A stretch of DNA of 35,688 bases, from contig JAFZFH010000162.1 of NCBI GenBank assembly GCA_017555965.1, positions 1 through 35,688 on the forward strand, read 5' to 3'. Below the pieces are notes generated by a model, which was not told the DNA's origin, did no database searches, and worked only from the letters and a program-made list of their open reading frames with translations. Position 1 is the stretch's first letter. Every line of letters starts with the position of its first letter. The stretch comes from Bacteroidales bacterium. Its GTDB lineage: Bacteria > Bacteroidota > Bacteroidia > Bacteroidales > UBA932. The position numbers and the translations under genes were made by a program. Of this stretch, positions 1 through 35,688 are shown in pieces.

Positions 1-59
1 TACTAAAATACACTCTTTTTTATTGAACTTAATTGCCAACATCAGAATGGGGAATCACG

Positions 60-123
60 TTTCCGAAAAACGGGACTGACATTTCCGATTTCTGGGGATT
101 CTTATTTTTCCGATATCTGGGGA
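60..123. repeat. Short direct repeats, possible IS21-type element end
   Basis: Two near-identical 17-bp units, TTTCCGATTTCTGGGGA at 82-98 and TTTCCGATATCTGGGGA at 107-123, lie 25 bp apart. A more degenerate unit starting TTTCCGA is at 60-66, and another GGGGA is near 48-52. Iterated short repeats at an element end are a feature of IS21-family insertion sequences. The transposase genes would lie left of the window, so this is inference. Iterons for a replication or DNA-binding protein are the main alternative. Confidence 0.4.
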
Positions 124-208
124 ACAAAATTACTTATAACAGGGTGTGTTATGGGAATGCAGTCACAAAGAATTTTAAATGGTATTAACAAATTAAATTT
201 TAAACATT

Positions 209-652
209 ATGAAAAGAAACTATTACACAACTGTCAAATCACTTGATGAAATGCTTACTTTAAAGTATTATGAACTGGAAAAAAGAGTATTGTCTAAGTT
301 CTTTGACCCTCAAAAACCGCATGAGCCATTTGCGGAGCACGACATTGATTATAATGGAACAAGTATAATAATCAAATTAGAGGCGACAAGTGACCCTCTT
401 GTCTATAATACACATGAGTTTAACACTGCTTACAATGTCTCTGAAATAAAAATAACCCCTAATCAGAACGGCCATCTGAAAATTGAAATTACTGAGATAT
501 GTAATTGGATTCATCCGGATATTCCAGAGGATTATGAGCCAGCCTCTACTGAAATTCGCGATATATCATATTGCAACATATATGCCCTTTCATATATGAT
601 TGATTTATTCGAGCATCTAATATATACAGTGTGGTCATCCCTCCCTTTCTAA
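209..652 (+). CDS. Hypothetical protein, 147 aa, unrecognised
   Basis: I do not recognise this protein. It is soluble and acidic, with no signal peptide or membrane segment. The N-terminal third is helix-like and charged; the middle alternates hydrophobic and polar residues as in beta strands (SIIIKLEA, HLKIEITEI); the C-terminus is aromatic and hydrophobic (YMIDLFEHLIYTVWSSLPF). The ATG follows an A+T-rich leader without a Shine-Dalgarno sequence, as is usual in Bacteroidota. A strong hairpin starts at the stop codon, so it is probably a monocistronic cargo gene of the A+T-rich island that also carries the primase-helicase gene. Reality of the gene is supported by the long open frame, the adjacent terminator and codon use like its neighbours. 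Confidence 0.65.
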   Translation: MKRNYYTTVKSLDEMLTLKYYELEKRVLSKFFDPQKPHEPFAEHDIDYNGTSIIIKLEATSDPLVYNTHEFNTAYNVSEIKITPNQNGHLKIEITEICNWIHPDIPEDYEPASTEIRDISYCNIYALSYMIDLFEHLIYTVWSSLPF

Positions 653-692
653 AGATGAAAAGTCCGGAAAAATAATTCCGGACTTTCATCTT
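652..692 (+). terminator. Hairpin terminator after the 147-aa gene
   Basis: The arm at 652-669 (AAGATGAAAAGTCCGGAA) pairs with 676-692 (TTCCGGACTTTCATCTT) with a single bulged A and a 6-nt loop. The stem begins at the last base of the stop codon. The following tract (TTATATGGTTTT) is T-rich but interrupted, so termination may be partial. Confidence 0.7.
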
Positions 693-896
693 ATATGGTT
701 TTAGCATAATATCTTCTATATAATGCGTCGAAACTCGAAATGTGTCGATTTAATATATAAATAGCTGAAAATAGGATAGTTATGACGCGTTAGTTTAAGG
801 TAAAATATTAAATCGCAGCAAATGTGAGGGTATGAAAATTTTCTTTGGCAATTGTCTGAATATTTGACTAGTTCTTGGCATATATAAGTATTGAGT

Positions 897-1319
897 ATGT
901 TTAATTTTAAAGAAATTGAGGTTATGAGAATTTTAGAAGAATTTAATTCACTGTATGGTCAGTATGCAAATCCCGAGTTGGAATATTATGAGGCGCAGCT
1001 CATGAGGCTGAAAGAAAATCCGACACATACACGATTTGTGATAGGAACAGGGTATATGAGAATGACAGAAATCAATCCTATTACTTATGAGCCTAAGACT
1101 GTGACAGATGTGTATTTGCTAGGTGACATATATCTGAACAGAAAGCCTAAGTTATATACCTTGCCGTTCAAGAATGATGATGATATGTTTTTTGAAGGCG
1201 AGGCAGTAGTTAGTGGGGTGAGACATTATATAAAGGGAGAATCAATTGAGGTCGAGATAATATATGAGATCAATCAGGAATATATGTGCCGTTGGTTCAG
1301 ACTGGAACATGCGGCATAG
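897..1319 (+). CDS. Hypothetical protein, 140 aa, unrecognised
   Basis: No family is recognised. The protein is soluble, acidic and has no signal peptide. An N-terminal helical stretch (residues about 5-40) is followed by beta-rich sequence with several aromatic residues (RFVIGTGYMRM, VYLLGDIYLNRK, SIEVEIIYEI). An upstream in-frame TTG at 891 would add two residues, but ATG at 897 is the more likely start. The 244 bp between the preceding terminator and this gene hold no coding sequence I can support; a near-match to the -7 box (AATATTTG, about 859-866) could be its promoter. A strong terminator follows 24 bp after the stop, so it appears to be its own transcription unit in the mobile-element-like island. 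Confidence 0.65.
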   Translation: MFNFKEIEVMRILEEFNSLYGQYANPELEYYEAQLMRLKENPTHTRFVIGTGYMRMTEINPITYEPKTVTDVYLLGDIYLNRKPKLYTLPFKNDDDMFFEGEAVVSGVRHYIKGESIEVEIIYEINQEYMCRWFRLEHAA

Positions 1320-1343
1320 CAGCATAAGAAAGTAAAGGCATGT

Positions 1344-1380
1344 GACCGTAATACAGAAATGTGTTACGGTCTTTATTTTT
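1344..1380 (+). terminator. Intrinsic terminator with GAAA tetraloop
   Basis: The arms GACCGTAATACA (1344-1355) and TGTGTTACGGTC (1360-1371) pair over 12 bp with one G-U wobble, closed by the loop GAAA (1356-1359). TTTATTTTT follows at 1372-1380. This is a textbook intrinsic terminator for the 140-aa gene. It also contains the ATG at 1359 that opens the longest version of the next reading frame, which argues against that start. Confidence 0.9.
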
Positions 1381-1436
1381 ATGAAATGCTGTCAAGAATG
1401 CGTACATTTGTCTTACACCTATTCAATATTGCCAAA

Positions 1437-4400
1437 ATGGAAGCTGAAGTAACAAAGACTGGTATCAATCCAAGAATTTCATATTGTCCCCAAGGTATGT
1501 ATGCTAGTAAGAAGAGCGTGCTATATCCTATGAAGTTGAAGGATATTCTTGATAGATGTGCTTCCTTTGAATTTAAAGGTAGAGAAAAAGGAATGTCCGG
1601 ATGTATTCTGCCATACATCTCCGATAAATTGGGAGCAAGACCATTCAAGCATGAAGGTGTGATTATAATCGATATTGACCAGTTCAATAAGATTCCTGCT
1701 CTGAGTGGTCAGGAATTAGTCATCTACGAAAACTTTGAGAAGATAGCAAGTCAATATATGCCCAACTTATTGGCTATGAATTTCTCTTACAGTCATAACC
1801 TACATGTGTTTGTGTATGATTCGAAGGTTGTTGATGAAAAATCATACAATAGTATGATGCTTGTTTATTCAGCATACTTTGCTGAAGCTGTAAAGAAGGC
1901 AATCGGATTAGACTTAAGGAATTATGAAGGTGCGCTAGATGATCATCAGCATGCCCATCAGAAATTATTTCTCAATCATTCTGAATATAAATGGAATAAT
2001 GATTGTACTCAACTAGAGATATCAGGACCTGATACCATTCAGTTATTTAAGGATTTCCCTATGCTGTTTACCTCTGTTGATTCGAGGAGAACGTACCGAA
2101 AATCTACCCATATTGAAGGTAATGGTATAACAACAGTCGATAAAAAATTTACCATTTTAGGTTGGTCCGGATTTGATGCACGAACTGTAATTGCTGCTGC
2201 TGCGTACTTTCATTTTAAAAAGGATTTAGAGAAAGCAGGTAAGTGGCTTACAAAGAAATTTAGCAATGCAGATGAGATTTATCAGCAGATGCGTTGTATG
2301 GCAAAGAATGGAACTATACGTGGAAAATATAGGCAGGAAGTTGAACGTATGCTCTTTCATTCAGAAGAGAATAGACGTATCTTGAAACAAGATGAATACT
2401 TGAGTGATATTGTTGATTTTGAGAAACTTACCGGGAAATATTACTATATTCAGTCAAATACAAACACGGGAAAGACCGAGTTTGTAAAAGGACTTTTGCG
2501 TGATAGGGAGCTTGTTTTCCAGGAAGATGACAAACTGTTTGAAACAGTTGTGATTATCAAAGCCAAGAAGGCAATTCTGCTTCAGATGACCAAAGCTTTA
2601 ATGGAAGGAAAGAAGCAAGGTATAGAACAGAATACGTATAAAAGTCAAGATAAAATTAAGCGTGAGGGGCAGATTCATACCACGATGGAAGGCTTCGTCA
2701 AAAATATTGAGGATATGAAAATCGATCTTTCCGAGTATACGCTAATTGTAGATGAAAGCCACCTTTTGGAAGAATATATTACGCTTCGACGCGAAATTAC
2801 CCGTGATATTTTGGAGTATCTGAACAAGGCAGGAAAGGTAATATTCATGTCTGCGACTCCTAAATCTGATTTTTCATTATTTCCTTTTGAGAAACTAACT
2901 TTTGAAAAAGAGCAGCAGCAGAGATTAGAGGTATTTCAGTATCCGCTTTGTCCCAAAGGCGAAGACAGCAGACCGGCTGCCCTATATACATATATGGTAA
3001 AGTTTGTAAAGGAACTAGAAGAGAAAGGCGAGAAGGTTATTGTGTTCTCTAATAAGAAACAAAAGCATTGGAAGGCTTATGGTCTTGAGAAAGGGACCAC
3101 CTTATTCAACTCAAATAATGTTTCAGATAAGGGTGTAGTCTCGATACTTGAGAACAATAAGCTGATTCGCAATATAACTCTTGCTACCAAATATATGGGA
3201 TGTGGAGTTGAGGTTAAGAATGAAAAGCGCGTACATATTGTATTCTTTCTGGACGAAGGGTCAAGTTTTGATTTTATAGTTCAGTCGATAGGTCGTCCAA
3301 GGGATGCCAAACAAATATGTCTACATTTATTCTATACATCATACAAGAAGTGGTCAAACAGTTTGAGTATGAAAGAAATGGAGACTCTCACAAATGCGTT
3401 TAAATATCTAACAACTTACACAAGATATAATGATTTAGTTGTAAACGTGCTTGCAGCAGAAATGACTAGTATTTATGATGTCAATCATGTGAAGAGCATA
3501 GGAAAGGAAAAGATTAATAGGCTTATCATAGGAAATGTTGTAAATGAAAATAACATCCATACTCCTTATTCCGTTGACCTGTTCAGGTTGTTGCCTTATA
3601 AGGAAGTAGAGATTAAAACTTACGGTGAGATCGTTCTTCAAACAGATAAGACTGTCAAAAGAATGCGTGAGGAAAAAACACTTATAAGATATCTACTCAA
3701 CTGTCCAGAAAGCGTCTGGGAGATGATAGAACGAATGGAGTATGAGGAATTGTTCCAGAGTATCCCATATTACGACAAGACAAATGCACGTAAGACTATA
3801 AGAATGTGCAAGTATATCAGGAATCAAAATCTTGATTTAAAGGAAGTTATCTCGTACTTCGGAACAGTTCGCAGGTCATTTAAATATGTAAAGGCGATGG
3901 TTACATATTGTAAAATTGAAGCAGGGCTGCGAGGAATAAAGGTCTTTGAAGGTGCTGAAATGCTAAATGAAAAATTTGAAGATCAGTTCGCAAGGATGAA
4001 GAATGAGTTTACCCAAGAGTTCTTAAATGCTTATATAGAAGAACTCATGAGACCGAATTTTTATAACAGGCTAATTTTTAGAATGGATTATCTCCCAGAG
4101 TTTATAGATGTGCTGAAGTCTATGGATATGTGGGAGGGAGATAAGATGTATGATAGTATTGATTTTTCTACAGATTTTGTAGGTATAGAGATGTTCAAAA
4201 CAAAGTCTTTCAAAGAAAATGTCGATCGCAAATTAATTAACACTATTAATGGAAAGAAGGGAGGTAGAAAATGGGAGATTGTAACACTCAGGAACCTTGA
4301 GACTGGTGAATTAAAGGGGTTTAAGTCGAAGAGTGAGTGTTCAAGATGGCTTAGGGACGAGTTTGGATTTTCTACCAGAGAGTTCAATAAGTTTATGAAG

Positions 4401-4442
4401 GGTCAGGGCAAGATTTGTGATAAGTTTATCTTGATGGATTGA
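1437..4442 (+). CDS. Primase-helicase fusion (AEP-like + SF2 helicase + NUMOD-like tail)
   Basis: The frame is open from 1359, but that ATG lies in the terminator loop, so I place the start at the ATG at 1437 (1001 aa); 1383 is possible. Numbered from 1437, residues 75-81 (VIIIDID) and SYSH (117-120) match the hhhDhD and sxH motifs of archaeo-eukaryotic primase palms, as in the BT4734/VirE-N group of Bacteroidota mobile elements. Next comes an SF2 helicase: SNTNTGKT (340-347, Walker A form), DESH (439-442, motif II), SATP (472-475, motif III), VIVFS (about 534-538) and QSIGRPR (616-622, motif VI), resembling UL9-type origin-binding helicases. About 300 helical residues of unknown role follow. 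The last 60 residues (TGELKGFKSKSECSRWL core) resemble NUMOD1/IENR1 DNA-binding repeats of homing endonucleases. Likely role: replication initiation of a mobile element. The helicase call is firm, the primase probable, the tail tentative. Confidence 0.8.
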   Translation: MEAEVTKTGINPRISYCPQGMYASKKSVLYPMKLKDILDRCASFEFKGREKGMSGCILPYISDKLGARPFKHEGVIIIDIDQFNKIPALSGQELVIYENFEKIASQYMPNLLAMNFSYSHNLHVFVYDSKVVDEKSYNSMMLVYSAYFAEAVKKAIGLDLRNYEGALDDHQHAHQKLFLNHSEYKWNNDCTQLEISGPDTIQLFKDFPMLFTSVDSRRTYRKSTHIEGNGITTVDKKFTILGWSGFDARTVIAAAAYFHFKKDLEKAGKWLTKKFSNADEIYQQMRCMAKNGTIRGKYRQEVERMLFHSEENRRILKQDEYLSDIVDFEKLTGKYYYIQSNTNTGKTEFVKGLLRDRELVFQEDDKLFETVVIIKAKKAILLQMTKALMEGKKQGIEQNTYKSQDKIKREGQIHTTMEGFVKNIEDMKIDLSEYTLIVDESHLLEEYITLRREITRDILEYLNKAGKVIFMSATPKSDFSLFPFEKLTFEKEQQQRLEVFQYPLCPKGEDSRPAALYTYMVKFVKELEEKGEKVIVFSNKKQKHWKAYGLEKGTTLFNSNNVSDKGVVSILENNKLIRNITLATKYMGCGVEVKNEKRVHIVFFLDEGSSFDFIVQSIGRPRDAKQICLHLFYTSYKKWSNSLSMKEMETLTNAFKYLTTYTRYNDLVVNVLAAEMTSIYDVNHVKSIGKEKINRLIIGNVVNENNIHTPYSVDLFRLLPYKEVEIKTYGEIVLQTDKTVKRMREEKTLIRYLLNCPESVWEMIERMEYEELFQSIPYYDKTNARKTIRMCKYIRNQNLDLKEVISYFGTVRRSFKYVKAMVTYCKIEAGLRGIKVFEGAEMLNEKFEDQFARMKNEFTQEFLNAYIEELMRPNFYNRLIFRMDYLPEFIDVLKSMDMWEGDKMYDSIDFSTDFVGIEMFKTKSFKENVDRKLINTINGKKGGRKWEIVTLRNLETGELKGFKSKSECSRWLRDEFGFSTREFNKFMKGQGKICDKFILMD

Positions 4443-4453
4443 GGACAGTTCGG

Positions 4454-4524
4454 GTGAAAAATAACCGAGACACTTATAAAATTTATATAATATTATTTTT
4501 ATAATGAATTTGGTTATTTTTCAC
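4454..4524. repeat. Perfect 13-bp inverted repeat with A+T-rich centre
   Basis: GTGAAAAATAACC at 4454-4466 is exactly reverse-complementary to GGTTATTTTTCAC at 4512-4524. The 45-bp spacer is almost pure A+T and contains a second, inner pair (TTATAAAA / TTTTATAA). The structure sits 12 bp after the primase-helicase stop. It could be an origin for that protein, an element end, or a large terminator; no T-tract directly follows the outer arm, which weakens the terminator reading. Confidence 0.75.
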
Positions 4525-4679
4525 AAGGGCTCTAGGGAGGCACGCATTTTAAGTGCGCTATTTGGGAGTGGACGTTACTAAGAACTACTCCTCTTCTTCA
4601 ATCTATCGAAGAGTAGTACTGGATAAATTAATGGGTAACTTTGAATCCTGTAAAAGGCGTTTAAATGCCGTAAAACGAC

Positions 4680-4707
4680 GATTGGACAGCCTTATGGCTG
4701 CCCAATC
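4680..4707 (-). terminator. Hairpin downstream of the DUF2795 gene
   Basis: Read on the minus strand, GATTGGGCAGCC and GGCTGTCCAATC pair over 12 bp with one G-U wobble and a 4-nt loop (ATAA). On the plus strand the same position is an A-C mismatch, so the hairpin belongs to minus-strand transcripts. It is followed by GTCGTTTTAC, a short T-run. It lies 38 bp after the stop of the DUF2795 gene. Confidence 0.65.
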
Positions 4708-4745
4708 ACGATGTTTAATTGTTTGATTTACAGTAAGTTACTCTA

Positions 4746-4967
4746 CTAATATTCCTCCTCGTTAAAGAAGAAATCGTCCTTTGTAGGATAATCTGGCCAG
4801 ATGTCTTCGATGCTCTCGTAGATCTCGCCATCGTCCTCGAGCTCCTCAAGGTTCTCTACAACCTCTGCCCAAGCTCCTGAGCGTGTCGCGTAGTCGATCA
4901 GCTCTTCCTTGGTTGCTGGCCATGGAGCGTCCTCAAGCTTGGATGCAAGTTCAAGTGTCCAATACAT
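4746..4967 (-). CDS. DUF2795-type small acidic protein, 73 aa
   Basis: The protein begins MYWTLELASKLEDAPWPATK and ends in a strongly acidic, aromatic tail (DDFFFNEEEY). This is the form of a short, highly conserved protein of Bacteroidota that carries the DUF2795 domain (the LEDAPWPATKEELIDYA part, residues about 10-30). Its function is unknown to me; DUF2795 folds are small and helical. It is cytosolic, with no signal peptide. The start lacks a Shine-Dalgarno sequence. A TATATTTG promoter box lies 64 bp upstream, and a hairpin terminator follows, so it is monocistronic and divergent from folE. It marks the return to ordinary chromosome after the A+T-rich island. Confidence 0.85.
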   Translation of the reverse strand: MYWTLELASKLEDAPWPATKEELIDYATRSGAWAEVVENLEELEDDGEIYESIEDIWPDYPTKDDFFFNEEEY

Positions 4968-5030
4968 AGTTCTATAAGTTTAAATTGTTAATAATCAATA
5001 TTTAAGCTATCCTTCTCCCAAAAGGGGCGG

Positions 5031-5038
5031 CAAATATA
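5031..5038 (-). promoter_or_regulatory. Putative -7 box for the DUF2795 gene
   Basis: On the minus strand this is TATATTTG, an exact match to the Bacteroidota -7 consensus TAnnTTTG. No clear TTTG is seen at the expected -33 distance. It lies back to back with the folE promoter. Confidence 0.6.
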
Positions 5039-5070
5039 GATAAAAAAATTTATAATGCGTTTCTTTTTGC

Positions 5071-5078
5071 TATTTTTG
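5071..5078 (+). promoter_or_regulatory. Putative -7 box for folE
   Basis: TATTTTTG matches TAnnTTTG and ends 17 bp before the folE ATG, implying a very short leader. No convincing -33 TTTG is present. Confidence 0.6.
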
Positions 5079-5095
5079 TACCAAATTTTATTTAC

Positions 5096-5686
5096 ATGGC
5101 ATATATAAAGGAAGAAAGATACGACGACCAGACCACTGCAGCCATAGCTGAACATTATAGAGAGATACTGCGTCTTTTAGGAGAAGATCCTGAGCGCGAA
5201 GGACTTGTGAAGACTCCCGAACGTGTTGCAAAGGCGCTTCAGTTCCTGACACATGGAGCCCATCAGGACGGAGCAGAGATACTTCGCAGCGCAATGTTCA
5301 AGGAAGAATACCAGCAGATGGTACTTGTAAAGGATATCGAACTGTATTCTACATGCGAGCATCATGTGATGCCGTTCATAGGCAAGGCCCATGTCGCATA
5401 TATTCCGAACGGAACAATAACAGGATTGAGCAAGATAGCCCGTGTTGTGGAAACGTTTGCAAGACGTCTGCAGGTGCAGGAAAGACTGACCACTCAGATC
5501 CGTGACTGTATCCAGGAGACGCTTCAGCCTCTCGGTGTGGCAGTGGTAATCGAGGCATCGCACACATGCATGACCCTCAGAGGAGTGCAAAAGGCCAATG
5601 CGGTGACAACCACATCGGCCTTCAGCGGTATTTTCCTTCGCGACGAGCGTACCCGCAACGAATTCCTCAATCTTATTAAACAGTAG
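5096..5686 (+). CDS. folE: GTP cyclohydrolase I
   Basis: FolE converts GTP to 7,8-dihydroneopterin triphosphate, the first step of folate (tetrahydropterin) synthesis, in the cytosol. At 196 aa it has normal family length. Visible family signatures are [10 protein letters not shown] at residues 85-94, with zinc ligands Cys87 and His90, the [20 protein letters not shown] helix block (110-129), and [10 protein letters not shown] (155-164), carrying the third zinc ligand Cys158. The QE at 128-129 matches the conserved site in this family. Start ATG at 5096 follows the putative -7 box closely. The gene is convergent with htpG, with 13 bp between stops and no hairpin visible there. It has no pathway neighbour in this window. 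Confidence 0.97.
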
Positions 5687-5699
5687 CGTTTAATTCTGT

Positions 5700-7655
5700 T
5701 TATTTCAGATATGCATCTTCTACGACCTTGGCACTTCGAGCAATGAAGTCGCTGAGGTCTTTTCCTTTAAGCATACCGTTGGCAAGAAGAGCGAGGTCTG
5801 TTATCTGCTTGAGGATCTCATTGTCACCAGCAAATGCCTCAAGGTCGGCTCTGTGAGCGGCAGCAGCAGTAGCCTTCGCTTCAGTCACGGTTCTCTTTAC
5901 ATCCTCTGATGCATCTTCAGACGCATCCGGAATGATCTGAGCCGGTGCCACATCTGCAGTCTTAGAGTCCAGGATGCGTGCGATGAGAGGGTTCTCCATG
6001 TTTACTGTAATGTTGTACATGGCCGGCATCTCACCGTAGAAGTTCATACCTCCACCCATAGCTGACATCTCGCGATAGCGACGCATGAACTCACTCTGTG
6101 TGATGAGGATAGGAGCGGAATTTGCTCCAAGGTTCTCTGCCTGTACAAAATATTGGTTTTCCTTTGGAAGGACAGTCTGGAAGATGACTGAAAGATCCTC
6201 CTCCTCTGCCTCTGTCAAGATCGGTTTTGCCTTCTCTTCCTTAGGAATGAGGTTGTCGATACTGTCAGAGTCCACTCTTGCAAATCGTGCATTCTCAACC
6301 TTTGTCTCGAGGAGATTGACAAAATGGCTGTCGAGCTGGCAATCCATCACGAGCACATCGTAGCCCTTCGATTTTGCGGCCTCAATGAATGTGTACTGGC
6401 TTTCTGCATCTGTAGCATAAAGGAATACGACCTTCTTGTCCATGTCAGTCTGATTCTCTTCAATGCTCTTCTTATAATCCTCGATGCTGAAATACTTGCC
6501 CTCAGTGTTCTTGAGCAGGCAGAACTTCATGGCGCGTTCGCAGAACTTCTCGTCTGAAAGCATACCGTATTCAATGAAGATCTTGAGGTTGTCCCACTTC
6601 TCCTCGAGCTGCTCACGCTCGTTTCTGAAGATCTCATCGAGACGGTCAGCGACCTTCTTTGTAATATATGTAGAGATCTTCTTTACGTTTGCATCGCTCT
6701 GGAGGTAGCTTCTCGAAACGTTAAGAGGAATGTCCGGAGAGTCGATCACTCCGTGGAGCAATGTGAGGAAATCAGGCACGATGTTGTCTACAGAATCTGT
6801 AACGAACATCTGGTTGCAGTACAGCTGGATCTTGTTGCGGGATATCTCTACATTGTTCTTGATCTTAGGGAAGTAGAGGATACCTGTAAGGTTGAACGGA
6901 TAGTCCACATTAAGATGGATGTGGAACAGCGGTTCGTCTGCCATCGGATAAAGCGCCTTGTAGAACTTGTTGTAATCCTCCTCCTTAAGGTCGGCAGGCT
7001 TACGTGTCCAAAGCGGCTCAGTCTTGTTTATCACATCATCCTTACCGAAAATCACAGGGACCGGCATGAACTTGCAGTATTTGTTGAGAAGACCAGTGAT
7101 CCTGTTCTTCTGAGCATACTCCTTTTCGTCATCTGCGATGTGGAGTGTGATGACTGTACCTCTCTCTTCTTTGGCGCACTCAGTCATCTCATATTCAGGA
7201 GAACCGTCGCATGACCATCTGACAGCCTTGGCTCCTTCCTTCCATGAGAGTGTCTCGATGGTAACCTTCTCAGCTACCATGAATGCTGAGTAGAATCCGA
7301 GACCGAAGTGTCCTATTATGCTGCTGAGCTGATCCTTATATTTCTCAAGGAACTCGCCGGCACTTGAAAACGCAATCTGATTGATGTACTTGTCAACCTC
7401 CTCAGCTGTCATACCGATACCGCTGTCTATCACCTTGAGGGTCTTGTTGCTTTCATCGAGTTCTACGCGTACGGAGAGTTCCCCCAATTCACCGTTGAAT
7501 TCACCGGAAGCTGCAAGGGCTTTCATCTTCTGTGTTGCATCCACAGCGTTTGCCACAAGCTCTCTGAGGAAGATCTCATGATCTGAATAAAGAAATTTCT
7601 TGATGACCGGGAAAATGTTCTCGGTAGTAACTCCAATCTTACCTGTTGTAGCCAT
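5700..7655 (-). CDS. htpG: Molecular chaperone HtpG (Hsp90 family)
   Basis: HtpG is the bacterial Hsp90: a cytosolic homodimeric ATP-driven chaperone. The N-terminal GHKL ATPase is clear: FLRELVANAVDA (29-40; catalytic Glu32, Asn36, Asp39), DSGIGM (77-82) and GHFGLG (115-120, lid glycines), then RGTVITLHI. The middle domain follows from about residue 220, with the conserved NVSRSYLQSD (about 308-317, including the gamma-phosphate arginine region). The C-terminal dimerisation domain is preceded by an Ala/Asp-rich segment. Length 651 aa is within family range. The ATG at 7655 is about 30 bp after a hairpin with six Ts; I see no clean TAnnTTTG box in the leader, so regulation by a different promoter type or read-through from fadD is possible. 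Confidence 0.96.
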   Translation of the reverse strand: MATTGKIGVTTENIFPVIKKFLYSDHEIFLRELVANAVDATQKMKALAASGEFNGELGELSVRVELDESNKTLKVIDSGIGMTAEEVDKYINQIAFSSAGEFLEKYKDQLSSIIGHFGLGFYSAFMVAEKVTIETLSWKEGAKAVRWSCDGSPEYEMTECAKEERGTVITLHIADDEKEYAQKNRITGLLNKYCKFMPVPVIFGKDDVINKTEPLWTRKPADLKEEDYNKFYKALYPMADEPLFHIHLNVDYPFNLTGILYFPKIKNNVEISRNKIQLYCNQMFVTDSVDNIVPDFLTLLHGVIDSPDIPLNVSRSYLQSDANVKKISTYITKKVADRLDEIFRNEREQLEEKWDNLKIFIEYGMLSDEKFCERAMKFCLLKNTEGKYFSIEDYKKSIEENQTDMDKKVVFLYATDAESQYTFIEAAKSKGYDVLVMDCQLDSHFVNLLETKVENARFARVDSDSIDNLIPKEEKAKPILTEAEEEDLSVIFQTVLPKENQYFVQAENLGANSAPILITQSEFMRRYREMSAMGGGMNFYGEMPAMYNITVNMENPLIARILDSKTADVAPAQIIPDASEDASEDVKRTVTEAKATAAAAHRADLEAFAGDNEILKQITDLALLANGMLKGKDLSDFIARSAKVVEDAYLK

Positions 7656-7683
7656 AACTTATATCGTTTTATATCATTTCAAT

Positions 7684-7711
7684 AAAAAAGGTCGTCCTGA
7701 CGGGACGACCT
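7684..7711 (-). terminator. Hairpin plus six Ts in the htpG leader
   Basis: On the minus strand AGGTCGTCC and GGACGACCT pair over 9 bp with a 5-nt loop, followed by TTTTTT. The shape is that of an intrinsic terminator between fadD1 and htpG. It is the second hairpin in this gap, only 28 bp before the htpG ATG, so it either ends fadD1 transcription or acts within the htpG leader. Confidence 0.8.
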
Positions 7712-7739
7712 CATATAGTCAAATTATGTTCCAATATCA

Positions 7740-7764
7740 AAAGACTGCCATTTCGTCAGTCCTT
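7740..7764 (-). terminator. Weaker hairpin just after fadD1
   Basis: AAGGACTG and CAGTCTTT pair over 8 bp with one G-U wobble and a 9-nt loop, followed by TGATATTGG. It starts 6 bp after the fadD1 stop. The T-tract is short, so it is probably a weak terminator, with the 7684-7711 hairpin acting as backup. Confidence 0.5.
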
Positions 7765-7770
7765 GTGACA

Positions 7771-9405
7771 TTATTTGTACATAAATCTCTTGATACTCAT
7801 CTTAGGAGTCTTCTCGAACGGCTGGTCCATGATCTCCACGATGTTGATCTTGCTGTAAGCAGGCATTGCCTTGTTCACCTCTGTCATGATAGACTTCTTG
7901 AACTCCTCTACATCCACAGCCTCAGCCTTCATCTTTTCGCTGTCAGTGTAAACAAGAGCAACGAGTCTTGCGCCTCTGTCGATGACAACTGATTCGATCA
8001 CATATGGCTGGTTGTTTACAGCAGCCTCGATTTCCTCCGGGTAGATGTTCTGACCTTTTGCTGAAAGAATCATGTTCTTGCTGCGGCCCTTGATGAAGAT
8101 GTTGCCCTTCTTGTCAAGAAGTCCGAGGTCGCCTGTGCGCATCCAGCCGTCAGCTGTAAATGCAGCATTTGTAGCCTCCTCATTCTTGAAGTATCCGCTC
8201 ATGATGTTTGTACCACGAGCCTGGATTTCACCTACCTTGTTATATGGATCCTCTGAATCGATACGTACCTCTATAGTGTCAATAGCTTTTCCGCATGATT
8301 TAGGAGCGAAGTCCCACCAATCCTCATATGCCATAAGAGGTGCGGCCTCTGTCATACCGTAGCCTACTGTGAATGGGAGCTTGAACTTCTTGAACCATGA
8401 CTCAACCTCAGGGTTAAGCGCTGCACCACCCATCACGATCTCACGAACTCTTCCTCCGAATGCACCAAGGAGAGATGTACGTACCTTCTTGAAGATAACC
8501 TGATTGAGACCAGGGATAGCGCATAGAACCTTCATGGCAGGCTTCTTCACGATAGGGGCAACCTTGCTCTTGAAGATCTTCTCCATGACAAGAGGAACTG
8601 TAATCACGAGGTAAGGCTTGATCTCTGCCATCGCACCGAGAAGGAGGGCTGGAGTAGGGGTCTTGCCGAGGTAATAGATTGAAACGCCACCACAGAGAGG
8701 GTAGATGAGCTCAAACATCATACCGTACATATGCGCCATAGGGAGCATTGATACGATTGTATCATCAGGCTGGGTAGGAAGTCTCTTAAGACCGAATGTA
8801 ACGTTTGCGCTGACGCACTCATAACGCAGCATCACACCCTTAGGGACACTTGTTGTACCAGATGTATAGTTGATGATTGCAAGATCCTTGTCATTGTCTG
8901 TAGGATATGAAATATCTGATGCTGAGAATCCCTTAGGGTACTTTGCGTCGAAAAGGCTCTGAAGATCCTCGTTCGCCTTGCTGATCTTCTCGTCAGCTGC
9001 GTAGAGAAGCTTGAAGTCTGCAGTAGAAACAACTGCCTTTATCTGCGGCATCTTTTCGATGTCAAGCTTGTTCCAGATGTCAGTATCAGTAAAGAGAACT
9101 GTACTTTCAGAATGGTCAACAAGAGTGTTTACGCTGTCTGGATGGAAGTCTGCGAGGATAGGCACCACAACAGCCTCATATGTGTTGGCTGAGAAGAAAG
9201 CGATACCCCAACGTGCAGAGTTCTTTGCGCAGAGAGCAACCTTGTCACCCTTCTTAAGTCCGATGGCTTCATAGAGAACATGAAGTTTAGCAATTTCTGT
9301 AGCAACGTTTCCGTAAGTGAAAACTTCTCCGCGATAGTTGCCGAGAGCAGGACGCTCCCAATTAGAAGTCATAGTCTCCTGAAGTCTGGTAAAGTAATGT
9401 TTCAT
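7771..9405 (-). CDS. Long-chain acyl-CoA synthetase (AMP-forming), paralogue 1
   Basis: The enzyme activates a carboxylic acid, probably a fatty acid, with ATP and loads it on CoA. Motifs in order: YTSGTTSVPKGVML (180-193, ATP/AMP P-loop), GYGMTEAAPL (acid-binding A5 region), WMRTGDLGLLD (A7), KGRSKNMILSAKGQNIYPEEIE (A8 hinge, given in two parts: KGRSKNMILSAKG then QNIYPEEIE) and a C-terminal EKTPKMSIKRF with the A10 lysine. One oddity: the usual Gly after TSGTT is Ser185 here. At 544 aa it is complete. It shares architecture with the gene at 14193-15878, which keeps the Gly. Substrate cannot be read from sequence. It is followed by two hairpins and sits divergently from a HAD phosphatase gene. 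Confidence 0.9.
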   Translation of the reverse strand: MKHYFTRLQETMTSNWERPALGNYRGEVFTYGNVATEIAKLHVLYEAIGLKKGDKVALCAKNSARWGIAFFSANTYEAVVVPILADFHPDSVNTLVDHSESTVLFTDTDIWNKLDIEKMPQIKAVVSTADFKLLYAADEKISKANEDLQSLFDAKYPKGFSASDISYPTDNDKDLAIINYTSGTTSVPKGVMLRYECVSANVTFGLKRLPTQPDDTIVSMLPMAHMYGMMFELIYPLCGGVSIYYLGKTPTPALLLGAMAEIKPYLVITVPLVMEKIFKSKVAPIVKKPAMKVLCAIPGLNQVIFKKVRTSLLGAFGGRVREIVMGGAALNPEVESWFKKFKLPFTVGYGMTEAAPLMAYEDWWDFAPKSCGKAIDTIEVRIDSEDPYNKVGEIQARGTNIMSGYFKNEEATNAAFTADGWMRTGDLGLLDKKGNIFIKGRSKNMILSAKGQNIYPEEIEAAVNNQPYVIESVVIDRGARLVALVYTDSEKMKAEAVDVEEFKKSIMTEVNKAMPAYSKINIVEIMDQPFEKTPKMSIKRFMYK

Positions 9406-9477
9406 TTTATTTTGTCAGATTTAAGTTTTTTCGGTCGTAAAAGTAATACAAAATGCATACGCGCACGTATTATTCAT

Positions 9478-9485
9478 TATATTTG
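9478..9485 (+). promoter_or_regulatory. Putative -7 box for the HAD phosphatase gene
   Basis: TATATTTG is an exact TAnnTTTG match, ending 29 bp before the ATG at 9515. A -33 TTTG is not evident. The 109-bp gap to fadD1 must also hold the fadD1 promoter, for which I see only a weak minus-strand TACTTTTA at 9438-9445. Confidence 0.6.
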
Positions 9486-9514
9486 TGGTGAAAGGACCTT
9501 AAATGTGGTGACTT

Positions 9515-10342
9515 ATGAGAAAAAAACCTATCGTTGCCCTCGTATATGACTTTGACGGCACACTCTCTCCAGGCAATATGCAGGAGTTCGGATTTATCCA
9601 GGCAATAGGAAAGTCTCCTAAAGAGTTCTGGACAGAGAGCGATAACATCGCGCTAGGTCAGGATGCGAGCAATATCTTAAGCTACATGAAGCTCATGTTT
9701 GACGAAGCCCGCAAGGCGGACATCAAACTCCGCCGGGAAGATTTCAGAACCTTCGGCGCATCTGTGGAACTCTTCAAAGGTGTGAAGGAGTGGTTCTCTC
9801 TTGTCAATGCCTATGGCAAGGAAAGGGGAGTGAAGGTGGAGCATTATATCAACTCTTCCGGACTGGCGGAGATGATTGAAGGAACAGAAATTGCGGATGA
9901 ATTCAAGAGAATCTTCGCTTGCTCTTTCATATATAATGAACAAGGTGAAGCAGAATGGCCTGGAGTAGCTGTAGACTATACTGCCAAGACTCAGTTTCTG
10001 TTCAAGATAAATAAAGGTATCCTCAGCGTTCGGGACAACAAGAAAGTCAATGAAAGTCAGGCTGAGGATAACAAAAGGATACCTTTCCCTCATATGATCT
10101 ATTTCGGAGACGGAGAGACCGATGTCCCATGTATGAAGATTGTCAAGATGTTCGGCGGCAATTCCATCGCCGTATATAATCCTGAAATCAAGAAGAAGGT
10201 CTATGTCGCAAGAAAACTGCTGAGACAACATCGTGTAAACTTCATTGTCCCAGCAGATTATACTGAAGAAAGCCGTGCTTATAAGCTTGTATGTGCGATA
10301 ATCGACAAGATTAAGGCTGATTGGACCTTAAGCCGTTTCTAG
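9515..10342 (+). CDS. HAD-superfamily phosphatase
   Basis: Motif I is YDFDGTLSP with the nucleophile Asp12 and acid/base Asp14. Motif II is the Ser pair in YINSSGL (about 106-112), motif III a lysine in the [12 protein letters not shown] stretch, and motif IV is [12 protein letters not shown] with the Mg-binding acidic residues. This order and the helical cap between motifs I and II (residues about 20-100) fit a phosphoserine-phosphatase-like C1-cap HAD enzyme. It is cytosolic, 275 aa. The substrate is unknown. The start is supported by a TATATTTG box just upstream. Its TAG stop overlaps the purT stop on the opposite strand by sharing the tetranucleotide CTAG (10339-10342). Confidence 0.9.
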
Positions 10343-11523
10343 TAAACTTTAACTTCGAGTTTTGCGTATGCTCTTTCAGCTTTTGCGAGAGCCTCTTCTA
10401 CTGTGTCGGCTGTCGCGAGGATGACTCCTACGCGGCGGTGTCCCACAATCTCAGGCTTACCGAACAGACGGATCTGTACACCCGGCTCTTCAAGAACCTT
10501 GTCAAGGTTGCAGAATTCGTACTCCTTTGTATTTCCCTCAACAACGATTGCTTTCGATGCAGACGGACCGTAGAACTTGATTTCAGGTACAGGAAGTCCG
10601 AGGATCGCACGTGCGTGGAGAGCAAACTCTGACATGTCCTGTGATATCATTGTCACCATACCTGTATCATGAGGTCTTGGGGAAACTTCGCTGAAGATCA
10701 CCTCTTCGCCCTTGATGAAAAGTTCTACTCCGAAGATACCATATCCACCGAGGGCATCTGTAATTGCCTTGGCGATGGCTTCAGCCTTCTGAACGGCTAC
10801 AGACGACATCGGCTGCGGCTGCCATGACTCGCGATAATCTCCGTCAACCTGATGGTGTCCTACCGGCTTCACGAATGTTGTACCTCCGCAATGACGTACT
10901 GTAAGAAGGGTAATCTCATAATCGAATTTGACAAAGCCTTCAACGATTACCTTGCCGCTTCCTGCACGTCCGCCTTCCTGGGAGATCTTCCAGGCCTTGT
11001 CGATATCTTCTTTACATTTGATGGTACTCTGACCATGACCTGAAGAACTCATTACAGGCTTTACGACGCATGGAATACCGATTTCGGCTACAGCAGTGTC
11101 GAATTCCTCGCGTGTCTCAGCAAATTTGTAATGCGACGTAGGAAGACCCAGTGTCTCGGCTGCAAGTCTGCGGATTCCCTCTCTGTTCATTGTCAGTCTG
11201 GTTGCCTTCGCAGTAGGGATCACGTTGTATCCTTCTTCTTCAAGCTTTACTAGTCTGTCAGTCGCGATAGCCTCAATTTCAGGGATTATATAATCAGGGT
11301 TCTCTTCCTTGATTACGGCCTCAAGTGCGTCTCCATCAAGCATTGAGAGAACATGGTTTCTATGTGCGATATGCATTGCCGGTGCATTGGCATATTTGTC
11401 AAGAGCGACAACTTCCACTCCATAACGCTGGAGTTCCAATGCAACTTCTTTTCCGAGCTCGCCGGATCCGCAGAGGACTGCTTTTTTTCCTGATTTTGTG
11501 AATGTGGTACCGATCTTAGTCAT
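10339..11523 (-). CDS. purT: Formate-dependent GAR transformylase PurT
   Basis: PurT makes formyl-GAR from GAR, formate and ATP in purine synthesis. It is an ATP-grasp enzyme: a Gly-rich N-terminal PreATP domain ([20 protein letters not shown]), the [13 protein letters not shown] segment, ATP-grasp lysines in [15 protein letters not shown], and the Mg-binding [20 protein letters not shown] region with HDTG after it. The longest frame begins at 11556, but that lies inside the -7 promoter box (11554-11561), so transcription cannot include it; the ATG at 11523 gives 394 aa starting [17 protein letters not shown], matching family length. It is convergent with the HAD gene, sharing CTAG at the stops. 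Confidence 0.95.
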
Positions 11524-11553
11524 AATATTACTTTTTGAAATTCTAACGGATGG

Positions 11554-11561
11554 CAAAGATA
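11554..11561 (-). promoter_or_regulatory. -7 box for purT, nested against the ompA1 terminator
   Basis: On the minus strand TATCTTTG matches TAnnTTTG. It starts two bases after the T-tract of the ompA1 terminator, so one short segment ends one unit and starts the next. It decides the purT start at 11523. Confidence 0.7.
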
Positions 11562-11562
11562 C

Positions 11563-11600
11563 TAAAAAAAAGAAGACGTTCCAGAATATGGAACGTCTTC
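11563..11600 (-). terminator. Intrinsic terminator of ompA1
   Basis: GAAGACGTTCC and GGAACGTCTTC (11572-11582 and 11590-11600) pair perfectly over 11 bp with a 7-nt loop. On the minus strand eight Ts follow (11571-11564). It lies 21 bp after the ompA1 stop. Confidence 0.92.
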
Positions 11601-11621
11601 CGCAAGTATTTTATCGTATAA

Positions 11622-12737
11622 TTACTCGAATGATACTACTACAGCTCTGTCGAATGCAGCCTGACCGTTTGCAGCCTTAACAACAGCGTTCTTTACAACG
11701 ATGTTCTCAGTTGCAATACCCTTCTCCTTGAGGAGGTTGATCATGTACTCTGCACGCTTCTTGCTGAGGTACTCGTTACGCTTAGCATAACCTGTGTTGC
11801 TGTCAGCTGTACCAGTAACTACAGTAGCCTTACCACCCTTCACGTTAGGAAGAACGTTTGCAAGGTAGAAGTCGAGGTGCTTGAGCTCCTTAGCGCTGAG
11901 CTCAGTCTTACCGATCTCGAAGAAGAATGAAGCAGGACCTACCTCCTTAAGACCGTTTCCGTTCTCAGCAGCCTCCTTAACGGCATTCTGAAGCTTAGCG
12001 TTCTCAGTCTCGAGAGCGTCGTTGTCCTTCTCAAGGTTAGCCTTGTCAGCAGCAAGAGCAGCGTTAGCAGCAGTAAGAGCTGCAGCTGCAGCCTCAGCTG
12101 CAGAAATCTTGTCGAGGTCAGTTGGGTTGTGGTACTCAGAAGCGCGAGTCCAGTCAGTCTTACCAAGGTTAACGCTTACACCAAGAGTTGTAGTGATGTA
12201 ACCTGCAGGACCCTGATTTCTAAGAACTGTTCCGCGAACGTCGAGAGTAAGGTCGAGTCTCTTTGAAAGACGGATAACGTTGAGGAGACCTGCACCTACG
12301 CAAAGCTCTCTACCGTTGTCGATCATGAGACCAGCGTGAGCGTAAGGAACGAAGTCCCAGAAACGTGACTCCTTGTAACCTCCGATAGAGTTTGAGATGT
12401 TCCACATAGCGTCACCGTGGATATAACCGAAGTTGTGACCACCGAAACCTCCTCTAAGGCCGTTGAAACCTGCGCGTACACCTACTGATGGAGTAACCCA
12501 CTTACCTACGTTTACGTCAACAGCGAAACCGCTCTGCCATACGAGGTTGTCATAGAAGAAGTTCATGCCGGCGCCTGCGCCTACGAACCAATTGTCCCAA
12601 AGGCCGTTTGTAAGGTAAGGGTGACGGATAGTCTTGCCGTCAGCATCCTTGTTCTCCTGTGCGTTTACAGCAGGAGCAGCAACCATTGAAACAATCGCGA
12701 GAGCCATAGCTCCCATAAAGATTTTCATTGTTTTCAT
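11622..12737 (-). CDS. OmpA-family outer-membrane protein 1
   Basis: A signal peptide (MKTMKIFMGAMALAIVSMVA, cleavage likely after VNA) is followed by an N-terminal beta-barrel domain (about 30-190; WDNWFVGAGAGMNFFYDN and later strands), then an Ala/Glu-rich coiled-coil linker (about 210-260, LEKDNDALETENAKLQ), and a C-terminal OmpA-like peptidoglycan-binding domain (about 265-371; TGTADSNTGYAKRNEYLSKK, with Asp and Arg residues expected to hold diaminopimelate). It anchors the outer membrane to the wall. Strong promoter, perfect terminator and restricted codon use suggest high expression. It resembles the paired Omp40/41 of Porphyromonas gingivalis; the downstream-strand neighbour at 12933-14120 is its paralogue. 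Confidence 0.93.
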   Translation of the reverse strand: MKTMKIFMGAMALAIVSMVAAPAVNAQENKDADGKTIRHPYLTNGLWDNWFVGAGAGMNFFYDNLVWQSGFAVDVNVGKWVTPSVGVRAGFNGLRGGFGGHNFGYIHGDAMWNISNSIGGYKESRFWDFVPYAHAGLMIDNGRELCVGAGLLNVIRLSKRLDLTLDVRGTVLRNQGPAGYITTTLGVSVNLGKTDWTRASEYHNPTDLDKISAAEAAAAALTAANAALAADKANLEKDNDALETENAKLQNAVKEAAENGNGLKEVGPASFFFEIGKTELSAKELKHLDFYLANVLPNVKGGKATVVTGTADSNTGYAKRNEYLSKKRAEYMINLLKEKGIATENIVVKNAVVKAANGQAAFDRAVVVSFE

Positions 12738-12811
12738 AACTACTGATAATTAAACTTATTTATAAAACTTAATTTCAAACATCCGTAGGTACATAGTACA
12801 CTACATAAATG

Positions 12812-12840
12812 CAAATATAGCTATTTTTTATAAAACAAAA
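12812..12840 (-). promoter_or_regulatory. Promoter of ompA1
   Basis: On the minus strand TTTTG (12840-12836) is followed after 16 bp by TATATTTG (12819-12812), a good match to the Bacteroidota -33/-7 form. The leader to the ATG at 12737 would be about 70 nt and A+T-rich, a feature linked to strong translation in this phylum. Confidence 0.75.
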
Positions 12841-12875
12841 TAATTTTTTTGTCGAAAATGAACTGATGATAAACA

Positions 12876-12915
12876 AAAACAGCAGACAGGAAACAAATGC
12901 CCTGCCTGCTGTTTT
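12876..12915 (-). terminator. Intrinsic terminator of ompA2
   Basis: On the minus strand AAAACAGCAGGCAGG and CCTGTCTGCTGTTTT pair over 15 bp with one G-U wobble and a 10-nt loop; the T-rich sequence TTTTTGTTT follows. It lies 17 bp after the ompA2 stop. Confidence 0.9.
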
Positions 12916-12932
12916 AAAATGACCGATAATTC

Positions 12933-14120
12933 CTAGTTGAATGAAATGATCACAGCTCTTTCCATATCCGGATTTGATTTAGCTTTGACGACTTCAGATC
13001 TGACGATCACTCTGTCAGCGTCTATTCCATATTTGTCCGAAAGAAGGTTGACGATGTACTTTCCTCTTTCCTCGCTGAGATATTGGTTTCTCCTGGCAGT
13101 GCCGGTATTGCTGTCCGCCGAACCCATGACCACGATTGAAACCTGAGGGTCTGAATTGACCTTTTCAATTATATTTCTTGCATAGAAGTCGAGATGCTCG
13201 AGTTCAAGCTGACCCAGCACTGCCTGACCTATACTGAAGTATACTGTAATTGGCTGCATTTCAATGAGATCACTCTCATATGAGGCTTCAGCTTTCTGCA
13301 GGATTGTGACAGTCTTGTTGAGGTCGTTGCTCTTCTTCTTGAGGTTCATGTTCTCTGTTTCCAGAGCTGCATTTGCTGATTCAAGTGCCAGGATTGCAAC
13401 TTCAAGTATTGCAGTCTTTTCTGCATTGGCAGTCTCAACTGCGTCGAGAACTGTAGAGGTCCTGACAAAATTCGGCCATCCAAGATCATATGCGACTCCT
13501 GCTGTTACCGATGGGAGTACTGCCGGACCGGAAGAACCGTGTACGCTGCCCCTGACGACTGTAGCTCTCATGTCGATGATGGCATCAAGTCTGTCGGTGA
13601 TTCTGAGATTGTGAAGAAGACCGGCACCCGCAGCAAATTCATTGTCAGCAAAGTCGGAACCGCTGCCTATGAATGATCGGAAGAAACCGGCGTGCAGGTA
13701 TGGTACAAAGTTCCAGAATCTGGTTTCCTTGTATCCGCTCAATGCATTTGATATGTTCCACAGGAAATCGCCGTGAATATACATGTATCCGTACTTGTCG
13801 GTATTGCCGTTCTTGACAGAATTGAAATTCAGACCCTGATAGCCTGCTCGCATTCCTATCGATGGTGTGAACCATTTTCCGAAATTCACATCCAGACTTG
13901 GTCCTATCTTGACGTCATATCCGTCATTCAACAACATGTTGATACCGCCTCCGATTCCGACGAACCAATTGTCTCCGATTGAGTTGGTCTCATATGGACC
14001 TCGTACTATTCCACCAGATACATCCCTGTTGCCGTTTTCCTGGGCATTTACGCTCAATGGTGCTGCTATAAGTGTCGCAGCCAGAGCCGAGGCTCCATAA
14101 ATTAAATAAAGACGTTTCAT
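12933..14120 (-). CDS. OmpA-family outer-membrane protein 2
   Basis: This is a paralogue of the adjacent ompA1: signal peptide (MKRLYLIYGASALAATLIAA, cleavage near VNA), barrel domain with the same landmarks (IGDNWFVGIGGGINM, NISNALSGYKETRFWNFVPY), coiled-coil linker (about 235-280, LESANAALETENMNLKK), and OmpA-like domain (GSADSNTGTARRNQYL). A GTG at 14126 extends the frame by two residues; ATG at 14120 is preferred because MKR begins a normal signal peptide. I see no TAnnTTTG box in the 66 bp after fadD2 and no terminator there, so it may be the last gene of the parE - acyltransferase - fadD2 unit. Codon use is less restricted than in ompA1, suggesting lower expression. Confidence 0.92.
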   Translation of the reverse strand: MKRLYLIYGASALAATLIAAPLSVNAQENGNRDVSGGIVRGPYETNSIGDNWFVGIGGGINMLLNDGYDVKIGPSLDVNFGKWFTPSIGMRAGYQGLNFNSVKNGNTDKYGYMYIHGDFLWNISNALSGYKETRFWNFVPYLHAGFFRSFIGSGSDFADNEFAAGAGLLHNLRITDRLDAIIDMRATVVRGSVHGSSGPAVLPSVTAGVAYDLGWPNFVRTSTVLDAVETANAEKTAILEVAILALESANAALETENMNLKKKSNDLNKTVTILQKAEASYESDLIEMQPITVYFSIGQAVLGQLELEHLDFYARNIIEKVNSDPQVSIVVMGSADSNTGTARRNQYLSEERGKYIVNLLSDKYGIDADRVIVRSEVVKAKSNPDMERAVIISFN

Positions 14121-14192
14121 AACCACTAATTTTAATGAGTATGAAACGTCCTATACAAATTTGGTGTAAAAGCCGTATTTTCAGGAAAAAAT

Positions 14193-15878
14193 TTATTCTT
14201 CCTTCTTTGATGCTTCCTCTACAGTAGGCGCGCTGTCCTTGTACTTGAAGCGGCGGATCTTCTGAGTCGCAGTCTTTTCAAAAGGCTCCTTCATGACCTC
14301 TACAGAGCTTACCTGTGAAGATTTGTTCACATTTCTGTTGACCATGCTGAGCACCTTCGATTTCCATGCGTCGAGCTTCTCGTACATCTTGTCTTCGCCT
14401 TCCTTATCCCATTCGATGAAGTTTTCTACAGGCTGGATGAGGGCTACGAGTCGTCCGTTTCTTTCAACGACGATAGACTCGCTTACACCTTCTACATTGT
14501 TGATCACGTTCTCGATCTCCTCAGGATAAATGTTCTCTCCGGATGGACCAAGAATCATGTTGCTGTTACGTCCCTTGATGTAGAAGCGTCCCTTCTCGTC
14601 CTGTACGGCGATGTCGCTGGTTCGGAACCAGCCGTCTTCTGTAAATACGCTCTTGGTGCGTACAGGGTCCTTGTAATATCCGAGCATTACATTCGGACCC
14701 TTAGCTACGATTTCTCCTTCACCTGTCTCAGGGTTTATGTTGTGCAGCTTAAGCTGTACATTGTATACAGGATAACCGAGCGATCCCACAGTTCTCCATC
14801 CGTGCATTGCATAGCCGAGGAGTGGGGAAGTCTCTGTAAGTCCGTATCCGATGGCATATGGGAACTTTGCCTTGAGCAGGAAGCTTTCAACCTCCGGATC
14901 AAGCTTTGCACCACCGATTCCGTAGAATGTCACATGTCCTCCGAATGTCGCCTTGAGCTTCATTCCGATGATGCGGCACATAAGGCCGTTCATGTGCTCG
15001 TTCATCCATGAGAGGGTACGGCTCTTCTTGATTGTTGGAAGTACGCTGCCTTTGTAGACCTTCTCGATGATCATCGGTACAGTCAGCATTGTAGTCGGCT
15101 TCACTATCTTCAGCGCCTTCATCAGGATAGATGGTACCGGCGGTTTCTGGAGATAGTATACTGACGCACCACAGTACATGGGGTAGAGCATACCGAGGGT
15201 CATCTCAAGAGTGTGGGCCATAGGAAGGATAGACATCCATCTGTCCTTTTCTGTTCTCTTGCATGCGTGGTAGCATGTGATGACGTTCGATGCGAGGTTG
15301 CGGTGGCTCAGCACCACTCCCTTTGCGCTTCCGGTAGTGCCGGATGTATAAATGATTGTAGCGATGTCCTCCGGAGTAGGATTGGCTGTTCTTCCGTCGC
15401 ATGTGAACTTCTCCTCATCTTCCTTGAGCACTTCAAAGTTATCAAGGTTGATGACAAGAGTCATCTTGTCGATCACTTCCTTGCTGAGCTTGCCCTTGAG
15501 TCTCTCAGATACGAAGATTACCTTCGATTCAGAGTGGTTGATGATGTTGGTCACCTCATTTTCAGAGCTGTCAGGGAGGATAGGAATAGATATTCTACCG
15601 AAATTTACGGTGCTGAAGAAAGCTACAGACCAGTTAGGCATGCTCTGCGAAAGGATAGCCACCTTGTCTCCGGCGCCGATGCCGTACTGGGTCAGTTTCT
15701 TAGACAGACCGTCGCATTTTGCCTTGAATGAACTGTAAGTATATCCACCTTCTTTTGTGTCATACCATTGTGTGTACTGATTCTTTGAGTACACGGTTGT
15801 AGCGTACTCATACAGTTTGGCGAGGGTGTCCACGTATTTCTCCCTCATCCTCTTCATGCGCTTGTACAATTGAATCAT
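14193..15878 (-). CDS. Long-chain acyl-CoA synthetase (AMP-forming), paralogue 2
   Basis: This AMP-binding enzyme of 561 aa carries YTSGTTGSAKGVVLSH (177-192, P-loop), GYGLTETSPLLGY (A5), WFRTSDIAVQD (A7), KGRNSNMILGPSGENIYP (A8 hinge) and the C-terminal EKTATQKIRRFKYK with the A10 lysine. In A7 the common TGD is TSD here. It likely activates fatty acids for lipid synthesis, because it lies 15 bp downstream of a PlsC-type acyltransferase gene on the same strand, but whether the acyltransferase uses its product is inference. It is complete. The last 25 residues are charged and extend beyond paralogue 1. Confidence 0.9.
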   Translation of the reverse strand: MIQLYKRMKRMREKYVDTLAKLYEYATTVYSKNQYTQWYDTKEGGYTYSSFKAKCDGLSKKLTQYGIGAGDKVAILSQSMPNWSVAFFSTVNFGRISIPILPDSSENEVTNIINHSESKVIFVSERLKGKLSKEVIDKMTLVINLDNFEVLKEDEEKFTCDGRTANPTPEDIATIIYTSGTTGSAKGVVLSHRNLASNVITCYHACKRTEKDRWMSILPMAHTLEMTLGMLYPMYCGASVYYLQKPPVPSILMKALKIVKPTTMLTVPMIIEKVYKGSVLPTIKKSRTLSWMNEHMNGLMCRIIGMKLKATFGGHVTFYGIGGAKLDPEVESFLLKAKFPYAIGYGLTETSPLLGYAMHGWRTVGSLGYPVYNVQLKLHNINPETGEGEIVAKGPNVMLGYYKDPVRTKSVFTEDGWFRTSDIAVQDEKGRFYIKGRNSNMILGPSGENIYPEEIENVINNVEGVSESIVVERNGRLVALIQPVENFIEWDKEGEDKMYEKLDAWKSKVLSMVNRNVNKSSQVSSVEVMKEPFEKTATQKIRRFKYKDSAPTVEEASKKEE

Positions 15879-15893
15879 AATTTATTGTAGGTT

Positions 15894-16445
15894 TTAGTGG
15901 GTAATGTACATCTCAGGGTGCTTGCCTGTCAGGTGCATCTCCTCATAGAGGGCCTGGATGCGAGCCATGTCAGCCTTGGCATCGTCAGTCAGTTCAACTT
16001 TCTGGCCACGGCTGATGCGTTTTGTACCCCAATCGAAATATCCCATGTAAACCGGGCATCCGACCTGACGTGCAATTGTGTGGAAGCCTGTCTTCCATCG
16101 CTTTACCGGCTTGCGTGTGCCTTCCGGTGCGAGAGCGAGATGAATGACCGGTGTGGCCTTCATTTCCTTGATCACGCTCAATGCTGCATTTCCGCCTCTC
16201 TTTCTGTCGACAGGAACGCCACCCATCTTGCGGAGCAGCCATCCGAGAGGACCCCAGAAGAATTCTCCTTTTACCATGCAGTACGGCTTTCCGCCTACTG
16301 ATGTATAATATAGGTATGAGATGACAAAGTCCCAGATCGATGTGTGTGGTACACCGAGAATGATGCATTTGTCTTCAGGGGCTACAGGGTCAACCGCGGT
16401 CCAACCCAATGTGCGGAGCAGCCATCCGCAGAAATTCTTCCACAT
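15894..16445 (-). CDS. PlsC-type glycerophospholipid acyltransferase
   Basis: The 183-aa protein has the acyltransferase motif I HTSIWD (H-x4-D, about residues 34-39), a motif II-like stretch MVKGEFFWGPLGWLLRKMGGVPVDR (read as KGEFFWGPLGW then GGVPVDR), and motif III APEGTR (about 117-122). These are the catalytic His-Asp pair and the glycerol-phosphate-binding block of the PlsC/LPLAT family. It is short for the family and has one amphipathic N-terminal segment, so it is probably membrane-associated. The start is 4 bp after the parE stop, so it is translated from the parE transcript. Acting on 1-acylglycerol-3-phosphate is the usual role, but the family also includes ornithine- and glycine-lipid acyltransferases; the exact substrate is unknown. 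Confidence 0.85.
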   Translation of the reverse strand: MWKNFCGWLLRTLGWTAVDPVAPEDKCIILGVPHTSIWDFVISYLYYTSVGGKPYCMVKGEFFWGPLGWLLRKMGGVPVDRKRGGNAALSVIKEMKATPVIHLALAPEGTRKPVKRWKTGFHTIARQVGCPVYMGYFDWGTKRISRGQKVELTDDAKADMARIQALYEEMHLTGKHPEMYITH

Positions 16446-16449
16446 GTGA

Positions 16450-18375
16450 TTAAATATTTACATCTTCCAATTCCTGTGCGCTTCTGAGGTTTCTGCTGAT
16501 GAAGATCTGTCTGTCGATGGTGTTTTCACCCATATAGAACTCCATGATGTCAGCGAGAGGCTCCTCGTCGCTCAGTCTTACCTTGTCCAGACGCATGTTC
16601 TTGCCGATGAATCCGGTGAACTCGTCCCATGAGATCTCTCCAAGACCTTTGAATCGTGTTATCTCTACCTTGGTCTTGAGTTCCCTGATTGCCTTTTCCT
16701 TCTCTTCCTGGCTGTAGCAGTAACGTACCTCGCTCTTGTTCTTTACTCTGAAGAGCGGTGTCTGAAGGATATACACATGTCCTCGTCTGATGAGGTCAGG
16801 GTGATACTTCATGAAGAATGTAAGTACCAGCATGCGGATGTGCATTCCGTCGTCATCGGCATCGGTTGCGACGATGATCTTGTTGTAGCGGAGGTCGTCG
16901 ATGTCCTCCTCGAGGCCAAGGGCGTTGATGAGAAGGTTAAGTTCCTCATTCTCAGCAATCTTCTTGCGGCTTTCCTTGTATGAGTTGATAGGCTTTCCTC
17001 GCAGTGAGAATACTGCCTGGGTCTCGGCGTTGCGGGCCTTTGTGATGGTTCCGCTTGCAGAGTCTCCCTCGGTGATGAAGATGCTGGTCTGCTCGCGAAG
17101 CTCCTCCTTGCCTGCAGGAAGCTTGTCCTTGAGGTGATATTTGCAGTCGCGCAGTTTCTTGTTATATACGCTTGTACGCTTATTGCGTTCCTTTGTCTTC
17201 TTCTGGATCGATGATATCTCCTGGCGCTCCTTTTCTGAAGATACGATCTTCGCCTGAAGGGCAGGAATGATCTCCTTATGCATGTGGAGATAATTGTCCA
17301 GATTTGTCTTTACAAAGTCGTTCACGAAACTTCTGATTGTCGGACCGACGTCGTATCCGTGTGTTCCGTCTTCGTTCTCTATGACCTGATTCCACATGTA
17401 TGTGGATCCGAGCTTGGTCTTTGCCTGGTTGGCGAAGATAGGTTCCTGGATCTGGATGCTGATGGCTCCGATGATGCCCTGACGGATATCCTCAGGTGCG
17501 AAGTCCTTTTTTGCATAAATCTTGAAGAACTCCTTGAGTGTCTTTGAGATAGCCTCTCTTACAGCTACGAGGTGGGTACCGCCGTCGCGTGTGTTCTGAC
17601 CGTTCACGAATGAGGTGATGTTCTCACCGTAGCTGTTGCCGTGGGTGATTACGATCTCTATGTCTTCTCCCGCGATGTGGATAGGTGCGTAGAAAGGGTC
17701 TTCCGACATCTTTTCGTTGATCAGGTCAAGAAGTCCGTTCTTTGAAATGTATGGCGTACCGTTGAGGTTGAGAGTCAGACCTTTCTTGAGGTAAGAATAG
17801 TTCTTGATCATTGACTCCACGAACTCTATGTTGTACGAGTAGTCAACGAAAAGGTTTTCATCCGGAGTGAACTTTACGTATGTTCCGTTCTTTTCCTTTG
17901 TTTCCTTCATGCCGTCGTTTACAAGCTTTCCAGCTGCAAACTCAGCATATGAGCACATGCCGTCACGGTAAGCCTCAACATAGAAATAAGACGAAAGAGC
18001 ATTCACCGCCTTCAGACCTACACCATTCAAGCCTACTGATTTCTTATAACCTTTCGAGTCGTATTTACCTCCGGTATTGAGGATGCTCACCGCCTTGACT
18101 ACGGAGTTGAGGGGAATCCCTCGTCCGAAGTCTCTTACTGTAACCTCCTTCTCTGTAACTCCTATCTGAATCTGCTTTCCGAAACCTGCAGAGAACTCGT
18201 CGATCGAGTTGTCCACAACTTCCTTGAGCAGCACGTATATACCGTCTGCAGGATCATCTCCCTTTCCAAGGGTTCCGATATACATACCTGGCCTGAGACG
18301 GATGTGCTCCACGCCTTCAAGCGTCCTGATGTTATCGTCGCCGTAACTAGTCTGATTTATATTATCTGTCGCCAT
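16450..18375 (-). CDS. parE: DNA topoisomerase IV subunit B (ParE type)
   Basis: This is a type II topoisomerase ATPase subunit. GHKL ATPase landmarks: LKEVVDNSIDEF (about 49-60), RDFGRGIP (about 97-104) and VGLNGVGLKAVNALS (about 133-147). The transducer lysine region follows near QTK. The TOPRIM domain has TEGDSASGT and ATDADDDGMH with the metal-binding acids. The EGDSASG form (not EGDSAGG) and the 641-aa length fit ParE of Bacteroidota rather than GyrB. Its parC partner is not next to it here; an acyltransferase gene follows after 4 bp instead. Start ATG at 18375 follows a TACCTTTG promoter box by 25 bp. GyrB cannot be fully excluded without a tree. Confidence 0.9.
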   Translation of the reverse strand: MATDNINQTSYGDDNIRTLEGVEHIRLRPGMYIGTLGKGDDPADGIYVLLKEVVDNSIDEFSAGFGKQIQIGVTEKEVTVRDFGRGIPLNSVVKAVSILNTGGKYDSKGYKKSVGLNGVGLKAVNALSSYFYVEAYRDGMCSYAEFAAGKLVNDGMKETKEKNGTYVKFTPDENLFVDYSYNIEFVESMIKNYSYLKKGLTLNLNGTPYISKNGLLDLINEKMSEDPFYAPIHIAGEDIEIVITHGNSYGENITSFVNGQNTRDGGTHLVAVREAISKTLKEFFKIYAKKDFAPEDIRQGIIGAISIQIQEPIFANQAKTKLGSTYMWNQVIENEDGTHGYDVGPTIRSFVNDFVKTNLDNYLHMHKEIIPALQAKIVSSEKERQEISSIQKKTKERNKRTSVYNKKLRDCKYHLKDKLPAGKEELREQTSIFITEGDSASGTITKARNAETQAVFSLRGKPINSYKESRKKIAENEELNLLINALGLEEDIDDLRYNKIIVATDADDDGMHIRMLVLTFFMKYHPDLIRRGHVYILQTPLFRVKNKSEVRYCYSQEEKEKAIRELKTKVEITRFKGLGEISWDEFTGFIGKNMRLDKVRLSDEEPLADIMEFYMGENTIDRQIFISRNLRSAQELEDVNI

Positions 18376-18400
18376 ATTTTTCTAAAAAGCCATAATCGCA

Positions 18401-18408
18401 CAAAGGTA
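18401..18408 (-). promoter_or_regulatory. -7 box for the parE unit
   Basis: On the minus strand TACCTTTG matches TAnnTTTG, 25 bp before the parE ATG. It lies 58 bp from the divergent promoter of the surface-lipoprotein operon. Confidence 0.65.
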
Positions 18409-18465
18409 CAAATTTTTGGTGAATATTGACAGCTTTTTTCTTGCAACAGCCTTCAACTGCCTCAA

Positions 18466-18496
18466 TTTGTTTTTTCTTTCAAAATACCTATCTTTG
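18466..18496 (+). promoter_or_regulatory. Promoter of the seven-gene surface operon
   Basis: TTTG at 18466-18469, then exactly 19 bp, then TATCTTTG at 18489-18496: an ideal Bacteroidota -33/-7 promoter. Transcription should begin near 18503, which excludes the frame-opening ATG at 18416 and supports the ATG at 18521. Confidence 0.85.
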
Positions 18497-18520
18497 CAAG
18501 ATTGTAAGATTTTTAACCAA

Positions 18521-20446
18521 ATGAGACAAACGAGGATTAATTTGATCCGTGCGCACTTTGTCTTTGTTATTGCATTGATATTTTCTGCCTGTCAGGCAGA
18601 TATACAGGAACTGCATTCGGGCCCTCAGGAAGTGGGCTTCTATGTGGGTGGAAACAATACGCGTACGGAGATGCTCCAGAACGGTCTTTCTGCCGTCTGG
18701 TCGGCAAATGATGAACTTGCTTTGTGGGCAAGGAATTCTGCCGGCACATTTACCCTATCTGAACAGGTTTTCAAGACATACGGCATTGACGGAAGGTCAG
18801 GATATTTCACTTCAACACTTTCCAGTTCAATGCCGGAGGATGATTATACGTATTTCTGCAGCTATCCGCTTCCTGAGTCGGTTTCAGGTACAAAAGCAAC
18901 CTTCACGCTGCCTGCTTTACAGGATGGCAAGGTGAGTGGCGGTGCGGATATCATGATTGCTGAACCTGTGAAGCACGGAGCCCTTACTGCTCTTCAGGAA
19001 GTGGAAGATCATTCAGGAATGTCAATGCAGATGCACAGGATGATGCATCAGTTCAGATTCTATCTTCCGGAGGATAATTCCATAATGAACGGAGAGAGCA
19101 TCACTAGGATCGAACTTGTGTTCCCCAGAAAAGTGGCAGGTGAAGTTGAGATGGATCTTTCCGATCCGGATCTGCTTCCGTCTCTTGACGAGTCAGGCGG
19201 CACGGACAAAGTGGTCCTTTCAATGGCAGAGCCGTTGACAATGTCAAGGGAATCTGAAGGCGAATATGATTTTGCTTGTGTTGCCCTTGCTCCTGTGACA
19301 TTCGCTGCGGGAGAATCATTATCCATCAGGGCCTTCACAAACGACAGGATAGCGAAGATAGACCCTGTAGATCTTTGTGCGAAGCAATTGAAGCCGGGCC
19401 ATTCTACGCCGGTAAGACTCGTAGTCAAGGATATCGTCGATTATCCTTATGTCATCAGGTTCACTCTTACTGGAAACAATGTCGGTGAACCTGTCAACCT
19501 GATCAGGTTCACAGCTCCTTCAACCTGCGTCTGGCCGACTTCGGGCACCAATAAATATGTGTATGATCCCGGCAGAGATATTGCTGTGGGTGAGACAGTC
19601 GTATTCAGATTCGCCGATTATGCAGATTACTCAAAGTTCAGCAATCAGAATATTTCCATCGTTCTTGAGACAGAGAATGCCATCAGCACCGTTACATCAA
19701 AAGTCGGTACGGTTCCGAATGGTGTGGAAACTCATACTTCGGATATTTCTGCTGCCATGCCATATCTGCTGTATCAGGATTTCGGATCAATTTCGACATT
19801 TAGTGACGGACATGACAACCCGACGGTCGGTACAGCCTCCGATACATATACAGGAATCACAGAACTTTCATCATGTGGCCTTCCGGGATGGTTTGGAGTC
19901 CGGATTGGAATCCAGGGAGGAACTTCTGCCCGAATCTGCTGTAGATATCAGCATGTACTTCTTGCCGGTGCTTACTATAAGGGCCGACTTTATACTCCGC
20001 AGCTCTCCATGATCAAGGAGGGAAAGGATGTAAAGATTTCTGTGTCATTCAGGCACGGCTCCAACAGGAATGAGCGTGATCCTCTGATAGGTTCGAGACC
20101 TGACAAGTCACCGATTCTTTATTTCGGTATCAGTACCAAGGATGTCATAACGAATCCGGATGACAATGAAGGAGATCTGATCGATGAGATTACAGGACTG
20201 TATGCCGGCAGTGGATATGCCAATCCGGTTCCTACATCTTTGTCACCTATGGTGATAAAGGGTGAATACCTGGATAAGGAAAACGGTTCATATACGAACC
20301 TTCCGAAATCCAAGACCGTGACGATAGATAATGTAGACAGATATATGCGCCTGGGATGGATTCTTACAACCGATAATTCGGCAAGCAATACGAATGCAAA
20401 CTACTGGTTCTATATCGACGAAATAAAGGTTCAACTGACAAAATAA
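18521..20446 (+). CDS. Operon gene A: fimbrillin-like surface lipoprotein
   Basis: From the ATG at 18521 the protein has 641 aa and a lipoprotein signal ending IFSAC (lipid Cys24). The frame extends to 18416, upstream of the promoter, so that start is rejected. Residues about 30-330 resemble Mfa1/fimbrillin-like domains (VWSANDELALWARN; then alternating strands with PEDDYTYFCSYPLP). The rest, about 340-641, is beta-rich, with a C-terminal jelly-roll-like part (LLYQDFGSISTFSDGHD onward) that could bind sugar or protein; I cannot name a family for it. T47-R48 (NNTRTE) lies 24 residues after the lipid Cys, near the spacing of pilin cleavage sites. First gene of the unit; the next starts 29 bp downstream. 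A pilus tip, base or adhesin role is inference. Confidence 0.75.
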   Translation: MRQTRINLIRAHFVFVIALIFSACQADIQELHSGPQEVGFYVGGNNTRTEMLQNGLSAVWSANDELALWARNSAGTFTLSEQVFKTYGIDGRSGYFTSTLSSSMPEDDYTYFCSYPLPESVSGTKATFTLPALQDGKVSGGADIMIAEPVKHGALTALQEVEDHSGMSMQMHRMMHQFRFYLPEDNSIMNGESITRIELVFPRKVAGEVEMDLSDPDLLPSLDESGGTDKVVLSMAEPLTMSRESEGEYDFACVALAPVTFAAGESLSIRAFTNDRIAKIDPVDLCAKQLKPGHSTPVRLVVKDIVDYPYVIRFTLTGNNVGEPVNLIRFTAPSTCVWPTSGTNKYVYDPGRDIAVGETVVFRFADYADYSKFSNQNISIVLETENAISTVTSKVGTVPNGVETHTSDISAAMPYLLYQDFGSISTFSDGHDNPTVGTASDTYTGITELSSCGLPGWFGVRIGIQGGTSARICCRYQHVLLAGAYYKGRLYTPQLSMIKEGKDVKISVSFRHGSNRNERDPLIGSRPDKSPILYFGISTKDVITNPDDNEGDLIDEITGLYAGSGYANPVPTSLSPMVIKGEYLDKENGSYTNLPKSKTVTIDNVDRYMRLGWILTTDNSASNTNANYWFYIDEIKVQLTK

Positions 20447-20475
20447 TAAGATATTAATATAAGATTCAAAACCCA

Positions 20476-21207
20476 ATGAAACACTTGAAAACAATCATGA
20501 GTGTTCTGACTGTCCTGGTGGCATTATCATGCACCAAGAGTCAGACTGACGGCAATGGTCAGGTGTCTTTCCGGATTTCAAGCAGACCGGATGTGGTGGA
20601 GCAGACCAGAAGCAGTGTCTCAGATTACACTGCATTGCCATCGGCCGGAGACTTTACAATCTCCATTATTGATGAGTCTTCCGCACCTGTGTGGAGAGGT
20701 AAGATGACAGATTGGAATCAGGAAACACTTCTTCCGGTCGGAAATTACACTGTGACAGCAGCTTATGGCGCACTGGAGGATGAAGGTTTCGATAAGCCAT
20801 TCTTTACGGGATCCAACGCATTTGCCATCAACGGAGGTCAGACCACTGAGGTTCCGGTGACTGTAAGTCTCAGCAATACCATAGTGAAGGTAGCATGCAC
20901 AGACAATTTCAAGAACTATTACAAGGATTACACGTTCAAGATCGTGCGTGGAGGTTCTGACGTTGTGACATTCGTCAAGGGTGAGACCAAGGCTGCTTTT
21001 GTCGACGGTTATAGGTTCACTCTTACCGGTACTCTCAAGAGCGAGACAGGCACAAAGACATTTGAGAAGGAATACAGCTTCCTTGATGAGGCGACTGCCT
21101 ATACTTTTGAATTTGATGTTACAAATGTCGGCGGAGCAAGCATCTCAGTGACATTCAATAACAATGTTGAGGTCATCAGTCTGGATGATCTTGAACTTAA
21201 CGATTAA
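20476..21207 (+). CDS. Operon gene B: DUF4493-like surface lipoprotein, 243 aa
   Basis: A lipoprotein signal ends ALSC (Cys19). The mature part is one all-beta region: GDFTISIIDESS, LPVGNYTVTAAYG, FAINGGQTTEVPVTVSLSN. This order (short strand pair, L-P-x-G-x-Y turn, then a G-Q-x-T-x-V strand) recurs in genes C and D and fits DUF4493-type proteins of Bacteroidales. T44-R45 (EQTRSS) is 26 residues after the lipid Cys, comparable to the maturation site of FimA-type pilins. The protein is a single-domain form of what gene D carries at its N-terminus, so it is a candidate repeating subunit. No Shine-Dalgarno sequence precedes the ATG, which is 29 bp after gene A. Confidence 0.75.
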   Translation: MKHLKTIMSVLTVLVALSCTKSQTDGNGQVSFRISSRPDVVEQTRSSVSDYTALPSAGDFTISIIDESSAPVWRGKMTDWNQETLLPVGNYTVTAAYGALEDEGFDKPFFTGSNAFAINGGQTTEVPVTVSLSNTIVKVACTDNFKNYYKDYTFKIVRGGSDVVTFVKGETKAAFVDGYRFTLTGTLKSETGTKTFEKEYSFLDEATAYTFEFDVTNVGGASISVTFNNNVEVISLDDLELND

Positions 21208-21208
21208 C

Positions 21209-21214
21209 AGGAGG
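21209..21214 (+). promoter_or_regulatory. Strong Shine-Dalgarno sequence of gene C
   Basis: AGGAGG lies exactly 8 nt before the ATG at 21223. Most Bacteroidota genes, including the others here, have none, so this stands out. It confirms the gene C start. Confidence 0.85.
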
Positions 21215-21222
21215 AATACAGT

Positions 21223-22461
21223 ATGAAGAAAATTATCATTCTTATAGCTGCTGCAGCAGCTCTGATGCTTTCCGCATCATGTCAGAAGTCTCCTGTAAGC
21301 ATCAAGGAAGACGGCTATCTCTCATTCGGCGGTTTTATTCTTGAGGTGGATGAGACAGTAATTACAAAGGCAGAGGCTGCAGGTGACAACTACTCGATCA
21401 GCATTTATGATGCAGATGAAGATCTTGTGCTCACCAGGTCATATGCTGAAGTTGTGAACAATAACGGCATGCTTTCGCTTCCTGCCGGACATTATAAGCT
21501 TGTTGCTGCGTCATCGGCCGGCGAAGTTCCGTATGCTGCATTTGAAAACCCGATCTATGGAGTTACTCATGAATTTGATATCGCAGCCGGAGCGGTTACT
21601 GAAATCGGTGAGCTTGTATGTACTCTTGTACAGTGTAAGGTGACCGTATCGTACAGCGACGAGTTCCTTGCATCTGTGACCGGAACAGGTAAGACAAGTG
21701 TTGAGGTCAAGGCGGGATACCCTCTTGATTTCCAGCTTGATGCTGACGGTACATATGACAGGAGCGCAGGTTATTTTGCTGTGGATGGAAATACGATGAC
21801 AGTCGTGTTCCAGGGTAACATTGACGGCAAGAATGCCAAGATGACCAAGACCTTTACAGGTATTGCAGCAAGGCAGTGGCGTCAGATCAGGTTCGTACAG
21901 AAGAAGAACGAGCAGGGTCAGGCTACATTCGATATTGAAATCCAGGATCTTATCAGCGACTCGACTCTCAACAATGTCGTCGATGGTGAAGAGCCTGTGA
22001 TAGGCGAGGATCCGGATGCCCCTAAGGGGGACGGCGGTATCACCCTCCTTCCTGACTATGAGGCAGGCTGCGATGCAAGCATCACAGACCTGACAAACAT
22101 GGTCATCCTTCCTACATCACAGAAGACGATGTCTATCAAGCTCAGAGCTACAATCCCTGGTGGTATCAAGAAGTTCAATGTACAGATCACCACTACCAAC
22201 AATGCGTTTGCAGCAGCTGTAGCAGCTGCATCAGCAACCGACCTTGACCTTATCAGCCCGCTTCCTGAAAATGACGTGATCTTTAAGGTGGTTCCGTTCC
22301 CTCATGGTTCGGAGCTCGTAGGAAAGACTGATGTCGCATTTGACCTCAGTGCTGCCCAGGGACCTATTACGGCATATAAGGGAAGTCATACATTCATCAT
22401 GACGATTGTCGATCAGGAGGGTTGCAGAAAGCAGATCCCTGTGACAATGGTTGTAGAGTAA
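21223..22461 (+). CDS. Operon gene C: DUF4493-like surface lipoprotein, 412 aa
   Basis: The lipoprotein signal ends LSASC (Cys20). Residues about 30-240 repeat the gene B fold pattern (NYSISIYDADED, LPAGHYKLVAASS, FDIAAGAVTEIGELVCTL). A linker of acidic and Pro-rich sequence (about 250-275, GEEPVIGEDPDAPKGDGG) joins a second beta-rich domain (about 276-412; MSIKLRATIPGGIKKFNVQI, ending GCRKQIPVTMVVE) that I do not recognise, perhaps another Ig-like module. T48-K49 (VITKAE) is 29 residues after the lipid Cys. AGGAGG at 8-nt spacing supports the start. The stop TAA at 22459-22461 overlaps the first base of the Shine-Dalgarno sequence of gene D, so translation of C and D is probably linked. Confidence 0.75.
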   Translation: MKKIIILIAAAAALMLSASCQKSPVSIKEDGYLSFGGFILEVDETVITKAEAAGDNYSISIYDADEDLVLTRSYAEVVNNNGMLSLPAGHYKLVAASSAGEVPYAAFENPIYGVTHEFDIAAGAVTEIGELVCTLVQCKVTVSYSDEFLASVTGTGKTSVEVKAGYPLDFQLDADGTYDRSAGYFAVDGNTMTVVFQGNIDGKNAKMTKTFTGIAARQWRQIRFVQKKNEQGQATFDIEIQDLISDSTLNNVVDGEEPVIGEDPDAPKGDGGITLLPDYEAGCDASITDLTNMVILPTSQKTMSIKLRATIPGGIKKFNVQITTTNNAFAAAVAAASATDLDLISPLPENDVIFKVVPFPHGSELVGKTDVAFDLSAAQGPITAYKGSHTFIMTIVDQEGCRKQIPVTMVVE

Positions 22462-22466
22462 GGAGG
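22461..22466 (+). promoter_or_regulatory. Strong Shine-Dalgarno sequence of gene D
   Basis: AGGAGG overlaps the gene C stop codon. It is 8 nt from the ATG at 22475 but only 2 nt from the ATG at 22469, so 22475 is the start. Confidence 0.85.
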
Positions 22467-22474
22467 ACATGAGC

Positions 22475-24331
22475 ATGAAAAGGATTCTTACAATGATGGT
22501 TGCTGCTGTTGTATTTTCAGCAGTTTCATGCACAAAGTCCGAAATGAAGGATAATGTCTCCGGAATGGGAATGCTCAGCGTGGATATGAGTCTTCCTGAA
22601 CTTGCCACACGTGCCATCAGTGATGAACATCTCATAAATACAGCCGTTGTAAATATCTACAAGGCGGACTTCAGCGGCCTTGTACGCTCTTATAGATATT
22701 CGGATATCCCTTCTGAAATATATCTTGCAGCTGATTCTTATCGAGTTGATGTCATTGCCGGTGAAACTGTTTCGGAATCTCCGGCTGCTGCATCATGGGA
22801 GAACAGGAGCTACAAAGGTTCTGATGAGTTCGATATCGTTGCAGGCCAGGTGACTTCCGTAACCGTAGCCGCTGATGTGAACAATGCCGTGACCGCAATC
22901 TCATTTGATCAGACTGTTGCAGAAAACTTCGTGGCAGGCTATACTTTTACCATCGGCCTTGATTCTGATGAGTCTGCAAAGCTCATATACGATGAGTCTA
23001 AGTCAGGTGCAGAGGGCTATTTCATCGTAGCAGGTCTTGATGAGCCTTCATTCAACTGGACTTTCACAGGTACCTTGGCAAAGGATGGCTCTGAATTCAC
23101 AAAGTCCGGAACCATTTCCAATGTCCTTCCTGGCAAGCTTTACAGGATGAATATCAGGTACACAATCAAGGACGGTGATCTTGAGTTCACTCTTTCTGTA
23201 GACCGTGTTACAGAGATCATTGACGATGTCATAATCTTTGAGCCTGTCTCTACAGGTCTTACCCCTTCTCCGGCATACGAGATCTGGGCGGGTCATGCTA
23301 CCCTTCATGCGGATGTCGATGCTGGTGAATATGCGGGTGCGACAGTCAGGTTCGGCTATACTTCAGACGGGCAGACATGGGCTTATGCAGATGCTGTAAG
23401 TGCAGGTGACGGTGCCTGGACGGCTGATATCAAAGGTCTTGCTCCATCTACAGAGTATACATATACACTCCTTATCAATGATGAGCAGGTTGGAGATGCC
23501 CTGAATTTCACTACTGATGCTGCACCGAACCTTCCAAATGCAAGTTTCGAGTATGCGAGTCTTGTCACAGGAGCTTCTTATTACAAGTTCTATGATCCTG
23601 CCTGCGGCGTAGAGGAAGGTGCATCGATGTTCTGGGGATCAGGTAACGGTGAGGGACCGGACGGTGTCAACGGATCTGCTAACATGGGTATCGAGATTAC
23701 ATATGTCGATAAGGATGTGAAGGTTCATGGAAAACAGTCAGTGCGTGCTCAGACAAGCGAAATGGCCGGCTTCCTTGCTGCCGGAAACCTTTTTACCGGT
23801 CAGTTCGACGGTCTTGTCGGTACGGAGGGTGGAAAAGTTAACTTCGGCCGTCCATGGCAAAGCCGTCCTACAGCCCTGAAGGTATGGTGCAGATATGAAA
23901 CGGACAAGATTGATGTCATCAATTCAATGCCTCCGGGAATCACTCTTACAAAGAATGATTACGACCGTGCTCAGATCAAGGTAGCCATCGGAACATGGAA
24001 CTACAAGACTTACGGTGGTACGAAGAACAGCCCTGTTCATGTCAATACCACTGACGAGAGTACGTTTGTAGATTACTACACTGATTCAAGCACCATCGCC
24101 AACGGTGATATCATCATCTACAATGACGGTTATCAGATTAATAAAGGTAATAAGGTCAGTGCAACCACAACAGAATGGGTGGAATATACTATTCCGCTTG
24201 ACTATCACGATCTTAAGTCTTACCCTACACATATCATCGTATCTTGTGCATCATCACAGTATGGAGATTATTTTACCGGAAACAACGGATCAAAGCTCTG
24301 GCTTGATGCATTTGAACTGGTTTACGAATAA
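22475..24331 (+). CDS. Operon gene D: DUF4493-like + Fn3-like + PCMD lipoprotein
   Basis: From the ATG at 22475 (618 aa) the lipoprotein signal ends SAVSC (Cys19). Domains: DUF4493-like region (about 28-245), an Fn3-like domain (about 262-348; WAGHATLHADV, then LAPSTEYTYTLLIN) and a PCMD domain (putative carbohydrate metabolism domain, about 350-618; PNASFEYA, YKFYDP, MFWGSGNGEG, LAAGNLFTGQF, NFGRPWQSRP, DYFTGNNGSKLWLD). T45-R46 (ATRAI) is 27 residues after the lipid Cys. The PCMD domain likely has a sugar- or glycan-binding sandwich fold; its biochemistry is not established. It is the multi-domain member of the B/C/D set, so it might cap or tip a structure made by B and C, an inference. The PCMD and Fn3-like part is repeated in gene G. 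Confidence 0.8.
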   Translation: MKRILTMMVAAVVFSAVSCTKSEMKDNVSGMGMLSVDMSLPELATRAISDEHLINTAVVNIYKADFSGLVRSYRYSDIPSEIYLAADSYRVDVIAGETVSESPAAASWENRSYKGSDEFDIVAGQVTSVTVAADVNNAVTAISFDQTVAENFVAGYTFTIGLDSDESAKLIYDESKSGAEGYFIVAGLDEPSFNWTFTGTLAKDGSEFTKSGTISNVLPGKLYRMNIRYTIKDGDLEFTLSVDRVTEIIDDVIIFEPVSTGLTPSPAYEIWAGHATLHADVDAGEYAGATVRFGYTSDGQTWAYADAVSAGDGAWTADIKGLAPSTEYTYTLLINDEQVGDALNFTTDAAPNLPNASFEYASLVTGASYYKFYDPACGVEEGASMFWGSGNGEGPDGVNGSANMGIEITYVDKDVKVHGKQSVRAQTSEMAGFLAAGNLFTGQFDGLVGTEGGKVNFGRPWQSRPTALKVWCRYETDKIDVINSMPPGITLTKNDYDRAQIKVAIGTWNYKTYGGTKNSPVHVNTTDESTFVDYYTDSSTIANGDIIIYNDGYQINKGNKVSATTTEWVEYTIPLDYHDLKSYPTHIIVSCASSQYGDYFTGNNGSKLWLDAFELVYE

Positions 24332-24340
24332 AGATTTCTG

Positions 24341-25078
24341 ATGCGAAAATCAATAATCATATTATTATTTCTGATTCTCGGTGCGTATGGCGCCGAGGCT
24401 CAGCATTATGACAGGGGATACGAGGCTTCTCCGTCGTTTCCTTTCCTCGAGAAAGGTACATGGATGACCGGTGGGTCTGTCAGATATTCCCAGCATATCA
24501 ATGAGGATTACTCATTTGCAGTAATCAATGACATAAACTCGAATGGCTATAATGTTTCCATCGACCCGAAGATGCTCTATATGTTCAGAGACAACATGGG
24601 TGTAGGATTCAGAGTGTCTTACGATAGGAGTATGCTTGACATGTTGTCTGCAGACCTTTCGATCTCTGACCTTTCGATGAGTATAAGTGACTGCTATCAG
24701 ATTCAGCATAAATTCAGTGCTTACGCAGTCTGCAGGTCATACATACCTCTCGGTAATTCAAAGCGTATCGCGATGTTTGCTGATGTTCTCCTGGGTGGTT
24801 CATTCAAGCAGGGTAAGGCTTTCAATGCAGGAGATGAGTATGTCTTGGGGACATTTTCACGTTCATATGCGCTCGAACTTGCTGTCGATCCGGGCATTGT
24901 CCTCTTTCTGACAGACAGGCTTGCAGCTGAAGTGAATGTCGGAATCTTCGGCGTAAGCTACAGGTGGACCGATCAGATCCGCAATCAGGTTTCCAACGGA
25001 CACACCAATTCGACATCTGCCGGTTTTATGGTTAATCTGCTCTCACTGGGTGTGGGCCTTTCATACTATTTCCTATGA
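24341..25078 (+). CDS. Operon gene E: outer-membrane beta-barrel protein, 245 aa
   Basis: A signal peptide (MRKSIIILLFLILGAYGAEA, cleavage before QHYD) without lipobox is followed by alternating beta-strand sequence with aromatic girdles (GTWMTGGSVRYSQHI, NMGVGFRVSYDRSM, KFSAYAVCRSYIPL, IVLFLTDRLAAEVNVGIFG) and a C-terminus LGVGLSYYFL, ending in the aromatic/hydrophobic residue expected of outer-membrane barrels. Eight or ten strands would fit the length. It is a paralogue of gene F: the same KGxW opening, DNxxVGxRxxY and aligned strand blocks. Its stop overlaps the ATG of F in ATGATG. Role in export or anchoring of the lipoproteins is inference. Confidence 0.8.
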   Translation: MRKSIIILLFLILGAYGAEAQHYDRGYEASPSFPFLEKGTWMTGGSVRYSQHINEDYSFAVINDINSNGYNVSIDPKMLYMFRDNMGVGFRVSYDRSMLDMLSADLSISDLSMSISDCYQIQHKFSAYAVCRSYIPLGNSKRIAMFADVLLGGSFKQGKAFNAGDEYVLGTFSRSYALELAVDPGIVLFLTDRLAAEVNVGIFGVSYRWTDQIRNQVSNGHTNSTSAGFMVNLLSLGVGLSYYFL

Positions 25079-25860
25079 TGAGATCAAGAAATATATTGAC
25101 TGCAGTTCTTCTTGTGATGATGACTGCCGTGGCCTCTTATGCTCAGACATCGGAGGCGAAGACAATCTCCCTGGGAGATGAAATCATTCCGAATGATACT
25201 ACAAAGGTGCGCCGTTTCAAGAACCGCCTCATCATTCCGAAAGGGGAGTGGCAGTGCGGCCTGGCTGTGATGTATGCGGACTTTTCGAGTGATGATTCTG
25301 ACTATATGCTCATTCTTCAAGGACTGAATGCCAAAGCTTCTCTGTTCAAGGCGGCACCGGAAGCGGCCTATTCATTTGCAGACAATCATGCTGTAGGTGT
25401 GAGGTTCCAGTATGTCAATGTGAACGGTATGGTGGATACTGCCACAGCAGACCTTCTGGGTAATCTCGACATGTCTGTCGAGAACCTCAATGCAATGTCG
25501 AGATCGCTCAGTGCCAGTGTTTTTCAGAGGACATATGTCGGCCTGGACAATCAGGGAAGAGTAGGTATATTCTGGGACTACATACTTGCAATGAGCAGGA
25601 CTCAGTCACAGTTCTATGCCGGAGAATCATCGTCTGCATACAGTATCAAGAAAAAGTTAAACCTGGCGTTTGCTCCAGGATTTGTTTATTTCCCGATGAA
25701 CAATGTTTCAGTACAGGCAAGCATATCTCTTGCAGAACTTTCGTACAGCAATATGACTGCATATGATGACGGCAGTGTTGTAGGCGTACGTAATGCATGG
25801 AAGGCTCAGGCCAACCTTAACCTCTTGGGCATAAGTATGGGAATTACCGTGCATTTTTAG
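25075..25860 (+). CDS. Operon gene F: outer-membrane beta-barrel protein, 261 aa
   Basis: The signal peptide (MMRSRNILTAVLLVMMTAVA, cleavage after YAQ) precedes barrel-like strands: KGEWQCGLAVMYADFS, NHAVGVRFQYVNV, SASVFQRTYVGL, LNLAFAPGFVYFPM, and a C-terminal ISMGITVHF with a terminal Phe, the usual sorting signal for outer-membrane insertion. The order of these blocks follows gene E, so the two arose by duplication. The ATG at 25075 overlaps the gene E stop (ATGA); 25078 would serve equally. The next gene starts 1 bp after its TAG, so E, F and G are tightly coupled. Confidence 0.8.
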   Translation: MMRSRNILTAVLLVMMTAVASYAQTSEAKTISLGDEIIPNDTTKVRRFKNRLIIPKGEWQCGLAVMYADFSSDDSDYMLILQGLNAKASLFKAAPEAAYSFADNHAVGVRFQYVNVNGMVDTATADLLGNLDMSVENLNAMSRSLSASVFQRTYVGLDNQGRVGIFWDYILAMSRTQSQFYAGESSSAYSIKKKLNLAFAPGFVYFPMNNVSVQASISLAELSYSNMTAYDDGSVVGVRNAWKAQANLNLLGISMGITVHF

Positions 25861-25861
25861 G

Positions 25862-27520
25862 ATGAAGAAACTTATATACATAATATTTGCCATAACGGCT
25901 TTTGCTGGATGTATCACCAATGACATCCCATATCCTGTAGTCGAGCCGAAAGTGATTTCCGCAGACATTGAGGGTGCTGAAAAGGTCGAGGTCGACAATA
26001 CGCTCAGACTCATTACCGCTCACATAGCGGAGTATGTCGACATGAGGAATGTCAATGTGAAATCCATAGATGTGGATACGGAGATTGCAGAACTTTCTTC
26101 AGGAGTGATCGGCAGCCATGACCTCTCACAGCCGTGCAGATTCAGTATCCGTACGTATGACGATTATAAGTGGACGCTTGCAGCTGAGAAGCATGTCGAG
26201 AGATATTTCACTGTAGAAGGTCAGATCGGAAGCAGTGTCATTGATGAACATAACTGCAGGGCAATTGCAGTTGTCGGAAAGAAGACTGATATATCTGCAG
26301 TCAATGTGACTTCTCTCAAGCTTGGTCCGGAAGGTCTCAGTGACTATTCTGTGAGTATGTCCGAGATGAAGGATTTCACTCATGGACTTTCTGTAGATGT
26401 GACAGCATTCGGAGAGACTGAATCATGGATGCTTTTTGTCGAGGTTACAGAAGTGAACGTAGATATAAAGAAGATCAATCCATGGGCATGTGAGGCCTAC
26501 ATCACTGCTGCTGGTGTAGCCGGAAATGATAATGGATTCAACTACAGAGAGGCCGGTGCCTCAGATTGGCTCATCGTGGATGAAGCGGACATCGTTTCAG
26601 AAGGAGGTACATTCGTCGCTCATCTCAGAGGCCTGAATCCGGAGACAGACTACGAGATCGTAGCATATTCCGGATCGGAGATGACATCTGTATTTGAGTT
26701 TACTACAGAATCAGCAGTTCCTGTTCCTAACGGAAGTTTCGAATATGCAAGCAAGGTGAAAGGCAAGGACTATTACAAGTTCTATGATCCATCGTGTGGT
26801 GTTAAGGATGGTGAGTATATGTTCTGGGGCTCCGGTAATGGTGAAGGCACAGAAGGTGTAAGCGGATCAGCAAATATGGGTATCGTAATCACTTATATTG
26901 ATACGGAAGATAAGGTTGACGGCAGACAGTCTGTCAGAGCTCAGACCAGTCAGATGGCCGGAATTCTTGCGGCAGGTAACCTCTTTACCGGTCAGTTTGC
27001 AGGACTTGTCGGAACAAGTGGAGGTATGGTGAATTTCGGACGCCCATGGTCAAGCCGTCCGGTGGCTATGAAGCTCTATTGCAAATACGTGACAGGCAAG
27101 ATGGATATCATCAAAGGCGCTCCTGCAGGAATGACACTTACCAAAGAAGACTACGACCGTGCTGAAATCAAGTTTGCTTTAGGAGATTGGGACTATAGGA
27201 AGTATGGCGGTACCAAAGAGAATCCTGTGCATGTGAATACAACAGATTCACGTACATTTGTCGATTTCAACACAGATGCGTCCACTATCGCCAACGGAGG
27301 ACTCATAATCCATCATGACGGATACATCCTTAATGGAGGGTCGAAAGTCTCTGCCGCAACTGATCAGTGGGTGGAATATACGATACCGTTGGAATATCGG
27401 GATATTGAAAGACGCCCGACCCATATAATCATTTCATGTGCAGCATCTCAGTTCGGTGACTACTTTACCGGATACAGCAGTTCAAAACTTTGGATTGACG
27501 CAGTAGAACTGATATATTAA
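25862..27520 (+). CDS. Operon gene G: PCMD-domain surface lipoprotein, 552 aa
   Basis: The lipoprotein signal ends AFAGC (Cys16). The N-terminal region (about 20-200) is beta-rich and does not share the DUF4493 pattern or the T-R/K site of genes A-D; it resembles Ig-like or plug-like modules but I cannot name it. An Fn3-like domain follows (about 213-285; LNPETDYEIVAYSGSEM), then PCMD (about 288-552; PNGSFEYA, YKFYDP, MFWGSGNGEG, LAAGNLFTGQF, NFGRPWSSRP, DYFTGYSSSKLWID). This C-terminal half is strikingly like that of gene D. Last gene of the unit; its TAA is one base from the stop of the converging permease gene and no terminator is visible. Confidence 0.8.
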   Translation: MKKLIYIIFAITAFAGCITNDIPYPVVEPKVISADIEGAEKVEVDNTLRLITAHIAEYVDMRNVNVKSIDVDTEIAELSSGVIGSHDLSQPCRFSIRTYDDYKWTLAAEKHVERYFTVEGQIGSSVIDEHNCRAIAVVGKKTDISAVNVTSLKLGPEGLSDYSVSMSEMKDFTHGLSVDVTAFGETESWMLFVEVTEVNVDIKKINPWACEAYITAAGVAGNDNGFNYREAGASDWLIVDEADIVSEGGTFVAHLRGLNPETDYEIVAYSGSEMTSVFEFTTESAVPVPNGSFEYASKVKGKDYYKFYDPSCGVKDGEYMFWGSGNGEGTEGVSGSANMGIVITYIDTEDKVDGRQSVRAQTSQMAGILAAGNLFTGQFAGLVGTSGGMVNFGRPWSSRPVAMKLYCKYVTGKMDIIKGAPAGMTLTKEDYDRAEIKFALGDWDYRKYGGTKENPVHVNTTDSRTFVDFNTDASTIANGGLIIHHDGYILNGGSKVSAATDQWVEYTIPLEYRDIERRPTHIIISCAASQFGDYFTGYSSSKLWIDAVELIY

Positions 27521-27521
27521 T

Positions 27522-28640
27522 CTACATGAAGAGCATGGCAGCAAATCCTGCTGCCAATGCAACAAAGCAGTTGATGAGCTTCGCCCAGGCGAAGCTCTTT
27601 CTGCTTTCTGCCAGAAGCGGAATCGATGAGTGTCCGTCCTGTGAAATGGAGCTTGCCATAAGGACAGGGAACGGTACGACTCCGGCGGCAAAAAGAGTCA
27701 CGAAGACCATGTGCGGCCCCGATTCAGGTATGATTCCTATGAGGGTGGCAAGAATGATCATAAGAGCAGTGTTGTCACTGATCCAATGCTCTATGTCTAC
27801 ATGCTGAAGAGCGAATCCGAGTATCAGAAGGACTCCGAAAGTCCATGCAAATGTAGTAGGGAGATGTTTCCTTACGATATGCTTCCAAAGGTGTTCTTCA
27901 ACAAAGTTGTCGGAAGCAAAAAGGAGTACGAACAGCACGATTACGCTCAGGCCTGCAAAAAGTACGTTCATCCAGTCTTCACTCAGAAGATCGATTCCAT
28001 GATGGTGCTCGTGCATGTGGACATGCTCATGTGCCTGAATGTGTGCATGCTCATGAGTGTGTGCGGCGTGGTCGTGAGCGAGATGTCCGCTTGCCAGAGC
28101 AGCAATGAACAAGGCAAGTCCTACGAACATCAGGATACGTTTCCATCCGAAGTGGCGTTTTCTGCTGTCGCTGTCTGACTCATGATAACCGTCAGTGCAG
28201 CTGGTTTCAGCTCCACATTCAGAGTGGTCATGCTTGTCACAGTTTCTTGAGTGAATCTTGTCGTGGAAGAAATCCACAGTCACACCTGCAATGATCGCAA
28301 GGACGAAAAGTACCGCAAAAAGAATGAGGGCCTGTTCAGGAATCATCGCCAGCATCACGAATGCCTCGTCACCGGATGACGCAATCATCATCGCTACAAG
28401 AGCACCGAAGCTGAACATTCTATGGGTATACAGGGACACGGTTGCGAAGCCTCCCATACATCCCGGGATTGAACCAAGTAAAGACGCAATGACTACCTGA
28501 CCGAATTTGGTCTTCTTAAGTCCTTTGAACACCAAGCCCTTCGACTCGATGTTCAATGACTCGATCATCATCATCATCACCACCACCAGTCCTGTAATAA
28601 GAACTGAATTCCTTAGCGCCTCAATTATTATCTCGATCAT
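27522..28640 (-). CDS. ArsP_2-type metal permease with His-rich loop
   Basis: This 372-aa integral membrane protein fits the family called putative manganese transporter or ArsP_2 (about ten membrane segments, two repeated halves). The first half has LGSIPGCMGGFATVSLYTHR and the second LIGIIPESGPHMVFVTLF, matched Gly-x-x-Pro half-repeats. A cytoplasmic or periplasmic loop at about 190-216 is extremely His-rich (HDHAAHTHEHAHIQAHEHVH plus a further HHH), with a second Cys/His cluster at about 130-150 (CDKHDHSEC), both suited to binding Zn, Ni, Mn or Cd. Substrate is unknown. The start ATG overlaps the stop of the DUF1573 gene (TAATG), so the two are translationally coupled and convergent with the surface operon. 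Confidence 0.8.
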   Translation of the reverse strand: MIEIIIEALRNSVLITGLVVVMMMMIESLNIESKGLVFKGLKKTKFGQVVIASLLGSIPGCMGGFATVSLYTHRMFSFGALVAMMIASSGDEAFVMLAMIPEQALILFAVLFVLAIIAGVTVDFFHDKIHSRNCDKHDHSECGAETSCTDGYHESDSDSRKRHFGWKRILMFVGLALFIAALASGHLAHDHAAHTHEHAHIQAHEHVHMHEHHHGIDLLSEDWMNVLFAGLSVIVLFVLLFASDNFVEEHLWKHIVRKHLPTTFAWTFGVLLILGFALQHVDIEHWISDNTALMIILATLIGIIPESGPHMVFVTLFAAGVVPFPVLMASSISQDGHSSIPLLAESRKSFAWAKLINCFVALAAGFAAMLFM

Positions 28641-29731
28641 TATTCAATATAACCGGCTATGAATAGATTGACTATAGGGCGGAGAGGGGAGTTGGTTGTC
28701 AATGTGATGATGGTCAGTGACTCACCCTTGCCCACATCTGCAGTATCCAGCTCGATCTTGAAAGTTATTGACTCTCCAGGAGCAGCTTCCGGAATCGCTT
28801 CAGCTGTAATCTTCGCATCAGCATCCACCTTGAACACTTTGAACGGAGCCTTGCCGTCGTTCTTGAAAGTATACTCGGCGACCACCTTCTGCCCCTGTTT
28901 TACCTTACCGAACGAATAGGTGCTTTCCTTGAATGCAGGTCTAGGGCCGTTTCTCTTCTCATCAGCAGTCACATTGCTGAAATCCTCCCTGGTAAATGCC
29001 CAGAATCCGATTTTCTTGTCGCCCTCACTGCTGGTATATGTCTTGCCGTTAACGACAGGAATGGCCCAGTAGTAGTTCTTACCCCAAAGAGAACGGTCTG
29101 CTGTTATTGTATAGGTAAGCTCAGCAGTGCTTCTTGCAGGAATCGGATTAGGTGATACAGATAAATTCAGATTCTTCGACACATCATTGAATGATACGGT
29201 CATAGGTGCATTCGACAGATTGGCGATCATGATTGCCTCGCTCTTCTGACTGTTCTGGTCCATGTTGCCGCACTTATTGATGTTTTCCTTCAATCCGAGG
29301 GTTCCGTATGAAACAGGGTACAGTTCCTCAAGAGGCTTGATCTTGTCGAGAGAAACGCCACGAAGCTTCAGGATCACCGGCTTCTTCATCTCCGATATGT
29401 ACATGGTCAGACTCTTGTCGAAAGGATATGGTCCTTCGTCATTTGAATATGTCACAGACACTGTACCTGTCTTTCCGGGACGGATAGGCTCCTTAGTCCA
29501 GTCAACGTTTGTACAGCCGCATGTGGTAGTGACGTTGTAGATCACTACCGGCTTATTTCCTGTATTGGTCAGTGTGAATGTACACGACACAGGACCACTG
29601 TCCCAAAGGATGTCGCCGAAATTGTGAACGAATTTATCTATTTCCAGTCCGTCTGTTATTTTTTCCTGCGCTGACGCTCCAAAACAAGAAAGCATCAGGG
29701 CTGCTGCAAGTGCAGTGAATAATCTCTTCAT
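28640..29731 (-). CDS. DUF1573-domain exported protein
   Basis: The longest frame begins at 29770, but MKRLFTALAAALMLSCFGA from the ATG at 29731 is a clean signal peptide, so that start (363 aa) is preferred; the ATGs at 29737 and 29734 are equally close. After the signal, residues about 22-120 form a DUF1573 (ASH/Ig-like) module with the hallmark HNFGDI, LTNTGNKPVVI and TTTCGCTNVDW. A second, similar module ends the protein (about 265-363; STYSFGKVKQGQKVVAEYTF, KNDGKAPFKVF). It is probably periplasmic or surface-exposed. LSCFGASAQ allows either a lipobox-like Cys or SPI cleavage at SAQ. It is coupled to the metal permease by TAATG, so the two may work together, but no functional link is known to me. 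Confidence 0.82.
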   Translation of the reverse strand: MKRLFTALAAALMLSCFGASAQEKITDGLEIDKFVHNFGDILWDSGPVSCTFTLTNTGNKPVVIYNVTTTCGCTNVDWTKEPIRPGKTGTVSVTYSNDEGPYPFDKSLTMYISEMKKPVILKLRGVSLDKIKPLEELYPVSYGTLGLKENINKCGNMDQNSQKSEAIMIANLSNAPMTVSFNDVSKNLNLSVSPNPIPARSTAELTYTITADRSLWGKNYYWAIPVVNGKTYTSSEGDKKIGFWAFTREDFSNVTADEKRNGPRPAFKESTYSFGKVKQGQKVVAEYTFKNDGKAPFKVFKVDADAKITAEAIPEAAPGESITFKIELDTADVGKGESLTIITLTTNSPLRPIVNLFIAGYIE

Positions 29732-29789
29732 CATCATGTCGATTAATGTCAAACAACACAAAGATAACATAAATCACGCTATCCCTGTC

Positions 29790-29819
29790 TTTGAATATTC
29801 AAATTATTCACTAAATTTG
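29790..29819 (+). promoter_or_regulatory. Promoter of the ferredoxin gene
   Basis: TTTG at 29790-29793, 18 bp, then TAAATTTG at 29812-29819. Both boxes match. The leader to the ATG at 29885 would be about 58 nt and A+T-rich. The divergent DUF1573 promoter must lie in the same 150-bp gap; the minus-strand ATAATTTG here is only a near match. Confidence 0.8.
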
Positions 29820-29884
29820 CATTACCAATGCGGTATAGGCATTGTAAATGCATTGATAACATTAACATTTAAAAGGATAATACA

Positions 29885-30052
29885 ATGGCTTACAGAATTA
29901 CAGAAGACTGCGCAGCATGCGGATCATGCATGGCAGAGTGCCCTACAGGCGCAATTTCAGAGGGTGATATCTACAAGATCGATCCTAACGTATGCATCGA
30001 CTGCGGTACATGTGCAGACGCTTGCCCAATGGGTGCAATCGTTTCTGAGTAA
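29885..30052 (+). CDS. 2[4Fe-4S] ferredoxin, 55 aa
   Basis: This short gene encodes a clostridial-type ferredoxin: MAYRITEDCAACGSCMAECP at the start, then CIDCGTCADACP. The two C-x2-C-x2-C-x3-C-P motifs (Cys9, 12, 15, 19 and Cys37, 40, 43, 47) bind two [4Fe-4S] clusters. It is cytosolic and at 55 aa is a full-length member of the family. A good promoter lies upstream and a perfect bidirectional terminator downstream, so it is monocistronic and likely abundant. It is a natural electron acceptor for pyruvate:ferredoxin oxidoreductase, the 3' part of whose gene lies 3.6 kb away. A 122-codon frame in another phase covers it but is a shadow. Confidence 0.96.
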   Translation: MAYRITEDCAACGSCMAECPTGAISEGDIYKIDPNVCIDCGTCADACPMGAIVSE

Positions 30053-30065
30053 TCTCAGCACAACA

Positions 30066-30109
30066 AATCAAAAAGAAGCCTGACCAACCGGTCAGGCTTC
30101 TTTTTGATT
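30066..30109. terminator. Bidirectional terminator, 20-bp perfect stem
   Basis: AATCAAAAAGAAGCCTGACC (30066-30085) is exactly reverse-complementary to 30090-30109, with a 4-nt loop (AACC). The A-run and T-run at the base give a T-tract in both directions, so it ends the ferredoxin on the plus strand and the M16 peptidase on the minus strand. Confidence 0.95.
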
Positions 30110-30123
30110 ATTGACGAGTATCC

Positions 30124-32919
30124 TTAGTTCTTAGGAGCAGATACGATCTGTACAAGGTTGTTCTGTGCAAGGATTGCCTGAAGGACAGCCTTTACATCCT
30201 CTGCAGTTACAGAGTTTACTGCTGCCTCATACTCCTTGTCAGAGTTGATGCCGAATTCATACCAGTTGTCGAGTGTGTTCATCCAGTATGAGTTGCTGAT
30301 TCTGGACTCAGGAATGTTCTTCTTGAGGTTCTCTACAGCCTTGCTCATCTGCTCTGCAGTAGGACCGTTCTGTGCAAGGTCGTTGAGACCCTTGACAGCA
30401 AGCTCGATAAGCTTTGGAGCGGCCTCTGGGTTAGTGTCGAAACTGATCTGGATGACAGCTCTTTCGATAGGTGATCTCTGACCTGCCATAGCTGTTCCTA
30501 CACCATAAGTACCACCCTCATCCTCGCGGATAGTCTTTGTATAGATCATGTCGATCACATAGTTCGCAACTTCGAGAGCAACCTCAGTCTTGGTGTCGAT
30601 AGGCATGTAAGCAGAATAAACCTGCAGTACAGTTGACTTAGGAGTTGCCATTGCAAGCTCTACAGTCTCCTTTACTTCTCCCTTTGCAAAGTTGATGAGG
30701 TTTGCCTTATTGATCTCGCGTGCCTTCTTGTTCTTTGCGATAGAACCGATATACTTCTCAACCATAGGCTTGAGTGTCTCAAGATCAACGTTACCGACAA
30801 TTGTAAGAGTAGCACCGCCGGCATTCTTGAAGAGCTCACGGTATACCTTCTCGATAGTTGCAAGATTTGCCTTCTCAACAACAGACTCGTCAAGACCGAC
30901 AACGCGTGGGTTATTGTCGTAAAGAATCTTGTTCAGCTCCTGCTGGAACTGGAAGTCAGGGTTTGAAAGGATGTTAGGAAGGAGTGCCTTGATCTGCTGG
31001 ATACCCGGCTCAAACTCGTTCTGGTCGAATCTAGGGTCAGCAAAATAAAGGTACGCTATCTGGAGAGCTGTCTCGAGATCCTTAGGTGTAGACTGTCCCT
31101 GTACTCCGTGACGGGTATTGCTGATGTATGGAGTTACAGAAAGGCTCTTTCCTGCTACCATCTTAGGAACCTGTGTGCCTGAGAACTTCGAGATACCTGA
31201 ATTCTGGATGAAGAGTCCCCAGATATTCTCCTCGAATGATGTGAGATCCTCTGTAGCGACAGCGTTCTTACCACCCATGAGCTCGATGTTGAACAATACC
31301 TGATCCTTCTTGTACTGAGTAGGAAGAACCACCACCTTTATGCCGTTCTTGAGAGTCCACTCTGTAGCTCCGAACTGATTCTTGCTTTCGTTCTTTACAG
31401 CTGAGCCCTTAAGAGCGTCAGCATTGAGGAACGGCTCATTGAAGTTCTCCTCAGCATTCGCCTCGATTTCAGCTTCGGCAACAGCTGCAAGAACGCCAAG
31501 AAGTTCAGCCTCAGTAGGATTTGCGAGACCCTCCTTCTCTGGACCCTGGTATGTGATGATGATGTTCTCAGAAGGGAGAAGCTGAGCAGCTACCTGATTG
31601 AGAACCTGTGCATTTACCTGTGCGCAGACAGCCTGAACGATCTGAAGCTCAGTCTCTGGAGTAAGGTATGCCTCGTTGTCGAAGAAGTTGCTGAGAAGAG
31701 GACGTACGAGCTCAGCGTTCTTGCGGGTAGAAGCAGCCTCTACAGCCTTCTCGCATCTGCTGATAAGGTCATCCTTGACACGCTGGACCTCACCCTCGTT
31801 GAAGCCGAATCTCTTCATCTTCTCGATCTCTGTCATGAGAGCGGTGAATGCCTCTACAGATGCACCATCCTTGAAGAGTACAGCTGCGTTGTATGCCTCA
31901 CATGCGTTGCAGAGGTCGTTTGTGAAGAAACCCGCTGCAAAGAAAGGTGCATTTGGAGCTGCTGCGATATCGTTGAATCTCTCGCTCATGATGTTTGAAA
32001 TGATCATGAGGAGGAGGTCGTTCATATATGCGCCATCTGTATTCTGGAACTCAACCGGGATAGGGTCATGTTTCCAGAGGATGTCGATACGTGAGTTCTG
32101 TGCCTCAGGATCTGTGATGATACCTACGACTGGTTCAGCATTGAAAGGAAGAGCCGGCTCCTCCTTTACTGCGACCTCTCCTGCAGGGATGCTGCCGAAG
32201 AGTTCCTTAATCTTCTGCTCAACCTTGTCTACATCTACATCGCCTACAACGATAACTGCCTGATTGTGTGGCTGATACCATTTTGTGTAGAAGTTAGTGA
32301 GGCTCTCGTACTTGAATGTCTTGAGCTGCTCCTCGCCTCCGATGAGGGTTCTTCTTGCATAGTGTGTATCACCATAAAGATATGGGAGCTGCTTCTCGAA
32401 CATTCTCCAGCTTGCATCGCTTCTCTGTCTCTTCTCCTCGAGAATCACACCTCTCTCTGCATCAATCTCTTCAGGATTGCATGTGACATAGTGTGAATAG
32501 TCGTGAAGGATAAGGAGGCATGAATCGATGATGCTCTCTCTTACTACAGGGATGTTGTTGAGCATATACTGTGTCTGCTCGAAACCGGTAGACGCGTTGA
32601 TGTTTCTTCCGAACTCGGCACCGATGCTCTGGAGGTATTCGAGAAGAGCCTTTCCTGGGAAGTGCTTTGTACCGTTGAAGCACATGTGCTCGAGGAAGTG
32701 TGCAAGACCATCCTGATCGTCAGCTTCCTGATATGCACCTGCGTTAGTTGCAAGGTAGAACTCGGCTCTCTGTGCAGGCTGGTCATTGTGGCGGATGTAG
32801 TATGTCAGACCGTTCTCAAGCTGACCTACCTTTACTTCTGGGTCATTTGGAAGCGGGTTCTGACCGAATGCAACCGCAGCGGCGAAAAGGGCCGCAATGA
32901 TGATTACTAAACGTTTCAT
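30124..32919 (-). CDS. M16-family zinc metallopeptidase
   Basis: From the ATG at 32919 (931 aa) the protein has a signal peptide (MKRLVIIIAALFAAAVAFGQ). The frame extends to 32958, but that lies at the predicted transcription start, so it is rejected. The inverted zinc motif HFLEH is at residues 74-78 (catalytic Glu77), and a downstream ERGVILEEKR carries the third zinc-ligand Glu, as in insulinase/pitrilysin (M16) enzymes. A second M16-like half (about 510-931) lacks HxxEH and is the usual inactive partner domain. An exported, periplasmic or surface PqqL-like peptidase that degrades small proteins or peptides is likely. It has its own TATATTTG promoter and ends at the shared bidirectional terminator. 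Confidence 0.92.
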   Translation of the reverse strand: MKRLVIIIAALFAAAVAFGQNPLPNDPEVKVGQLENGLTYYIRHNDQPAQRAEFYLATNAGAYQEADDQDGLAHFLEHMCFNGTKHFPGKALLEYLQSIGAEFGRNINASTGFEQTQYMLNNIPVVRESIIDSCLLILHDYSHYVTCNPEEIDAERGVILEEKRQRSDASWRMFEKQLPYLYGDTHYARRTLIGGEEQLKTFKYESLTNFYTKWYQPHNQAVIVVGDVDVDKVEQKIKELFGSIPAGEVAVKEEPALPFNAEPVVGIITDPEAQNSRIDILWKHDPIPVEFQNTDGAYMNDLLLMIISNIMSERFNDIAAAPNAPFFAAGFFTNDLCNACEAYNAAVLFKDGASVEAFTALMTEIEKMKRFGFNEGEVQRVKDDLISRCEKAVEAASTRKNAELVRPLLSNFFDNEAYLTPETELQIVQAVCAQVNAQVLNQVAAQLLPSENIIITYQGPEKEGLANPTEAELLGVLAAVAEAEIEANAEENFNEPFLNADALKGSAVKNESKNQFGATEWTLKNGIKVVVLPTQYKKDQVLFNIELMGGKNAVATEDLTSFEENIWGLFIQNSGISKFSGTQVPKMVAGKSLSVTPYISNTRHGVQGQSTPKDLETALQIAYLYFADPRFDQNEFEPGIQQIKALLPNILSNPDFQFQQELNKILYDNNPRVVGLDESVVEKANLATIEKVYRELFKNAGGATLTIVGNVDLETLKPMVEKYIGSIAKNKKAREINKANLINFAKGEVKETVELAMATPKSTVLQVYSAYMPIDTKTEVALEVANYVIDMIYTKTIREDEGGTYGVGTAMAGQRSPIERAVIQISFDTNPEAAPKLIELAVKGLNDLAQNGPTAEQMSKAVENLKKNIPESRISNSYWMNTLDNWYEFGINSDKEYEAAVNSVTAEDVKAVLQAILAQNNLVQIVSAPKN

Positions 32920-32965
32920 GTTTTTATAGGTTATTAATATGATTTTCAATATCTGCAATAACTTG

Positions 32966-32973
32966 CAAATATA
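32966..32973 (-). promoter_or_regulatory. -7 box of the M16 peptidase gene
   Basis: On the minus strand TATATTTG matches TAnnTTTG and predicts a transcript starting near 32960, giving a leader of about 40 nt to the ATG at 32919. It decides against the start at 32958. Confidence 0.7.
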
Positions 32974-33002
32974 TAAAAAATATGGGAAAGATTCTTCGCT
33001 AT

Positions 33003-33039
33003 CGCTCAGAATGACAATGTGGTGCGCTCAGAATGACAA
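33003..33039. repeat. Two 15-bp direct repeats, intergenic
   Basis: CGCTCAGAATGACAA occurs at 33003-33017 and again at 33025-33039, 22 bp apart. The preceding bases (GATTCTTCGCTAT) belong to the same motif. Similar 'TTCTTCGCT...CGCTCAGAATGACA' sequences are a familiar dispersed intergenic repeat type in gut-bacterial genomes, so this may be one copy of a genome-wide family. Confidence 0.6.
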
Positions 33040-33079
33040 CTGTAAGTATTATCCTTAACAATGTGAAGGATCTTTTTAC

Positions 33080-33087
33080 TAATTTTG
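33080..33087 (+). promoter_or_regulatory. -7 box of the LysR-type gene
   Basis: TAATTTTG matches TAnnTTTG and ends 10 bp before the ATG at 33098. The leader would be only a few nucleotides, so the second ATG at 33104 may be the real start. Confidence 0.55.
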
Positions 33088-33097
33088 TGAAAAATAA

Positions 33098-33616
33098 ATG
33101 AATATGCTACAGGATTTCAGATTGAAGGTCTTTCTTAAGGTCGCTTCGGAAAAAAGTTTTACAAGAGCTGCAGAGGCGCTTGGCGTTACTCAGCCGGCAG
33201 TGAGTCAGAATGTCTCCGAACTTGAAAAAAGTCTTGGAGTACGTCTGTTCCATAGACTCCGCGGTGAGGCTGTACTTACTGCTGAAGGAGAGGTGTTTGT
33301 AGCATATGCCAATAAGATTCTTTCGGCAGCATCTGAAACCGAACTTCTGTTCTCACCGCTCGATATGTCTGAGATCAGGTTCTGTGTGTCCGAAGAAATC
33401 TATTCCGATTTCATCCTGCCGTCTCTAGCAGGGTTCATCTACATTCATCCGGAAATTTCTATAATCCGTTCATCTGCCGATGAATGTGACCTTCGTGTGT
33501 CAGTAAAGCCGTCTGTCATCGGTGTCAAGACATCTCTGGAGCTTGACTATAAACCAACACAGGCCTTCGCTTTCACGAAGACCTGTGCGGTTCTTAAGAA
33601 TATTTTAGGATTCTAA
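33098..33616 (+). CDS. Short LysR-type transcriptional regulator, 172 aa
   Basis: Residues 1-65 are a textbook LysR winged helix-turn-helix: FLKVASEKSFTRAAEALGVT, QPAVSQNVSELEKSLGVRLF and HRL. A linker helix follows (about 65-90, LTAEGEVFVAYANKILSAAS). LysR proteins are normally near 300 aa with two effector-binding subdomains; here the effector part is only about 80 residues, resembling the start of subdomain I (ILPSLAGFIYIHPEISI), and the frame ends at 33616, 9 bp before the nifJ stop on the other strand. There is no room for the missing part, so it is either truncated or a natural short variant. DNA binding should be intact; co-inducer sensing may be lost. An ATG at 33104 is an alternative start. 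Its targets are unknown. Confidence 0.8.
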   Translation: MNMLQDFRLKVFLKVASEKSFTRAAEALGVTQPAVSQNVSELEKSLGVRLFHRLRGEAVLTAEGEVFVAYANKILSAASETELLFSPLDMSEIRFCVSEEIYSDFILPSLAGFIYIHPEISIIRSSADECDLRVSVKPSVIGVKTSLELDYKPTQAFAFTKTCAVLKNILGF

Positions 33617-33625
33617 GCTGTCTGC

Positions 33626-35688
33626 TTATTTCGCAAGTCTCTTGTATGTCTCGAGACGTACCTTAGCGAATTCCTCAGTCTTCTGGAGGAGTTCCTCTGC
33701 TGTGTCAGGATACATCTTGTAGAGTGATGCGAAACGAACCTCGCCCTTGAGGAAGTCCTGGAACTTGCTCCAATCTGGCTCCTTGCTGTCAAGAGTGAAT
33801 GGATTCTTGTCAGTTCCCTCGAGTGCAGGGTTATATCTGTAAAGATGCCAGTAACCGCACTCTACTGCGAGCTTCTCCTCCTTCTGGCTAAGACCCATAC
33901 CGGCCTTGAGACCATGGTTGATACATGGAGCGTAAGCGATCACGAGTGATGGTCCGTCATAAGCCTCAGCCTCCTTGATAGCGTTGAAGTACTGTGCTGG
34001 AGATGCTCCCATTGCAACCTGTGCAACGTAGACATAACCGTAGCTCATAGCCATCATACCGAGGTCCTTCTTACGAACTCTCTTACCTGAAGCTGCGAAC
34101 TTAGCGATAGCACCTGCCGGAGTAGCCTTAGATGACTGTCCGCCTGTGTTAGAGTAAACCTCTGTATCAAGTACGAGGATGTTTACGTTCTCGCCAGAAG
34201 CAAGTACGTGGTCGAGTCCGCCGTATCCGATATCATATGAAGCGCCGTCACCACCGATGATCCACTGGCAACGTGCAGGGATGAATGTCTTGTACTCAAC
34301 GAGTCCCTTGCATACGTCGCAGCTGCAAGTCTCGCAGAGAGGAATGAGCTTGTCAGCAACCTCGCGTGTCACCTTAGCGTCCTCCTTGTTCTCAAGCCAC
34401 TGAGTGAAGAGAGCCTTCATCTCGTCTGTGCAGCATGAGCAAGCAAGACCCTGCTCCATGAGCTTAGCAACTGTCATACGTGCTCTGTCAGAACCGAGCT
34501 TCATACCGAGACCGAACTCGCAGAAGTCCTCGAAGAGTGAGTTAGCCCAAGCCGGACCGTGACCCTCGTTGTTCTTGCAGTATGGTGCTGCAGGGAATGA
34601 TGCACCGTAGATAGATGAACATCCTGTAGCGTTAGCAACCATCATGTGGTCACCGAAGAGCTGAGTGATAGTCTTGATGTATGGAGTCTCACCGCAACCT
34701 GCACAAGCGCCAGAGTACTCGAAGAGTGGCTGTGCGAACTGTGCGTTCTTCACGTTCTGAGTCTTAGGCTGAACGTTGTCCTTGTAGCCTACGTGTGAGT
34801 GGAGGTAATCGAAGTTTGCCTGCTCTGCCTCCTGAGTTCCGAGCGGCTGCATTACGAGAGCCTTCTCCTTTGAAGGGCAGACGTCAGCACAGTTACCGCA
34901 ACCTGTACAGTCGAGAACTGATACGCCGAGAGCGAACTTGTAACCCTTGAATGTAGCCTTACCATCCTGGAGCTTGAGACCTGCAGGAACTGCAGCAGCC
35001 TCCTCGTCAGTAAGAAGGAATGGACGGATTGCAGCGTGAGGACATACGAATGCACAGCTGTTACACTGGATACAGTGCTCTGCCTGCCACTCTGGAACCT
35101 TCACTGCGATACCACGCTTCTCGTATGCTGTTGTACCTGCTGGGATAGTACCGTCAACATAGTCGTTGAATACGCTTACAGGGAGAGTGTCACCTGCCTG
35201 TGCGTTTACTACGTCAGCGATTTCCTTCACGAATGCAGGAGCAAGACGGTCTTTGTTAGGGTTCTCGAACTTAGCTGTGATGTCCTTCCAGTCAGCTGGG
35301 ATCTCTACCTTAGTATACTCACCACCTCTGTCGACTGCAGCGTAGTTCATGTTCACGATGTGCTCACCCTTCTTGCCGTAGCTCTTCACGATAGCCTTCT
35401 TCATGTAACCTACAGCCTCCTCGTAAGGAATGATGCCTGTGATCTTGAAGAATGCTGACTGGAGGATAGTGTTTGTACGTCCGCCGAGTCCGATCTCTGC
35501 AGCGATCTTAGTCGCGTTGATGATGTAAAGAGTGATGTTCTTCTTACCGATGATAGCCTTTACATGGTCAGGAATTCTCTTGAGAGTCTCTTCCTCATCC
35601 CAGAGGCTGTTGAGAAGGAGTGTACCGTTCTCCTTGATACCCTTAAGCACGTCGTACTTGCTGAGGTATGAAGGAACGTGACATGCCA
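33626..35688 (-). CDS. nifJ: Pyruvate:ferredoxin oxidoreductase (partial, C-terminal part)
   Basis: The gene runs off the right edge: the minus-strand frame stays open to 35688 (last visible codons read A-C-H-V-P-S-Y-L-S-K-Y-D), so about 687 codons of a protein usually near 1180 aa are present. From the N-terminal side: the gamma-type domain (GLGGRTNTILQSAFF), a 2[4Fe-4S] segment (CIQCNSCAFVCP and CTGCGNCADVCP), and the TPP-binding beta-type domain with ACAGCGETPY, GCSSIYG, GDGASYDIGYGG and LDTEVYSNTGGQSSKATP. The enzyme converts pyruvate and CoA to acetyl-CoA and CO2, reducing ferredoxin or flavodoxin, and is central to anaerobic metabolism. The 55-aa ferredoxin upstream is a likely partner. 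Codon use is restricted, as in highly expressed genes. Confidence 0.96.
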   Translation of the reverse strand, partial: ACHVPSYLSKYDVLKGIKENGTLLLNSLWDEEETLKRIPDHVKAIIGKKNITLYIINATKIAAEIGLGGRTNTILQSAFFKITGIIPYEEAVGYMKKAIVKSYGKKGEHIVNMNYAAVDRGGEYTKVEIPADWKDITAKFENPNKDRLAPAFVKEIADVVNAQAGDTLPVSVFNDYVDGTIPAGTTAYEKRGIAVKVPEWQAEHCIQCNSCAFVCPHAAIRPFLLTDEEAAAVPAGLKLQDGKATFKGYKFALGVSVLDCTGCGNCADVCPSKEKALVMQPLGTQEAEQANFDYLHSHVGYKDNVQPKTQNVKNAQFAQPLFEYSGACAGCGETPYIKTITQLFGDHMMVANATGCSSIYGASFPAAPYCKNNEGHGPAWANSLFEDFCEFGLGMKLGSDRARMTVAKLMEQGLACSCCTDEMKALFTQWLENKEDAKVTREVADKLIPLCETCSCDVCKGLVEYKTFIPARCQWIIGGDGASYDIGYGGLDHVLASGENVNILVLDTEVYSNTGGQSSKATPAGAIAKFAASGKRVRKKDLGMMAMSYGYVYVAQVAMGASPAQYFNAIKEAEAYDGPSLVIAYAPCINHGLKAGMGLSQKEEKLAVECGYWHLYRYNPALEGTDKNPFTLDSKEPDWSKFQDFLKGEVRFASLYKMYPDTAEELLQKTEEFAKVRLETYKRLAK

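Follow-up and report, generated by a model that had tools for sequence, protein, structure and literature searches.

Seven adjacent genes from a member of the Bacteroidales probably build a surface apparatus that has so far gone undescribed, most likely a sugar-binding adhesin. They lie at positions 18466-27520 on the + strand of the window, by which is meant the whole 35,688-nucleotide stretch of DNA that was analysed, and are here called A to G. The seven-gene set is strictly conserved in gut Bacteroidales, and its putative barrel occurs together with a PCMD gene in 16 families of the order. One of its uncharacterised domain families, DUF4493, can now be linked, remotely, to the anchor of type V pili. 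No text in the open-licence literature searched mentions DUF4493 (PF14900) or PCMD (PF13201) by those names; the PCMD fold is described as the BT2081 family in the available part of PMC2954218.

Gene order and promoter

The genes are closely spaced, with successive intergenic gaps from A to G of 29, 15, 13, 9, -4 and 1 bases, and both neighbours, a gyrase-B/topoisomerase gene (16450-18375) and an ArsP_2 permease gene (27522-28640), are on the opposite strand. Occurrence in other genomes had been set beforehand as one test able to refute the operon proposed in a sequence-only reading, and the order A-B-C-D-barrel-barrel-G was found to be strict in 54 of 77 relatives, a degree of conservation that is not chance. 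Twelve of the 23 loci lacking the strict order are interrupted by contig ends, and at four of the 54 that keep it (L085, L109, L111 and L122) the end gene abuts a contig end. The export signals claimed for all seven products are likewise present by pattern, a lipobox being found in A in 50, B in 52, C in 55, D in 54 and G in 53 of 55 operons; open reading frames were taken from a simple script, by which some lipoboxes, starts or genes were overlooked. The data on order, promoters, lipoboxes, T[R/K] motifs, Asp259 and Asp338, co-variation, trees, D/G identity and fourfold sites are those of loci L070-L146 and the window. This set partly overlaps with loci L035-L069, and counts pooling both contain repeats. 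Reduced versions of the gene set are found throughout the order Bacteroidales, and their core consists of a small barrel with a PCMD protein after it. None of the seven proteins matches PHROGs, and a phage origin of the operon was rejected. The operon holds no protease gene, and a Pfam search of its seven products gave neither SusC nor SusD nor a recognisable enzyme.

The single ideal promoter that had been thought to lead the operon is well supported. At 18466-18496 (+ strand) the sequence TTTG-N19-TATCTTTG is an exact match to what we take to be the Bacteroidales-type consensus, and 50 of 66 loci have TAnnTTTG no more than 200 bp 5' of A (100 letter shuffles gave a mean of 8.06 and a maximum of 15); both boxes are complete in 14 of the 66 (shuffle mean 0.32). 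The shorter motif is present at the starts of 5/207 DUF4493 genes, 7/160 barrel genes and 12/89 G genes, and is near background at the internal junctions of the operon. Generic sigma-70 promoters showed no excess (23 found, 21.6 expected by chance). The absence of inverted repeats of length at least 12 in 18000-18800 means that there is no sign of an invertible promoter, which was likewise rejected.

The lipoproteins A to D

Protein A (18521-20446, + strand; 641 aa) is a lipoprotein with a fimbrillin-like N-terminal part, a middle domain and a C-terminal domain at about 412-641. The window's A has no Pfam match of its own, and its assignment to the fimbrillin family, in line with the sequence-only reading, comes from its relatives, 13 of 57 members matching PF13149 (Mfa_like_1, 'Fimbrillin-like'; best E-value 8.5e-13). 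Judged by eye, the C-terminal domain looks like a jelly roll; it had no convincing family or PDB match, and PDB profile searches with the alignments of A, B, C and the barrels likewise gave nothing convincing, the best being A to EXLX1 (E 0.019). Homology between this domain and PCMD was rejected at a profile probability of just 0.3%, as was that between fimbrillin-like A and DUF4493, for which a probability of 85% with the signal peptide fell to 0.2-1% once this was trimmed.

The next three genes on the + strand encode DUF4493 lipoproteins of 243, 412 and 618 aa, as had been proposed: B (20476-21207) is a single DUF4493 domain, C (21223-22461) adds a C-terminal domain of ~150 aa, and D (22475-24331) has the architecture DUF4493 - Fn3-like - PCMD, which is the same in relatives. 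An alternative start at 22469 would lengthen D to 620 aa. All three are well above the PF14900 cut-off of 27 bits, at 125.7 (B; 3.3e-36), 105.5 (C; 4.9e-30) and 119 (D; 3.6e-34), and 56/56 relatives of B also match.

These domains appear to be remotely related to Mfa2, the type V pilus anchor. Protein C itself reaches only 15.7 bits (E 0.011) against PF08842, below the 21.2-bit cut-off, and matches at E<=0.1 are found in 4/50 C proteins; no PF08842 anchor above the cut-off is present among the operon's proteins. When the DUF4493 domain of C was compared with a profile of 18 Mfa2 proteins, with the signal peptide removed, the probability was 89.1% (E 2.2e-6, 138 columns) and the score 48.7, against a highest score of 16.9 in 40 column-shuffled controls. 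The same comparison is weak for B (24.5%). Inclusion of the signal peptide gives 2.3% for B and 80.9% for C, and a profile of five Mfa2 proteins, again without it, gives 0.3% and 45.6%.

A further link with pilins is the motif T[R/K][ASTV] at +15 to +45 after the lipid cysteine, which is present in 33/44 A, 83/116 B/C-type and 37/51 D proteins, and is rare in G (6/67) and in other lipoproteins of the same loci (3/46). Proteins without a lipobox by pattern or shorter than 200 aa were dropped, retaining 44 of 67 A, 116 of 141 B/C, 51 of 65 D and 67 of 86 G. Hence A-D, and not G, are enriched for the motif at which Mfa pilins are cut, the sites being Arg49 in Mfa1, Arg43 in Mfa3 and Arg54 in Mfa4 according to the accessible text of PMC5789003; cleavage of the operon's proteins is putative.

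The barrels, G and the two modules

Protein E (24341-25078, + strand; 245 aa, without a lipobox) and protein F (25075-25860, + strand; 261 aa), whose gene starts in an ATGA stop/start overlap, had been read as two related outer-membrane barrels. Their homology is clear, as E finds F at 4.3e-18 with 28% identity, and the position of F is conserved in relatives. The window's E and F have no Pfam match, plug included; their class as putative small outer-membrane barrels comes from the 12 of 55 E/F relatives (47 E-type, 8 F-type) that match PF13505 (OMP_b-brl) at E<=0.1, together with a crude amphipathicity profile in which peaks are present, the strand number not being derivable from them. The final residue of E is L or F in 49/55. 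An Ig-PCMD gene lies immediately downstream at all 20 strong barrel loci examined, and 21 of 30 order-wide PCMD loci are without such a barrel in the 2.4-3.8 kb examined. Weak barrel matches were excluded from membership: at 12 such loci, a PCMD gene was downstream in 3/4 with E<=1e-20 and 0/8 with E>1e-16.

The last gene, G (25862-27520, + strand), encodes a 552-aa lipoprotein of architecture Ig - Ig - Fn3-like - PCMD with an N-D motif by the lipid cysteine; C-x(1-4)-N-D is found in 101/123 G-type proteins from the pooled locus sets, repeats included. The expectation that G would be a second PCMD lipoprotein is confirmed, since D and G score 106.2 and 106.5 bits against PF13201 (cut-off 28; 2.8e-30 and 2.3e-30), and the PCMD of G aligns with 4het, 4jrl, 3hbz and 3s30. 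BT2081-sized proteins of 354-369 aa are found at the minimal loci L056, L062 and L063. The pocket and calcium residues of PCMD are conserved in the D and G domains. In the available portion of PMC2954218, Asp259 and Asp338 are the proposed catalytic pair of BT2081, and the family is tied to carbohydrate use, with paralogues in SusC loci. Asp338 is retained in 62/64 D and 84/86 G domains, and the position of Asp259, the proposed nucleophile, is Asp in 0/64 and 0/86, being Glu435 in the window's G and mostly Gln elsewhere (this last drawn in part from pooled loci, with some repeats). The glycan-binding role earlier suggested fits these domains. At the other end of G, profile positions 6-106, which take in the lipobox region, match chains 8aa2_T and 8a9y_T at 2.8e-10. 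Chain T is named a DUF4960 domain-containing protein, and is taken to be Bt1761 because its length (461) and the paper's numbering fit. Structure 8A9Y is the levan utilisome, in which the lip of SusC bears the glycan-binding protein's Ig domains (PMC7618045, as far as its text was available).

Comparison across operons suggests that the seven genes fall into two modules. With the PCMD domains left out, co-variation is high within E-F-G (r 0.79-0.92) and within B-C-D (0.85-0.93), as against 0.45-0.62 between modules. Held-out likelihoods agree with two modules for all nine parts, B by just 12 units, although in that test neither block tree does as well as the tree of the gene itself (AU test, 10000 replicates). 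On these data, A-D and E-F-G have different genealogies, with the boundary between D and E. The D and G PCMDs group clade-wise in 17/55 genomes (AU test, 2000 replicates, with a program warning), and 38/55 show no such grouping; they come together in the clade to which the window belongs, made up of 11 genomes. The tree is midpoint-rooted, and the clades therefore depend on that root. The PCMDs of D and G are only slightly closer in the same genome (median 0.48) than across genomes (0.45), and G is closer to other G (0.53). That the window's D and G have recently undergone gene conversion was rejected: their protein identity is 0.69, but fourfold sites are only 0.37 identical; the median fourfold identity over 55 genomes is 0.38, with a highest value of 0.56 among the 22 listed.

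Proposed assembly and relation to known systems

The reading that we prefer, on which our confidence is evenly balanced, is a two-module cell-surface glycan-binding adhesin composed of pilin-like A-D and an E-F-G seat; its location, cleavage, polymerisation, docking and ligand are what we infer. Proteins A-D would be exported as pilin-like lipoproteins, A as a fimbrillin-like subunit with its C-terminal domain, and at least some would be cut at T-[R/K], at a distance of 15-45 residues from the lipid cysteine. The subunits would then join outside the cell, with strand complementation as the probable means, and the resulting short fibre or fixed stalk would carry the PCMD of D, and the C-terminal domain of A, outward. 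The N-terminal Ig domains of G may dock on the E/F barrels as the levan-binding protein does on SusC, the seat thereby keeping a second PCMD at the membrane. Both PCMDs would bind glycan without cleaving it, D and G having the same ligand. More tentative is the fuller proposal of a type-V-pilin-like fibre on a dedicated barrel base, whose modules recombine as units and whose lectin domain is matched at D and G; if it is true, we know of no earlier case of a type V pilus relative seated on a barrel. The suggestion of a type-V-pilus-like system with its own barrels stands in part: fimbrillin-like A, Mfa2-related DUF4493 and the T[R/K] motif of A-D speak for its pilin-like half, but the barrels share their genealogy with G, and barrel and PCMD genes occur with no DUF4493 gene in the sequence examined at, for example, L048, L062, L195 and L205.

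The same proteins could conceivably form a non-polymeric complex without a fibre, in which five surface glycan-binding lipoproteins gather nutrients and the barrels serve as simple anchors or as small porins. The ties of PCMD to carbohydrate use and SusC loci, the levan utilisome match of the G N-terminus and, elsewhere in this genome, a DUF4493 lipoprotein that adjoins a SusC/SusD pair (L068) are in agreement with this possible but doubtful alternative, against which count the lack of SusC, SusD or a recognisable enzyme, the fimbrillin-like nature of A and the restriction of the pilin-type motif enrichment to A-D. An unlikely explanation is a surface coat like that of B. thetaiotaomicron, where the S-layer lipoprotein BT1927 has BT1926, predicted to be 8-stranded, as its putative anchor or secretion partner (PMC12578637, available text). 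The pairing of small barrel and surface lipoprotein is the same, but BT1927 is a protein of 100 kDa that forms a lattice and is driven by an invertible promoter, unlike the 552-aa G with its lectin-like domain, and the promoter here is free of inverted repeats. That E and F are usher-like assembly or export ports for the pilin-like subunits, and not anchors, is improbable: shared order and promoter, the relatedness of the two barrels and the fact that no chaperone or usher genes are described for P. gingivalis fimbriae in the available sections of PMC5789003 would fit, but the barrel genealogy tracks G and not A-D, the barrels occur with G at the loci without DUF4493 genes, and an inferred mature size of ~225 residues is small for a protein port. 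Least probable is a plain type V pilus operon with acquired neighbours, as suggested by fimbrillin-like A, Mfa2-like DUF4493 and an Mfa2 gene in 28/37 barrel-positive genomes against 28/198 order-wide (a draw that includes some of the 37), given the lack of a PF08842 anchor above the cut-off, the barrel and PCMD pair in 16 families, a separate Mfa2 gene in the window's genome (G000:C101, 1.4e-63) and a seven-gene order too conserved for recent neighbours. Against the adhesin that we prefer count the finding of an Mfa2 gene above the cut-off in only 6/25 genomes of the genus and the lack of a protease gene in the operon.

The sharp module boundary at D/E and the predicted binding of the same glycan by D and G are both testable, and Alistipes muris DSM 112343 (L127) is a cultured host that carries the locus. 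If a fibre exists, the seating of type V-like fibres in the outer membrane becomes addressable.

Judged on these matches, the operon is not that of a SusCD transporter, because there is no plug, receptor or SusD Pfam match and the barrels are of 245 and 261 aa; SusC is a 22-strand barrel. Bt1761 of the levan utilisome (8A9Y, 8AA2) resembles G in its lipidated N-terminus of Ig-like domains, after which comes a C-terminal domain that binds glycan, but that domain is ThuA-like and levan-binding where G has PCMD, and Bt1761 is seated on a TonB-dependent SusC, whereas the operon's barrels, of ~225 residues as inferred, have no plug match. The BT2081/PCMD structures (3hbz, 4het, 4jrl, 3s30) share with G an Ig-like N-terminus, a jelly-roll C-terminus, a conserved deep pocket and a calcium site; the operon's PCMDs differ in the replacement of Asp259 and in having their own barrel upstream. 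Nor is this a canonical type V pilus operon, because it holds no PF08842 anchor above the cut-off. Mfa2 is without a cleavage site and uncut in the available text of PMC5789003, while most DUF4493 proteins have the basic motif. With the fim and mfa pili the operon nevertheless shares lipoprotein subunits, A being of the fimbrillin family, a remote homology of DUF4493 to the anchor Mfa2 and a basic site after the lipid cysteine, at which cleavage is putative here; the operon alone has two barrels and two PCMD lipoproteins.

Conservation of the seven-gene operon

The seven genes A to G, whose products are all exported, occupy 18521-27520 on the forward strand with intergenic gaps of 29, 15, 13, 9, -4 and 1 bases, the 5' neighbouring gene being divergent and the 3' convergent. 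Bacteroidales promoters have the consensus TTTG / TAnnTTTG, and a single match precedes the operon (18466-18496, forward strand). The -7 element TAnnTTTG precedes A in 50 of 66 relatives, where letter shuffles give about 8; at the starts of internal genes its frequency is close to background (5/207, 7/160 and 12/89). Pfam assigns B, C and D to DUF4493, and D and G to PCMD (PF13201). The A protein of the window has no Pfam match; 13 of the 57 members of its family match the fimbrillin-like Mfa_like_1. E and F encode paralogous small barrels, for which OMP_b-brl is matched by 12 of 55 relatives. The gene at 28640-29770, adjoining the permease gene at the operon end, encodes two DUF1573/HYDIN-like Ig repeats.

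Relatives were identified by a named-genome scan with alignment of G, retaining the best 80 of 495 relative-encoding stretches. These included 77 Bacteroidales loci, mainly from gut MAGs, many herbivore-derived; Alistipes, Rikenellaceae and Candidatus Cryptobacteroides (L090, L115) are represented, as is the cultured strain Alistipes muris DSM 112343 (L127). In 54 of these 77 loci from the best 80, the genes keep the strict order A-B-C-D-barrel-barrel-G on a single strand. The operon proposed by the sequence-only reading is real and strongly conserved. Among the other 23, 12 are interrupted by contig ends and 11 show deviations: a single recognised barrel (L125, L133, L135), a slot occupied by an unrecognised gene (L133, L140, L141, L144), a split barrel (L084), no recognised barrel (L142), or both barrel genes inverted and divergent upstream of A (L138, L139, L146). 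Despite this inversion, G and the lipoprotein genes of the last three loci remain clustered. In L075, three more DUF4493-type lipoprotein genes lie 3' of G (10851-12403 and beyond), showing that the ladder may also grow past G.

The barrel and PCMD core

E is present in 34 of 101 close genomes, counting the window's own. Across the order, a barrel match occurs in 85 of 393 genomes, only 38 of them, from 17 families, at E <= 1e-20. Leaving the window's own aside, 37 genomes have a strong match; in all 20 loci sampled from them, an Ig-PCMD gene lies directly 3' of a barrel; there are two barrels in 12 and one in 8, and DUF4493 genes upstream in 17. Among 12 weaker barrel loci examined, 4 have E <= 1e-20, and in 3 of these a PCMD gene is downstream; in the other 8 there is none. 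The combination of barrel and PCMD extends to 16 families, counting L039. Conversely, 9 of 30 order-wide PCMD loci have a barrel, always with this operon type; no barrel was found within the DNA stretch examined for the other 21. Outside the window's family a fimbrillin-like A is found in only one examined locus (L204), the usual first gene encoding a long DUF4493 protein. In this variant (L046, L047, L051, L191, L192 and others) the first product is a DUF4493 lipoprotein of 700-900 aa; a weak PCMD match occurs in several ORFs of this kind from other genomes. The core is thus the barrel plus Ig-PCMD protein, and the lipoprotein ladder represents a larger form.

The N-terminus of G matches PDB chains 8aa2_T and 8a9y_T (2.8e-10) over a stretch including the lipobox region. 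8A9Y is the levan utilisome, whose glycan-binding protein has its Ig domains on the lip of SusC (PMC7618045), and by analogy G would be seated on the E/F barrels; a small barrel is likewise paired with a surface lipoprotein in BT1926/BT1927 (PMC12578637). The PCMD can be aligned with 3hbz (BT2081), described as a jelly roll with a deep pocket, a proposed Asp259/Asp338 pair, and calcium ligands including Glu122 and Asp351 (PMC2954218). Across 64 D and 86 G domains of the named set, the pocket residues Asn200 (64/64 D, 85/86 G) and Asp338 (62/64, 84/86) are nearly invariant, as is Asp351 (64/64, 84/86); Glu122 is mostly retained (55/64, 73/86). The Asp259 position is never Asp (0/64, 0/86), and is Gln in most. 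On this pattern, the domains are more likely to bind glycan than to hydrolyse it as proposed.

Two genealogies within one operon

Using 55 complete operons, with the PCMD removed from D and G, correlations of pairwise identity are 0.85-0.93 within B-C-D and 0.79-0.92 within E-F-G, but only 0.45-0.62 between these blocks, with A intermediate (0.50-0.67 with other genes). The block trees reject one another (delta lnL 563 and 816), yet have 36 of 52 bipartitions in common. When held out, C (+162), the D body (+151), the D PCMD (+191) and A (+116) favour the B-C-D tree, and E (-177), F (-181), the G body (-339) and the G PCMD (-380) the E-F-G tree, B being nearly neutral (+12). Every gene prefers its own tree to both, by a large margin for A. 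These comparisons place the genealogical break between D and E, which predicts that A-D and E-F-G each form a physical complex.

The D and G PCMD copies do not split into two clades in a midpoint-rooted tree. Three sets each form a clade that holds all of their D and G copies and no others: the window and its neighbours (11 genomes, support 0.87), five Alistipes/Rikenellaceae genomes (0.97) and L086 (1.0), totalling 17 of 55 genomes. The grouping is absent from the other 38, and pure G clades reach at most 33 members. D-G identity is higher within a genome than to other genomes' partners in 47 of 55, an excess that is small overall (medians 0.48 vs 0.45) and large in the window (0.69 vs 0.43). 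Synonymous sites are saturated (fourfold identity of the window's D and G 0.37), which argues that the likeness is old and has been preserved. The simplest reading is a common ligand for D and G, altered in concert in some lineages, and this would tie the two modules together, though old gene conversion without functional meaning could also account for the likeness.

Relationship to type V pili

In comparisons without signal peptides, the DUF4493 profile of C matched Mfa2, the type V pilus anchor, across 138 columns at a probability of 89% (E 2.2e-6 if counted as a single comparison, 88 having been made). Pooled DUF4493 reached 60%, B 24.5% and the fimbrillin part of A 10.9%, against at most 6.1% for unrelated profiles and 0.4% for 40 column-shuffled Mfa2 alignments; a smaller set of 5 Mfa2 proteins gave lower values (C 45.6%, B 0.3%). 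The Mfa2 homologue BT1062 has two tandem transthyretin-like domains, a fold described as likely common to fimbrial components (PMC2954217).

The motif T[RK][ASTV] lies 15-45 residues past the lipid cysteine in 33/44 A, 83/116 B/C-type and 37/51 D proteins, but in 6/67 G and 3/46 other lipoproteins of these loci (23 A, 25 B/C, 14 D and 19 G rows being left out because they had no lipobox by pattern or fell under 200 aa). In P. gingivalis, Mfa1, Mfa3 and Mfa4 are cleaved at Arg49, Arg43 and Arg54, with Mfa2 described as uncut (PMC5789003), and normal Mfa1 polymerisation depends on this processing (PMC5954841). A-D thus look like processed pilin-type subunits; their cleavage and pilin-like assembly are plausible, and they may form a true polymer.

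Of 37 barrel-positive genomes, 28 carry Mfa2 genes, versus 28 of 198 drawn from the order, a comparison confounded by lineage; in the genus itself, just 6 of 25 genomes have one above the cut-off. As 9 of the 37 show no Mfa2 gene, the canonical anchor gene is dispensable for this system. The window's own genome has 19 Mfa_like_1 matches and a separate strong Mfa2 gene (G000:C101, 8488-9381; 1.4e-63), suggesting that the organism also carries a canonical type V pilus locus. Elsewhere in this genome (L068, G000:C60, 4469-10170) a DUF4493+DUF6359 lipoprotein adjoins a SusC/SusD pair, placing DUF4493 in a glycan-uptake-type locus as well.

Overall, the operon is likely to encode a two-module surface glycan-binding apparatus. 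The type-V-pilus-like label originally attached to it is partly right; judged from sequence alone, it appears akin to type V pilus and surface-lipoprotein systems but is not placed among type V pili.
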